Of a DNA stretch of 48,774 bases, positions 1 to 48,774 are shown piece after piece. Every line of letters starts with the position of its first letter. The first letter of the stretch is position 1. Both the position numbers and the translations under genes were made by a program. The stretch is from Bacteroidota bacterium. Its GTDB lineage: Bacteria; Bacteroidota; Bacteroidia; Bacteroidales; VadinHA17. The stretch lies in the NCBI GenBank assembly GCA_029552825.1, contig JAKPDL010000077.1:1-48774 (forward strand), written 5' to 3'. The notes under the pieces were generated by a model. The model ran no database searches and had not been told where the DNA came from. It saw only the letters and a list, made by a program, of their open reading frames with translations.

Positions 1-151
1 TTACAATGCAGTCACACTCGAGGAGGTGGCAAGAATGGCTTTCTATACAGTGCTTCTAGGAAATCAACAGGCTATTGACAGAGCTTTGCTTGATAAACAT
101 TTTCTGAGGAAACACGGCAAAGATGCGTATTACGGACAGGAAAAAGAATAA
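1..151 (+). CDS. araD: L-ribulose-5-phosphate 4-epimerase, C-terminal end (partial)
   Basis: Only the last 49 codons are present; the gene enters from the left edge and ends with TAA at 149-151. The C-terminus [18 protein letters not shown] is almost the same as the end of E. coli AraD. AraD interconverts L-ribulose 5-phosphate and D-xylulose 5-phosphate in the cytoplasm, the last step of L-arabinose catabolism before the pentose phosphate pathway. The ribulokinase gene starts 16 bases after the stop, so the two are almost surely co-transcribed. The catalytic residues lie outside the window. Confidence 0.9.
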
Positions 152-167
152 AAAAACAGAAAAGAAT

Positions 168-1844
168 ATGGCTGACAAATATGTAATAGGTCTCGATTAC
201 GGAACCGATTCGGTTCGCACTGTTGTAGTCAATGCGCTTAATGGCGAGATAGTTGGAACATCTGTATTTGAATACCCTCGATGGAAGAAGGGTTTATACT
301 GCAATCCTGCCATCAATCAGTTCCGCCAGCACCCACTGGATTATATTGAGGGCATGGAGGTTTCTGTAAGGGAGGCGTTACGTGGACTTGGGCGGGATGT
401 AATAGACAACATAGAAGGTATAACTGTTGACACTACAGGCTCAACACCTGTTGCTGTCGACAGGCAGGGAGTACCTCTTTCGCTTAAGAAAGAATTTAAG
501 GAAGAGCCTGATGCAATGTTTATTCTCTGGAAGGACCACACAGCAGTTGATGAAGCAGCTGAGATAAACCGGCTTGCCAGAACATGGGGTGGTGAAGATT
601 ATACGAAATATGAAGGTGGAGTCTATTCATCGGAGTGGTTCTGGGCAAAGATTCTTCACGTGCTTCGCAGGAATGAAAAAGTCAGAAGAAATGCATGGTC
701 GTGGGTTGAGCACTGCGACTGGATACCTGCGCTTCTTACTGGTGAGACTGACCCTCTTAAGATAAAAAGAAGCCGCTGTGCAGCAGGGCACAAGGCAATG
801 TGGCACCCCGATTTCAACGGACTGCCCTCTGAAGAGTTTCTGGTAAGGCTTGATCCATTACTTGCCGGATTGAGGGAGAGGCTCTATAAAGAAACATATA
901 CCTGTGATGTGGTTGTGGGTACCCTTACAAGGGAATGGGCAGAGAGGCTGGGACTTTCGACACGGGTAAAGGTTGGAGCAGGAGCCTTCGATGCCCATCT
1001 GGGAGCTGTGGGAGGAGAGATTAAACCATACCAGCTGGTTAAAGTAATGGGCACTTCTACATGCGATATGCTCATCGTCCCGATGGAAGAGGCGCGCGAT
1101 AAGCTTGTAAAAGGTATATGTGGGCAGGTTGATGGGTCAATAGTGCCGGGAATGCTCGGATTGGAGGCCGGGCAGTCGGCGTTCGGCGATGTATATGCCT
1201 GGTTCAGCCGCCTGCTGATGTGGCCTCTTGAAACGATTATTCCCCGGATGAGTTGGCTCGACGAAAAAACAATAGAGAGAATCAGAAATGAATCATCCGA
1301 TAAAATTATTGCCGAACTGAGCCATCATGCTCTGACTCTTAATGATGAGGAAACAGCACTGCTGGCTCTCGACTGGCTCAATGGGCGACGTACTCCGTTT
1401 GCGAATCAGGAATTGAAAGGTGCCATTACAGGACTAACTCTTGGCTCTGACGCCCCGCGCATCTTCAAAGCACTCGTGGAGGCAACAGCCTTCGGCGCTA
1501 AAATGATAAACGACCGCTTCATCGAAGAAGGTATAAGAATAGAAGGAGTTATTGCTATTGGCGGAGTGGCAAAGAAAAACCCATATGTAATGCAGGTGGT
1601 GGCCGACGTCCTGAATGTGCCTATCAAAGTGGCACGTTCGGAACAAACTGTGGCACTTGGCTCAGCAATGGCTGCCTCGGTTGTAGCTGGCATACACCCC
1701 GATATCCCAACAGCACAAAAAGCCATGGGCGGCGGGTTTGAGAAAGAATATGTGCCCAACCCACATAAAGCTGATAAATACAGAATACTTTATGAGAAAT
1801 ATAAGAAACTGGGCACCTTCATTGAAAATGAGCTTACAGAGTGA
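168..1844 (+). CDS. araB: Ribulokinase
   Basis: FGGY-family sugar kinase of 558 residues, the usual ribulokinase length. It phosphorylates L-ribulose with ATP in the cytoplasm to give L-ribulose 5-phosphate for AraD, encoded just upstream. The N-terminus shows the actin-like phosphate-1 motif GLDYGTDSVRTVV, and the C-terminal half has the family signature around AIGGVAKKNPYVMQV and a glycine-rich ATP site near AVALGSAMAA. I place the start at the ATG at 168 (MADKYVIG) because the in-frame upstream extension to 123 is lysine-rich and overlaps araD. The next gene follows after 30 bases, so this is an araD-araB-GH51-GH127 transcription unit. Confidence 0.95.
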   Translation: MADKYVIGLDYGTDSVRTVVVNALNGEIVGTSVFEYPRWKKGLYCNPAINQFRQHPLDYIEGMEVSVREALRGLGRDVIDNIEGITVDTTGSTPVAVDRQGVPLSLKKEFKEEPDAMFILWKDHTAVDEAAEINRLARTWGGEDYTKYEGGVYSSEWFWAKILHVLRRNEKVRRNAWSWVEHCDWIPALLTGETDPLKIKRSRCAAGHKAMWHPDFNGLPSEEFLVRLDPLLAGLRERLYKETYTCDVVVGTLTREWAERLGLSTRVKVGAGAFDAHLGAVGGEIKPYQLVKVMGTSTCDMLIVPMEEARDKLVKGICGQVDGSIVPGMLGLEAGQSAFGDVYAWFSRLLMWPLETIIPRMSWLDEKTIERIRNESSDKIIAELSHHALTLNDEETALLALDWLNGRRTPFANQELKGAITGLTLGSDAPRIFKALVEATAFGAKMINDRFIEEGIRIEGVIAIGGVAKKNPYVMQVVADVLNVPIKVARSEQTVALGSAMAASVVAGIHPDIPTAQKAMGGGFEKEYVPNPHKADKYRILYEKYKKLGTFIENELTE

Positions 1845-1874
1845 AAACAAATAATAATAAAAATATTATATGCT

Positions 1875-3446
1875 ATGGAAAGAAAAAAGATTTTAACCCT
1901 GGTAGTACTCTTTCTGGGATTCCTGACAACAGCTGTTTATCCGCAGAAAACAGGAAATGAAACCGTAAATCAGTTTGTGATAGTTGCAAATAATCCCGGT
2001 CCGGTAATATCAAAAGACATATATGGGCACTTTTCGGAACATCTAGGCACCTGTATTTATGGAGGTATATGGGTAGGACCCGATTCAAAAATTCCAAATA
2101 CCTACGGTATAAGGAATGATGTTCTTTTTGCACTGCGTGAGATTAAGGTGCCAAATCTTCGCTGGCCCGGAGGATGTTTTGCCGATACTTACCACTGGCG
2201 CGATGGAATTGGTCCACAGTCAAAGAGAGCCTCTATAATAAACATCCACTGGGGCGGGGTGACCGAAGATAATTCCTTCGGAACACACGAGTTTATGAAG
2301 CTCACCGAACTGCTTGGATGCGATGCTTATATCAACGGGAATGTGGGTTCAGGAACAGTTCAGGAGATGGCAGAGTGGGTTGAATATCTCACAAGTGATG
2401 CTGAGAGTCCCATGACAAGACTCCGCAAGGAGAACGGCAGGGAAACACCATGGAAGGTCAGGTACTGGGCGATAGGCAACGAAAACTGGGGATGCGGCGG
2501 AAATATGACAGATGAATTTTATGCATCAGTCATGCGCCAGTATTCGACATACCTTAATAACTATGGAGGTAACCGTCTTTACAAAATAGCCTGCGGACCC
2601 TACGGCGACAATTTTCAGTGGACGGAAACTCTAATGAAAGATCCTTCCACCAGAAACATGTTCCAGGGTATATCCATTCATTACTATTCAGTGGTTGACG
2701 GATGGAACTATAAAGGCTCCGCTACCAATTTCGACGAGAGGGAATGGTTCGAAACTTTCCGCCTCAATTACGACATCGAAAGAATAATAATTGGCCATAA
2801 GAATATTATGGATCGCTACGACCCGAATAAAATAAAGGGGTTGATTGTTGATGAATGGGGAAACTGGTTTAATGTCGAACCCGGTACAAATCCTGGTTTT
2901 CTGTATCAGCAGAACACATTACGCGATGCCATTACAGCCGCAATACACCTGAATATTTTCAACCATCATGCTGACAGGGTTAAGATGGCTAACCTTGCAC
3001 AGATGGTCAACGTTCTTCAGGCTGTAATTCTTACGAAGGATGACAAAATGGTACTGACCCCAACATATTATGTATTCAAGATGTTTAAAAACCATCAGGA
3101 TGCAAGGCTCCTGAAAACTGACCTGAAATGCGAGAATTATACTTATGGAGATAAAAAGATTCCAGCCATTTCGGCATCAGCTTCGATGGGTAAAGACGGT
3201 ACAATACTCATTACAATGGCAAACCTAAATCCCTCAAAGGATATAACAGTGACCTGCCCTGTAATAGGTGCAACAGTAAAAACTATTTCAGGTCAGGTAT
3301 TAACTGCCCGTGAGATGAATGCGCATAATACTTTCGAGAATCCCGACAATGTTAAGCCAGCCGAATTCAAGGGTTATAAATACAGCAACGGCGTTCTTAC
3401 AATAAACATGCCGGCAAAATCAGTGGTAGCACTTGAATTGAAATGA
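1875..3446 (+). CDS. Secreted alpha-L-arabinofuranosidase, GH51
   Basis: 523 residues with an N-terminal signal peptide (positively charged start, hydrophobic stretch to about residue 20, then VYPQ). The rest is a GH51 (beta/alpha)8 barrel plus a C-terminal beta domain. The retaining catalytic pair is visible: acid/base Glu203 in GNENWG and nucleophile Glu327 in VDEWGNW. Further family motifs are [13 protein letters not shown] and the arabinose-site region around [16 protein letters not shown]51 enzymes remove alpha-1,2/1,3/1,5-linked L-arabinofuranose from arabinan and arabinoxylan. Export implies action in the periplasm or at the cell surface, upstream of AraB/AraD. The next gene begins one base after the stop codon. 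Confidence 0.93.
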
Positions 3447-3447
3447 T

Positions 3448-5433
3448 ATGAAGAATCTTTTAAGGGTTTTGCTGGTCATTAATATTATCCTGGCAGCAAC
3501 CGGATGCACAGGGCACAAAACTGGTGATTACCCTGTTAAGCCTGTCCCTTTTACTTCAGTGAAGCTTACTGATGATTTCTGGGCACCAAGGATAAAAAAG
3601 AATGCTGAAATCACAATCCCGATAGCATTTGGCTATTGTGAATCGACAGGCAGGATTAAGAATTTCGAAATTGCAGGAGGATTGGATACCGGAAAGTTCC
3701 AGACCCTTTATCCTTTTGATGATTCAGATGTCTTCAAAATCATTGAGGGTGCATCTTATTCGCTTCAGACTTTTCCCGATCCGAAGCTGGAGGCATATCT
3801 CGATACACTTATCTGGAAAATAGGCCTGGCACAGGAAGATGATGGGTATCTCTATACCAACCGCACCATAGCTGAGATGCACGGTGGTGAAGGATTACAT
3901 GAATGGGCAAGTCCCCGGCGCTGGGAACTCGATTCAGTCCTGAGTCATGAACTCTACAACATCGGACATCTGTACGAAGCTGCCGTAGCCCATTACCAGG
4001 CAACCGGAAAGAGGACACTTCTTGATATTGCCATGAAATCGGCTGACCTGGTCGCGAAAGATTTTGGATACGACAGGCTTAAAGTTTATCCCGGTCACCA
4101 GGTTATCGAGATGGGACTGGCAAAGCTATACAGAATCACAGGTGATGAGAAATATCTCGATCTGGCAAAATTTTTCCTCGATATTCGGGGTCCAGAGGGG
4201 CAGGAATATAATCAGGCACACATTCTTCCTGTTGACCAGACGGAAGCAGTGGGACATGCGGTGAGGGCAACATATATGTACTCGGGAATGGCTGATATCG
4301 CAGCGCTTAAAAACGACAACCGGTATCTGAATGCGATAACGCGTATATGGGAGGATCTGGTTTATAGAAAAATGTATGTGACCGGTGGAATAGGAGCTTC
4401 GGGAGGAAATGAAGGGTTTGCAGGTCCTTATGTACTGCCTAACATGACAGCCTATTGTGAAACATGTGCTTCAATAGGTAATATATTCTTCAATCACAGA
4501 CTCTTCCTCTTTCACGGCGATGCAAAATATTATGACATAATTGAAAAAACACTTTATAATTCAATGCTTTCGGGCGTCTCGCTTTCAGCCGACAGATTTT
4601 TTTATCCCAATCCGCTCGAATCTAAAGGACAGCATAAACGCCAGGCATGGTTCGGATGCGCTTGCTGCCCCTCTAATATTGCAAGGTTCATGCCTGCTAT
4701 ACCAGGCTATATCTATGCTGTTGCCGATAAGGATATCTATATAAATCTTTATGCTTCTAATAGAGCAAAAATTAATGCCGGAAAACAAAACATCGTTATT
4801 GTTCAGGACACACAATACCCATGGGAGGGTAGAGTGGAAATATCTGTAGAACCTGAAAAAGAGACAAATTTTACTTTGAGGTTAAGAATACCCGGGTGGG
4901 TAAGAAATGAGGCTATACCGGGACGATTATACAGATTTACAAACACTTCAGGTGAAAAATTCTCTTTGACAGTAAACGGTATAGTTGTAAAATATTCAAT
5001 TGATAAAGGATATGCGGTTATAAAAAGAAAATGGAAGAAAGGAGACAGGGTTGTTGTAGATTTCCCCATGCCGGTTAGAGTGATATGTGCTGATGAAAGA
5101 GTAAAAGATGATGCAGGAAGAGTTGCTTTTCAGAGAGGACCTTTTGTCTATTGTGCTGAATGGCCCGATAACAACACAGGCAACGTGCGAAATCTTATCA
5201 TTGATACAACCGCAGTTCTATCCACCATGTTCCGTAACGACCTGCTTGGAGGTGTGCAAATAATTACTGTTCAGGGGCGACAGGCAACAAAGCCGTCCGA
5301 GGGTGAAATAAGGTTTATGGAGCCTGAACCGGTCACTCTCATTCCTTATGCATACTGGAACAATCGTGGACCGGGGCAGATGATTGTATGGCTGCCTGTT
5401 AAATCTGAAGCAGCCGGATTTCTGAAAGATTGA
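3448..5433 (+). CDS. Beta-L-arabinofuranosidase lipoprotein, GH127 (DUF1680)
   Basis: 661 residues with a lipoprotein signal ending in LAATGC (Cys20), so it is probably anchored to a membrane facing the periplasm or cell surface. The body matches GH127, whose model enzyme is Bifidobacterium HypBA1, a retaining glycosidase that uses a cysteine nucleophile held by zinc. The zinc/catalytic residues are all visible: Glu338 and Cys340 in YCETCASIGN, and Cys406/Cys407 in GCACCPSN, one of these being the nucleophile equivalent of HypBA1 Cys417. It should release L-arabinose from beta-linked L-arabinofuranosides such as those in plant hydroxyproline-rich glycoproteins or pectic side chains. It follows the GH51 gene directly. 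Confidence 0.9.
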   Translation: MKNLLRVLLVINIILAATGCTGHKTGDYPVKPVPFTSVKLTDDFWAPRIKKNAEITIPIAFGYCESTGRIKNFEIAGGLDTGKFQTLYPFDDSDVFKIIEGASYSLQTFPDPKLEAYLDTLIWKIGLAQEDDGYLYTNRTIAEMHGGEGLHEWASPRRWELDSVLSHELYNIGHLYEAAVAHYQATGKRTLLDIAMKSADLVAKDFGYDRLKVYPGHQVIEMGLAKLYRITGDEKYLDLAKFFLDIRGPEGQEYNQAHILPVDQTEAVGHAVRATYMYSGMADIAALKNDNRYLNAITRIWEDLVYRKMYVTGGIGASGGNEGFAGPYVLPNMTAYCETCASIGNIFFNHRLFLFHGDAKYYDIIEKTLYNSMLSGVSLSADRFFYPNPLESKGQHKRQAWFGCACCPSNIARFMPAIPGYIYAVADKDIYINLYASNRAKINAGKQNIVIVQDTQYPWEGRVEISVEPEKETNFTLRLRIPGWVRNEAIPGRLYRFTNTSGEKFSLTVNGIVVKYSIDKGYAVIKRKWKKGDRVVVDFPMPVRVICADERVKDDAGRVAFQRGPFVYCAEWPDNNTGNVRNLIIDTTAVLSTMFRNDLLGGVQIITVQGRQATKPSEGEIRFMEPEPVTLIPYAYWNNRGPGQMIVWLPVKSEAAGFLKD

Positions 5434-5455
5434 GTTTCTCGTGAAAGGAAACTTC

Positions 5456-5486
5456 TTTGATTCGCCACAGGAAAATGTTATTTTTG
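5456..5486 (+). promoter_or_regulatory. Bacteroidota-type promoter inside the GH127/chorismatase-like junction
   Basis: TTTG at 5456-5459, a 19-base spacer, and TATTTTTG at 5479-5486 match the Bacteroidota sigma-ABfr consensus TTTG-N19/21-TAnnTTTG exactly. Transcription would begin near 5493, about 11 bases before the ATG at 5504. This favours the ATG over the GTG at 5441 as the start of the next gene, and suggests that gene can be expressed apart from the arabinose operon. Such short motifs do occur by chance in AT-rich DNA. Confidence 0.5.
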
Positions 5487-5503
5487 TTGCGAAAAATAAT
5501 GAT

Positions 5504-6673
5504 ATGCTGAAGAAATATATTGTTTGCTTGCCTGAAAAAGAGGGAACAGTAATAAATGAATGGGAACAATGTCTGAAACAACTGAAGGAATTTATTAAAG
5601 ACGGATACCGGCCTGTAAAGTTTAATGTATTTATTGATGTTACAGAATATAATTCGTTTATAGAAATTCGAAGGCAGATAATAGATTCACTCCTTGATGC
5701 ACTGGGCACCGAAAGCCCTGCTGTCAATGTAACTGTTCACCCTCCTGAACAACCGTTTAAAGTAGTTGTTGAGGCAATGTTTGCTGTTGGCAGAGGGGCT
5801 TCATACAAAACAAAATTGTTTAATGGATTACCATATGTAATTGTTGAACAATCACAATACAGGGAATTGTGGGCAGCCGGTGTAGGAGAAGAATTTCCTG
5901 AAAGTTTAAAACATGCTGCATATTTCGCTTTTGATAATGTTCTTGAAATTTTACAGCTTGAAGGAATGTCATTCGATAATGTTGTAAGGCAATGGAATTA
6001 TATCGGAAACATTCTTGAAGTCAGGGACGAATATCAAAATTATCAGATATTCAACGATATAAGAAGTGAGTGTTACAGAAAATACCGGACTGTAAAACAT
6101 TTTCCTTCGGCAACCGGAGTGGGTATGAAAATGCCGGGAGTATTTCTTGATATTTGTGCAGTTGATTCAGGAGAAGAATTGCTGATAATGCCTGTTAGTA
6201 ATCCACTTCAGATTAATGCTTATGAATATGGTCAGCAGGTACTGAAAGGCTTACCGCTTAATGGTACAAAGCCCAAAAATCCACCTCAGTTTGAAAGAGC
6301 ATTGCTGGTTGAAAACAGAAGCAATCTGATACTTTTTATTTCGGGAACGGCTTCTATAATTGGTCAGGAAACAATAGGGAAAGGGGATATAGCAAAGCAG
6401 GTAACAGTAACTATAAATAATATCAAAACGCTCAGCGAACCTGAGCGCATACGAAAGACATCTGGACGTAATTTTTCAGGTTCAGGCAGATATCTGTTGC
6501 TGAGGGTTTATATAAGGAGAAAGGAAGATTTTAGTATTGTTAAGGAAATAACAGAAAAGAGTTTTCCGGGTGTACCTGCAGTTTATATTCAGGCTGATAT
6601 CTGCCGTGATGATTTGCTTACAGAAACTGAAGCAGTAATGGTTTTTGAGCCTGATAGCAAGGCAGGTAACTGA
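5504..6673 (+). CDS. Chorismatase-like protein (FkbO/Hyg5/XanB2 family, RidA-like fold)
   Basis: 389 residues from the ATG at 5504; a GTG at 5441 in the same frame would add 21 residues. No signal peptide, so it is cytoplasmic. The C-terminal two-thirds resembles chorismatases, which hydrolyse chorismate to dihydroxycyclohexadiene carboxylate or hydroxybenzoates: PSATGVGMKMPG, then NPLQINAYEYG, then FERALLVE, then LFISGTASIIGQETIGKGD. This order and wording is the family pattern as I recall it, but Bacteroidota members are diverged, and catalytic function cannot be assumed without checking active-site residues. Its place among arabinose genes is unexpected. A plain RidA/YjgF-superfamily protein with another substrate is the main alternative. 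Confidence 0.6.
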   Translation: MLKKYIVCLPEKEGTVINEWEQCLKQLKEFIKDGYRPVKFNVFIDVTEYNSFIEIRRQIIDSLLDALGTESPAVNVTVHPPEQPFKVVVEAMFAVGRGASYKTKLFNGLPYVIVEQSQYRELWAAGVGEEFPESLKHAAYFAFDNVLEILQLEGMSFDNVVRQWNYIGNILEVRDEYQNYQIFNDIRSECYRKYRTVKHFPSATGVGMKMPGVFLDICAVDSGEELLIMPVSNPLQINAYEYGQQVLKGLPLNGTKPKNPPQFERALLVENRSNLILFISGTASIIGQETIGKGDIAKQVTVTINNIKTLSEPERIRKTSGRNFSGSGRYLLLRVYIRRKEDFSIVKEITEKSFPGVPAVYIQADICRDDLLTETEAVMVFEPDSKAGN

Positions 6674-6781
6674 AATGTCTCATATAAGCACCTGTGAAAA
6701 ATACCTGTAATTGACAGTTTATCGGGAGTTTTTAACATAAGATTTTATTTTTAAATTAGATTTCATAAAAAATATTTACCA

Positions 6782-7912
6782 ATGAAAAAAGCAGTTGTTT
6801 TATCAGTTATGGCGATTATTGTGTTAACCCTGGCAGTATCATGCAATCAGAAAGGAAAGGGCAGGGCAGAAGTAACAAAAGAATTGCAGGGAACACATAA
6901 AGGAAAGGATGTATATCTTTTCACTCTTACCAATAAACAGGGCAACGTATTGAAGCTTTCGAGTTTCGGGGCCCGTATAGTATGGATTGAAGTGCCCGAC
7001 AGGGAAGGGAAGAAGGATAACATTACCTTCGGGTTCGATACTTTCGAAGGTATGATAAATGGAGATCCGTATTTCGGCTCGGTAGTGGGCAGGTACGCCA
7101 ACCGTATAGCTAAGGGAAAATTTACCCTCGACGGCGTGGAATATACCTTAACACTGAATAACGGGCCTAACAGTTTGCATGGCGGACCGGGAGGATGGCA
7201 CAGTGTTGTGTGGGAGGGAGAGATAGTGAAAAATTCTCAATATCCGTCGGTTAAATTTACTTACCACAGTCCCGATATGGAAGAGGGTTACCCCGGTAAC
7301 ATGCATGTTGAGGCAACCTATACATGGACAGATAACAACGAAATAATTATTGATTACACGTGCACCACCGATAAAAAGACGGTTCTGAATATTACAAATC
7401 ATGCATATTTCAACCTTCATGGTGCCGGAAACGGCGACATACTGGATCATGAACTTGTAATAAAGGCATCGAGGTTTGTTGCTGTTGATTCAACCCTGAT
7501 ACCAACTGGTGAGTTGCGTCAGGTGGCAGGTACGCCGTTTGATTTTACAACACCACATACTGTAGGTGAAAGAATTAATGAACCCTACGATCAGCTTATT
7601 CTGGGGAAGGGTTACGATCATACCTTTGTTCTTGACAACGTTGAAGAAGTTGATGCCACTGTTTATGATCCCCTTACAGGAAGGTTCATGGAAGTAATAA
7701 CCGACCAGCCAGGGATACAGTTTTACTGTGGTAACTTCCTGAACGGCACCAGAATAGGTTATGGCGGGAAACCTTACACTTACAGGTCGGGTCTTTGCCT
7801 CGAAACGGGTCATTTTCCCGATAGCCCCAATCATCCAGATTTTCCTTCAACGGTACTTAATCCGGGTGAGACGTTTACTTCAAGAACTGTTTACAGGTTT
7901 TCAGTTAAATAA
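6782..7912 (+). CDS. galM: Aldose 1-epimerase (mutarotase) lipoprotein
   Basis: 376 residues with a lipoprotein signal (LAVSC near residue 21), so it acts outside the cytoplasm. It interconverts alpha and beta anomers of aldoses. Family landmarks are all present: GRYANRIAKGKF, LHGGPGGWHSVVWE, the acid histidine region LNITNHAYFNL, and the C-terminal catalytic glutamate region ETGHFPDSPNHPDFP. In this locus it most likely equilibrates L-arabinose or related sugars freed by GH51 and GH127. It is separated from the previous gene by 108 bases, in which I find no clear promoter, and it ends facing the convergent susD gene across two strong inverted repeats. Confidence 0.93.
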   Translation: MKKAVVLSVMAIIVLTLAVSCNQKGKGRAEVTKELQGTHKGKDVYLFTLTNKQGNVLKLSSFGARIVWIEVPDREGKKDNITFGFDTFEGMINGDPYFGSVVGRYANRIAKGKFTLDGVEYTLTLNNGPNSLHGGPGGWHSVVWEGEIVKNSQYPSVKFTYHSPDMEEGYPGNMHVEATYTWTDNNEIIIDYTCTTDKKTVLNITNHAYFNLHGAGNGDILDHELVIKASRFVAVDSTLIPTGELRQVAGTPFDFTTPHTVGERINEPYDQLILGKGYDHTFVLDNVEEVDATVYDPLTGRFMEVITDQPGIQFYCGNFLNGTRIGYGGKPYTYRSGLCLETGHFPDSPNHPDFPSTVLNPGETFTSRTVYRFSVK

Positions 7913-7944
7913 TTTTCATTTTACCAGATTAGTTTTTAACCGCT

Positions 7945-7989
7945 AAGGACGCAAAGTTCACCCAAATTTTGGAAAGACTTTGCGTCCTT
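7945..7989. repeat. Inverted repeat with GGACGCAAAGT arms
   Basis: A perfect 13-base inverted repeat: AAGGACGCAAAGT at 7945-7957 and its complement at 7977-7989, with a 19-base loop. It lies 33 bases after the galM stop and could act as a terminator, although there is no T-run directly after it. Elements of the form 'ccgctaaggacgcaaag' are scattered between genes in many Bacteroidota genomes as I remember them, so it may be a dispersed palindromic repeat rather than a gene-specific terminator. Confidence 0.65.
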
Positions 7990-8042
7990 TGTAGTTAATT
8001 GATATCACTATTTTGAGAGTCCTGTCTGAATATGAAGAATAA

Positions 8043-8074
8043 AAAAAGGGACGCTGAATTCAGCGTCCCTTTTT
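8043..8074. terminator. Bidirectional rho-independent terminator between galM and susD
   Basis: A perfect 16-base-pair palindrome with no unpaired loop bases in the DNA: the core GGGACGCTGAATTCAGCGTCCC is flanked by A5 on the left and T5 on the right. The A-tract and T-tract make it work on both strands. It sits exactly between the convergent galM (+) and susD (-) stop codons and should separate the two transcription units. Confidence 0.9.
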
Positions 8075-8096
8075 ATTTTATGTTGATAATCATCAA

Positions 8097-9875
8097 CTAT
8101 TTGCCGTATGCCGGGTCTTGCTGCAGTACACCTTTCTGGATGTCGAGCTGGTCCTGTGGCAATGGCCAGTAGTCGTCACGGTCAGGTTCGTAGACAGCAC
8201 CTGTCATAAAGCCTCTTACCCTTATATCGCGGGCAACATAGGCATCAAGAACTGGTTTGATAATGCCCCAGCGTCTCAGGTCGAAGAAGCGGTGACCTTC
8301 TGTGGCAAACTCAAGTCTGATTTCTTCCCTGACTGCCAGGCGGGCATTTTCTTTAGTATCGAATGGATACTGGCCTGGCACATCAGGATAAGGTTCGACT
8401 TTGTAGTTTGCTGCAGGAGCATTCCAGTCGACTGCACCGGCTGCAAGATTAAGAAGGTCCTTATATTGGGTTACACGACCCTTTATTGGTGTTGTGCTCT
8501 TTGCCCTGTTCCTGATCATGTTCACCAGCTGACGTGCATAATCGAGCTGGCCATCTTCCACGGCGCACTCTGCCCTCCAGAGAATAATATGGCTCAGACG
8601 GTACAATCTGAAGTTGAGTCCGTTATAGAAGCCTGTACCATAGGAGTTAAGAGCCTGCTCTGATTGTGCCTGCATGAACTTCTTGGTCATGAACGGGCCG
8701 CCATTACTCGGGTTTCTTATCCAAGGCTCGCCCGGGTGTATGCCCCATCCCTTGAAATCGATTCCACGGCGTGCGATGGTATAGTCAACACGCGGGTCAA
8801 GTAGATGGTCGGTAGGAATGAACTCATCCGTTCCCTTAAATTTAATGTCATTTGCAAGTGAGTCACGGGCAGCCGGGTCAAGAACAGGCAGGCCGTTTGC
8901 ATCAACCTGAAATGCCTCGAACAGGCTCTGAGAAGGCTGGTAGAATCCCCATCCTCCGCACGAAGCTGCACCTTTCTGGTGTTTTATTGCTCCTGCAAGA
9001 AGCATTCCAGTGTGACCCGTTGATGTAGTCGAACACTGTAGCTCGAATATTGACTCTGAATTGTTTTCGTGAGTCATGTCATAGTTCCAGCCGTATTCAC
9101 TTACAAGGCTGAACTTGCCGCTGTTCAGGATGTCATCCAGCAGGGGCTTTGCAAGGTTATACTCTCCCTGGTACATATGCACCTGAGCTTTAATAGCTTC
9201 GGCAGCATATTTGTGGATGCGGCCATTCTCACCTTTAGGCCTTGTGGTGGGAAGAAGGTTGATAGCTTCCTGAAGGTCAGCCTCAATCTCATCCCAGCAT
9301 GGTGAGTTGTTGGGTACTTCTTCAGGCTTTACATCTCCGAGTTCCTTCTGAGTTTTAATATATGGAATCTTTTCGAAGATTTTGTTTGCCTGGAAGTGGA
9401 ACCATGCCCTCAGAGCTTTTGCTTCGCCTTCTATTTCTTTAGCCCTGGCCTCAGGAATAGGATTAGCGCCTGCCTGTGTTTTCCACAAGTATTCAAGAAC
9501 AAGGTTACAGGAGGCAACGCCATTGTAGCAATCCCTCCATCTCTCGCGCATGTACGGGTTTGAAGGAAGACATTCCCATCTTTCGACATCATTAAATGGC
9601 GTCTGGTCGCCAGGTTCTGTGCCTTTATAGCAGTCGTCCGAAGCACCACTGCCATAAGTCCAATCTGTTCCCATTGCAGAACCGAATATTGACCTTCCCT
9701 TGGTTGCCTGATAAGCAGAGGTCAGAAGGTATTCAACACCTGTCGGGGATTCAAGAACAGAACCTATTGCTGTTCCGTAAGGCTCCTTAGTAAGAAACTC
9801 TTCACTGCATGAATAAATAAGCATCAGGCCTGTGACAAACAGTATGCTCAAAAATAAACTTACAATTCTTTTCAT
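8097..9875 (-). CDS. SusD/RagB-family outer-membrane glycan-binding lipoprotein
   Basis: 592 residues starting at MKRIVSLFLS; the frame is open further upstream but that extension overlaps susC and lacks a signal. The lipoprotein signal ends LIYSC, followed by SEEFLTKEPYG, a typical SusD N-terminus. The protein then shows the helical SusD architecture, with a C-terminal half ending in the usual REEIRLEFATEGHRFFDLRRWG and YWPLPQDQLD motifs. SusD proteins form the lid of the SusC channel and bind oligosaccharides at the cell surface. It lies 26 bases after susC and is co-transcribed with it. The substrate is inferred from the neighbours to be an arabinose-containing glycan. Confidence 0.95.
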   Translation of the reverse strand: MKRIVSLFLSILFVTGLMLIYSCSEEFLTKEPYGTAIGSVLESPTGVEYLLTSAYQATKGRSIFGSAMGTDWTYGSGASDDCYKGTEPGDQTPFNDVERWECLPSNPYMRERWRDCYNGVASCNLVLEYLWKTQAGANPIPEARAKEIEGEAKALRAWFHFQANKIFEKIPYIKTQKELGDVKPEEVPNNSPCWDEIEADLQEAINLLPTTRPKGENGRIHKYAAEAIKAQVHMYQGEYNLAKPLLDDILNSGKFSLVSEYGWNYDMTHENNSESIFELQCSTTSTGHTGMLLAGAIKHQKGAASCGGWGFYQPSQSLFEAFQVDANGLPVLDPAARDSLANDIKFKGTDEFIPTDHLLDPRVDYTIARRGIDFKGWGIHPGEPWIRNPSNGGPFMTKKFMQAQSEQALNSYGTGFYNGLNFRLYRLSHIILWRAECAVEDGQLDYARQLVNMIRNRAKSTTPIKGRVTQYKDLLNLAAGAVDWNAPAANYKVEPYPDVPGQYPFDTKENARLAVREEIRLEFATEGHRFFDLRRWGIIKPVLDAYVARDIRVRGFMTGAVYEPDRDDYWPLPQDQLDIQKGVLQQDPAYGK

Positions 9876-9901
9876 ATCTTTCTTTATTAAAGATTTACAA
9901 A

Positions 9902-12900
9902 TTACAAACCAAAGGAAATACCGAAAATAAACTGTTTCGGTGTAGGCCATGCACCTGAGTCAATTCCCATGTTGATTCCAACCGCGGAGATTTCAGGATC
10001 AAGTCCGGTATACTTCGTTAAAGTAAACAGGTTCGTACCCTGGAAGTAAACCTGCAGATTGCTGAGTTTGTTCTTCAGTAACCTGTTCAGGTCATATCCA
10101 ACTCTTAATGACCTTAAACGCAAATATGAACCGTCCTCAACGAAGAATGTAGAAGGCTCCTGGTGACGGGAGTCATTTGAGTAAATAATAGGCATTGTTG
10201 CTTTTGAATTGTCACCGTTTAGGTACGGGCTTCCCCATGATTCATAGAGCCTTTTCTTCGACTTACCCGATGGGAACTGTGTAAAGTCAATGAAACGGCG
10301 TACATAGTTCACAATTTCATTTCCGTAGGAGGCATAGAAGTTTGCATTGACATATAATCCTTTATATTCAACGTCAAGTGTCAAGCCTGCTGTGAAATCA
10401 GGATGTGGTGAACCGATGTAGGTTCTGTCGTTCGAATCTATATATCCGTTCCCGTCAACATCCTTGTATTTGAAGCTTCCGGGTGCATTGTAATTTCCGG
10501 TTGCACCGAATGCTTTTGGCCATGCGTCAACCTCAGCCTGATCCAGGAAGATACCCTCGCATACCCATCCAAAGAATTCGGGGAATGCTCTGCCCGATTG
10601 TGTTCTTGTATATATCTTTTCACGGTAGGTACTGCCCTGGTAGAAGTCGGTGGCAACATCTGTGAGCCTTACAACTTCATTTTTATAGGTTGTAAACACC
10701 ACGTCAGCACTGTACCTGAGGTCTCCGCCGAGAGCACTATTGGAATAGCCTAACTGGAGGTCAATACCGGTATTCTTCATTTCACCTATATTGATTGATG
10801 GTGAAGACACGTTACCAACAACAAGCGGAATCTGTTTCGGATAGAGCATGTCGCTTGTAGTTTTCTGCCACAAATCAAGATTAATTGTAAGGTTTTTCAG
10901 AATAGTAGCATCAATACCTATATTGGTTGTTGTTGACTTCTCCCATTTCACTTTGGTATTACCCAGTGATGACAGATAGAAACCGGTAGTTCCGAGTGTT
11001 GTATTGGAGCCATCAAATGGATAAGCTCCGTAAACTGTTCCTGATGTTCCGGTAGTAAACTGAGTAAAGCTGTTGTAGTTACCCATACGGTCGTTACCAA
11101 CAACACCGTAACCTACGCGGAGTTTAAGGTCGGTCAGCCAGCTTGATGTTGCAGCCATAAAGCTTTCCTGGGTGATTCTCCATCCGAGTGAGACAGCAGG
11201 GAAGATACCGTATTTCTTTTCCCCGAAGCGTGAAGAACCATCACGGCGTACAACACCCTCTAACAGATACTTGTCGGCAAATGAATAGTTGATACGTCCG
11301 AAAATTGAGAAGAGGCTGTTTTCACCGTAAGGAGCACCTGAGTTGGTAATGTCGCGCAGACCTGTATTCATCGTCATGTACTGTGTGGCATCGAATGAGA
11401 ACAGGTTTCTTGATGCTGAGAAAGATATACCTTCAGTATCATAGGCTTCAGTACCTGCAATTACCTTAAGGTTATGCTGACCGAAGATAATAGAGTACTC
11501 GGCAGTGTTGGTCCATGTCCAGTTAACGCCTGTCCCTGCAGAATAGCCAAGGTAATCATATGTGCCTCTTTCTGCATGGGCAACCTCAACATAGTTAATA
11601 TTGTTTGAGAAGTAGGAGTTGTAGTTAACACCTATACGCGACTGGATTGACAGACCTTTCAGAATATTAAACCTAATAAAGGCATTGCCACTGAGGTTAA
11701 GGCTCTTTGTATAATCCCACTGATTTTTGTCAAGCAGGAAGATAGGGTTCTGTGCATTACCGAGGTCTCCTGCCCTGGTACCTGCGTAAGTTTTCCCTGA
11801 GATATCAAATACCGGAATTATCGGTGGAATTCTGTAGCACCACGATACTATTGAGCTCTCGGAGTTATCATTGCCTGTATAACCGTAGTTATATGTATAA
11901 TTACCTCCGATTGTTGTACCAAGGTCTATCCATTTGGCAGGGCTGGTGTTTACAGTTGTCCTGAAGTTAAGCCTGTTGTAGCCGGTGTATTTAAAGATAC
12001 CGTCATCCTGGAGGTAACCGAGCAGGAATGCATAGGTTGTATTTTGTGTACCACCGGCAACATCAATCTGAAGATCTCTGTAAGTGCCGTTACGTGTTGC
12101 TTCCTTGAACCAGTCGGTACCTATCTTGTTTGCTTTTGTGATAAGATATGTATCGGTTCCGTCCTGCCATGAGAGTTTGTTATCGTAAAGGCTTGGGTCT
12201 GTTCCGGGGTCACCTTCTTTTGCACCGGCAGGGAAGATATAATCAGGGATTACAGGTGTAGGCCCGGTTCCATACTGTTTATGGTTTGGTGAAAGACCTG
12301 CATTTTTGAACTCCAGCCAGAGCATTTCACCGTATTCCTGGGTATTCAGAAGGTCATAGAATTTTGAACTGTGCGTGATACCCTGCATATAATTTACATT
12401 CAGTGAAACTTTCTGGTTCTTGCGGCCTGATTTTGTTGTTATCAGAACCACGCCGTTTGCAGCACGTGCACCGTAGATTGACATTGCTGCTGCGTCTTTC
12501 AGAATGGTTATTGACTCAACGTCGTTAGGTGCATAAGTGCCACCTGGTACGCCATCAACAACATAGAGCGGGCTGGCATCGTTAATGGTTGTCATACCAC
12601 GTATTCTGATGTTGGCTCCGGCACCGGGGGTGTGGGCGTTGAGGATCATCACACCTGCAACCTTACCCTGCAGACGCTGTATTGCACTTGCAGATGTCTG
12701 CGTTGCCAGCGCTGTTGCATTAACAGTTGAAACAGCACCTGTAAGGGTCTTTCTTGCCTGTGTTGAATAACCTATCACAACTACTTCATCCAGAGCAGAC
12801 ACAGCTTCCACCAGTACAACATCAATAACACTCAGGTCGCCTACTGTTTTCTCCTGTGTGACAAAACCAACAAACGAGAAAGTCAATACAGAAGCAGGAC

Positions 12901-13189
12901 CTGCAACATTGATCTGGTATCGTCCGTCTGCATCTGAGATGGTACCATTGGTTGTACCTTTTTCAATGATATTTACACCCGGCAGGGGATTCCCTGCAGC
13001 GTCAGTAATCCTGCCTGTGACCCTTTTCTGCTGCATAAAACTCCCTGCATAGTTTCCGTCATCAGCCGCTGATGAAGCGAAAACAGGCATGGCCATCGCA
13101 AGCAACATGAAAAGTGCCACAAGTTTTAAGGCAAAGTTAATCCCTAACATTGCCCTAAACCGGAAATTTCGCAGTACTTCTTTTGTCAT
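9902..13189 (-). CDS. SusC/RagA-family TonB-dependent transporter
   Basis: 1095 residues. After a signal sequence (hydrophobic LVALFMLLAMAMPVFA, about residues 24-39) comes a carboxypeptidase-regulatory-like domain (VTGRITDAAGNPLPGVNI, about residues 56-135). The plug follows (DEVVVIGYSTQ and GVVLITTKSG), then a beta-barrel ending in FIFGISFGL with a C-terminal aromatic-type anchor. SusC proteins import oligosaccharides across the outer membrane with energy from TonB-ExbBD. It is paired with susD downstream. No SusR, HTCS or ECF-sigma/anti-sigma regulator is encoded nearby, so regulation must come from elsewhere. A good promoter and a long leader precede it. Confidence 0.96.
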   Translation of the reverse strand: MTKEVLRNFRFRAMLGINFALKLVALFMLLAMAMPVFASSAADDGNYAGSFMQQKRVTGRITDAAGNPLPGVNIIEKGTTNGTISDADGRYQINVAGPASVLTFSFVGFVTQEKTVGDLSVIDVVLVEAVSALDEVVVIGYSTQARKTLTGAVSTVNATALATQTSASAIQRLQGKVAGVMILNAHTPGAGANIRIRGMTTINDASPLYVVDGVPGGTYAPNDVESITILKDAAAMSIYGARAANGVVLITTKSGRKNQKVSLNVNYMQGITHSSKFYDLLNTQEYGEMLWLEFKNAGLSPNHKQYGTGPTPVIPDYIFPAGAKEGDPGTDPSLYDNKLSWQDGTDTYLITKANKIGTDWFKEATRNGTYRDLQIDVAGGTQNTTYAFLLGYLQDDGIFKYTGYNRLNFRTTVNTSPAKWIDLGTTIGGNYTYNYGYTGNDNSESSIVSWCYRIPPIIPVFDISGKTYAGTRAGDLGNAQNPIFLLDKNQWDYTKSLNLSGNAFIRFNILKGLSIQSRIGVNYNSYFSNNINYVEVAHAERGTYDYLGYSAGTGVNWTWTNTAEYSIIFGQHNLKVIAGTEAYDTEGISFSASRNLFSFDATQYMTMNTGLRDITNSGAPYGENSLFSIFGRINYSFADKYLLEGVVRRDGSSRFGEKKYGIFPAVSLGWRITQESFMAATSSWLTDLKLRVGYGVVGNDRMGNYNSFTQFTTGTSGTVYGAYPFDGSNTTLGTTGFYLSSLGNTKVKWEKSTTTNIGIDATILKNLTINLDLWQKTTSDMLYPKQIPLVVGNVSSPSINIGEMKNTGIDLQLGYSNSALGGDLRYSADVVFTTYKNEVVRLTDVATDFYQGSTYREKIYTRTQSGRAFPEFFGWVCEGIFLDQAEVDAWPKAFGATGNYNAPGSFKYKDVDGNGYIDSNDRTYIGSPHPDFTAGLTLDVEYKGLYVNANFYASYGNEIVNYVRRFIDFTQFPSGKSKKRLYESWGSPYLNGDNSKATMPIIYSNDSRHQEPSTFFVEDGSYLRLRSLRVGYDLNRLLKNKLSNLQVYFQGTNLFTLTKYTGLDPEISAVGINMGIDSGAWPTPKQFIFGISFGL

Positions 13190-13431
13190 ACATCTATAGA
13201 TTAAAAGATTACTATTTTAATTTTTTAAAAAAACTTAATTGCTCCTCCTTTAAAGGGGAGTGCTGAAAAGAAGATTAATTTTTTTTGGGAAAAATTGCGG
13301 CAAACAATGAATTCTTGTTTGCCATTGAAGTGCTTGGTTCGGTTTTCTTCATAGGCATCAGGGTTTTAAGGTTAGTAATAAGGGTCAATCAAAATCTCCA
13401 TTATTTCTTATGGAGAGCACCCAAAATTAAT
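13190..13431 (-). promoter_or_regulatory. Long 5' leader of susC, possibly regulatory
   Basis: If transcription starts just after the promoter at 13432-13463, the susC mRNA has about 235 bases before its ATG. Two short hairpins can be drawn: CTCCAT/ATGGAG arms at 13407-13426 near the predicted start of the RNA, and a CTCCTTT/AAAGGGGAG element at about 13245-13260, some 55 bases before the ATG. I do not recognise a known riboswitch. Long leaders before susC genes in Bacteroidota are sometimes targets of small antisense RNAs. Confidence 0.35.
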
Positions 13432-13463
13432 AAAATTTTAATCAAAATAAAACAGTTAACAAA
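13432..13463 (-). promoter_or_regulatory. Promoter of the susC-susD operon
   Basis: Read on the minus strand: TTTG at 13463-13460, a 20-base spacer, then TAATTTTG at 13439-13432. Both boxes match the Bacteroidota consensus exactly and the spacer is in the preferred range. It lies just before the stop codon of the gene at 13477 and points towards susC, so it marks a new transcription unit separate from the operon upstream. Confidence 0.7.
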
Positions 13464-13476
13464 TTTTAACACTTTA

Positions 13477-15282
13477 TTAATAAAAGTGGAAATAGAACCA
13501 GTATGTATTTCCGAACTCTGACTCCATTTTGTCTTTTGTCAGCGCTGCTCTTTGTCGCAGTGCCGAATAGGTGGCTACATACCGGCTGAAACGTTCGGTT
13601 GTTGCATAGCTGACAGCTAATCCTTTCATGTCAGGCATTACCCTTTTGCTGTTATAATATATCATTACCGCTTCTTCTATATGTCGCGGGAGCTTTGTAT
13701 AGCCCAGTTCTTTCATTTTTGGAATGTTCATCACTGCAGTTTCAACATCCTTGCTCAGAAGAAGCCATGCCATAAGGTATTCAAAAGCCCTCCTGTTCCC
13801 CGGATTTGATTCAACCAGCAGAGGAAGGTTTTCCTCAGGCGAATCGAGAAAGATAAAAAAGTTGTCATGCGGCATAATCTCTATCTTTTTACCCAGAACC
13901 GGATCGGTCTTTATGCTGGTGGTATCCACAGTAAACTTTTCGTAATCTTCAGCCCATCTTTTGTAAAATAGAGTTTTCTTCAGAATACCTATATATTTTT
14001 TAGCCATTCTTGAATTTCCATTTATTATATTCGTTTTAACCAGCATCTTGAGGTTATGAGGTCTGTAACCATACACAACAAGTTCCTCATAAGCCCAGCG
14101 GTGAGCTTCATTGATTAGCCCTATTGCATAGAATACATGGGAACCCCAGTTGAGATGCTCGTCGTCCCATGGTAAAAACAATGATTTTACCCCAAAATCC
14201 TGATGGCTGAAAAACATCCTCTCACATAACTGGTCAGTCTCAGTGAGAGATACATTGTAAAAGTACTGACCAATAAGATTTCTGGAAGGATACTTCTCAT
14301 AATACGTTACAGCTTCGCTCCATTTTTCATCAAACACCAGCTTTTCAAGATTGATAACTCTTGCAACATCGGGATTGTACCTGGTTATCAGCATTATTCC
14401 TGCCAGAATATAGATAAATGCAGGAATTGCATACCGCAGAATTTTCAGAGCAGGCTTCATCGTTTTCCAAGAACCGGGAACATAACTGACGGCGGGATAC
14501 AATATTACAAACCCGTTAAGAAAAACTGTTAAATATCTGTGTGTTGTATTGTTCACAGATGGCAGGGGATAAGTCAGAAGCTGTTTAAGAGGGATAAGAA
14601 ATATCTTACTTTCAGAAACAATTAGCAAAACTCCGGTCAGAGCTGCAATCAGCAAAGTATAATATAATTTACGAATGCCTTTCGAATAGAACAGGGTATA
14701 AATAATATACAATCCAGCAAAAATAAATGCATAAGCTCCAGTTATATAATAAAATAACGGGTATATGATTAATGTTGCAACCTGTACTTTCCGGCTTTCG
14801 GACGATGAAGCAAAAAGAAAGTAGAGGAGAACCAGAAGATATCCCAGGTTATATGTCATTGTATGATAATAATGCGACTGCATTAGAAAGAGCGCTAATG
14901 ATGGGATCAGCAGTAAAACAATAGAATATAAGTTTCCGGTTTTAAGCCTGCGGTTAACGAAATGGAGTACAACAGCAGGAAGGCTCAGTATTAATGACAG
15001 AATAATAGAACCTGTTAGTGTACTGAAATAGAATTGTGTAAAAAATTCTCCCGCTAATTCAAGCGGCCCTCCGGGTTTTACAAAGAACTTGCTTAAGAAA
15101 TCAGGGAGATAGACGAAAAGATGTTGTTGTTCCTGAAAAAAAAGTATATAACTGCCGGCACTGATAAAGAAAACAAAAGAAGAGATGAAAAAGACTGCAA
15201 TAAAAAGCCACACATCGAATTCGTTAAATTTGCCTGATATGCTTCTGCTTTTCTGCATTTTTCTGAAAATTTTTTCATTCAT
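13477..15282 (-). CDS. Polytopic membrane protein, DUF6057-like
   Basis: 601 residues from the ATG at 15282; a second in-frame ATG five codons upstream is also possible, and both overlap the end of the previous gene by a few bases. The N-terminal half (to about residue 300) is strongly hydrophobic with roughly nine to eleven membrane helices. The C-terminal half is soluble and helix-rich, looks repeat-like, and ends YWFYFHFY. I believe it belongs to the Bacteroidota family DUF6057, whose function is unknown. It is the last gene of a four-gene operon with the haem-site propeller lipoprotein, so it may work with that protein in the envelope. Confidence 0.6.
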   Translation of the reverse strand: MNEKIFRKMQKSRSISGKFNEFDVWLFIAVFFISSFVFFISAGSYILFFQEQQHLFVYLPDFLSKFFVKPGGPLELAGEFFTQFYFSTLTGSIILSLILSLPAVVLHFVNRRLKTGNLYSIVLLLIPSLALFLMQSHYYHTMTYNLGYLLVLLYFLFASSSESRKVQVATLIIYPLFYYITGAYAFIFAGLYIIYTLFYSKGIRKLYYTLLIAALTGVLLIVSESKIFLIPLKQLLTYPLPSVNNTTHRYLTVFLNGFVILYPAVSYVPGSWKTMKPALKILRYAIPAFIYILAGIMLITRYNPDVARVINLEKLVFDEKWSEAVTYYEKYPSRNLIGQYFYNVSLTETDQLCERMFFSHQDFGVKSLFLPWDDEHLNWGSHVFYAIGLINEAHRWAYEELVVYGYRPHNLKMLVKTNIINGNSRMAKKYIGILKKTLFYKRWAEDYEKFTVDTTSIKTDPVLGKKIEIMPHDNFFIFLDSPEENLPLLVESNPGNRRAFEYLMAWLLLSKDVETAVMNIPKMKELGYTKLPRHIEEAVMIYYNSKRVMPDMKGLAVSYATTERFSRYVATYSALRQRAALTKDKMESEFGNTYWFYFHFY

Positions 15283-16861
15283 GGATAGGTCTTTCACCCG
15301 GATTTCTTTTCATTTCTGCTCTTTCTTTTTTCCATTCAGGCAGCGAATCAGCCAGGTTTTCAGCAATGGCCCTTACAGACTGGCTTTTTGAGGAAACCAC
15401 GAAGTCGCGTGGGTCCACTTTTATCTTTCCGTTTACAGGCTGAGGAAGGTTGAACGATTCGAGCATGGTAATATACCTTTCGGGGTCCTTCTGCGGTAGA
15501 ACAAAAGGTTTTCCCGTATTGCCCCGGCTGTCGAAATAGACATAGAATGGTCTGGAACTTCTTCCGTCGAGCCTTTTACTGCTGAATACAAGCCACCTGC
15601 CATTCGATGACCATTCATGCCAGCTCTCCGTTTCCTCACTGTTGATATCCATTTTTTTTAATTCTCCTGTCTGCAGGTTTAATATGTAAAGGTCGGCTTC
15701 ACGATGCCATATGGGGAAAGTTCCGTGAGCGGCAAGTGTAAAAACAATAAAATTTCCATCGGGGGATACTCTCGGGAATGATACGCTTTTGCCTTCTGCT
15801 GCTGCATCATACACCATTTCAGTTTTTCCGTAAACACCAGTTTCGGGGTTAAAGGGCACTCTTACAAGGCTGTATTTTATGAGCTCCATTTTTTCAGGGT
15901 CACGCCATGGTTCTTCCACATTCTGGGGTGCCCTGCAGAAATACAGGTATCGCCCGTCATCCGACCAGCATGGAAAAGTCTCGAGATACTTTGTGGTGTC
16001 ATCATCACGCACCATCGTAATACTGTTCTTCTCCATGTTGTAAATGATTAAATCAGAGACGAGGTCGAAGACTTCAATACTTTTTGAAGGGTTGGCATAA
16101 AAGGTCTGCCTTACCTGATTGGAAGAGAAAGCAATATATTTTCCTGATGGATGCCATGAAGGATATGTGGCACTACCAGGCATGGGGTCAATTTTAAGAT
16201 CTTTCCTCTCGATTTTTCCGTCACTAACAACATAGGTTCCTCCTTTTGAGCCTCTTACATGTACCATAAACCTGTCGGGGCGGTTGTTGCAGAAAGAGTG
16301 GCAGTTAATGCAGTTCATGTCGAGAACCTGGTTCTCGATTATTGATTTTTCACTGAAGTTTTCGACACATCTCTGGACTATTCTAAGGTTTGACCAGCAA
16401 TAATATCCCGGATAGATTAAACGGTACGCAAGATAAGAGTCAACAGGTTCAGGGGCCACATAAAAAGAAAAAGGTTGATATTCCTTTGTGATTTTGTCTT
16501 GTTCTCCGGATAAGAAGATTCTTACTGTTATTCTTCCGCCCATGCTGTTTCTGGTCAGCTTTCTCCATTTTTTCATCGGGAAACAGATTTTCCCGTTACC
16601 TGAACGGATTTTAATTTTATAATCTCCTTTTTCCGATTCAGCAACTACAAAAAACCGCCTGCCGTTCTCCCTGACAATGAAATTCAAAGGTGCAATGTTG
16701 GGAGGTATTGTGACATTTATATAGTCAGGTTCAATAACAGGGAGGCTGTTTATTTTCTGAAAGTTCTCATTTGTCATTGCTTCACATCCGGCAAGGAGCA
16801 ATAATATAACCAGAAAAACCGGCTGAATAACTTTGTATTTAATATTAATAATGCCTGTCAT
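15275..16861 (-). CDS. Beta-propeller (PD40/TolB-like) lipoprotein with a c-type haem motif
   Basis: 528 residues from MTGIINIKYK; an upstream in-frame ATG at 16996 would overlap the neighbour and lacks a signal. The lipoprotein signal ends LLLLAGC. Residues Cys184-Ile-Asn-Cys187-His188 form a CXXCH covalent haem-binding motif. From about residue 220 on there are propeller blades with the PD40 pattern: YPSWHPSGKYIAFSS, CWSDDGRYLYFC, RVSPDGNFIVFTL and EWSSNGRWLVFSS. A single haem on a propeller suggests electron transfer or haem-dependent binding in the periplasm, but no substrate can be inferred. It overlaps the next gene and follows a cysteine-rich mini membrane protein. Confidence 0.75.
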   Translation of the reverse strand: MTGIINIKYKVIQPVFLVILLLLAGCEAMTNENFQKINSLPVIEPDYINVTIPPNIAPLNFIVRENGRRFFVVAESEKGDYKIKIRSGNGKICFPMKKWRKLTRNSMGGRITVRIFLSGEQDKITKEYQPFSFYVAPEPVDSYLAYRLIYPGYYCWSNLRIVQRCVENFSEKSIIENQVLDMNCINCHSFCNNRPDRFMVHVRGSKGGTYVVSDGKIERKDLKIDPMPGSATYPSWHPSGKYIAFSSNQVRQTFYANPSKSIEVFDLVSDLIIYNMEKNSITMVRDDDTTKYLETFPCWSDDGRYLYFCRAPQNVEEPWRDPEKMELIKYSLVRVPFNPETGVYGKTEMVYDAAAEGKSVSFPRVSPDGNFIVFTLAAHGTFPIWHREADLYILNLQTGELKKMDINSEETESWHEWSSNGRWLVFSSKRLDGRSSRPFYVYFDSRGNTGKPFVLPQKDPERYITMLESFNLPQPVNGKIKVDPRDFVVSSKSQSVRAIAENLADSLPEWKKERAEMKRNPGERPIHE

Positions 16862-16941
16862 GCTCTCTTTATCATTGTGCCGGAACGGAATCTGAGCTGT
16901 AAAGTTAAAATAATAATCAAACAGTTGACATTTATTTTTAC

Positions 16942-17181
16942 CTACCAACATCCACAACGGCATGTGCGGGTGTCGTACTGATGGCAGAATGGGCATATTT
17001 TAGCCCAGAACCAGACTATGCTGAGCAAGGCATAGATTATGTAAATGACTGCCAGAGTAAAAGATAATTCCTTGATAATGATGAAACCGAGTATAAAAAG
17101 AATCAACGTCGGTACATTATCCAGTAAAATAAGCCATTGAGGGGTTTCTTCCGTATGGCAGTTATTTATGTTATTCCGCAT
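16942..17181 (-). CDS. Small two-helix membrane protein with a cysteine-rich tail
   Basis: 79 residues. Two hydrophobic segments (about residues 17-36 and 40-58) are followed by a short tail ICPFCHQYDTRTCRCGCW, with five cysteines in 17 residues and a histidine. This looks like a metal-binding or redox tail facing one side of the membrane. I do not recognise a named family. It lies 16 bases after the PQQ-like propeller gene and 80 bases before the CXXCH lipoprotein gene, in the same orientation, so a link with haem or metal handling for these proteins is a reasonable guess. Confidence 0.7.
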   Translation of the reverse strand: MRNNINNCHTEETPQWLILLDNVPTLILFILGFIIIKELSFTLAVIYIIYALLSIVWFWAKICPFCHQYDTRTCRCGCW

Positions 17182-17197
17182 TATGTGGTTGAATGTT

Positions 17198-18517
17198 TCA
17201 ACGTGAAACTTTTATGCAGTAGAGTTTTGTCTGGTCCCGCACAAGCAATTTACCGCCGGCGAGGGCAAGTGCTGCCCAGTTTTGTGCGCTACCGTATCTG
17301 GCTGCCGTATCTTCGTTAGTTGCCGGAATACCTTCATTAAGAATCACGGTTTCAGCAACGGGCTTGAATTTTGTTGAATCAGGTTCAATAAGGTAAAGTT
17401 TGGTCATTCCGTCGGTACAGAGGAGTAGCCCGTCGGCGAGAATCATGCCGCCCTTGTCAAACAGAGGTTCTCTGCCGGTTTTCCATTTCACCTGCCCATT
17501 CATGCTCATGCACACCAATCCATCTTTTCTTTCGTTTGTCGAGTACTGGGCATAGAAGTATCCGTTATAAAGGATAGGAGCCTGGGTGTGAGCACCAAAA
17601 TCTGGATTTTTATATAATTCAGTTACTTCGTAAGAACCGTCTGACTTTTTCTGTACTTTTATCATAGCGGAGCCTGCCTCGTAAGCACCTGTTATAAGTA
17701 TCCTTCCTTCGCCGGCGTCAAGGGCGCATGGTACCGGTATCCTGCATGACCACCCCTTGTATTCCCAGAGTACTTTCCCGCTTCGTGGATCTATTCCTGC
17801 AACAACACTTGGAGTGGCCGATTCACCCCTGCCGGCTGAAGCACTTATCATAACAACGTGATTTTCGTTGCCTATTTTTACAATGACAGGGCTTACATAC
17901 CCAGCTGGCCCTAAAGAAGGAGTCTTCCATTTTAAATTGCCTGTGAGTTTATCATAAGCCACAACTCCTGCCTGGGGAGCCTGGGATGCGATAATAAGAA
18001 GGTCTCCATGTACGAGCGGACACTGTGTAATTGCCCAGCGGGGAATCTGACCACCACCGAAATCCGTCCAGATGTTTTTGTTCCATAAAGGTTTGTTGGT
18101 ATTTACATCTATGCAGTAAAGATGTCCATAAGGCCCGCATGTGTATATCCTGTTTCCATCTATTGCCGGTACACTCCGTGAACCGGGGAACTGCACAGAT
18201 CCCGGAGCATCATAACTGAAACTCCAGAGCTCTTTTCCGCTGGCAAGGTCGAAGCACCTAAGCTTGTCGCCCACCTTATCGTCCCTGTCGAGAAGGTATA
18301 CCTTGCCGTCCTTAACTACAGGCCCGCCAAAGCCGATGCCAACGTCAACACTCCACAATACTTCCGGCCCGGTTTTAGGCCATGAGCGTAAAATGCCCTT
18401 TTCGTTCGAGATGCCATTTCGGCCGGGCCCACGGTACTGTGGCCAGTCCTGGCAATAGAGATTCATTATCGAAGCTGAAAGAATAATCAACGAAATCAGA
18501 ATTTTGAATTGTTTCAT
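17198..18517 (-). CDS. Secreted PQQ-like beta-propeller protein (copy 1)
   Basis: 439 residues with a signal peptide (IILSASIMNLYC, mature start QDWPQYRGPGRNG). The protein is made of PQQ_2-type propeller repeats with the W-docking pattern, for example KVYLLDRDDKVGDKLRCFDLASGKELW, LYCIDVNTNKPLW and LTGNLKW. It resembles the BamB/quinoprotein-like group common in Planctomycetes and Bacteroidota, but has no haem site and is shorter than true PQQ alcohol dehydrogenases, so cofactor binding is unproven. It is a paralogue of the proteins at 21760 and 29718, though more distant from both than they are from each other. It leads the minus-strand operon down to 13477. Confidence 0.85.
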   Translation of the reverse strand: MKQFKILISLIILSASIMNLYCQDWPQYRGPGRNGISNEKGILRSWPKTGPEVLWSVDVGIGFGGPVVKDGKVYLLDRDDKVGDKLRCFDLASGKELWSFSYDAPGSVQFPGSRSVPAIDGNRIYTCGPYGHLYCIDVNTNKPLWNKNIWTDFGGGQIPRWAITQCPLVHGDLLIIASQAPQAGVVAYDKLTGNLKWKTPSLGPAGYVSPVIVKIGNENHVVMISASAGRGESATPSVVAGIDPRSGKVLWEYKGWSCRIPVPCALDAGEGRILITGAYEAGSAMIKVQKKSDGSYEVTELYKNPDFGAHTQAPILYNGYFYAQYSTNERKDGLVCMSMNGQVKWKTGREPLFDKGGMILADGLLLCTDGMTKLYLIEPDSTKFKPVAETVILNEGIPATNEDTAARYGSAQNWAALALAGGKLLVRDQTKLYCIKVSR

Positions 18518-18736
18518 GGCATAAACTTTTAATTTTTGGCTATCAGATTTTTATTCTTTTAAAGGGCCCCTGCGCCCCGTCCGGTAAACATTACAGCAGG
18601 GATGCCTCTAAATTAATTTTTAATTACCAAGTTCAATTTTAATGTAATTAATTTTTTTACTTTTTCGATGAATCTTTTCATATTTCAGAACAATCCATGC
18701 CAACAGCATGGTACTTTTCATGTTAATTTTTAATAT

Positions 18737-19525
18737 CTACATGCTTAGTATTTTTCTTTCGATATACTCCTTATTGAATGAATATACCACACTCACGTTC
18801 CATACAAAATCTTTATCTGCGTGTATAAACGTATTGAAAGGCAGACTCATCATTGATGACACCGTTAAAGGAAAATTCTTTCTGACAAGAGTAATCGCCG
18901 AAGTAAAATAGTATCCCTTCATTTCATCCATTTTGAGAAAATATATTTGAGGATTAAACCTTAAGAAATAATTTCCGGAAAGGCCAATATGTGAAAAATT
19001 AACCCTCAGAGCAAGAAAATTTGTATTTTTTATTGCGTCGTTTTCGAGACAAAATGCATATAGATAATAGATACCGGTGTTAATTGATTTTGTCAGATTA
19101 TATGAAGGATAGAATTCGCCTGCGAGGTAGCGCCTTACGATAGTCAGTTTTTTTGGGTTACCGTCTGCTGTAAAAGATTCTGTTTTAAAAGCCAGTGCGG
19201 GATGTGTGCCGATGATTATTCGAAATCTCTCATTTTCAAGTAGTTTATAACGCCACCAGAAAATAAAAGTCCATGGCTTGCCTTCGCAGGCGAACCTGAG
19301 CTGAGGCTCAAAACTGAGTTTTCTTTTGCCTACCGACATATCAAATATAACTGCAGGTTTGCCAAGAGTAAGATTTGGTATCAGCGAAATTCCGTTATTG
19401 GTTAAACTTACCGCTCCGCCGAAATGACCTGCAATCAGTGTACTGTCAGTCTTCTGAGCAAAAGTGATAATATATGACGACATTGCCAGTAACGCAAACA
19501 TTAAATATGAAATTTTGCCTTTCAT
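18737..19525 (-). CDS. Predicted outer-membrane beta-barrel protein, unknown function
   Basis: 262 residues with a signal peptide (LMFALLAMSSYIITFAQ). The mature part alternates short amphipathic strands with aromatic residues, for example RKLSFEPQLRF, TFIFWWRYKLL and GIYYLYAFCL, and ends with VWNVSVVYSF plus a basic tail. This fits a small outer-membrane barrel but I do not recognise a family. It is divergent from the two-component system genes, and the two could share control from the intergenic region at 19526-19843. It could also be transcribed into the PQQ-like gene 219 bases downstream. Confidence 0.65.
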   Translation of the reverse strand: MKGKISYLMFALLAMSSYIITFAQKTDSTLIAGHFGGAVSLTNNGISLIPNLTLGKPAVIFDMSVGKRKLSFEPQLRFACEGKPWTFIFWWRYKLLENERFRIIIGTHPALAFKTESFTADGNPKKLTIVRRYLAGEFYPSYNLTKSINTGIYYLYAFCLENDAIKNTNFLALRVNFSHIGLSGNYFLRFNPQIYFLKMDEMKGYYFTSAITLVRKNFPLTVSSMMSLPFNTFIHADKDFVWNVSVVYSFNKEYIERKILSM

Positions 19526-19843
19526 CTTTCAAATTTTATCTGATAAGTTCAATTTGAGCCCGCAACCCAAAACTCCCATTCTTTCTTGAATGTTAAAATG
19601 CAAAATAATTACATCAGAAACAAAGATTACAAAATTCAAACAAATAATAACTTCCCGGTATTCGTTATTATGCCTTTCTTTTTCTTTTTGAGACTTCACC
19701 GGTTTATTTATCTCTCTTAAATTATTTATTTTGAAGGCTGAAAAAATTATTTTTTAATCCACTTATCGGAGATTTTATAAGGAATTTTAATTCATGAAAA
19801 AAAATTATTGAAGTTGGTTGAAAACAATATCCCGGAGAGAGAG
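19526..19843. other. Divergent intergenic region
   Basis: 318 AT-rich bases between the divergent barrel-protein gene and the histidine kinase gene. It must hold promoters for both sides. I looked for TTTG-N19/21-TAnnTTTG on both strands and found only near-matches (for example TTATTTTG around 19727-19734). No RNA gene, repeat or open frame of note was seen. Confidence 0.5.
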
Positions 19844-20884
19844 ATGAAGAGGGGTTTTAGGAGTCACTCTCTGATAAAGCTTCTGGTTGTGGGCATGATC
19901 AGTGCTGTTTTTGTGCTTTACCCCAATATTGCTTTTTTTTCATTTGAGAGAGACTATCTTGGGGAGGCCAAATATGCAGCATATTTGTTTTTCTTTATTT
20001 TCAGGTTCGTTTACTTTTCGCTTCTGATATGGGTACTTCTTGTTTACAATCTCAGAAAATTAAAAACACCTTTTTTAACCAAACGTCTCATTTATACCTT
20101 CTTTATCACAGCAGCGGGATATCTGGTCTATATTGTGTTTTCAATCCTGTTGAGTCCTAAGCCTGAGTGGTACTCAGGTCTGTTGCTGTTTCAGTTTTTT
20201 GTGATGTTCATATTCTGTGGTCTTATAGGGCATGTTTTTCATCTATATGAGGAGCAGCACAGAAAAGAGCAGGAAATTGAAAGGCTAAAACACGAAAACC
20301 TTCAAAGTCGTTATATTGCACTTGCCAATCAGATTAATCCGCACTTTTTCTTTAATTCACTGAACGGACTTGTTTCCGTGATCCGTAAAAAAAATGAAGA
20401 AAATGCCATTGAATATGTAAACAAACTATCCGATGTATTCAGGTACATTCTTCAAAGTGACAGGAAAGGACTGGTTTTGCTCGAGGATGAACTGGAATTC
20501 GTAAGGGCATTTCAGTATATGATGGAGGTAAGGTTTGCCAGTAAACTGGTATTCAGTATAAATGTAAGTGATGAAATGAAAGCTCTGAAACTGCCTGTAC
20601 TTTCTCTCCTTCCTCTGATTGAAAATGTTGTTTTGCATAATACAATTGACAGCGAACACCATATGGAAGTGGATATTTACGTTAATTCTGAGAGAGAGCT
20701 GGTGGTCTCAAATCCTGTATATCCAAAACTATCGCCACCTGAGACTAACGGTACGGGTCTTAAAAACCTTGAAAATCGCTTTATTTTATTGATGAATAAG
20801 CATATAAGGGTAGAAAAAGATAACATAAGATTTACAGTTTATTTACCTCTGAAAAGTAAAAACGATGAGGATACTGATAGTTGA
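19844..20884 (+). CDS. Sensor histidine kinase, LytS/YehU type
   Basis: 346 residues from the ATG at 19844, which has a purine-rich GGAGAGAGAG just before it; a TTG start 12 codons upstream is less likely. The N-terminal part has about four membrane helices (to about residue 145) and a short coiled coil. Then comes the His_kinase (PF06580) domain: phospho-acceptor His167 in NQINPHFFFNSLN, then the N-box LLPLIENVVLHN, and a degenerate ATP lid with GTGLKNLENRF. It senses an unknown signal and phosphorylates the LytTR regulator encoded immediately downstream with a 20-base overlap. Confidence 0.9.
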   Translation: MKRGFRSHSLIKLLVVGMISAVFVLYPNIAFFSFERDYLGEAKYAAYLFFFIFRFVYFSLLIWVLLVYNLRKLKTPFLTKRLIYTFFITAAGYLVYIVFSILLSPKPEWYSGLLLFQFFVMFIFCGLIGHVFHLYEEQHRKEQEIERLKHENLQSRYIALANQINPHFFFNSLNGLVSVIRKKNEENAIEYVNKLSDVFRYILQSDRKGLVLLEDELEFVRAFQYMMEVRFASKLVFSINVSDEMKALKLPVLSLLPLIENVVLHNTIDSEHHMEVDIYVNSERELVVSNPVYPKLSPPETNGTGLKNLENRFILLMNKHIRVEKDNIRFTVYLPLKSKNDEDTDS

Positions 20885-21623
20885 AGATGAGACAGCAGCT
20901 TATGAAAACCTGCTGAGTGTTATTAAAAAAATTGACCCTGAAATTGAAATTGCAGGTTGTGCAGAAAGTGTCAGGCAGACCATACGCTGGCTGAGAGCCA
21001 ACCCAATACCTGACCTGATACTTATGGACATCCACCTGTCAGATGGTTCTGCTTTTTCTATTTTCGACAGTATAAATGTTGAATCGCCGGTGATTTTCAT
21101 AACTGCCTATGACGATTATGCAATCGAAGCTTTTAAAGTCAACAGTATCGACTACATACTCAAACCCATTAAAGAAGAGGATTTAAGAAGGGCACTCGAG
21201 AAGTTTAAAAAGCTCACTCATCATGATATTCTTAAATATCTTGCGCAGATGACACAAATGGTTTCGCTTCCGGTGTATAAAGATAAATTATTGATTCCGG
21301 AAAAAGATAAACTGATTCCGGTTGATATCAACGAAATATCGTGCTTTTATTCTACTGAAAAGAATACCAGGGTGTTCCTGAAGAACGGTAAATCGTACCA
21401 GTGGAACAGATCACTCGAACAGATTGAAGAGGGACTCAACCCTGCTGATTTTATAAGAGCAAACAAGCAATATATTATCTCGAGAAGCAGTGTTAAGAGT
21501 ATTACCGTATGGTTTGATAACCGTCTTCTTATCACTCTTGATACGGAAACACCTGAGAGAATTTATGTTAGTAAAAATAGAGCAGCTGAATTCAAGGCAT
21601 GGATGATGCATGGGAAGAAATAG
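20865..21623 (+). CDS. LytTR-family response regulator
   Basis: 252 residues. The receiver domain spans about residues 1-120, with phospho-acceptor Asp55 in LILMDIHLSDG, acidic residues near the N-terminus (VEDE), and the conserved Lys in DYILKPI. A LytTR DNA-binding domain follows (about residues 140-245: RANKQYIISRSSVKSI). The gene overlaps the kinase gene by 20 bases, which ties expression of the two together. The PQQ-like propeller gene starts 136 bases downstream on the same strand, so that gene, the terpenoid operon or the divergent barrel gene are the likely targets. LytTR proteins bind paired direct repeats, and I did not find an obvious pair. Confidence 0.9.
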   Translation: MRILIVEDETAAYENLLSVIKKIDPEIEIAGCAESVRQTIRWLRANPIPDLILMDIHLSDGSAFSIFDSINVESPVIFITAYDDYAIEAFKVNSIDYILKPIKEEDLRRALEKFKKLTHHDILKYLAQMTQMVSLPVYKDKLLIPEKDKLIPVDINEISCFYSTEKNTRVFLKNGKSYQWNRSLEQIEEGLNPADFIRANKQYIISRSSVKSITVWFDNRLLITLDTETPERIYVSKNRAAEFKAWMMHGKK

Positions 21624-21759
21624 CAGATTATTGTTTCGTGATACTTCCTGATTTTTCACTTTTAAGGTAAATCTATGGTTGCGTATTAATTTTATTGCAA
21701 TATTTGTGTTGAAGAAGTTGATATTTAACGGTTTAATAAAAACTTAAAAAAATTTGAAA

Positions 21760-23049
21760 ATGAAACATTTAAAGAGCTATCTGGTAATCAGCCTGATTAT
21801 TGCAGGTGTTATTAATGTTTGTGCCCAGGACTGGCCCCAGATTTTCGGGCCAAACAGGAACAACATATCTCCTCAGAAGGGTCTTCTCAGATCCTGGCCT
21901 GAAAAAGGACCCCAGCTTTTATGGAGTGTTGATGTAGGTCCGGGTTATGGTGGTCCTGTAGTAAAAGACGGGAAAGTCTATTTGCTCGACAGGGTAGACG
22001 ACGCAAAAGAAATTATGAGATGCTTCGATCTGAACACCGGGAAGGAATTGTGGAAGTTCGAGTACGATGCCCCCGGAAAGGTTGACCACCCTGGCTCAAG
22101 ATCGGTGCCTACTGCTGACGGTAATTATGTATATTCTGTCGGACACAATGGTGATCTTTATTGTTTTGATGTAAACACACATAAGCCTGTCTGGCAGAAA
22201 AACCTTATGAAGGATTTTGGCGGCACCAAACTGCCGGTATGGGCAATAACCCAGAGCCCACTCATTTATGGGGATCTGCTTATTGTGGCTTATTCAAAAG
22301 ACCCGTACGCAGGATTGGTTGCATATAATAAACGTAACGGAAACATTGTCTGGCAGACAGATGCAATAGGCAATGAAACCTATGCAAGTCCGGCAATTGC
22401 AAAAATTGGAGGCGAAGATCATATCGTAATGGTATTTTCATCAACCAATACGTTTATGCACAGAAATATACCAACTTCGTCGGGTAAGATTATTGGTCTG
22501 AAACCCCAGACAGGAGCAATTCTCTGGGAGTACAATAACTGGACGAACGTTATTCAGATTCCTCTTGCACTTGACATTGGAGACGGGAGAATAATTGTTG
22601 TAGGCGGTTACGACCATGGTGTGGTCATGATTCAGGTTCAGAAATCTTCAGATGGAAAATACAATGTTAAAGAGTTGTTCTATCATACCAATTTCGGGGA
22701 CCACACAAAACCTCCCATATTTTACAACAATCACTTTTATGCCCAGTATTCAACAAATAACAAGCGCGACGGATTGGTATGCATGGATATAAACGGGAAT
22801 GTTTTGTGGAAGACCATGCGTGAACCACTGTTCGACAAAGGAAGCATGATTCTGGCCGACGGGCTTATTCTGGCTACCGACGGAAGGCAAACCCTGTACC
22901 TGATAGAGCCTGATCCGGCAGGTTTCAAACCCCTGGCATCAGCACAGTTGTTAGGTGAAGGGCAAAATTGGTCACCTATGGCCCTGGTTGATGGAAAACT
23001 GTTATTACGGGATCAAAGCAAAATGATCTGCGTAAAAGTTGCCAGGTAA
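21760..23049 (+). CDS. Secreted PQQ-like beta-propeller protein (copy 2)
   Basis: 429 residues from the ATG at 21760, with a signal peptide ending VCAQ and a mature N-terminus QDWPQIFGPNRNNIS. Propeller repeats of the PQQ_2 type run through the protein, for example KVYLLDRVDDAKEIMRCFDL, YCFDVNTHKPVWQ and RNGNIVWQT. It is highly similar to copy 3 at 29718 along the whole length (shared NETYASPAIAKIGGEDHIV-type and FGDHTKPP segments) but lacks a short insertion before QNWSPMAL that copies 1 and 3 have. It sits between the two-component system and the terpenoid operon. The function is unknown, and it is extracytoplasmic by its signal peptide. Confidence 0.85.
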   Translation: MKHLKSYLVISLIIAGVINVCAQDWPQIFGPNRNNISPQKGLLRSWPEKGPQLLWSVDVGPGYGGPVVKDGKVYLLDRVDDAKEIMRCFDLNTGKELWKFEYDAPGKVDHPGSRSVPTADGNYVYSVGHNGDLYCFDVNTHKPVWQKNLMKDFGGTKLPVWAITQSPLIYGDLLIVAYSKDPYAGLVAYNKRNGNIVWQTDAIGNETYASPAIAKIGGEDHIVMVFSSTNTFMHRNIPTSSGKIIGLKPQTGAILWEYNNWTNVIQIPLALDIGDGRIIVVGGYDHGVVMIQVQKSSDGKYNVKELFYHTNFGDHTKPPIFYNNHFYAQYSTNNKRDGLVCMDINGNVLWKTMREPLFDKGSMILADGLILATDGRQTLYLIEPDPAGFKPLASAQLLGEGQNWSPMALVDGKLLLRDQSKMICVKVAR

Positions 23050-23386
23050 TTAATTTGAAGAGACATCCCCGAGCCAATTTTCGGCAGCAATCTCTGCTGA
23101 AGCGGAGATCCTTTTCAGGCTCTGTTGTGCCGGTTCATCAGGTAATAAACTCCTTCTCAATCACTTCGGAAGTTGAAAGATGCTGATTGATGCTTATACT
23201 ACGAAAAAAGCAAGAAAAGGAGTATAAATTATTTGAAAATTTGATTTATATAACATGAATGATTTGTCAGTTTTGTTTAAAGAAAAATATTAATCTGATA
23301 ATCAATAATTTATTCAGGTAATTAACCGGTAAATAGCAATCGGATTTAGTTTGGTGGTTAATGTGAATAGTTTTAAATAATGTCAA
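23050..23386 (+). other. Intergenic region before the Fe-S/terpenoid operon
   Basis: 337 bases between PQQ-like copy 2 and the ferredoxin-like gene. The first part is moderately GC-rich with a small imperfect hairpin (TCTCTGCTGAAGCGGAGA near 23090-23108) that may end the upstream transcript. From about 23200 it becomes very AT-rich, as expected for a promoter. I found no exact consensus promoter; the closest is TTAGTTTG at about 23347-23354. A 12-codon frame at 23255 is too short to believe. Confidence 0.45.
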
Positions 23387-24196
23387 ATGTCAGTCAGGAC
23401 GAACATAAAACGGATTCTATTCTGCAATTGCAGAGGAGGAAGGGTGCCTGATGAAAAGCTCAATGAAATAAAATCGGAGCTTGACAGGATGCCTGCTGGA
23501 GTTATAATCCTTTCCGACCTTTGTGGAGTGTCAGTTGTAAAGAGAGAGCTAATGGCTGAGATCTTCAGATATCCTTCAGAATGGCTTATAATTGGATGTT
23601 ATGCAAGGGCAATGAATCTTATCCTTGAGCAAATGACCGGTAAAAGTATTCTTCAAGGTAAAATTCAGTTTATTAACAGTGAAACGACATCCATGCCGGA
23701 TATTAAGACTAAGTTGAATGAGTATTGTGCTGGAATGACAGTTGAGGATTCGGCAGAAATTACTGAAATTACTGATGACTCAGGCTGGCCATCATGGTAC
23801 CCTGTTATAGACTATTCGCGTTGTACAAACTGTGGGCAGTGTGCTGAATTCTGCCTTTTCAGTGTATATGAGAAGAAATCTGAGAAGGTTAAAGTAATCT
23901 TCCCTCAAGGCTGTAAGAATCAGTGTGCAGCCTGTGCACGGATATGCCCCTCAACAGCAATTATTTTCCCGAAATACAAAAATGGAGGCGCCATTGGTGG
24001 TGCAGACTATTTTGACGAAAATGAAGAACTTATTAGACGGGAGGCAGATGTTAAAACATTCCTGGGAGATGATCTGGTGTTGGCTCTTCGCAAGAGACAA
24101 TTGAAGATGAATTCTATCATCAGGGAAGAAGCTTCCAGAAAGGCAATTGAAGAAAGAGAAAAATTCCTTTTGAAAAATAAAGAAGACCAGGCATAA
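23387..24196 (+). CDS. Double [4Fe-4S] ferredoxin-like protein
   Basis: 269 residues, cytoplasmic. Cys146, Cys149, Cys152 and Cys156 form a classic CxxCxxCxxxC cluster site. Cys176, Cys180, Cys183 and Cys187 form a second site with an extended first gap (CKNQCAACARICP). The N-terminal 130 residues carry further cysteines in CNCRGG, SDLCGV and GCYARAM, a pattern reminiscent of the Fe-S N-domain of HdrA-type proteins, though I cannot confirm this. The C-terminus is a charged helix. It is the first gene of a five-gene operon and most likely passes electrons to the radical SAM enzyme, whose gene starts two bases after this stop codon. Confidence 0.8.
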   Translation: MSVRTNIKRILFCNCRGGRVPDEKLNEIKSELDRMPAGVIILSDLCGVSVVKRELMAEIFRYPSEWLIIGCYARAMNLILEQMTGKSILQGKIQFINSETTSMPDIKTKLNEYCAGMTVEDSAEITEITDDSGWPSWYPVIDYSRCTNCGQCAEFCLFSVYEKKSEKVKVIFPQGCKNQCAACARICPSTAIIFPKYKNGGAIGGADYFDENEELIRREADVKTFLGDDLVLALRKRQLKMNSIIREEASRKAIEEREKFLLKNKEDQA

Positions 24197-24198
24197 AC

Positions 24199-25377
24199 AT
24201 GTCAATACTTAAAAATCTTATTAAAACGGATAAGCGCTGTCTGAGGATATTCCTGATGAATATGGTTGTTAAAGGCATATTGGGGTTTATCAGGTTCCGC
24301 AAGAGAATTAAAAATGGTAGTATGTTTCCTGCTTTTCAGTTTATCTCTGTCACAAATAATTGCAATCTTCATTGCCAGGGATGCTGGGTGGAGGTAAACG
24401 GCCCTAAAATTAATATTGAGCCAGAAAAAATTGATGCTGTAATTAGGGCAGGCAAGAAATATGGTTCATATTTTTTCGGAATTCTTGGAGGAGAACCGCT
24501 TTTATACGATGGATTGTTTGATATATTCGAAAAACATCCTGATTGTTATTTTCAACTTTTTACAAACGGTACTCTTTTGACAAAGTCAACTGCTCAACGT
24601 TTGCGTAGAGCAGGTAATGTAACACCCCTTATAAGCCTTGAAGGAGATGAATATGTTGCTGACATAAGAAGAGGCGGGCACCGGATCTACAACCGCACCG
24701 TTGAGGCAATTGAAACATCTGTTTCTGAAGGACTCATAACCGGTGTTGCAATCAGTGTGTGCAAATCGAATTTTGAAATGGCTGTTTCTGATGAATTTGT
24801 CAATATGCTTCATGATTCAGGGGTAATATACCTCTGGTATTATATTTACAGGCCTTCAGGTAGTGATCCTCATTATGAACTGGCTCTGAATACCAGTGAA
24901 ATAACAAAGCTGAGAAACTTTATTGTTGATGCCCGTACCCGGCTCCCGTTAATTCTGATTGATTCTTACTGGAACGAAAAAGGGATTCCTTTTTGCCCTG
25001 CTATTGCCGGACTGAGCCATCATATCAATCCATCAGGAGATATTGAACCCTGTCCGGTAATTCAGTTAAGTTGTGAAAATCTGCAATACGGTGAACCAGG
25101 GAGCTTGTATGAAAATTCTTTATTCTTAAGGGAATTCAAAGAGCAGCTCAGAGAGAAGACAAACGGTTGTATATTGATGGAGGACCCCGCCTGGCTGGTT
25201 CATTTTTCGGAGAATCATAAGGCTAAAAATACATCAAACCGTGAAAATTATCTTACCAGCCTGCTGAAAGCACCATCAATACCAAGCCATAGTTCATCAC
25301 CATTAATTCCTGAGAAAAAACTATTGTATCGTATTGCAAAGAAAACAGCGTTTTTTGGTTTAGGAGCATATGGTTAA
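24199..25377 (+). CDS. Radical SAM enzyme of the terpenoid cluster
   Basis: 392 residues, cytoplasmic. The SAM-binding cluster motif CX3CX2C is Cys55, Cys59 and Cys62 (NNCNLHCQGCW), followed by the GGE-type motif GILGGEPLLYDG for SAM binding. The C-terminal third has extra cysteines (FCPAIAG, IEPCPV, LSCENL and NGC) that could hold an auxiliary SPASM-like cluster, together with INPSGDIEPCP, a typical SPASM/twitch phrase. It would generate a 5'-deoxyadenosyl radical to modify a substrate. Operon position beside a prenyl synthase and a terpene cyclase suggests an isoprenoid substrate, similar in principle to HpnH in hopanoid synthesis, but the sequence does not fix this. Confidence 0.85.
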   Translation: MSILKNLIKTDKRCLRIFLMNMVVKGILGFIRFRKRIKNGSMFPAFQFISVTNNCNLHCQGCWVEVNGPKINIEPEKIDAVIRAGKKYGSYFFGILGGEPLLYDGLFDIFEKHPDCYFQLFTNGTLLTKSTAQRLRRAGNVTPLISLEGDEYVADIRRGGHRIYNRTVEAIETSVSEGLITGVAISVCKSNFEMAVSDEFVNMLHDSGVIYLWYYIYRPSGSDPHYELALNTSEITKLRNFIVDARTRLPLILIDSYWNEKGIPFCPAIAGLSHHINPSGDIEPCPVIQLSCENLQYGEPGSLYENSLFLREFKEQLREKTNGCILMEDPAWLVHFSENHKAKNTSNRENYLTSLLKAPSIPSHSSSPLIPEKKLLYRIAKKTAFFGLGAYG

Positions 25378-25382
25378 TTGAA

Positions 25383-26975
25383 ATGGAAAAGACTGTTGAA
25401 AAAATATTGCCATTGGTTGTTCCTGTTGAGAAGCAGGTTCGCGATGAGATAAGGATAAAAGCGACCCTGTTCACATCGGAGCAAAATTTACTGCCACCAG
25501 TTACTATTGACAAACTTGAAGTTATTGCAAGTGAGGTACTTAATAAATACGGGTGGGACGAAAGGTACAAGGCATTTGTAATGGTATGCTGTGGCAATGC
25601 TCTATGGAGGCCGGTTGTGGCTTCTATACCATATAACAGAAGATTATTGCTTTTGCCACAATGCCTTAAAAACAGCAAAAAATGTGTGGCAGGAGAAGAT
25701 GAATTCGGATTATTATGTGGGGGATGTGGCAACTGCAATATCCCTGAATATTTGCAGGAAGCTGAGAATCTGGGCTATCTTACCATTGTTGCCGAAGGCA
25801 CAACAATAGCATCAAAATTAATCGAGAGCGGGAAAATAGAAGCAATAGTCGGAGTGGCATGTATGGAATCTCTCCAGAAAATATTTAAAACCATAAACTC
25901 ATATTTTGTACCGGCTATTGGTGTTCCTCTGGTTTTTAACGGTTGCACGGACACTATTGCTGATGAGGATTGGCTCAGAGAAGAGCTCCATTATTACGCT
26001 AATGACAACCAGTTCAGTCTTCTTAACCTGCACAGTCTTAAAAAAGGGACTATATCTATATTTAACACAGAACAAATAAATAAACTACTTAAGCTTTCAG
26101 ATTCCACAAACGATGAAATTGTAAAAACTTTAATGCTTTCAGGAGGCAAAAGGATGCGTCCGCTCCTGGCAATATTAAGCTATAAAGCATTCAAAAATAA
26201 TACAGATGAAAAGTTATTGAAAAACCTGGCTATGTCAATCGAGTGTTTTCATAAGGCATCCCTTGTTCACGATGATATTGAAGACGAAGATAGTTTGCGT
26301 TATGGAAAGAAGACAATTCATGCTCAGTATGGAGTGCCAATAGCAATTAACACAGGAGATTTTCTTATTGGTGAAGGTTACAGACTGATCTCGGAATGTG
26401 ACATGGATGCCAGTGATAAAGTTGAGTGTCTGAAAATAATCTCCGAAGGACACAGTGCTATGGCCAAAGGACAGGGGAATGAACTTCTTGCAAGAAAGAA
26501 TAATATTCTTTTACCTGTAAATGAGCTACTGGAAATATATAAAAATAAAACCGGAGAGGCAATCAGGGTTGCCTTACTTACAGGTGCTATTGCCGGGGGT
26601 GCTGACGAAAGGGTATTAAAAATTTTAAGTCGTTTTAGCTACCTGTTTGGCATTGCTTATCAACTTAATGATGATCTTGAAGATCTGAAAGAGGTGTCAT
26701 CAACATCTTCTTTAAAAAATCCAAATATTCTGATTTCTATTCTCGCAGAAAGTAAGGACCTCAACCTCAGGGAGGCTCTCCATAATGCTGTAAGTAACAA
26801 TGATTTTTGTTTACTAAGGGAGCTTATAGTTAATTCAAATATTAAGGAAGAAACTGAGAGTCTGATATCAATGTACATAAATCTTATATATGAATGCCTG
26901 GCTGAGCTGAATAACATTACTTTAAAAATTGCCTTGCATGATATCGTTGGAAAAATTTTTGGAAAATACCTTTAA
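25383..26975 (+). CDS. DUF116 domain fused to trans-polyprenyl diphosphate synthase
   Basis: 530 residues. Residues 1 to about 215 match DUF116: VCCGN with Cys69/Cys70, Cys94, Cys101, and a compact CxxCxxC at Cys112, Cys115 and Cys118 (LCGGCGNC), then GVACMESL and FNGCTDT. From about residue 225 the chain is a class I isoprenyl diphosphate synthase: GGKRMRP, first aspartate motif Asp297-Asp298-x-x-Asp301 (HDDIEDED), GDFLIGEGY, GQGNELL, and second motif Asp430-Asp431-x-x-Asp434. All catalytic aspartates are intact, so it should condense IPP with an allylic diphosphate. DUF116 has no established reaction and is usually found near radical SAM genes. The continuous frame shows a true fusion. Confidence 0.88.
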   Translation: MEKTVEKILPLVVPVEKQVRDEIRIKATLFTSEQNLLPPVTIDKLEVIASEVLNKYGWDERYKAFVMVCCGNALWRPVVASIPYNRRLLLLPQCLKNSKKCVAGEDEFGLLCGGCGNCNIPEYLQEAENLGYLTIVAEGTTIASKLIESGKIEAIVGVACMESLQKIFKTINSYFVPAIGVPLVFNGCTDTIADEDWLREELHYYANDNQFSLLNLHSLKKGTISIFNTEQINKLLKLSDSTNDEIVKTLMLSGGKRMRPLLAILSYKAFKNNTDEKLLKNLAMSIECFHKASLVHDDIEDEDSLRYGKKTIHAQYGVPIAINTGDFLIGEGYRLISECDMDASDKVECLKIISEGHSAMAKGQGNELLARKNNILLPVNELLEIYKNKTGEAIRVALLTGAIAGGADERVLKILSRFSYLFGIAYQLNDDLEDLKEVSSTSSLKNPNILISILAESKDLNLREALHNAVSNNDFCLLRELIVNSNIKEETESLISMYINLIYECLAELNNITLKIALHDIVGKIFGKYL

Positions 26976-27813
26976 AACACACTTTTTCCCAGATCCAAAG
27001 ATATCTGAGGGAAGAAGCATAAAGGCAGTTCTTAAAAAATCACTGGAGCTTCTGAAAGATGAAGTAATAAACGATGTCAGAAATTTTGTTCTCAAAATGC
27101 AGCATCCTTCCGGAGGATTTATTGACAGAGCAGGCAACCCCGACATGTATTATACATTATTCGGTTTTTTTCTCGCAGATGTTCTTGGTCTTAAGGAAAA
27201 TCTTCAAAGAACAGGAAAATATGCTGAAGATGAAATTAGTTACTCAATGCCAGAGGGTGTTCATCTGCAATGTGCCGCGATACTTTTGACCGAATTATCA
27301 GATAACCGGCAAATAAAAAACAAAATAAGAAGGCAGATCCGCCGTGACGTGGTCATGCCACATAAAGAAAAAAATGAATATTATGCATTTGTAAATCTGC
27401 TTGCCAGCCTTTATACGAGAGACTATATTGTTTTGCGCCAAATTTATAAACTATTAAGCCGGTTAAATCAATCAGATGACCTGCCTGTAACTGTTATTGC
27501 CGCATCACTTATTTTATACAGTACATTTAAGAAACCGGCTGAACACCTCAGGCAGAAACTTCTGGATTTTTATGACAATCAGGGAGGCTTCAGAGCTGTT
27601 AAAACCATAGCTCTTCCTGATTTACTTTCAACGGCAGTATCACTTTATGCTCTCAGTTATACTGGATTTGATCTTCTATTGATTAAACCTGAATGCCTTG
27701 GTTTCATTGATAGTCATTATATTAATGGGGGTTTTTGTGCAAGCGTTGCTGATCGCCAGACTGACATTGAATATACTTTTTACGGACTTCTTGCTCTTGG
27801 TTCACTGGCATGA
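26938..27813 (+). CDS. Small alpha/alpha-barrel, terpene cyclase/prenyltransferase-beta-like protein
   Basis: 291 residues from the ATG at 26938 (a TTG three codons earlier is possible); it overlaps the upstream gene by 38 bases and the downstream gene by four (ATGA). The sequence has repeats typical of the (alpha/alpha) barrel shared by protein prenyltransferase beta subunits and class II terpene cyclases: QHPSGGFIDRAGNPDMYYTLFGFF, FYDNQGGFRAV and NGGFCASVADRQTDIEYTFYGLLAL. No DxDD motif is visible. It may be a partner subunit or a degenerate barrel domain for the 597-residue cyclase, since the two together are longer than a normal cyclase. Function is inferred from fold and position only. 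Confidence 0.7.
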   Translation: MISLEKFLENTFKTHFFPDPKISEGRSIKAVLKKSLELLKDEVINDVRNFVLKMQHPSGGFIDRAGNPDMYYTLFGFFLADVLGLKENLQRTGKYAEDEISYSMPEGVHLQCAAILLTELSDNRQIKNKIRRQIRRDVVMPHKEKNEYYAFVNLLASLYTRDYIVLRQIYKLLSRLNQSDDLPVTVIAASLILYSTFKKPAEHLRQKLLDFYDNQGGFRAVKTIALPDLLSTAVSLYALSYTGFDLLLIKPECLGFIDSHYINGGFCASVADRQTDIEYTFYGLLALGSLA

Positions 27814-29603
27814 TAATTATGGAAAAAGAAATCATACTGCGGAAATATTATGACTTATGCCAGAGGCTGAAGTCTGAGGTTAACTCAGGCGGATTCTGGA
27901 AGGGGTATCTCTCAACCAGTGCATTGTCGACGGCAGTTGCAATAGTGGCGCTGAAGGTAAATGGAGCCCCAGTTGATAAGGAGAGGATCAAAGCAGGCTT
28001 CGACTGGTTATGCAAAAATATAAACTCTGACGGAGGCTTTGGAGACACAACGAATTCTTTAAGTAATGTGAGCACAACTCTTCTTTGCTACAGTGCAATT
28101 AGTTATTGCCAGACTGAAGGTAGTTGTAGTTCACTTCTCCAGAAGATGGAAAGATGGTTGTCGGGTAATGGAATAGACCTTAATCCCCACACAATTACAA
28201 ACACTATTTTGAAGTTTTATGGGAAAGATTACACATTTTCAGTCCCAATACTTTCGATGCTTACTATCTGTGGAGTTATACCTGAGTCATGTATAAATAA
28301 TATACCCCGGTTGCCATTTGAACTGGCAATTTTACCACAAAGATTCTACAGGTTTTTAAATCTGGGAGTTGTAAGCTATGCTCTGCCTGCACTTATAGGT
28401 GTTGGAATATACCTTCATAGGGCAGGCAAGAGAACTTATGGCTTATATGGTAAAATCCGGACATTACTCATTGAGCCTGCTATTAAAAAACTTGAGAAAC
28501 TTGTTCCCGAAAGCGGAGGATTTCTTGAAGCAATACCCCTTACAGGATTTGTTGTGATGTGCCTGAAAGCAGCAGGGAAATCAGATAATTCAATAATAGA
28601 AAAAGGTCTTGAATTTCTTCGCAGGCAACAGAGGGAGGATGGCGGATGGTCTGTAGACACTGACCTTTCAACCTGGATAACCACTCTCGCCATTAAAGCA
28701 TTTGGAAACGACCTCAGGAATCAGTTTGATGATATGCAGATTCAAGTACTGAGAAAACATATTTTATCGCTGCAATACAGTGTGAAACATCCTTTTAACG
28801 GAGCGAAGCCCGGTGGATGGGGTTGGACGAACTATTCTGGTTCGGTACCGGATGCAGATGACACCTCGGGTGCAATACTGGCATTACTTGAAATCTATTC
28901 AGAAGCTGAAGAGGAGAAGAGAGCTATCATCGATGGTTGTAAATGGCTTGCCAGCTTGCAGAATTCTGATGGTGGGTTTCCGACATTTTGCAAGGGATGG
29001 GGACATCTTCCCTTCGACAGCAGCTGCCCCGACATTACAGGCCATGCTATCCTGGCCTCAGTCAGGACTAAGGCCGTTTTATCATCATATTTAACCCGTA
29101 AAATAAGAAACAAACTTGATAATTGCGTAAACAGGGCAGTTAAATATCTTGAGAAAAATCAGTCTATTAATGGAGAGTGGGTACCTCTCTGGTTCGGAAA
29201 TCAGCAAACAGCAGATAAAACAAACCCGGTTTATGGAACTGCCAAAGTATGCACATATTTAATTGATTCTCTTAAATTTATTACATCCTGTACTGAATTG
29301 AGCAACCGAATCAGGAAAATGATAAGAAGAGCCCAGGACTATCTTATTGAATCTCAGAACCCTGATGGGAGTTGGGGAGGAGGGAAAGGAGTTGCAGGTT
29401 CGGTAGAGGAAACAGCACTTACTTTATGTGCCCTTGCAGGGGAAAACGAAGAAATATGCAGCAAGGGCATAGAATGGCTTGAAAAACAGGATTTTGAGCA
29501 TGCTTCTCCCATAGGACTCTATTTTGCATTGCTCTGGTATTATGAAAAAATGTATCCCCTCATATTTAGTACTGAAGCTTTTAGAAGAATAGCAAGTAAT
29601 TAA
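27810..29603 (+). CDS. Class II terpene cyclase, squalene-hopene cyclase-like
   Basis: 597 residues, a little shorter than the usual 620-720 of squalene-hopene cyclases. The protonating motif DxDDT is intact: Asp348, Asp350 and Asp351 in VPDADDTSGA, preceded by the family phrase KPGGWGWTNYSG. At least five QW-like repeats are visible: SDGGFGDTT, QQREDGGWSVDTDLSTW, QNSDGGFPTFCKGWG, INGEWVPLWFGNQQ and QNPDGSWGGG. The enzyme should start cyclisation of a polyene by protonation, at or in the membrane. No squalene synthase gene is present in the window, so its substrate could be squalene made elsewhere or a prenyl diphosphate from the adjacent synthase. It is the last gene of the operon. Confidence 0.85.
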   Translation: MIIMEKEIILRKYYDLCQRLKSEVNSGGFWKGYLSTSALSTAVAIVALKVNGAPVDKERIKAGFDWLCKNINSDGGFGDTTNSLSNVSTTLLCYSAISYCQTEGSCSSLLQKMERWLSGNGIDLNPHTITNTILKFYGKDYTFSVPILSMLTICGVIPESCINNIPRLPFELAILPQRFYRFLNLGVVSYALPALIGVGIYLHRAGKRTYGLYGKIRTLLIEPAIKKLEKLVPESGGFLEAIPLTGFVVMCLKAAGKSDNSIIEKGLEFLRRQQREDGGWSVDTDLSTWITTLAIKAFGNDLRNQFDDMQIQVLRKHILSLQYSVKHPFNGAKPGGWGWTNYSGSVPDADDTSGAILALLEIYSEAEEEKRAIIDGCKWLASLQNSDGGFPTFCKGWGHLPFDSSCPDITGHAILASVRTKAVLSSYLTRKIRNKLDNCVNRAVKYLEKNQSINGEWVPLWFGNQQTADKTNPVYGTAKVCTYLIDSLKFITSCTELSNRIRKMIRRAQDYLIESQNPDGSWGGGKGVAGSVEETALTLCALAGENEEICSKGIEWLEKQDFEHASPIGLYFALLWYYEKMYPLIFSTEAFRRIASN

Positions 29604-29659
29604 TGCGGCTTTCTTTTTCGTGATAAACAATTGATTCTTCCTTTTGAGTGATAAAAGAA

Positions 29660-29690
29660 TTTAACATGAAGGTTTAGATCCTTAAATTTG
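29660..29690 (+). promoter_or_regulatory. Promoter of PQQ-like copy 3
   Basis: TAAATTTG at 29683-29690 matches the -7 consensus TAnnTTTG exactly. The -33 box is TTTA at 29660-29663 (three of four) with a 19-base spacer. Transcription would start near 29697, about 20 bases before the ATG. If real, copy 3 is not merely the last gene of the terpenoid operon. Confidence 0.5.
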
Positions 29691-29717
29691 TGTATGTTAA
29701 TTTAAATTACTGAAGTT

Positions 29718-31064
29718 ATGGACAAAAGAACTGTCAGATTACTGTTTTCTTCTGTTGCAGTATTTTTTATAATGCTAAATGTTTGCGCTCAGGACTGGCC
29801 ACAGGTTTTTGGCCCAAACAGGAATAACATCTCACCGCAGAAAGGCATACTACGCTCATGGCCTGAAAAGGGACCTGAAATTCTGTGGAGTGTAGAACTG
29901 GGCAGGGGATTCGGTGGGCCGGTTGTAAAAGACGGCAAAGTCTATCTTCTCGACAGGGAAGAAAATCAAAAAGATATCTTGCGCTGTCTGGATTTTGGTA
30001 CAGGAAAAGAACTCTGGAGATTTGAATACGAAGCTCCCGGATCTGTAATGTTCCCCGGTTCACGGAGCGTCCCCACCGTTGACGGAAATTATGTTTATTC
30101 AGTTGGTCACAACGGCGACCTTTACTGTATAAACATCAACACACACAAACCTGTATGGCACAAAAACCTGATGACCGATTTTGGCGGTGCCAGATTGCCT
30201 ATATGGGCTATAACACAATGCCCTCTTATTTACGGAAACATGCTCATCGTATTGTATTCACAGGATCCCTATGCCGGTGTTGTTGCCTTCAATAAGCTTA
30301 CAGGCGATATTATCTGGAAGACAGATCCTATCGGGAATGAAACTTATGCAAGTCCCTCTATTGCAAAAATAGGTGGTGAGGATCATATAGTAGTTGTGTT
30401 TTCATCAACAAATCCAATAGGCCACAGGGAGGTCCCGAGGTCAATGGGTAAGATTGTTGGATTTAAGCCACAGACTGGTGAGATCCTCTGGGAATACAAC
30501 AACTGGGAAAATCATATACAGGTGGCGCCTCCTCTTGATGCAGGTGAAGGAAGAATAATTGTGGTAGGTGGCTATGAACTTGGTACAGCAATGATTCAGG
30601 TTGAGAAACAGGCCGGTGGCAAATACAGTGTTAAAGAGATTTTCAGGCATAATGACTTCGGAGACCACACAAAGCCTCCAGTATTGTACAACGGTTATTT
30701 CTATGCACAGTTTTCTACCAACAGTAAACGCGATGGCCTTTGCTGCATGAGCATGGACGGAAAGGTGATGTGGAAAACGATGCGCAATCCTTCATTCGAT
30801 AAAGGTAGCATGATATTTGCAGATGGACTAATTATTGCTTCCGACGGAGCAACGAAACTGTACCTGATTGAACCTGACCCGTCAGGGTTTAAACCTGTTG
30901 CGACAGCTTCATTGCTCAGCGAAGGAGGAGCGGGTTCTGAAAATGACCCTGTTGCCTCAAGAGTAGCAGGCTCAACACAGAACTGGTCTCCGATGGCACT
31001 TGCAAATGGCAAGCTACTGCTGAGGGATCAGAGAAAATTAATATGTGTGAGAGTTGCTAAGTGA
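29718..31064 (+). CDS. Secreted PQQ-like beta-propeller protein (copy 3)
   Basis: 448 residues with a signal peptide ending VCAQ and mature N-terminus QDWPQVFGPNRNNIS, nearly the same as copy 2. The blades include KVYLLDREENQKDILRCLDF, LYCININTHKPVWH and LTGDIIWKT. It has a Ser/Gly-rich insertion (GGAGSENDPVASRVAG, about residues 407-422) before QNWSPMALANGKLLLRDQ, also found in a variant form in copy 1 but missing from copy 2. No haem or obvious catalytic motif is seen. Together with copy 2 it brackets the terpenoid operon, which suggests duplication around it. Confidence 0.85.
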   Translation: MDKRTVRLLFSSVAVFFIMLNVCAQDWPQVFGPNRNNISPQKGILRSWPEKGPEILWSVELGRGFGGPVVKDGKVYLLDREENQKDILRCLDFGTGKELWRFEYEAPGSVMFPGSRSVPTVDGNYVYSVGHNGDLYCININTHKPVWHKNLMTDFGGARLPIWAITQCPLIYGNMLIVLYSQDPYAGVVAFNKLTGDIIWKTDPIGNETYASPSIAKIGGEDHIVVVFSSTNPIGHREVPRSMGKIVGFKPQTGEILWEYNNWENHIQVAPPLDAGEGRIIVVGGYELGTAMIQVEKQAGGKYSVKEIFRHNDFGDHTKPPVLYNGYFYAQFSTNSKRDGLCCMSMDGKVMWKTMRNPSFDKGSMIFADGLIIASDGATKLYLIEPDPSGFKPVATASLLSEGGAGSENDPVASRVAGSTQNWSPMALANGKLLLRDQRKLICVRVAK

Positions 31065-31101
31065 TTCAGGAAGATTTTCAAGATGCTGGTTGATGGATAC
31101 T

Positions 31102-31121
31102 GTCCCAACTTAAGACGGGAC
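31102..31121. terminator. Imperfect palindrome after PQQ-like copy 3
   Basis: GTCCC and GGGAC arms flank a CTTAAG palindrome, with two mismatched base pairs on each side. It lies 37 bases after the stop codon of copy 3 and is followed by a weak T-rich stretch, so it may act as a terminator. Confidence 0.45.
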
Positions 31122-31179
31122 TCTTAATTCGTATTTAAATTCTGATATCCTTTATCAGGTTATTGAGAATGAAAGGTTT

Positions 31180-31250
31180 TACCTGCTCTCCGGAGTCAGC
31201 TAAACGAAAAACACGCATGATACAGTAAATTAGGCTTCGGAGAGCAGGTA
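31180..31250. repeat. Long inverted repeat with TACCTGCTCTCCG arms
   Basis: A perfect 13-base arm at 31180-31192 (TACCTGCTCTCCG) is repeated in reverse complement at 31238-31250, separated by 45 bases. It lies between the convergent copy 3 propeller gene and the GH3 gene. It could be a bidirectional terminator, a mobile-element remnant or a dispersed palindromic repeat. No transposase is near it. Confidence 0.6.
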
Positions 31251-31317
31251 TGTTTTACTGATTAAGCATAAAATAAAGAGGACTCTTAATAGGTCTGTTT
31301 TATCAGTTCGTGAATAA

Positions 31318-33438
31318 CTATCTGACAGGGTAGCTTAAACCTTCATCATACTTAAAGAGTGCATAATTTTCACCTTCCATAAATCCTGGCACATCCTCCT
31401 TCTGATTTTCAACTGCTTCATCAGATACCGGAGTGGCAAAGGGCATTTTGCCACTGGGGTTAAACTTGCCAGTTATAACATCCAGCAATGCATCTGCAGT
31501 TGTTCCAAAGGTTGCAAGGACACCCATGATGTTTTTTGTTTTTGGGTTATAAACTTCGTTGATTACCCATGGATTAGTGTAATTGACAACGAGCACCGTT
31601 GGCTTTTTTGCTGTTAACTTATTAACATAGTCGACGTCAATACCACATTTCGACAAGGATAGAGAAATTGGTGCGCCGGTTGACCCGAATAAAGCATTTC
31701 CTGTGGGTTGCAGCCATAATATAAGGATATCTGCTTCACCCGGTGTCTTTACAAATTCCAGATCATATTTATTGTCATTCACCAGGTATATATTAGGGGC
31801 AACTGATGAGGAACCCCTCGGATTTCTCTGAATAGATTCAAAATATACTTTAGTTTTTGGTTTTAGTGGCAGAAAGTTATTTTCATTCCTTAGCAGGACA
31901 ATGGATTTCCTTAAAGCCAGAGCAGCCCTTTCTCTGAACCTTTCATTATTTACAATCTTTTCTGCTTGATCAACGTCAACATATGGATTTTCGAACAGTC
32001 CAAGTTCAAATTCTTCTTTTAACAGTAGAAATACAGAATTGTCTATATAGCTGATGTCAACAATTCCAGAATCTATCAGTTTGACAAGCATTGAAGGATC
32101 AGATTCTCCTGAAAAAATATTTACACCTGCTTCTATTGCTTTTTTATAGCGCTCCTCTTTTGTAAGGTTTTCAACACCCCATGGCATGCCTGTTAGTGGA
32201 CCTGTATCTGAATTTATGATTCCTTTAAATCCCATCTGATTACGGAGGAGGTCTGTAAGAATTCCTTTATTGAATGCGTAGCCTACTTCTTCATATTGTG
32301 TGCCTGCTGGAAGTGAATAATAAGGCATGATTGCTGATGTACCTGCGTCGATTGCAGCCTGGAAGGGTATCAGGTGGTAACTGAACATGCCGCCGGGATA
32401 TACTTCTTTTTTACCCCATTCGAAATGTGAATCCTGACCTTTCTCGCCTGAACCGCCACCGGGGAAATGCTTAACTGTGAGTGCCACCGACGAAGAATTT
32501 AGTTTTTCACCCTGAAAACCGAGGACAATTTCCCTTATCATCTTAGCTACCCATTCCGCATTTTCTCCGAAGGTGCCGTTAACTCTCGACCATCTTGGCT
32601 CTGTAGCAAGGTCGGCCATATACATATAGCCTTTTCTGATTCCCACAGCCACCCACTCCTGGCGGGCAATATCTGCAAATTCTCTTGTAAGCTCAAGATC
32701 ACGCATTGCTGAAAGTCCGAGTTCACCGGGCCAGGAAGAAAAAACAGTTGTGCCAACACTTGTCCCGAGAGAAGCGTTGGTGGTAATATTGTTACGAGGG
32801 TTTGAGCAAATTAATGCAGGGATTCCGAGCGGTTCGCTTTCGCACAATTCCTGCAGTTTATTTGCCCATTCGGCTGTGACTCGCGCGCTCTCATTAGCCC
32901 TCAGTATAAAATGGCGCATATGAAACTCTTTCACCATTTTTGTTGTTCCTGCTGTTCCACCCATTCCGGCTATACGTTCTCCTGTCATTCCGGAACTGCC
33001 AGCCCTGTTACCCTGTGTCCTTCCTGCCCTTTCCCTGCTTCCTTCCCTGCCTGAAAACTGGCCACCCCCCTGGACTGGCATAGCACCTTCGGTGAGGTCG
33101 CTTGCCGAAAGTTTTCCTCCCGAAGCCTCCGCTGCCCTTGTGCCAACCATATTAAGAGTGTTAATCATCATTAAACCTGCCTTCTCTTCTACCGACATTT
33201 TTGAAAGAAGATCCCTGCTTCTCTCTTCGGCAGTAAGACGCCAGTCTTCATATTTATCAAGTTTGCCGTTTTTATTGAGATCTCTGAATTTGAGGCCTCT
33301 TTTTTCGATTATTCCAACCGACCTTGTGCCAAGAACAGGCTGCAACTCTTTATATTTCCTGCTACTACATGATATTCCAATTACCAGTGTCAGTGATAAA
33401 AGAATAAATAAACTATTTGTTTTCATTTTTTTTATCAT
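31318..33438 (-). CDS. GH3-family glycoside hydrolase lipoprotein
   Basis: 706 residues; the second ATG at 33426 is an equally good start. The lipoprotein signal ends VIGISC. It has the GH3 barrel motifs VKHFPGGG and the nucleophile motif INSDTG (the Asp encoded at 32206-32208), followed by the alpha/beta sandwich domain with ALRKSIVLLRNENNFLPLKP. GH3 members are beta-glucosidases, beta-xylosidases or N-acetylhexosaminidases; the exact substrate cannot be read here. Odd feature: a Gly/Arg/Ser-rich segment of about 60 residues (near residues 105-170) inserted early in the barrel domain. No sugar-uptake genes lie next to it. Confidence 0.88.
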   Translation of the reverse strand: MIKKMKTNSLFILLSLTLVIGISCSSRKYKELQPVLGTRSVGIIEKRGLKFRDLNKNGKLDKYEDWRLTAEERSRDLLSKMSVEEKAGLMMINTLNMVGTRAAEASGGKLSASDLTEGAMPVQGGGQFSGREGSRERAGRTQGNRAGSSGMTGERIAGMGGTAGTTKMVKEFHMRHFILRANESARVTAEWANKLQELCESEPLGIPALICSNPRNNITTNASLGTSVGTTVFSSWPGELGLSAMRDLELTREFADIARQEWVAVGIRKGYMYMADLATEPRWSRVNGTFGENAEWVAKMIREIVLGFQGEKLNSSSVALTVKHFPGGGSGEKGQDSHFEWGKKEVYPGGMFSYHLIPFQAAIDAGTSAIMPYYSLPAGTQYEEVGYAFNKGILTDLLRNQMGFKGIINSDTGPLTGMPWGVENLTKEERYKKAIEAGVNIFSGESDPSMLVKLIDSGIVDISYIDNSVFLLLKEEFELGLFENPYVDVDQAEKIVNNERFRERAALALRKSIVLLRNENNFLPLKPKTKVYFESIQRNPRGSSSVAPNIYLVNDNKYDLEFVKTPGEADILILWLQPTGNALFGSTGAPISLSLSKCGIDVDYVNKLTAKKPTVLVVNYTNPWVINEVYNPKTKNIMGVLATFGTTADALLDVITGKFNPSGKMPFATPVSDEAVENQKEDVPGFMEGENYALFKYDEGLSYPVR

Positions 33439-33652
33439 AAATAGAATTTCAAAAAGTTTGTAAGAGATTATGTAAGTTTAAAAATTTTATTACTCACTTA
33501 TTCTTACAAGGTAAAAAAAATATCACATCATAATCATTATTGTGACCGCACTATACTAACATTATTGCATATATCCCTGAGGAATGAAGACATGGCTTTT
33601 TCTTACCCGCTTATTCTTTACTTGATCACAATAGAGCAGTTGATATCGTTTA

Positions 33653-34135
33653 TTATTGCCCGCCCGGTGTCATCAGCCTGGTAAAAGAAAGAGCTCCCAG
33701 TGTCCATTTGCCATTCTGTTTGATATATACTTCAGTAACCATGAACGGATTGGTAACTTCATTTCCACCAACCACTGCCAGAAGATCTATTCTGTTAAGA
33801 AGTATAGCTGTATTATCTATAATATTTACAGATACATCATGGATATCAGCTTTTTTGTACCAGATTCCTCCGCTTCTGATGATATTAAGTTCCTGTTCTG
33901 TCCCCCATGCGCCTCCCATGTGAACAAATACAGCTTTCTGATGAAACAGGCTGGCCAGTACATCTGCATTTTTGTCTGACATCCACTGCCACTTTTGCTT
34001 AGAGAGATTGATAATTTCCTGTTCCTCCGGGGTAAAGCTTCTGGTTGTCTGGTTTAAACCTGGCTGCTGGCTGAATGATGATGAAAAAGGCAACATCATT
34101 GCCATCCAAAATAATACAATAATCGATTTTTTCAT
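33653..34135 (-). CDS. Secreted NTF2-like (SnoaL/DUF4440) protein
   Basis: 160 residues from MKKSIIVLFW; an in-frame upstream ATG overlaps the aldo/keto reductase gene and would hide the signal peptide. After a signal sequence ending SSFSQ the protein has the cone-shaped NTF2/DUF4440 pattern: EEQEIINLSKQKWQWMSDKNADVLASLF, then VFVHMGGAWG, and a final strand WTLGALSFTRL. Members are often small ligand-binding proteins or enzymes, and no active-site assignment is possible. It follows the aldo/keto reductase gene by 34 bases and is probably co-transcribed with it. Confidence 0.75.
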   Translation of the reverse strand: MKKSIIVLFWMAMMLPFSSSFSQQPGLNQTTRSFTPEEQEIINLSKQKWQWMSDKNADVLASLFHQKAVFVHMGGAWGTEQELNIIRSGGIWYKKADIHDVSVNIIDNTAILLNRIDLLAVVGGNEVTNPFMVTEVYIKQNGKWTLGALSFTRLMTPGGQ

Positions 34136-34169
34136 ATCGATGATAATTTTTAAGGTTAAAATTTTTAAA

Positions 34170-35027
<858 letters not shown>

Positions 35028-35313
35028 TTATGTTTTTAAAGAATTTTTTGACAATGTTTCTCAATTTAATATGCAATTATAATAACTCAAATTTTAAAAA
35101 GTTCGATGACTTTCATTAAAACGAGAATTAGAGAATTTATGGCGAAATAATTAATCCTTTCTATTCTAATGATATCTTTTCAGGTAGAAATTTCAGGTAT
35201 AATACTTTTACGAATCAGGATAATGGTAAGTCGTACAGTTAATGTAAAACCTCTTTAGAATATCTGATTATTACAGATTAACAACCGATTTCACTGGCAT
35301 TTAATCAATTTGT

Positions 35314-35400
35314 ACCCGGAGCGGGACTTGAACCCGCACAGCCGTTTAACTGGCCACAGGATTTTAAGTCCTGCGTGTCTACCGATTCCACCATCCGGGC
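35314..35400 (-). tRNA. tRNA-Leu (anticodon UAA)
   Basis: Read on the minus strand, an 87-base class II tRNA. The acceptor GCCCGGA pairs with TCCGGGT (G-U at the first pair), with discriminator A. The anticodon stem CAGGA/TCCTG holds loop CTTAAAA, giving anticodon TAA. A short variable arm follows, then the T-arm GCGGG TTCAAGT CCCGC. The 3' CCA is not encoded. The gene is followed upstream (higher coordinates) by a broken copy of its 5' half. Confidence 0.96.
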
Positions 35401-35435
35401 AAACAAAACAATACTTCCTTATTTCAAACAACCGG

Positions 35436-35489
35436 TCCTGCGTGTCGGACCCTGTCCCGATTTATCGGGAGATTCCACCATCCGGGCAA
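35436..35489 (-). pseudogene. Broken partial copy of the tRNA-Leu 5' half
   Basis: The plus-strand segments TCCTGCGTGTC (35436-35446) and GATTCCACCATCCGGGCAA (35471-35489) repeat the anticodon-arm and acceptor/D-arm parts of the intact tRNA-Leu next door. Between them the D-loop sequence is replaced by 24 bases holding a perfect 7-bp hairpin (TCCCGAT TT ATCGGGA, 35455-35470). The T-arm and 3' acceptor are missing, so it cannot be a working tRNA. It looks like a scar of a duplication or a past integration at the tRNA gene. Confidence 0.75.
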
Positions 35490-35554
35490 CGCATCATGAC
35501 ATACTACTGCAGGCCAACTGCAGAATGTGCGTTACAAAGATACTACAAAAATCT

Positions 35555-38356
35555 TTAAAATTTCATAAGCAGAGGTTTGCCGAATCCTATTTTTTCAAGA
35601 GGTTTAAGCTGTGTGGCAGCATCTCCCACAACCACATAATACATCTTGGCCGGGTCAATATACTTACGGGCATATTCCAGTATTTTGTCAGCGGTCAGCT
35701 CCTTAATAAATGCTTCCTCCTGCTTTATGTAATCTTCAGGCAGGTTGTATGCACTCATTGTATTTAGCATATCAACAAGAGCACTTAGTGTTTCGAAGCG
35801 GAGAGCATTGTTTTTCATAAGGGCCGACTTTGTAAAATCTACATAGTCCTGAGGAATATTCTCACGGTATTTTTCCATTTCAGTTTTGAAGATGTTCACT
35901 GATTCGAAGGTGGCATCTGTGCGAACGCGGGATGAAGCCGTAAAAGCTCCATAGTTCTTGCCTCCTGTCAAGGAAGATCTTGCACCATAGGTGTAGCCCT
36001 TCTCCTCGCGCAGTATCAGGTTGAAAATTCCATTAAAAGAGCCACCCAATTTGTAGTTGGCAACAGTTGCCGGATGAAAGTCGGGATGACCCCTTGGAAT
36101 GGATGGTGTGCCAATAGCAATTACCGACTGTTTTGCACCTGGCACATCAACAAAAATAATCTGCGACTTCTCAGGTTGAGGCGGAATTTTGAATTCAGGA
36201 ATAACCACCTCCTTCGGCTTCCATCTGTTGCTGAGCCCGGCAAGAGCAGCTTCGACCCTTTGCTGATCAACATCTCCCGCAACTAAGAAGCGGGTAACCG
36301 AAGGTGAGAAATATTTATTGTAGAAATCCTTCAGATCGTCAATCGTTATTGATGCAACAGACTCTTCTGTTCCTGAAAGGTCATAGGCAAGAATATTATC
36401 ACCGTAAATGAATCTATTAAGTGTGCGTGTAGCAAGGTAATCCGGACTTGCAAGATTCCGTTTAAGAGTGTTTATTATTCTGCTTTTGGCCAGTGCAAAC
36501 TGTTCTTCATCCCATCTTGGCTCGAGAAGCATTTCCTCAACCAGTGCAAGGGTCTTTTCGAAGTTTTTGGTAAGAGTGTTAACACTTATTGTAATGTCCT
36601 CATTACCTGCTCTCACATTTATCGATGCACCTAATAGCCCTATAGCGTCTTCAAGTTCCTCGGGAGTCTTGTTTTTGGTTCCTTCATTCATGAGTGTTGC
36701 AACAAGGTTTGCCAGGCCCGCTTTATCGGGAGTATCGAGAAGACGTCCACCTTCTATTACCAGCGAATAGCTGACAATAGGCAGTTCGGAATGTTTTATA
36801 CCCCATATCCTTATACCATTTGCAAGTGATGATTTCCATGGTTCAGGAATTGTCACTTCGGGATCGGGACCCAGGGGTGGTTTTACACTACGGTCAATTT
36901 TGGTGGGAGTTTTTGCAACAGGTTCTTCAGGCATGCCTTCAATGCTAACCTGTGTCTGTTTGGTAACATCTTCTTCCACAATATCTGCTTTGACAGCACC
37001 CTCGGCAATCAGATTAACCTGTCCTTTCGGAACAAAACTGGTTTCAACGAAGTTTTTGCCTTTTATATATTTTTCATAGACCCTTTTTATGTCGTCCATA
37101 GTAACTGCCTGGATGTTTGCAAGGTCCTTTTTATAATATCCCGGATCGCCCGTATTCATGACATATTCTGCAAGAGTGAAAGCTTTTCCCTGTACACTCG
37201 CAAACTGAGTCACAAAGCGGGTTTCGTACTGTGCTTTAATCTTTTTCAGGTCATCCTCAGAAAATCCTTCTTTTTCAAATCTTTCAAATGACTCAAAAAT
37301 TGCTTTTTCCACCTCGGTGAGGTTAACCCCAGGATTGGCAGTAACCGATATTGTAAAACTGCCTGCCAGTTCCTGTGAACCGTTCCTTGCCATAACGTTT
37401 GAAGTAAGCTTTTTCTCTTTTACAAGTACCTTATACATGGGTGATTTTCTTGAGCCTGCCAGGATTTCGCCCAGGAAATTCAGAGCATAAGAGTCTTTTG
37501 AATATCTTTCAACCGTGGGGAAAACCATAGTAAGACGAGGTGCCCTCGCAAAATTGTCTTCGTGGTAAAGTTTTACGGTCGAGTTGAGGGTAACGTTCAT
37601 AGGATCTCTTTTCTCGACAGGTTCGCCTGAAGGTATTTCTCCGAAATATTTTTCCACAAGCCCCTTCACCTGCTCTGGCTCAAAATCGCCAGAAATAACA
37701 AGAAATGCATTATTTGGCACATAAAATTTTCGATGGAAAGCTTTGACGTCTTCAACAGTAGCATTTGCCAGATCCTCCATCCGGCCTATTACGGTCCAGC
37801 TGTATGGATGTCCCTCTGGATAGAGGTATTTCAGAATGAGTTCATTATTGAATCCGTAAGGGGCATTGTCGACACTTTCCCTTTTTTCGTTCTGAACCAC
37901 ATTCTGCTGTATGGCGAATGATTTTTTAGTAATCGTATTTTCAAGATATCCCATCCTGTCCGATTCCATCCATAGAGCCAGCTCAAGGGCATTTTTAGGG
38001 ATTACTTCATAATAGTTGGTTCTGTCCTGATTGGTGCTTCCATTAAGTGTGCCACCAGCGCTTTGGATGTTTCTGAAAAACTCATCTTCACCAACGTTTT
38101 CCGAGCGCTGGAACATCATGTGCTCGAAAAGGTGGGCGAAACCGGTTTTACCTCTGGATTCACGGCTGGAACCCACGTGGTAATAAATAGCAACCGAAAC
38201 AATTGGATCTGATTTGTCCTGATGCAGGACAACAGTCAGTCCGTTGGGAAGAGTATATTTCTCAAATGGGATTGATATAACAACCTCTTCGCTCTTTTTG
38301 CAGGCAACTAAAGTAATTATTGCCAATAAAATAACAGGTAAGTAAAAACGTTTCAT
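35555..38356 (-). CDS. M16-family zinc metalloprotease lipoprotein (two-domain)
   Basis: 933 residues with a lipoprotein signal ending LVAC (Cys19). The N-terminal M16 domain has the inverted zinc motif HxxEH at His75, Glu78 and His79 (GFAHLFEHMMF), with a downstream glutamate region VVQNEKRESVDN. The second M16 unit (from about residue 500) lacks HxxEH (AGLANLVATLMNEGT) and is the usual inactive partner that closes the peptide chamber. It is probably a periplasmic or outer-membrane-facing oligopeptidase, similar to pitrilysin/PqqL-type proteins in layout. It stands alone, divergent from lemA. Confidence 0.93.
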   Translation of the reverse strand: MKRFYLPVILLAIITLVACKKSEEVVISIPFEKYTLPNGLTVVLHQDKSDPIVSVAIYYHVGSSRESRGKTGFAHLFEHMMFQRSENVGEDEFFRNIQSAGGTLNGSTNQDRTNYYEVIPKNALELALWMESDRMGYLENTITKKSFAIQQNVVQNEKRESVDNAPYGFNNELILKYLYPEGHPYSWTVIGRMEDLANATVEDVKAFHRKFYVPNNAFLVISGDFEPEQVKGLVEKYFGEIPSGEPVEKRDPMNVTLNSTVKLYHEDNFARAPRLTMVFPTVERYSKDSYALNFLGEILAGSRKSPMYKVLVKEKKLTSNVMARNGSQELAGSFTISVTANPGVNLTEVEKAIFESFERFEKEGFSEDDLKKIKAQYETRFVTQFASVQGKAFTLAEYVMNTGDPGYYKKDLANIQAVTMDDIKRVYEKYIKGKNFVETSFVPKGQVNLIAEGAVKADIVEEDVTKQTQVSIEGMPEEPVAKTPTKIDRSVKPPLGPDPEVTIPEPWKSSLANGIRIWGIKHSELPIVSYSLVIEGGRLLDTPDKAGLANLVATLMNEGTKNKTPEELEDAIGLLGASINVRAGNEDITISVNTLTKNFEKTLALVEEMLLEPRWDEEQFALAKSRIINTLKRNLASPDYLATRTLNRFIYGDNILAYDLSGTEESVASITIDDLKDFYNKYFSPSVTRFLVAGDVDQQRVEAALAGLSNRWKPKEVVIPEFKIPPQPEKSQIIFVDVPGAKQSVIAIGTPSIPRGHPDFHPATVANYKLGGSFNGIFNLILREEKGYTYGARSSLTGGKNYGAFTASSRVRTDATFESVNIFKTEMEKYRENIPQDYVDFTKSALMKNNALRFETLSALVDMLNTMSAYNLPEDYIKQEEAFIKELTADKILEYARKYIDPAKMYYVVVGDAATQLKPLEKIGFGKPLLMKF

Positions 38357-38515
38357 TTTGGTAGATTTTTGAGGCTAAAAATAATACAAATATTGTTGAA
38401 ACAGCATAATTTGTTTAATAGATATCTGATATATTGTGCCAGGAAAAAAGAAAATCGCCGGTTACCGGTTGTCATCCGTATTCTGCTGAAAACATACCGG
38501 TATACTTATGTATGA

Positions 38516-38546
38516 GTTGTAAACCGGCAGAATTCTTCTAAATTTG
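38516..38546 (+). promoter_or_regulatory. Promoter of the lemA-TPM operon
   Basis: TAAATTTG at 38539-38546 is an exact -7 box. GTTG at 38516-38519 gives three of four -33 bases with a 19-base spacer. Transcription would start near 38553, leaving a leader of about 19 bases before the lemA ATG. Confidence 0.6.
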
Positions 38547-38571
38547 CAACTGGAATTAAACTCTTATTATC

Positions 38572-39174
38572 ATGAAAAAAGGTTGTTTAATAGGACTCAT
38601 TTTTGGTTCTCTTGCGGTACTTTTTGTAATTATGATGGTGCTATGGGGCATCAGGGTTTACAACAATATGGTTTCGATGAATGAGGCTGTAGTTAGTCAG
38701 TGGGGTAATGTTGAGACCCAGTACCAGCGCAGGATGGATCTGATTCCAAATTTTGTGAATACTGTAAAAGGTGCTGCAAATTTTGAGCAGCAGACTCTCA
38801 CTCAGGTTATTGAAGCAAGGTCGAAGGCAACATCTGTAACTGTTGACCCTTCCAATCTGAGCGAAGAAGCACTTGCACGTTTCCAGGAGGCACAGGGAGA
38901 GATAAGCTCAGCACTTAGCAGGCTGATGGTAGTTGTGGAACAATATCCTGAGATAAAAGCCACACAAAATTTCAGGGATTTGCAGGTAGAACTTGAAGGT
39001 ACAGAAAACAGGATAGCTGTTGAGAGAAGAAAGTTTAACGAGGTAGCTCAGTCTTACAATGCCTATATCAAGCGTTTTCCGAATAATTTCATTGCCAGTA
39101 TAGGCGGGTTCCAGCCAAAAGGTTACTTCAAATCGGCTGAAGGTGCTGAAAAAGCTCCCGAGGTAAAATTTTAA
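38572..39174 (+). CDS. lemA: LemA family protein
   Basis: 200 residues. One N-terminal membrane helix (residues 5-27) is followed by the LemA helical domain with the typical start YNNMVSMNEAVVSQWGNVETQYQRR, then MDLIPNFVNTVKG, and the end phrase FNEVAQSYNAYIKRFPN. LemA proteins are membrane-anchored helical-bundle proteins of uncertain biochemical role, often encoded with TPM-domain proteins, as here (the next gene begins 14 bases downstream). This suggests a shared envelope stress or membrane-protein function. Confidence 0.95.
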   Translation: MKKGCLIGLIFGSLAVLFVIMMVLWGIRVYNNMVSMNEAVVSQWGNVETQYQRRMDLIPNFVNTVKGAANFEQQTLTQVIEARSKATSVTVDPSNLSEEALARFQEAQGEISSALSRLMVVVEQYPEIKATQNFRDLQVELEGTENRIAVERRKFNEVAQSYNAYIKRFPNNFIASIGGFQPKGYFKSAEGAEKAPEVKF

Positions 39175-39188
39175 CAGGGGTGTAAACC

Positions 39189-39644
39189 ATGAAAGCATCA
39201 TCATTCTTTACAAAGGAGCAGAAAGAAACAATTTTATCAGCTATCCGGGAGGCTGAAAAGGATACATCCGGTGAAATAAGGGTTCACATTGAAACTCACT
39301 GTCCTGAAGATGTGCTCGACAGAGCAGCCTGGATATTCCGTAAACTCGGTATGGATAAGACACGCGAGAGAAATGGTGTGCTTTTTTATCTTGCTGTAGC
39401 CGACAGAAAATTCGCCGTTATTGGTGATGCAGGAATCAACTCAAAAGTTCCCGAAGGATTCTGGAACCAGGTAAAGGAACTTCTGACAAAATATTTTAAA
39501 GATGGACTTTTTACCGAAGGTCTTGCCGAGGGTATTAAACTGGCTGGCCGCCAGCTGAAGACTTTTTTCCCTTACAGGAAAGATGATGTTAATGAGCTGA
39601 GCGACGAAATATCATTTGAGACATTTTCGGAAAAGAAAAATTAA
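39189..39644 (+). CDS. TPM-domain protein, cytoplasmic form
   Basis: 151 residues without a signal peptide. The TPM (TLP18.3/Psb32/MOLO-1) domain fills almost the whole protein: IRVHIETHCPEDVLDRAAW, then GVLFYLAVADRKFAVIGDAGIN, and VKELLTKYFKDGLFTEGLAEGI. TPM domains are linked to membrane-protein turnover or phosphatase activity in plants, but the bacterial role is unclear. The stop codon overlaps the start of the next TPM gene (TAATG). Confidence 0.88.
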   Translation: MKASSFFTKEQKETILSAIREAEKDTSGEIRVHIETHCPEDVLDRAAWIFRKLGMDKTRERNGVLFYLAVADRKFAVIGDAGINSKVPEGFWNQVKELLTKYFKDGLFTEGLAEGIKLAGRQLKTFFPYRKDDVNELSDEISFETFSEKKN

Positions 39645-40462
39645 TGAATTATATAAGATACAAACTGGCGGCACTTTTTATTTTTCTCTTTTTCAGTGCA
39701 ATATATGCCCAGGACGTTCCTGACAGACCCTATCCGCCCCGTTTGGTAAACGATTTTGCAGGTTTGCTCACAGGCGATGAGGCTAATGCCCTTGAGAGAA
39801 AGCTTGTTGCATTTAACGATACCACTTCAACGCAGATTGCCATTGTCATTGTCAAAGATCTTGCAGGATATGCAATTTCGGATTATGCACAGCGCCTTGG
39901 CGAGAAATGGGGGGTGGGGCAAAAGGGATTCGACAACGGAATTGTGATAGTTGTAAAACCGAAAACTTTGACCTCAAGGGGAGAGGTTTTTATTGCTACT
40001 GGTTACGGGCTTGAAGGTGCAATACCCGATCTTATATGTGCCGATATAGTTGACAACGAAATACTCCCAGCCTTCAGGGAGGGTGATTACTTCAGGGGGC
40101 TTGATCGTGCCACGGATGTCCTTATGTTGCTTGCCTCCGGAGAATTTTCAGCTGATGAGTACCGGAAAAAGTCAAAAGGAAATCCTGAAACTATCCCTGC
40201 GCTAATATTAATTATTGTCATCGGTTTGTTAATGATTATTATTTCGGGCCGTTCAAATCACTCACATTTCTCAGGCAGGCGCAGCAATTTACCTTTATGG
40301 CTTCTTCTGAGCATGATGAGTTCAGGAAGCCGTTCCCACAGAGGCAGCTGGGGTGGATTCTCAGGAGGAGGTGGTATTGGAGGTGGATTTGGCGGTGGCG
40401 GAGGCTTTGGCGGCTTTGGTGGCGGAAGCTTCGGTGGTGGAGGTGCCGGAGGTAGCTGGTAA
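39644..40462 (+). CDS. Secreted TPM-domain protein with glycine-rich tail (YgcG-like)
   Basis: 272 residues: signal peptide ending IYAQ, TPM domain about residues 30-165 (RLVNDFAGLLTGDEANALERKL through GNGIVIVVK-like and GYGLEGAIPD segments), and one membrane helix near residues 182-200. The tail is a glycine/serine/phenylalanine-rich low-complexity stretch (GGGFGGGGGFGG type) ending AGGSW. This layout is typical of the YgcG group, with the domain outside the cytoplasmic membrane. It forms an operon with lemA and the cytoplasmic TPM protein. Confidence 0.9.
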   Translation: MNYIRYKLAALFIFLFFSAIYAQDVPDRPYPPRLVNDFAGLLTGDEANALERKLVAFNDTTSTQIAIVIVKDLAGYAISDYAQRLGEKWGVGQKGFDNGIVIVVKPKTLTSRGEVFIATGYGLEGAIPDLICADIVDNEILPAFREGDYFRGLDRATDVLMLLASGEFSADEYRKKSKGNPETIPALILIIVIGLLMIIISGRSNHSHFSGRRSNLPLWLLLSMMSSGSRSHRGSWGGFSGGGGIGGGFGGGGGFGGFGGGSFGGGGAGGSW

Positions 40463-40512
40463 TTTAACCGATCCTCTACACATAATTCCTGATTTTTTAA
40501 TTTACCTTTCTA

Positions 40513-40543
40513 TTTAAATCTTAAAATAATTACTTTAACTTCG
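40513..40543 (+). promoter_or_regulatory. Possible promoter of the DUF4956 gene
   Basis: TTTA at 40513-40516, a 19-base spacer, and TAACTTCG at 40536-40543, each one base away from the Bacteroidota consensus boxes. It would give a leader of about 80 bases. It is a weak call. Confidence 0.35.
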
Positions 40544-40632
40544 TGTTTCAGTAAAATAACCGGAGCCTGGAATCATAAAAATTAACCCGGGAAATTACTG
40601 AAATATTAGTTGATTATATTGAGCAATTTAAT

Positions 40633-41328
40633 ATGGAAATTCAGGATATTTCTGTACTCGATTCGGTCAATAATTCAGGTATTGAATTTATAGAAATTCA
40701 TGGTTTTCTGGAGTTTCTGCTGAGGTTTTCACTGAACCTTGCAGTGATAATGATTTTGATAAGATGGTTGTATTATACCGCTACCAGACGTAAAGACTAT
40801 CTGTTTACATACATCCTGATTGCAAACATAGTCTTTCTTCTATGCTTCCTGCTGGAAAATGTTAAACTTCAGGTCGGATTTGCCCTTGGACTATTTGCAA
40901 TATTTGGCATTCTGCGTTACCGGACAGACACAATTCCTATAAAGGAAATGACTTATCTGTTTCTTGTTATAGGGGTTTCTGTTATAAATGCCCTGACAAC
41001 ATCTGATACAACACTTGTGGAAATTCTTTTTAGCAATATTGTTATAATCCTGATAACGTTTGGCCTTGAAAAGGTTTGGTTGCTCCGGCATGAGTCGTCA
41101 AAGCTGATAACATACGAAAAAATAGACCTGTTAAAACCTGAGAAGCATGAAGAGCTTCTGAATGATCTCCGTGAAAGAACGGGCATAAAAAATATCAAAA
41201 AAGTAGAGATAGGAAAAATTAATTTCTTCAGGGGAACTTGCGATCTGAAAATATTTTATGAAACCATTGAACCTGAGAAAGTCACGGAAAAAGATAACTC
41301 AAGAAATGAAGATGATGAAGATGATTAG
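40633..41328 (+). CDS. DUF4956 membrane protein
   Basis: 231 residues with about four membrane helices (residues 27-150), then a cytoplasmic domain of about 75 residues. The phrase GFALGLFAIFGILRYRTDTIPIKEMTYLF is the hallmark of DUF4956, a family of unknown function often near polyphosphate-polymerase (VTC) or CotH-type genes; neither is present here. The end of the gene overlaps the following DUF2490 gene, so the two are translated together. Confidence 0.85.
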   Translation: MEIQDISVLDSVNNSGIEFIEIHGFLEFLLRFSLNLAVIMILIRWLYYTATRRKDYLFTYILIANIVFLLCFLLENVKLQVGFALGLFAIFGILRYRTDTIPIKEMTYLFLVIGVSVINALTTSDTTLVEILFSNIVIILITFGLEKVWLLRHESSKLITYEKIDLLKPEKHEELLNDLRERTGIKNIKKVEIGKINFFRGTCDLKIFYETIEPEKVTEKDNSRNEDDEDD

Positions 41329-41989
41329 GAAAATAGCGGTTTTTCTTACTCTTATTTCAGCTTCCGGAGTTTTAGCTGGTCAGGAAAATGACTTTGGTAT
41401 CTGGCTTGAGCTTAATACTACACATAAAATTGTAAAAAATCTTGATGCAACAGTCAATGGTGAGTTGAGAACTTTCAACAATTCCTCTCAGGTACGCCAG
41501 GTTTTTATAGAAGGCGGACTGGAATATAAATTGACGAAACGTTTTTCAGTTGCCGGGAGCTACAGGCTGACAAGCAGAAGGGAAGATGATGATAATTTTT
41601 ACTGGCGTCACAGGATTTTTGCTGACCTAAAACTGAAATATCCTGTAAACGATTTCAATATTTCTGCCAGGCTGAGGTTTCAGAGGAGTACAAAAACATA
41701 CATTGAGGATCTGGAGGATCTGGATGCGGCCTATTTGTATAGATTAAGGATGAAGATCGATTATGATATACCCAAAGTGCCACTGGCTCCGTATATTTAT
41801 TATGAATCTTTTTCACCGGCTTTTGCCGGGGAGGGTTTTCGCATAAGCAAATACAGGCTCTCTGCAGGAGCAGAATATCACGTTACAAAGAAATCGGATA
41901 TCCAGGCAGGGTACATTTTCCAGCACGACAAGGATCCTAAGCTAAGGAATACCAATATTTTATCCCTGGGCTACGCTGTTAAATTCTGA
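41306..41989 (+). CDS. DUF2490 outer-membrane protein
   Basis: About 227 residues; three closely spaced in-frame ATGs (41306, 41315, 41321) make the exact start uncertain, and all overlap the previous gene. Signal peptide ends SGVLAGQ. The rest alternates beta-strands as in DUF2490 barrels: GIWLELNTTHKIVKNLDATVNGELR, then RFSVAGSYRLTSRRE, and ending ILSLGYAVKF with an aromatic C-terminal residue suited to outer-membrane insertion. Function unknown. It ends 19 bases from the convergent rluD gene. Confidence 0.85.
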   Translation: MKMMKMIRKIAVFLTLISASGVLAGQENDFGIWLELNTTHKIVKNLDATVNGELRTFNNSSQVRQVFIEGGLEYKLTKRFSVAGSYRLTSRREDDDNFYWRHRIFADLKLKYPVNDFNISARLRFQRSTKTYIEDLEDLDAAYLYRLRMKIDYDIPKVPLAPYIYYESFSPAFAGEGFRISKYRLSAGAEYHVTKKSDIQAGYIFQHDKDPKLRNTNILSLGYAVKF

Positions 41990-42008
41990 ACGGACTATGA
42001 ATGTGAAA

Positions 42009-43040
42009 TTATTTTTCTGCTTTTCCTGAAGTATACTCCCTCCATTTTTCGATTACCTTTTTCATATCATCAGGAAGGTCTGATTCGAAGGTCATTCTTT
42101 TGCCTGTTGAAGGGTGGTCGAAGGATAGTGTTCGGGCATGAAGAGCCTGGCGGGGCAGGAGTTCGAAACAGTTTTTTACAAACTGCTGATACCGGCTGAA
42201 TGTTGTTCCCCTGAGTATTTTGTCGCCTCCGTACTCTGCATCGTTGAACAAAGGATGCTTTATGTGTGCAAAATGAACTCTTATCTGGTGGGTACGGCCG
42301 GTTTCAAGCCGGCACTCAACATGCGACACGTAACCGAAACTCTCAATCACCCTGTAGTGTGTAACTGCTGGTTTGCCATGACTTCCGTCGGGAAAGACTT
42401 GCATTATCTTTCTGTCTTTCAGGTTTCTTCCGACATGACCTGTAATTGTGCCCTCCGGCGGGTCGGGCGTGCCCCATACCAGAGCATTGTATATTCTGCC
42501 AGTTCTACGGTCGAAAAACTGCCTGGCAAGACGGTTCTGTGCAATTTCATTCTTTGCAACAACAAGAATGCCCGAAGTGTTTTTATCAAGCCTGTGTACA
42601 AGTCCTGGACGTAATTCACCGGTGCTGAAAAGCGGCATATCCCTGAAATGCCACATAAGGGCATTGACAAGGGTTCCTGTGTAATTGCCGTACGCCGGAT
42701 GGACAACCATTCCTGCCTCCTTATTTATGACAATTACATCATCATCCTCATAAAGAATGTTGAGAGGAATATCTTCAGGGATAAGTTCAATCTCGCGCGG
42801 TGGCGTCGGAAGGAGTACCTGAATAATGTCTCCCGGCTTGATCTTGTAACTGGGTTTTACCGGTGAATTGTTTACAAGAATATTTCCTGCTTCGGCGGCA
42901 TACTGAATCCTTGTACGGGATGCATTTACAATCCTTGTTGCAAGGTATTTATCAATTCGAACAGGTGCCTGCCCCGCATCTACCCTGAAACGGTGATGCT
43001 CATAAAGCTCCTGATACTCAGTCAGTTCCTCCTCACTCAT
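42009..43040 (-). CDS. rluD: 23S rRNA pseudouridine synthase, RluA/RluD family
   Basis: 343 residues from the ATG at 43040 (a GTG two codons upstream is possible). An N-terminal S4 RNA-binding domain (about residues 25-85: RIDKYLATRIVNASRTRIQYAAEAG) precedes the catalytic domain with the signature HRLDKNTSGILVVAK and catalytic Asp152. RluD makes pseudouridines in helix 69 of 23S rRNA; which member of the family this is (RluC, RluD or RluA) is less certain than the family. It follows the T9SS cargo gene by six bases. Confidence 0.9.
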   Translation of the reverse strand: MSEEELTEYQELYEHHRFRVDAGQAPVRIDKYLATRIVNASRTRIQYAAEAGNILVNNSPVKPSYKIKPGDIIQVLLPTPPREIELIPEDIPLNILYEDDDVIVINKEAGMVVHPAYGNYTGTLVNALMWHFRDMPLFSTGELRPGLVHRLDKNTSGILVVAKNEIAQNRLARQFFDRRTGRIYNALVWGTPDPPEGTITGHVGRNLKDRKIMQVFPDGSHGKPAVTHYRVIESFGYVSHVECRLETGRTHQIRVHFAHIKHPLFNDAEYGGDKILRGTTFSRYQQFVKNCFELLPRQALHARTLSFDHPSTGKRMTFESDLPDDMKKVIEKWREYTSGKAEK

Positions 43041-43046
43041 AGACAC

Positions 43047-44906
43047 TCACCTTGAAATAATAAGCCTGGTTGTACCCAAAATCTTCGATTTTGCCGAAGC
43101 ACTGACAAAATATATTCCCGCCGGCAGTGCAGAAATATCAAGCCTGTCGGAGTTGTAATAATTTGACTTCAGGATTATTCTGCCGGCCAAATCTATTATG
43201 GTGATGCCGATATCTGAAACAAGCGGTTGATTGCCTATACCAATGTAGATATATTCCGAAGCAGGATTGGGCCATATTTTGATCCGCATTTCGTTATACA
43301 GGGGGTTGTTAATATCTGATGATTTAATCTCAGGTCCGAAGACTGGCCTTATCATCACGCTGCCAGACATTTGCGATACGTTCCATTCTCCATTGAGGTA
43401 ATAGAGCTGTCGCCCGTTATGCGGGGTATTGAGGTCAAATCCCGCATTCAGGAATGTTTCAGATCTTTGCCTCCATCCAACAAAGAAATCACCAATTATT
43501 TCAACAGGTTTATCTAGAACGTATGTGTAGAATCCGTTAATACTTTCACCCTGTTTAACAACCATATCTTCCTGTGTGTAAATCACATTTCCTGGAATGC
43601 CTTTGTTGTTATCCCATACCATCAGGTCGAAAGCTCGCTGGTTGGCATTCTGATAGCTGTCATTAAAGCATATCTGTACAGCTCTCAGCGTATCGGGAAC
43701 AAATGATTTGAACCTGTATGCCAGCATGGCGTTGCGCGAGCCCAGTCCACTTATACCATAACCACCTTCAGATGTGCCGTCGTCATATGCAAAGCATCTC
43801 CCGAAACGCTGATAATATACAATTGTATCATTTTGCTTTCTGTCGAATGCATCCGTTGTCAGGTAGCATTTTATTCTGAAAAGTGCAGAATCAGTACTGG
43901 ATGAGTTGAAAGTATATATTAGTCCCGCATTATATGTTACCACGGCACCTGAGTCAATATTTGTGGCACCTGCAGTAAAGGAGTGCACAACACTATTATT
44001 GTATACATCGGTTATCTGGAAGCTGCGTGTCACATTTCTGACGATTCTGTCGTTATTTCTGTAGTTAATAGTGATATATGGACCCATTTCTGAAAGGAAT
44101 ACCTGTCTGAACTGATTCCAGGGCATCTCTTCATAAGTTTTCAGAACAGACCTGACAGGCAGTGTGAAAGCCACATCGGGCGGGATGGTATCGGCAGGAT
44201 GCCTGTTTTTGTCAAGAAGAATGTAATCAATGTTCCAGATATCACTGTTTCCTGCCATTGACGGATCGGAGACAGCCGATGAAAGTGAAGCATGGTTGAT
44301 GAATCTGAATCTGAAGCCTTTTTTAAGAAACCTGCTGTCGGCAATATTGATAATAACTGGCTTAAAACCATTTGTTTCATTTAGTGGCGCCTTCCAGATG
44401 CGAAACCATTCCTGTTCAGCGGGTGCCCAGAACTGCAGTACCAGACTGTCGCCCGGTTCAGGTTTGTCTGATAATCCGCCTGCTTCATAAAAGAAACTCA
44501 GATAGATGTTATCATCAGAATTGTAGTTCAGATTAATGGGTTTTGAAGTAAGATGATCAGCTTCAAATACGAATGACGATGCTGTTTCGTAGAGTCTTCC
44601 GTCGCTGTCGAGTGCATCGAGTGTTGCAACGCCAGCGCTGATCTGCTTCACTGAATAAGTGTTATTAATAAAGGCAAATTTGTCTTTCCATCTTTTGCTG
44701 TCAGGGTAAATGTAACTGTCAGAAAAATCGTCAAAAAAAGGAAGTTCGAGTGTGTCGGCTGATTGGGTGCTTTTAGTTGATTCAGATAGGGATTTATTAG
44801 CTTGCAGATAGATGTTTCGTGAAAGTCCGGTAACAACTTCCTGAGCGTTGATGCAGTTACCATAGAATAACAGAAGAGCGATGTATGCAAGAATATTCTT
44901 TTGCAT
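43047..44906 (-). CDS. Type IX secretion system cargo protein
   Basis: 619 residues: signal peptide ending INAQ, a long beta-rich region of no recognised enzyme family, and a C-terminal sorting domain of about 80 residues (IWPNPASEYIYIGIG, then ITIIDLAGRIILKS, LDISALPAGIYFVSA, ending TTRLIISR). That pattern is the type A T9SS signal, so the protein is secreted across the outer membrane and probably bound to the cell surface. It implies the organism has a T9SS (PorV/GldKLMN). It lies in an operon between the PASTA gene and rluD. Confidence 0.88.
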   Translation of the reverse strand: MQKNILAYIALLLFYGNCINAQEVVTGLSRNIYLQANKSLSESTKSTQSADTLELPFFDDFSDSYIYPDSKRWKDKFAFINNTYSVKQISAGVATLDALDSDGRLYETASSFVFEADHLTSKPINLNYNSDDNIYLSFFYEAGGLSDKPEPGDSLVLQFWAPAEQEWFRIWKAPLNETNGFKPVIINIADSRFLKKGFRFRFINHASLSSAVSDPSMAGNSDIWNIDYILLDKNRHPADTIPPDVAFTLPVRSVLKTYEEMPWNQFRQVFLSEMGPYITINYRNNDRIVRNVTRSFQITDVYNNSVVHSFTAGATNIDSGAVVTYNAGLIYTFNSSSTDSALFRIKCYLTTDAFDRKQNDTIVYYQRFGRCFAYDDGTSEGGYGISGLGSRNAMLAYRFKSFVPDTLRAVQICFNDSYQNANQRAFDLMVWDNNKGIPGNVIYTQEDMVVKQGESINGFYTYVLDKPVEIIGDFFVGWRQRSETFLNAGFDLNTPHNGRQLYYLNGEWNVSQMSGSVMIRPVFGPEIKSSDINNPLYNEMRIKIWPNPASEYIYIGIGNQPLVSDIGITIIDLAGRIILKSNYYNSDRLDISALPAGIYFVSASAKSKILGTTRLIISR

Positions 44907-44912
44907 CTGGGG

Positions 44913-45767
44913 TTACTGGTCATTACTGTTTCCGGGAGATGTTACAATTAGACTATCGGGTATACTGACAAGAGTGGAATCAACAGGCAGTAATGCCGAA
45001 TCGGTTGTAAGCCATATATAAACTACTGAGCCAAGCTGCAGGGTGGCTTCTTCGTTGAATTCCGGACTCTGCCTGTAAACGAAAGCCTTTGTTGAATCAT
45101 CCCTGTTTTTAACGGTGTTATCAAAAATATATGCTCCTATGTTAAGTGATGCACTTAGCACACTATTTTTTGCCCGGTCGTAATTCATTCCGATGAGGTT
45201 GGGAACAGGAGTTCTCTCATTGCTGAGTCCTTTTCCGAGTACAAGATCGATTGCTGAGCCTTTCTGGACAGGTTGTCCTTTCTCAATTTCCTTGCCGTCG
45301 TAGAGTTGTTTCAGTACGACGTCAACTGAGAGGTCTGGCACGTAGATGAGTTTACCGGCCTCGAGTCCTGTAGTCTGAAGTAGCGCCAGTGCCTGTCTTT
45401 TGGGCAGCCCGGTAAGGTCGGGCATTTCTACCATCTCGGGATTGAAAGCATTGATTGTCAGAATAATTCTTCTCCATTTTTTCACCCTGTATCCGGGTTT
45501 CGGGTTCTGCTCTGCTATACAGCCTCTCGGGACAGCATTTGTATAAACAGAATCCATTATCTGAAACCGCAGTTTGTGTTTTTTTGCCAGCTTCGCTGTC
45601 TCTTCCAGTGTAAGGCCGTAAAAATCCGGAACAGGTCTTGCCTGCCCGTGTCGTGTATAGATATTGAGCCACAGCAGCACAAGAAAGATTGAACCCAGTA
45701 CGATGGCAATTGCAAGTCCGAGATTCTTGAAAAATATTTTACTCAGAAGGAACTCTTTCAGACTCAT
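44913..45767 (-). CDS. PASTA-domain membrane protein
   Basis: 284 residues with one membrane helix at about residues 13-34, then three PASTA repeats: PVPDFYGLTLEETAKLAKK, MPDLTGLPKRQALALLQ and VPNLIGMNYDRAKNSVL. A proline/serine-poor acidic tail follows. PASTA repeats bind cell-wall precursors or peptidoglycan in Ser/Thr kinases and penicillin-binding proteins, but here there is no kinase or transpeptidase domain, as is common in Bacteroidota. It is the first gene of the operon PASTA-T9SS cargo-rluD. Confidence 0.92.
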   Translation of the reverse strand: MSLKEFLLSKIFFKNLGLAIAIVLGSIFLVLLWLNIYTRHGQARPVPDFYGLTLEETAKLAKKHKLRFQIMDSVYTNAVPRGCIAEQNPKPGYRVKKWRRIILTINAFNPEMVEMPDLTGLPKRQALALLQTTGLEAGKLIYVPDLSVDVVLKQLYDGKEIEKGQPVQKGSAIDLVLGKGLSNERTPVPNLIGMNYDRAKNSVLSASLNIGAYIFDNTVKNRDDSTKAFVYRQSPEFNEEATLQLGSVVYIWLTTDSALLPVDSTLVSIPDSLIVTSPGNSNDQ

Positions 45768-45798
45768 AAAGATGGTTTACATTAGAAAAACGCAGAGG

Positions 45799-45806
45799 CA
45801 AAGATA
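45799..45806 (-). promoter_or_regulatory. -7 box of the PASTA-T9SS cargo-rluD operon
   Basis: Read on the minus strand: TATCTTTG, the best-conserved form of the Bacteroidota -7 box, ending 31 bases before the PASTA start codon. I do not see a good -33 TTTG at the right distance, so the promoter may depend on an activator or on the -7 box alone. Confidence 0.45.
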
Positions 45807-45847
45807 AAATTATATTGGAACATAACAGTGTCATATTATGCTGCTCG

Positions 45848-46957
45848 TCAGAGTTCTCTTATGATATTGTAGAAAGTATCCCTTTCAGCAGGAATGTAAC
45901 CTGACTGTCGGATGAGTCCGGTTATTTCTTCAATACTCATGGAAGGATTGGTTTCGGCAGCCCCTGCCATTGAATATATCTTTGTAGTATCTTCTATGGT
46001 GCCGTCAAGGTCGTCGGCTCCGAAAGAGAGACTGAGCCGGGCATTTTCTTTTCCAAGCATGGGCCAGTAGGCTTTCAGGTGAGGAAAGTTATCGAGAAAA
46101 ATCCTTGCCACGGCATAGTTTCTAAGATCCTCAAGAATATTTACTTCTCCGGTGTACGAGAGGGGATTGTTATGCTTTTTATATTTAAGAGGGATAAAGG
46201 CGTTAAAGCCACCTGTTCTGTCCTGCAGGTTGCGGAGGCGTTCCATGTGGTCGATACGGTGGTTATAATTTTCGATATGTCCATAAAGCATGGTGGCATT
46301 TGATGGTATTCCAAGGCGGTGGGCAGTTTCATGAATAGCCAGCCACCTTTCGGAAGAGGTTTTACCCGGACAGATTTTGTTGCGGATATTTTCATCAAAA
46401 ATCTCGGCTCCGCCGCCAGGAATGGAGGAAAGTCCACACTCCTTCAGCATCTTAAGTCCTTCTTCTATTGACAGACCGCTCTTGCTGAACATATAATCAA
46501 GCTCAATTGCCGAAAAAGCCTTTATGCTAAGTCCGGGCCTGTGATTGTGAATTCTTTTTATCAGTTCGCAGTAAAAAATTATATCCCTTGACGGATGGAC
46601 ACCACCTGTTATATGGACTTCAGTAACATGTTTACTGTCAAATTTTTTCACTGTTTCGAGCATCTCATCAATACTGTATTCCCAGCTACCCGGTTCGCCT
46701 GCTTTCCTGCGGTACGAACAGAAGAGGCAATTGTTGATGCAAATATTTGTAGGTTCAATATGAAAATTGCAGTTAAAGAAGACAATATCACCATTAAGAC
46801 GTCTTCTGACTGTGTCAGACAGCATTGCAAGCAATGAAAGAGATGCCTTTTCATAAAGTAATAGGCCTTCAGCGGGTGAAAGACGTTCTCCTTCACAAAC
46901 TTTTTCTGCTGTGCGTCTGAGAAATTCGTCTTTTATATGTGTCAGAAATTCTTTCAT
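45848..46957 (-). CDS. mqnE: Aminofutalosine synthase (radical SAM, menaquinone pathway)
   Basis: 369 residues with the radical SAM motif CX3CX2C in NICINNCLFCSYRR, the following HITGGVHP and SSIPGGGAEIFDENIR motifs, and C-terminal GADDLDGTIEDT, all characteristic of MqnE. It joins 3-[(1-carboxyvinyl)oxy]benzoate and SAM to give 6-amino-6-deoxyfutalosine, the second step of the futalosine route to menaquinone. The other mqn genes are not in the window. A -7-like TAATTTTG at 46978-46971 lies only 14 bases before the ATG but has no -33 partner. Confidence 0.93.
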   Translation of the reverse strand: MKEFLTHIKDEFLRRTAEKVCEGERLSPAEGLLLYEKASLSLLAMLSDTVRRRLNGDIVFFNCNFHIEPTNICINNCLFCSYRRKAGEPGSWEYSIDEMLETVKKFDSKHVTEVHITGGVHPSRDIIFYCELIKRIHNHRPGLSIKAFSAIELDYMFSKSGLSIEEGLKMLKECGLSSIPGGGAEIFDENIRNKICPGKTSSERWLAIHETAHRLGIPSNATMLYGHIENYNHRIDHMERLRNLQDRTGGFNAFIPLKYKKHNNPLSYTGEVNILEDLRNYAVARIFLDNFPHLKAYWPMLGKENARLSLSFGADDLDGTIEDTTKIYSMAGAAETNPSMSIEEITGLIRQSGYIPAERDTFYNIIREL

Positions 46958-47040
46958 TATAATTGGTGGTCAAAATTACAAATTATTTATGGCTGTTTTC
47001 TTTTTCCATCATCGTGGGCTATTCAGGATAATCCTGGTAA

Positions 47041-47085
47041 AATAATAAAGGGTGCTGCTTTTTCTGGCAGTACCCTTTATTATAA
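47041..47085 (-). terminator. Terminator after rpmH
   Basis: A long stem: AATAAAGGGT around 47044-47053 pairs with ACCCTTTATT at 47072-47081, continuing through GCTGC/GGCAG to a T-rich loop, about 18 base pairs in all with G-T pairs. It lies 20 bases after the rpmH stop codon and before mqnE, and should keep the strong rpmH transcript from running on. Confidence 0.75.
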
Positions 47086-47103
47086 GGTTATTTTTTTAAT
47101 TTC

Positions 47104-47259
47104 TTACTTAACCCTTTTTTCGTCGGAAACAGTCAGCTTCTTTCTGCCTTTGGCCCTTCTGGCTGAAAGCACCCTCCGCCCATTGGCTGTCGACATCCTT
47201 TTTCTGAAACCATGAGTGTTTAACCTCTTTCTTCTCGATGGCTGATATGTTCTTTTCAT
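47104..47259 (-). CDS. rpmH: 50S ribosomal protein L34
   Basis: 51 residues, starting [18 protein letters not shown] and continuing [17 protein letters not shown], an L34 sequence typical of Bacteroidota with the short C-terminal tail [10 protein letters not shown]. It is a very basic structural component of the large ribosomal subunit. The gene is preceded by a good promoter and followed by a strong terminator, so it is its own transcription unit here; rnpA and dnaA, which adjoin rpmH in many other bacteria, are not present. Confidence 0.97.
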
Positions 47260-47299
47260 TGTATGATTTTTATGAGTTTACCTTTTCTGAATGAGACTG

Positions 47300-47329
47300 C
47301 AAATGTATTATTTTTTTCAGAAATACAAC
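47300..47329 (-). promoter_or_regulatory. Promoter of rpmH
   Basis: On the minus strand TACATTTG at 47307-47300 is an exact -7 box. GTTG at 47329-47326 gives three of four -33 bases with an 18-base spacer. Transcription would begin near 47293, about 34 bases before the ATG. Confidence 0.6.
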
Positions 47330-47460
47330 ACTTTTTAGTAAAAATAACTCACACATTTAACGTTAATAAATTGTTGATCAAATTGTTTATAGGTTTAATT
47401 TAATTTTTTAACCTATGACAGGAGCGGCATGTTTTTAGCCACGGAACAATGACAAACACA

Positions 47461-47510
47461 GGCGCCGTACCTGGAGGTTTAATAGAGAACGAACCCTTCG
47501 TTCCCGGCGC
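47461..47510. repeat. Compound stem-loop in the rpmH/surface-protein gap
   Basis: Outer arms GCGCCG (47462-47467) and CGGCGC (47505-47510) enclose a second perfect hairpin, GAACGAA-CCC-TTCGTTC (47487-47503). The GC-rich stems stand out in an AT-rich gap. It may be part of a small RNA, a terminator or a dispersed repeat unit. Confidence 0.5.
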
Positions 47511-47522
47511 AATTGGTAACAT

Positions 47523-47656
47523 AAACCCTTAAACCCTTAAACCTTGAAACCCTTAAACCCTGAAACCCTTAAACCCTGAACCCTTTGAACCTTGAACCTT
47601 GAACCTTGAACCTTAAACCTTAAACCTTAAACCTTAAACCCTTGAACCCCCAACCC
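47523..47656 (+). repeat. Octamer-then-heptamer tandem repeat array
   Basis: Seven octamers of the form AAACCCTT or AAACCCTG (47523-47578) pass through a 9-base junction into seven heptamers, three AACCTTG and four AACCTTA (47588-47636). Degenerate copies then run to about 47656. The array resembles telomere-like repeats in base pattern but is an intergenic chromosomal satellite. It is not a CRISPR array: units are too short and there are no spacers. Confidence 0.9.
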
Positions 47657-48101
47657 AACATCGCTGGTCAATTCCTCCTGGTTAGACTGCCTTTTTTCAT
47701 TCATCTAAAAAAATCCTCCGTTCATTTACGTTTATTCTCCATTCGTCAAAAAAATTTGACTCGAATTTTTATTTTTCATAATTTGCATATGTAACTTGTT
47801 GTCAAATGATTGTAAAACCACAGGCTTCTTGACCCGAAATTTCGTTCTCCACGATTTTTTGAGCCATTCAGCCTGAAAAAATATAAACATTAAACCTGTG
47901 CAGGCCTAAAGAATAGAAGTGCTTTTTTGAGTTTGCCTCGCTCTTCCTGTAGAAATAGGAGTTTTCCAGGGAGGTAAGAGTATGGCAGTAAATGTCTCCA
48001 TTTGGGTGAACACAGGGAGCAGAAGAGGTAGCAAATAAATGAGCCAGAAAGTTATGCAGATAATTAACATAAATTCAATAATCTGATAAAACCTAACAAA
48101 A

Positions 48102-48774
48102 ATGAAAACAAAATTTTTTCTTTCGATAATTCTTGCTCTGAGCTCCGTGCTCTGTGCTCTGAGCCAGATTCCGCAAGGTTTCAATTATCAGGCCATTGCC
48201 CGCGATGCTTCGGGCAATCCCATTACAAACACTGCCATGCAAGTGCGCATCACCATACAGAGTTCACAAACAGGCGGTACAATCTTCTGGCAGGAGTTGC
48301 ACCCATCGGTAACAACCAACGATTTTGGCATGCTTACCCTTGTTGTGGGACAGGGTACCAGAGAGGCAGGTACTGCCGCAACTTTTGCAGATATTGACTG
48401 GAGTGTTACTCCGAAATACATCAAAACCGAAATAGATTACGGCGGATGGAAGGATATGGGAGTTAGTCCGTTATGGTCGGTGCCGTATGCCCAGGTGGCA
48501 AAAAGTTCTGAACAGTGGCAGACAAACGGAACAAACATTTTCAGATCTTCAGGTAATGTAGGAATCGGAACATCAAATCCGACAGTTGCGCTGGATGTGA
48601 ACGGCCAATCGGTTATATCAAGTACTCTTTATACAAATTGGATTGAGGTAAGCGAAAAATCTACAGGAAACAGATATTCGGGGATTGATTTTCACGGAGA
48701 CGATACTTATACTGATTATTCTCTGAGGATATACAGATACAATACCGGACCGGATGCCTATTCTAGGATATGGC
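48102..48774 (+). CDS. Secreted surface/tail-fibre-like protein, N-terminal part (partial)
   Basis: 224 codons are open from the ATG at 48102 to the right edge, where the gene runs off. The signal peptide (FFLSIILALSSVLCALSQ) is followed by IPQGFNYQAIARDASGNPI, a start typical of large Bacteroidota surface proteins that carry tail-fibre or endosialidase-chaperone-like C-terminal parts. Then come beta-rich segments, WSVPYAQVAKSS, and NVGIGTSNPTVALDVNG, the repeated motif of such fibre proteins. The signal-peptide codons include a heptamer tandem repeat (48134-48161). The function is probably adhesion or surface structure; the missing C-terminus would decide. Confidence 0.85.
   Translation, partial: MKTKFFLSIILALSSVLCALSQIPQGFNYQAIARDASGNPITNTAMQVRITIQSSQTGGTIFWQELHPSVTTNDFGMLTLVVGQGTREAGTAATFADIDWSVTPKYIKTEIDYGGWKDMGVSPLWSVPYAQVAKSSEQWQTNGTNIFRSSGNVGIGTSNPTVALDVNGQSVISSTLYTNWIEVSEKSTGNRYSGIDFHGDDTYTDYSLRIYRYNTGPDAYSRIW
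48134..48161 (+). repeat. Heptamer tandem repeat inside the signal-peptide coding region
   Basis: Four consecutive heptamers: TGCTCTG, AGCTCCG, TGCTCTG, TGCTCTG. Three are identical and one has two changes. Because seven is not a multiple of three, gain or loss of a unit would shift the reading frame of the surface protein. Confidence 0.75.

Follow-up and report, generated by a model that had tools for sequence, protein, structure and literature searches.

A conserved five-gene bacterial operon as a candidate pathway for a cyclised polyprenoid lipid made without squalene

Five adjacent genes on the forward strand of the analysed window (the whole 48,774-nt stretch of DNA), at positions 23387-29603, form a conserved unit and not a chance arrangement, because their order recurs in 53 of 82 non-duplicate cyclase loci (six-frame count). 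There is about an even chance that the set is devoted to making a cyclised polyprenoid lipid independently of squalene. For most polycyclic membrane lipids of bacteria, the accepted explanation runs via squalene. If confirmed, the operon would represent a new bacterial lipid pathway and a separate, squalene-free route to such lipids, which would couple a long-chain-type prenyl synthase with a class II cyclase where the genome encodes no squalene synthase. Literature searches outside subscription papers and preprints found no description of the operon or of the gene combination, as had been supposed in a preliminary description of this DNA.

The first gene, g1 (23387..24196, 269 aa), encodes a double [4Fe-4S] ferredoxin-type protein with an N-terminal domain and is followed, after a gap of 2 bases, by g2 (24199..25377, 392 aa), which encodes a radical SAM protein (Radical_SAM, 65 bits vs a cut-off of 29.5). 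After a gap of 5 bases, g3 (25383..26975, 530 aa) encodes a fusion of DUF116 (108 bits vs a cut-off of 25) with a trans-polyprenyl synthase domain of non-canonical type (polyprenyl_synt, 155.8 bits vs a cut-off of 27). This gene overlaps by 38 bases with g4 (26938..27813, 291 aa from ATG; the first start given by the ORF caller is a TTG at 26929), the product of which is a small single-domain alpha/alpha-toroid protein (27.6 bits vs a cut-off of 26.5), and g4 overlaps by 4 bases with g5 (27810..29603, 597 aa), encoding a class II cyclase of the squalene-hopene-cyclase superfamily (SQHop_cyclase_C, 115.6 bits vs a cut-off of 26.1). The recomputed coordinates match the spacing given in the preliminary description, and domain scores and motifs agree with the five products that it had named, i.e., a double [4Fe-4S] protein, a CX3CX2C radical SAM enzyme, a DUF116 fusion, a small toroid protein and a DxDD cyclase. 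A count by eye found an overlap of exactly 38 bases again in 20 of the 59 loci in which g3 and g4 are adjacent. Scanning for promoters and terminators was uninformative (24 and 8 sites vs 24.3 and 7.0 expected, respectively).

The 82 loci comprise 75 of the best 80 among 321 cyclase matches and 7 from relatives, a selection that tilts the sample towards Bacteroidota, and duplicate loci (L019, L022, L023, L048 and L070) were omitted from the counts. Where 6.5 kb or more of sequence precedes the cyclase, the five-gene order is present in 48 of 65 loci. The carriers, which include cultured strains such as Marinifilum flexuosum DSM 21950, Acanthopleuribacter pedis KCTC 12899, Pontiella sulfatireligans F21 and Mangrovibacterium lignilyticum, belong to Bacteroidota, Acidobacteriota, Planctomycetota, Verrucomicrobiota, Kiritimatiellota and Lentisphaerota. 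Two loci labelled Akkermansiaceae (L040) and Eubacteriales (L097) fall among Bacteroidota in the tree and are probably mis-binned, and Bacillota is for this reason not counted as a carrier phylum. A Spirochaetes carrier consists of a single bin (L044) and is uncertain. In two Planctomycetota loci a B12-type radical SAM gene occupies the g2 position. A plasmid search gave only weak matches; not one of 20 records spanned 80% of the query. Linkage of cyclase and g3 is not universal, because 14 of the 82 loci show a cyclase without g3 nearby, six of them with at least 6.5 kb upstream. The DUF116-prenyl-synthase fusion is encoded elsewhere in the genome in 14/14 carriers without g3 at the cyclase locus and was found in every carrier tested (8/8 and 16/16, one genome being in both sets and two of the 16, L074 and L094, having g3 at the cyclase locus); among 60 relatives, it occurs in 8/8 cyclase carriers and 0/52 non-carriers. 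Non-carriers do have DUF116 genes of shorter length. Scattering of homologues without synteny, which would have spoken against the proposal, was looked for and is not what the loci show, although the 14 just mentioned have the cyclase with no g3 nearby; the idea of a dedicated operon is borne out by the shared gene order together with the co-occurrence of fusion and cyclase. Gap lengths, neighbour clusters, the propeller count and the conservation rows used below derive from a filtered ORF set in which genes under longer overlapping frames are lost, and the rows were selected by score and length, which places badly diverged copies outside the invariance counts.

The assignment of g5 as a DxDD class II cyclase holds: the acid motif (DADDT at 348-352) is conserved as DxDDT in 81/81 rows and the fold is of the squalene-hopene cyclase (SHC) type. 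H412 is kept in 81/81 rows, and position 408 is Asp in 76 rows and Glu in the other 5; both residues align with the DVTAH stretch of SHC, in which the helper pair is D447/H451. Both the DxDD acid and the Asp/His helper pair of this family are thereby present in g5. The predicted structure (pLDDT 93.3) is a beta-gamma double toroid. In the structural comparison with SHC and class II diterpene cyclases that had been suggested, SHC came closest (3sqc, TM 0.76/0.74, 19% identity), being the nearest solved structure by sequence as well as by fold, and drimenyl diphosphate synthase came second (TM 0.66/0.79, with a range of 0.65-0.67 normalised by query and 0.78-0.83 by target). Further bacterial diterpene cyclases of class II are among the matches, and solved C15/C20 class II diphosphate cyclases fit the fold almost as well as SHC.

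The closeness to SHC raises the question of whether g5 is a divergent squalene cyclase of a hopanoid or sterol pathway, with squalene made elsewhere in the genome. The likeness to SHC and hopanoid operons includes the fold, the DxDD motif, the D-H pair, QW-like repeats and a radical SAM gene nearby, and 27 of 48 other carriers have a member of the SQS/PSY family, counted without separating the squalene from the phytoene type. However, g5 remains far under the squalene-cyclase cut-offs (97.4 bits vs 431.1 for the hopene cyclase model TIGR01507, and 110.3 vs 322.7 for TIGR01787), the g5 cyclases form a separate clade, and many g5 carriers are without squalene synthase. The lack of this enzyme, already noticed for the window, holds for the entire own genome (97.6% complete), in which no squalene/phytoene-synthase homologue (PF00494) was found, and for 21 of the 48 other carriers; 6 of the 8 genomes titled as isolates are in this group. 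Since these genomes contain no such homologue, gene content makes squalene unlikely as the general substrate of g5, and the squalene-based reading, which is largely rejected, would seem very improbable.

The g3 product had been described as a synthase with intact DDxxD motifs. Both Asp-rich motifs are indeed kept (the first in 66/66 rows; D1, D2 and D5 of the second in 63, 66 and 63 of 66, respectively), as is the KT motif (66/66), whereas every row (66/66) has a remodelled IPP site. Here the RRG motif has become RYG (Tyr307 in g3), the second Arg being gone in 66/66 rows (Tyr in 64, Asn in 1, Asp in 1), and a Lys (Lys291 in g3) is found at position -6 of the first motif in 66/66. This second Arg is present in 4/4 reference enzymes and in five aligned solved enzymes, and in human FPPS, R113 touches phosphate in the IPP site (PMC3539973). 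Compared with IspA and IspB, g3 is alike in both Asp-rich motifs, K-T, Q and the first Arg, and unlike in the lost second Arg of RRG, the gained Lys at -6, the fused DUF116 and, in the alignment made, a degenerate GKxT motif. Judged by these residues, g3 is a non-canonical prenyl synthase with an intact allylic site and a remodelled IPP site, and ordinary chain elongation is not assured because of this remodelling. The DUF116 part contains seven invariant cysteines (66/66 rows), and the 50 fold matches listed for the fusion, all prenyl-synthase-type entries, give no assignment for it; literature searches on this domain found no function, and the operon would give it its first biochemical context.

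Chain length was read from the residues at -5/-4 of the first motif, which are A/S in 66/66 rows of g3, A/T in the C40 enzyme IspB and Y/S in the C15 enzyme IspA; by the rule that we assume for these positions, the pocket of g3 would be of the long-chain type. Only E. coli enzymes served as yardsticks because the naming of the own genome's two other prenyl synthases is ambiguous, one being best as GGPP-type (240 bits) and the other giving a near-tie of short-chain (207.5), heptaprenyl (206.9) and octaprenyl (200.7) models, none of which reaches its cut-off. C15/C20 compounds are the substrates of many class II cyclases that bacteria have in the size range of g5. A system in which g3 supplies FPP or GGPP, g5 is a drimenyl/copalyl-type cyclase and g1-g2 modify a small terpenoid is the foremost competitor, if an unlikely one: drimenyl diphosphate synthase is the second-best fold match of g5 and bacterial class II diterpene cyclases match too, the best sub-threshold model of g3 is that of farnesyl diphosphate synthase (127 bits, cut-off 275; HepT 123, IdsA 120), and its top solved relatives are C15/C20 enzymes. 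Yet g5, which shares the beta-gamma fold and a DxDD-type acid with drimenyl/copalyl diphosphate synthases, is only ~13-16% identical to them and has kept the D-H pair that aligns with its counterpart in SHC, and its partner g3 carries -5/-4 residues near those of IspB and unlike those of IspA. The long-chain reading, which is preferred here, draws on synteny, co-occurrence, squalene-synthase absence, the cyclase fold and the -5/-4 residues. Against it stand the 27 carriers with an SQS/PSY-family member, the near-equal fit of C15/C20 class II cyclases to the g5 fold, the loci without g3 near the cyclase, the two with a B12-type radical SAM gene, and the lack, among annotated recurrent neighbours, of an acceptor-modifying gene that would name the product; overall similarity of g3 does not support a long chain, the length of which is read from two residues.

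The remaining proteins would act on the chain or on the ring. In g1, all eight cluster cysteines of the two [4Fe-4S] motifs are invariant (58/58 rows), and four more cysteines in the N-terminal domain (C13, C15, C46 and C71) are kept in 48-49 of 58. In g2, the CX3CX2C cysteines (C55/C59/C62) are invariant in 53/53 rows, and the cysteines of a C-terminal C266-X13-G280-X4-C285 pattern and C324 are likewise present in 53/53. SPASM/twitch domains are defined by a CX9-15GX4C motif followed by further cysteines ligating one or more auxiliary clusters, and the C-terminal pattern of g2 presumably resembles such a domain. None of the 25 NCBIfam families listed, out of 55 matched, is reached by g2 at its cut-off. 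The parallel drawn earlier with HpnH stands in so far as a radical SAM enzyme lies beside a class II cyclase, but HpnH-like chemistry is one weak option, g2 being rejected as HpnH by score (TIGR03470, 39.8 bits vs a cut-off of 225.05) and having, besides CX3CX2C, three invariant C-terminal cysteines. Both g2 and g5 thus lie far below the curated HpnH and hopene-cyclase cut-offs. Scores of g2 with several SPASM peptide maturases, all below cut-offs, together with the single toroid domain of g4, which we take to resemble protein-prenyltransferase beta repeats, would also suit a non-lipid system, in which the substrate of the toroid proteins is a peptide or protein and g2 is a radical SAM enzyme that modifies peptides. 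This is highly unlikely, given that the full DxDDT/His cyclase machinery is kept in g5 and that no recurrent small precursor gene was found in neighbour clusters (ORFs of at least 80 aa).

In the proposed long-chain pathway, the prenyl-synthase domain of g3 would bind an all-trans polyprenyl diphosphate of ~C30 or more at its allylic site. It would then either elongate the chain with altered binding or ionise it and join it to another acceptor or close a ring at the diphosphate end, alternatives to plain elongation that are considered because of the remodelled IPP site (second Arg to Tyr, extra Lys). The DxDD/His pair of g5 would protonate the chain at its distant, omega terminus, as in SHC, closing at least two rings, with g4 as an accessory toroid assisting g5, while g1 would pass electrons to DUF116 and g2, which may reduce or functionalise chain or ring. 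The earlier proposal that the operon makes and then radically modifies or reduces a cyclic isoprenoid is upheld in part, in its dedicated operon, class II cyclase and lack of squalene synthase, whereas a radically modified or reduced cyclic lipid as the product is still inferred.

SqhC of Bacillus presumably belongs to the squalene-hopene superfamily. The Bacillus sesquarterpene (C35) pathway consists of HepS/HepT, YtpB and SqhC (PMC7839719) and is like the proposed one in using a linear long-chain polyprenyl diphosphate, no squalene and an SHC-superfamily cyclase acting on the chain. The operon differs in its DUF116 fusion, its Fe-S and radical SAM genes and its lack of YtpB; a YtpB-type pathway was rejected, PF10776 being found in 0/27 carriers with a positive B. 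subtilis control. Tricyclic terpanes are termed orphan biomarkers, their precise sources being unknown (PMC9247107). A link from the operon to these sedimentary compounds is speculative, and it is a long shot that the operon is a missing bacterial source of the regular, head-to-tail polycyclic polyprenoids (tricyclohexaprenol-like) postulated as cheilanthane precursors, which would be formed without squalene by the g3 fusion and a polyprenyl-specific g5 with a radical SAM finish.

Recurrent neighbours of the operon, which the preliminary description had missed, are a LytS/LytTR pair, PQQ-type propellers, CobW and NapH/NuoF-like genes. Nocardia has omega-cyclic menaquinones, on which a literature search listed no paper. 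A meroterpenoid or quinone product is conceivable, in which g3 prenylates a non-IPP acceptor or g5 cyclises a menaquinone-like side chain to give a redox lipid for the NapH/NuoF-like proteins and propellers. The loss of the IPP-site Arg in every row and the redox modules close to the operon in many loci would fit, but a NapH-like gene, found in 8/8 carriers, is not specific to them because it also occurs in 29 of the 52 relatives that lack the cyclase, and neither a UbiA-type nor a ring-making gene is in the annotated neighbour clusters, with some smaller clusters outside. Such a product seems distinctly doubtful. The NapH/NuoF-like module was likewise rejected as an obligatory partner on account of the non-carriers with a NapH-like gene. 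The product of the preferred long-chain pathway would be an envelope lipid. In this lineage, its synthesis or use may be linked with the LytS/LytTR pair and the adjacent propellers. The LytS-type sensor histidine kinase (19808..20884, forward strand) and the LytTR response regulator paired with it (20865..21623, forward strand) have orthologues, in the same pairing, beside the operon in five other non-duplicate loci (57-66% and 60-73% identity, respectively). In 38 of 81 loci, propellers of the PQQ_2 type are encoded no more than 6 kb from the gene set; here, one with an N-terminal hydrophobic leader is encoded upstream (21754..23049, forward strand) and a second, 70% identical to it, downstream (29718..31064, forward strand).

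The same-strand layout of five genes proposed in the preliminary description for window positions 23387 to 29603 (plus strand; here g1 to g5), with spacings of 2, 5, -38 and -4 bases (negative values being overlaps), was borne out by ORF calling in the source genome, a 3.38 Mb assembly (97.6% complete) of which the window is one contig. Pfam and NCBIfam models place two [4Fe-4S] motifs in g1, a Radical_SAM domain in g2, DUF116 and polyprenyl_synt domains fused in g3, a single weak toroid match in g4, and the C and N domains of SQHop_cyclase in g5. The AlphaFold2 model of g5 (pLDDT 93.3, pTM 0.93) has as its top fold match the squalene-hopene cyclase (SHC) 3sqc (TM 0.76/0.74, 19% identity), followed by drimenyl diphosphate synthase. 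Profile alignment sets the PDADDT of g5 opposite the SHC DxDD motif and D408/H412 opposite the SHC DVTAH stretch; among 81 cyclase rows DxDDT and H412 are invariant, while D408 is Asp in 76 and Glu in five. Against the curated NCBIfam cut-offs g5 falls far short, scoring 97 of 431 bits for hopene cyclase and 110 of 323 bits for squalene cyclase.

At E <= 1e-20 the cyclase occurs in eight of 60 relatives, namely the source genome, counted among the 60, five of 35 other species of its genus and two of 24 genomes from other families. Its distribution in the phylum is sporadic, since the source genome was the only match in an even draw of 395 phylum genomes. A scan of GTDB genomes with a six-cyclase alignment returned 321 relatives, the nearest being Bacteroidales/Prolixibacteraceae-like by label, and the best 80 of these, together with seven regions from the relatives and after removal of five duplicates, form a set of 82 loci. 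In a six-frame search with profiles of all five genes, requiring order and one strand, g1-g2-g3-g4-g5 was found at 53 of the 82 loci, and at 48 of the 65 in which at least 6.5 kb precedes g5 (43 of 81 by filtered ORFs). These complete loci are mostly from Bacteroidota, and include three from Acidobacteriota (L046, L057, L091), one each from Lentisphaerota (L082) and Planctomycetota (L096), a Spirochaetes bin (L044), and L040 and L097. The other 29 loci hold g5 alone (ten), the orders 153 or 45 (three each), 2345, 345, 21345 or 1345 (two each), g2 on the opposite strand before 1345 (two), or 53, 15 or 12453 (one each). By filtered ORFs the median gaps are 9, 11, -38 and 8 bases, and the exact 38-base g3/g4 overlap recurs in 20 of 59 adjacent pairs. 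The cyclase tree (81 rows, eight without assigned group) spans Bacteroidota, Acidobacteriota, Planctomycetota, Verrucomicrobiota, Kiritimatiellota and Lentisphaerota, and its taxa are strongly clustered (10 taxon changes versus a mean of 27.7 with shuffled labels). The cyclases of L040 (labelled Akkermansiaceae) and L097 (labelled Eubacteriales) lie inside Bacteroidota clades, that of L097 adjoining L093 (Parabacteroides) on very short branches; both are probably mis-binned contigs.

Among the 60 relatives, a DUF116 match in a frame of at least 529 aa, the size of the fusion, is present in all eight cyclase carriers and in none of the 52 non-carriers. Twelve non-carriers have other DUF116 matches in frames of 112-387 aa, perhaps reflecting another function of the domain, and among 14 control genomes DUF116 was found in two methanogens only. 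The six-frame search did not find g3 at 14 of the 82 cyclase loci, six of them with at least 6.5 kb upstream and the remainder on short or cut contigs. Because all 14 genomes keep a DUF116 gene matched by the g3 profile elsewhere (in L117 and L119 in frames cut within the prenyl-synthase part), cyclase and fusion seem to work together even where unlinked. The DUF116 search behind this covered 16 genomes and matched all of them, two of which carry the gene at the cyclase locus itself. In four of the 14 small loci fetched around the unlinked g3, g2 lies beside it.

The least expected molecular feature lies in the prenyl-synthase domain of g3, of which 66 rows were aligned with E. coli IspA (C15), IspB (C40) and two other synthases of the source genome, whose chain-length naming is uncertain. 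The first Asp-rich motif, the first Arg of RRG, K-T and Q are each kept in 66/66 rows, and the second Asp-rich motif positions in 63, 66 and 63. Small residues at positions -5/-4 of the first Asp-rich motif permit long chains; the residues there are A/S in all 66 rows, A/T in IspB, Y/S in IspA, and A/S and F/T in the two source-genome synthases. Overall similarity weakly runs counter to this, as the best NCBIfam model is farnesyl diphosphate synthase, with a score under the cut-off, and the top solved relatives are C15/C20 enzymes. The second Arg of RRG, Arg in all four references and in five solved enzymes aligned, is replaced in every g3 row (Tyr in 64, Asn and Asp in one each); in human FPPS the equivalent R113 touches phosphate in the IPP site, according to a section of PMC3539973. 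All 66 rows carry a Lys at -6 that the four references lack, and the GKxT Lys appears in 13 of 66 rows at a place where the alignment is gappy. Because the Asp-rich motifs are kept, the second RRG Arg is lost and the -6 Lys is gained, g3 combines an intact allylic site with a rebuilt IPP site. This rebuilding may change how IPP is bound, with the new Lys possibly standing in for the lost Arg; it may instead mean an acceptor other than IPP or, by analogy with YtpB in Bacillus, class I ring closure.

A search for SQS/PSY-family genes found none in the source genome and matched seven of 14 control genomes. Such genes are present in 27 of 48 other carriers, an upper bound for squalene makers because the family includes phytoene synthases, and none was found in the other 21; of the eight carriers not labelled MAG, L045 and L050 possess such a gene and the other six (L059, L065, L069, L071, L080, L090) lack it. 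Squalene is therefore unlikely as the general substrate. The favoured reading, with about even chances, is that the operon makes a cyclised polyprenoid independently of squalene and tailors it by Fe-S/radical chemistry. The nearest precedent for such a pathway is the Bacillus C35 sesquarterpene route, outlined in part of PMC7839719 as linear heptaprenyl diphosphate passing to YtpB and then SqhC. YtpB was absent from all 27 carriers tested. Tricyclohexaprenol, a hypothetical bacterial lipid, has been suggested as the compound from which sedimentary tricyclic terpanes, termed orphan biomarkers, derive (PMC9247107, PMC10319793; a reference cited in PMC6770870). The operon is a candidate for tricyclohexaprenol-type chemistry, but that it underlies it is a long shot. 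The enzyme families are already known, and class II cyclisation of isoprenoids is a known kind of process; no description of the fusion with its rebuilt IPP site, of the cyclase clade or of the five-gene set was found in the open-access literature searched.

Among the Fe-S and radical SAM parts, g1 keeps its eight cluster cysteines in 58/58 rows and four extra cysteines close to the N terminus in 48-49 of 58, the seven cysteines of DUF116 are invariant (66/66), and g2 has CX3CX2C plus three additional invariant cysteines (53/53). In the Planctomycetota loci L063 and L095 a B12-type radical SAM gene, named by a model scoring below cut-off, lies between g1 and g3.

Recurrent neighbour clusters, named from one or two annotated representatives each, are NapH-like (18 loci), CobW (15), ABC ATPase (11), NuoG/FAD-type (10), NuoF-type (9), ArsP permease (9), IscS-type (8) and GcvH-like (7). 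All eight carriers have the NapH-like gene, yet so do 29 of the 52 relatives lacking the cyclase, which makes it at most a partner module. L013 (11556-19249) has linked NuoF-type (786 aa), FAD/2Fe-2S (532 aa), NapH-like, ferredoxin and propeller genes, and L018 (10786-19386) has linked ferredoxin, NapH-like and propeller genes; the arrangement looks like an electron-transfer chain, and its NapH-like member is common across the genus where the operon is lacking. In the Acidobacteriota loci L049 (1296-5829), L056, L065 and L091 the region preceding g1 holds GcvH-like, IscS-type or CobW genes, suggesting sulfur or metal handling coupled to the pathway. The cluster represented by the ArsP_1-type permease (PF03773) of L036 lies 3' of g5 in nine Bacteroidota loci (L030-L034, L036-L038, L041), in some with another gene intervening. 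At 38 of 81 loci (filtered ORFs), PQQ-type propellers lie no more than 6 kb from the gene set. In the window, PQQ_2 propeller genes 70% identical to each other flank the operon (21754-23049 and 29718-31064); the matching pair is in tandem in L014, L021 and L029, so the flanking gene order has been rearranged. Orthologues of the window LytS/LytTR pair (57-73% identical) adjoin the operon in L014, L015, L024, L029 and L076. Farther away, at 123-13189, FGGY-type kinase, alpha-L-arabinofuranosidase and GH127 genes adjoin a SusD/TonB-dependent receptor pair in what looks like an ordinary polysaccharide-use locus.
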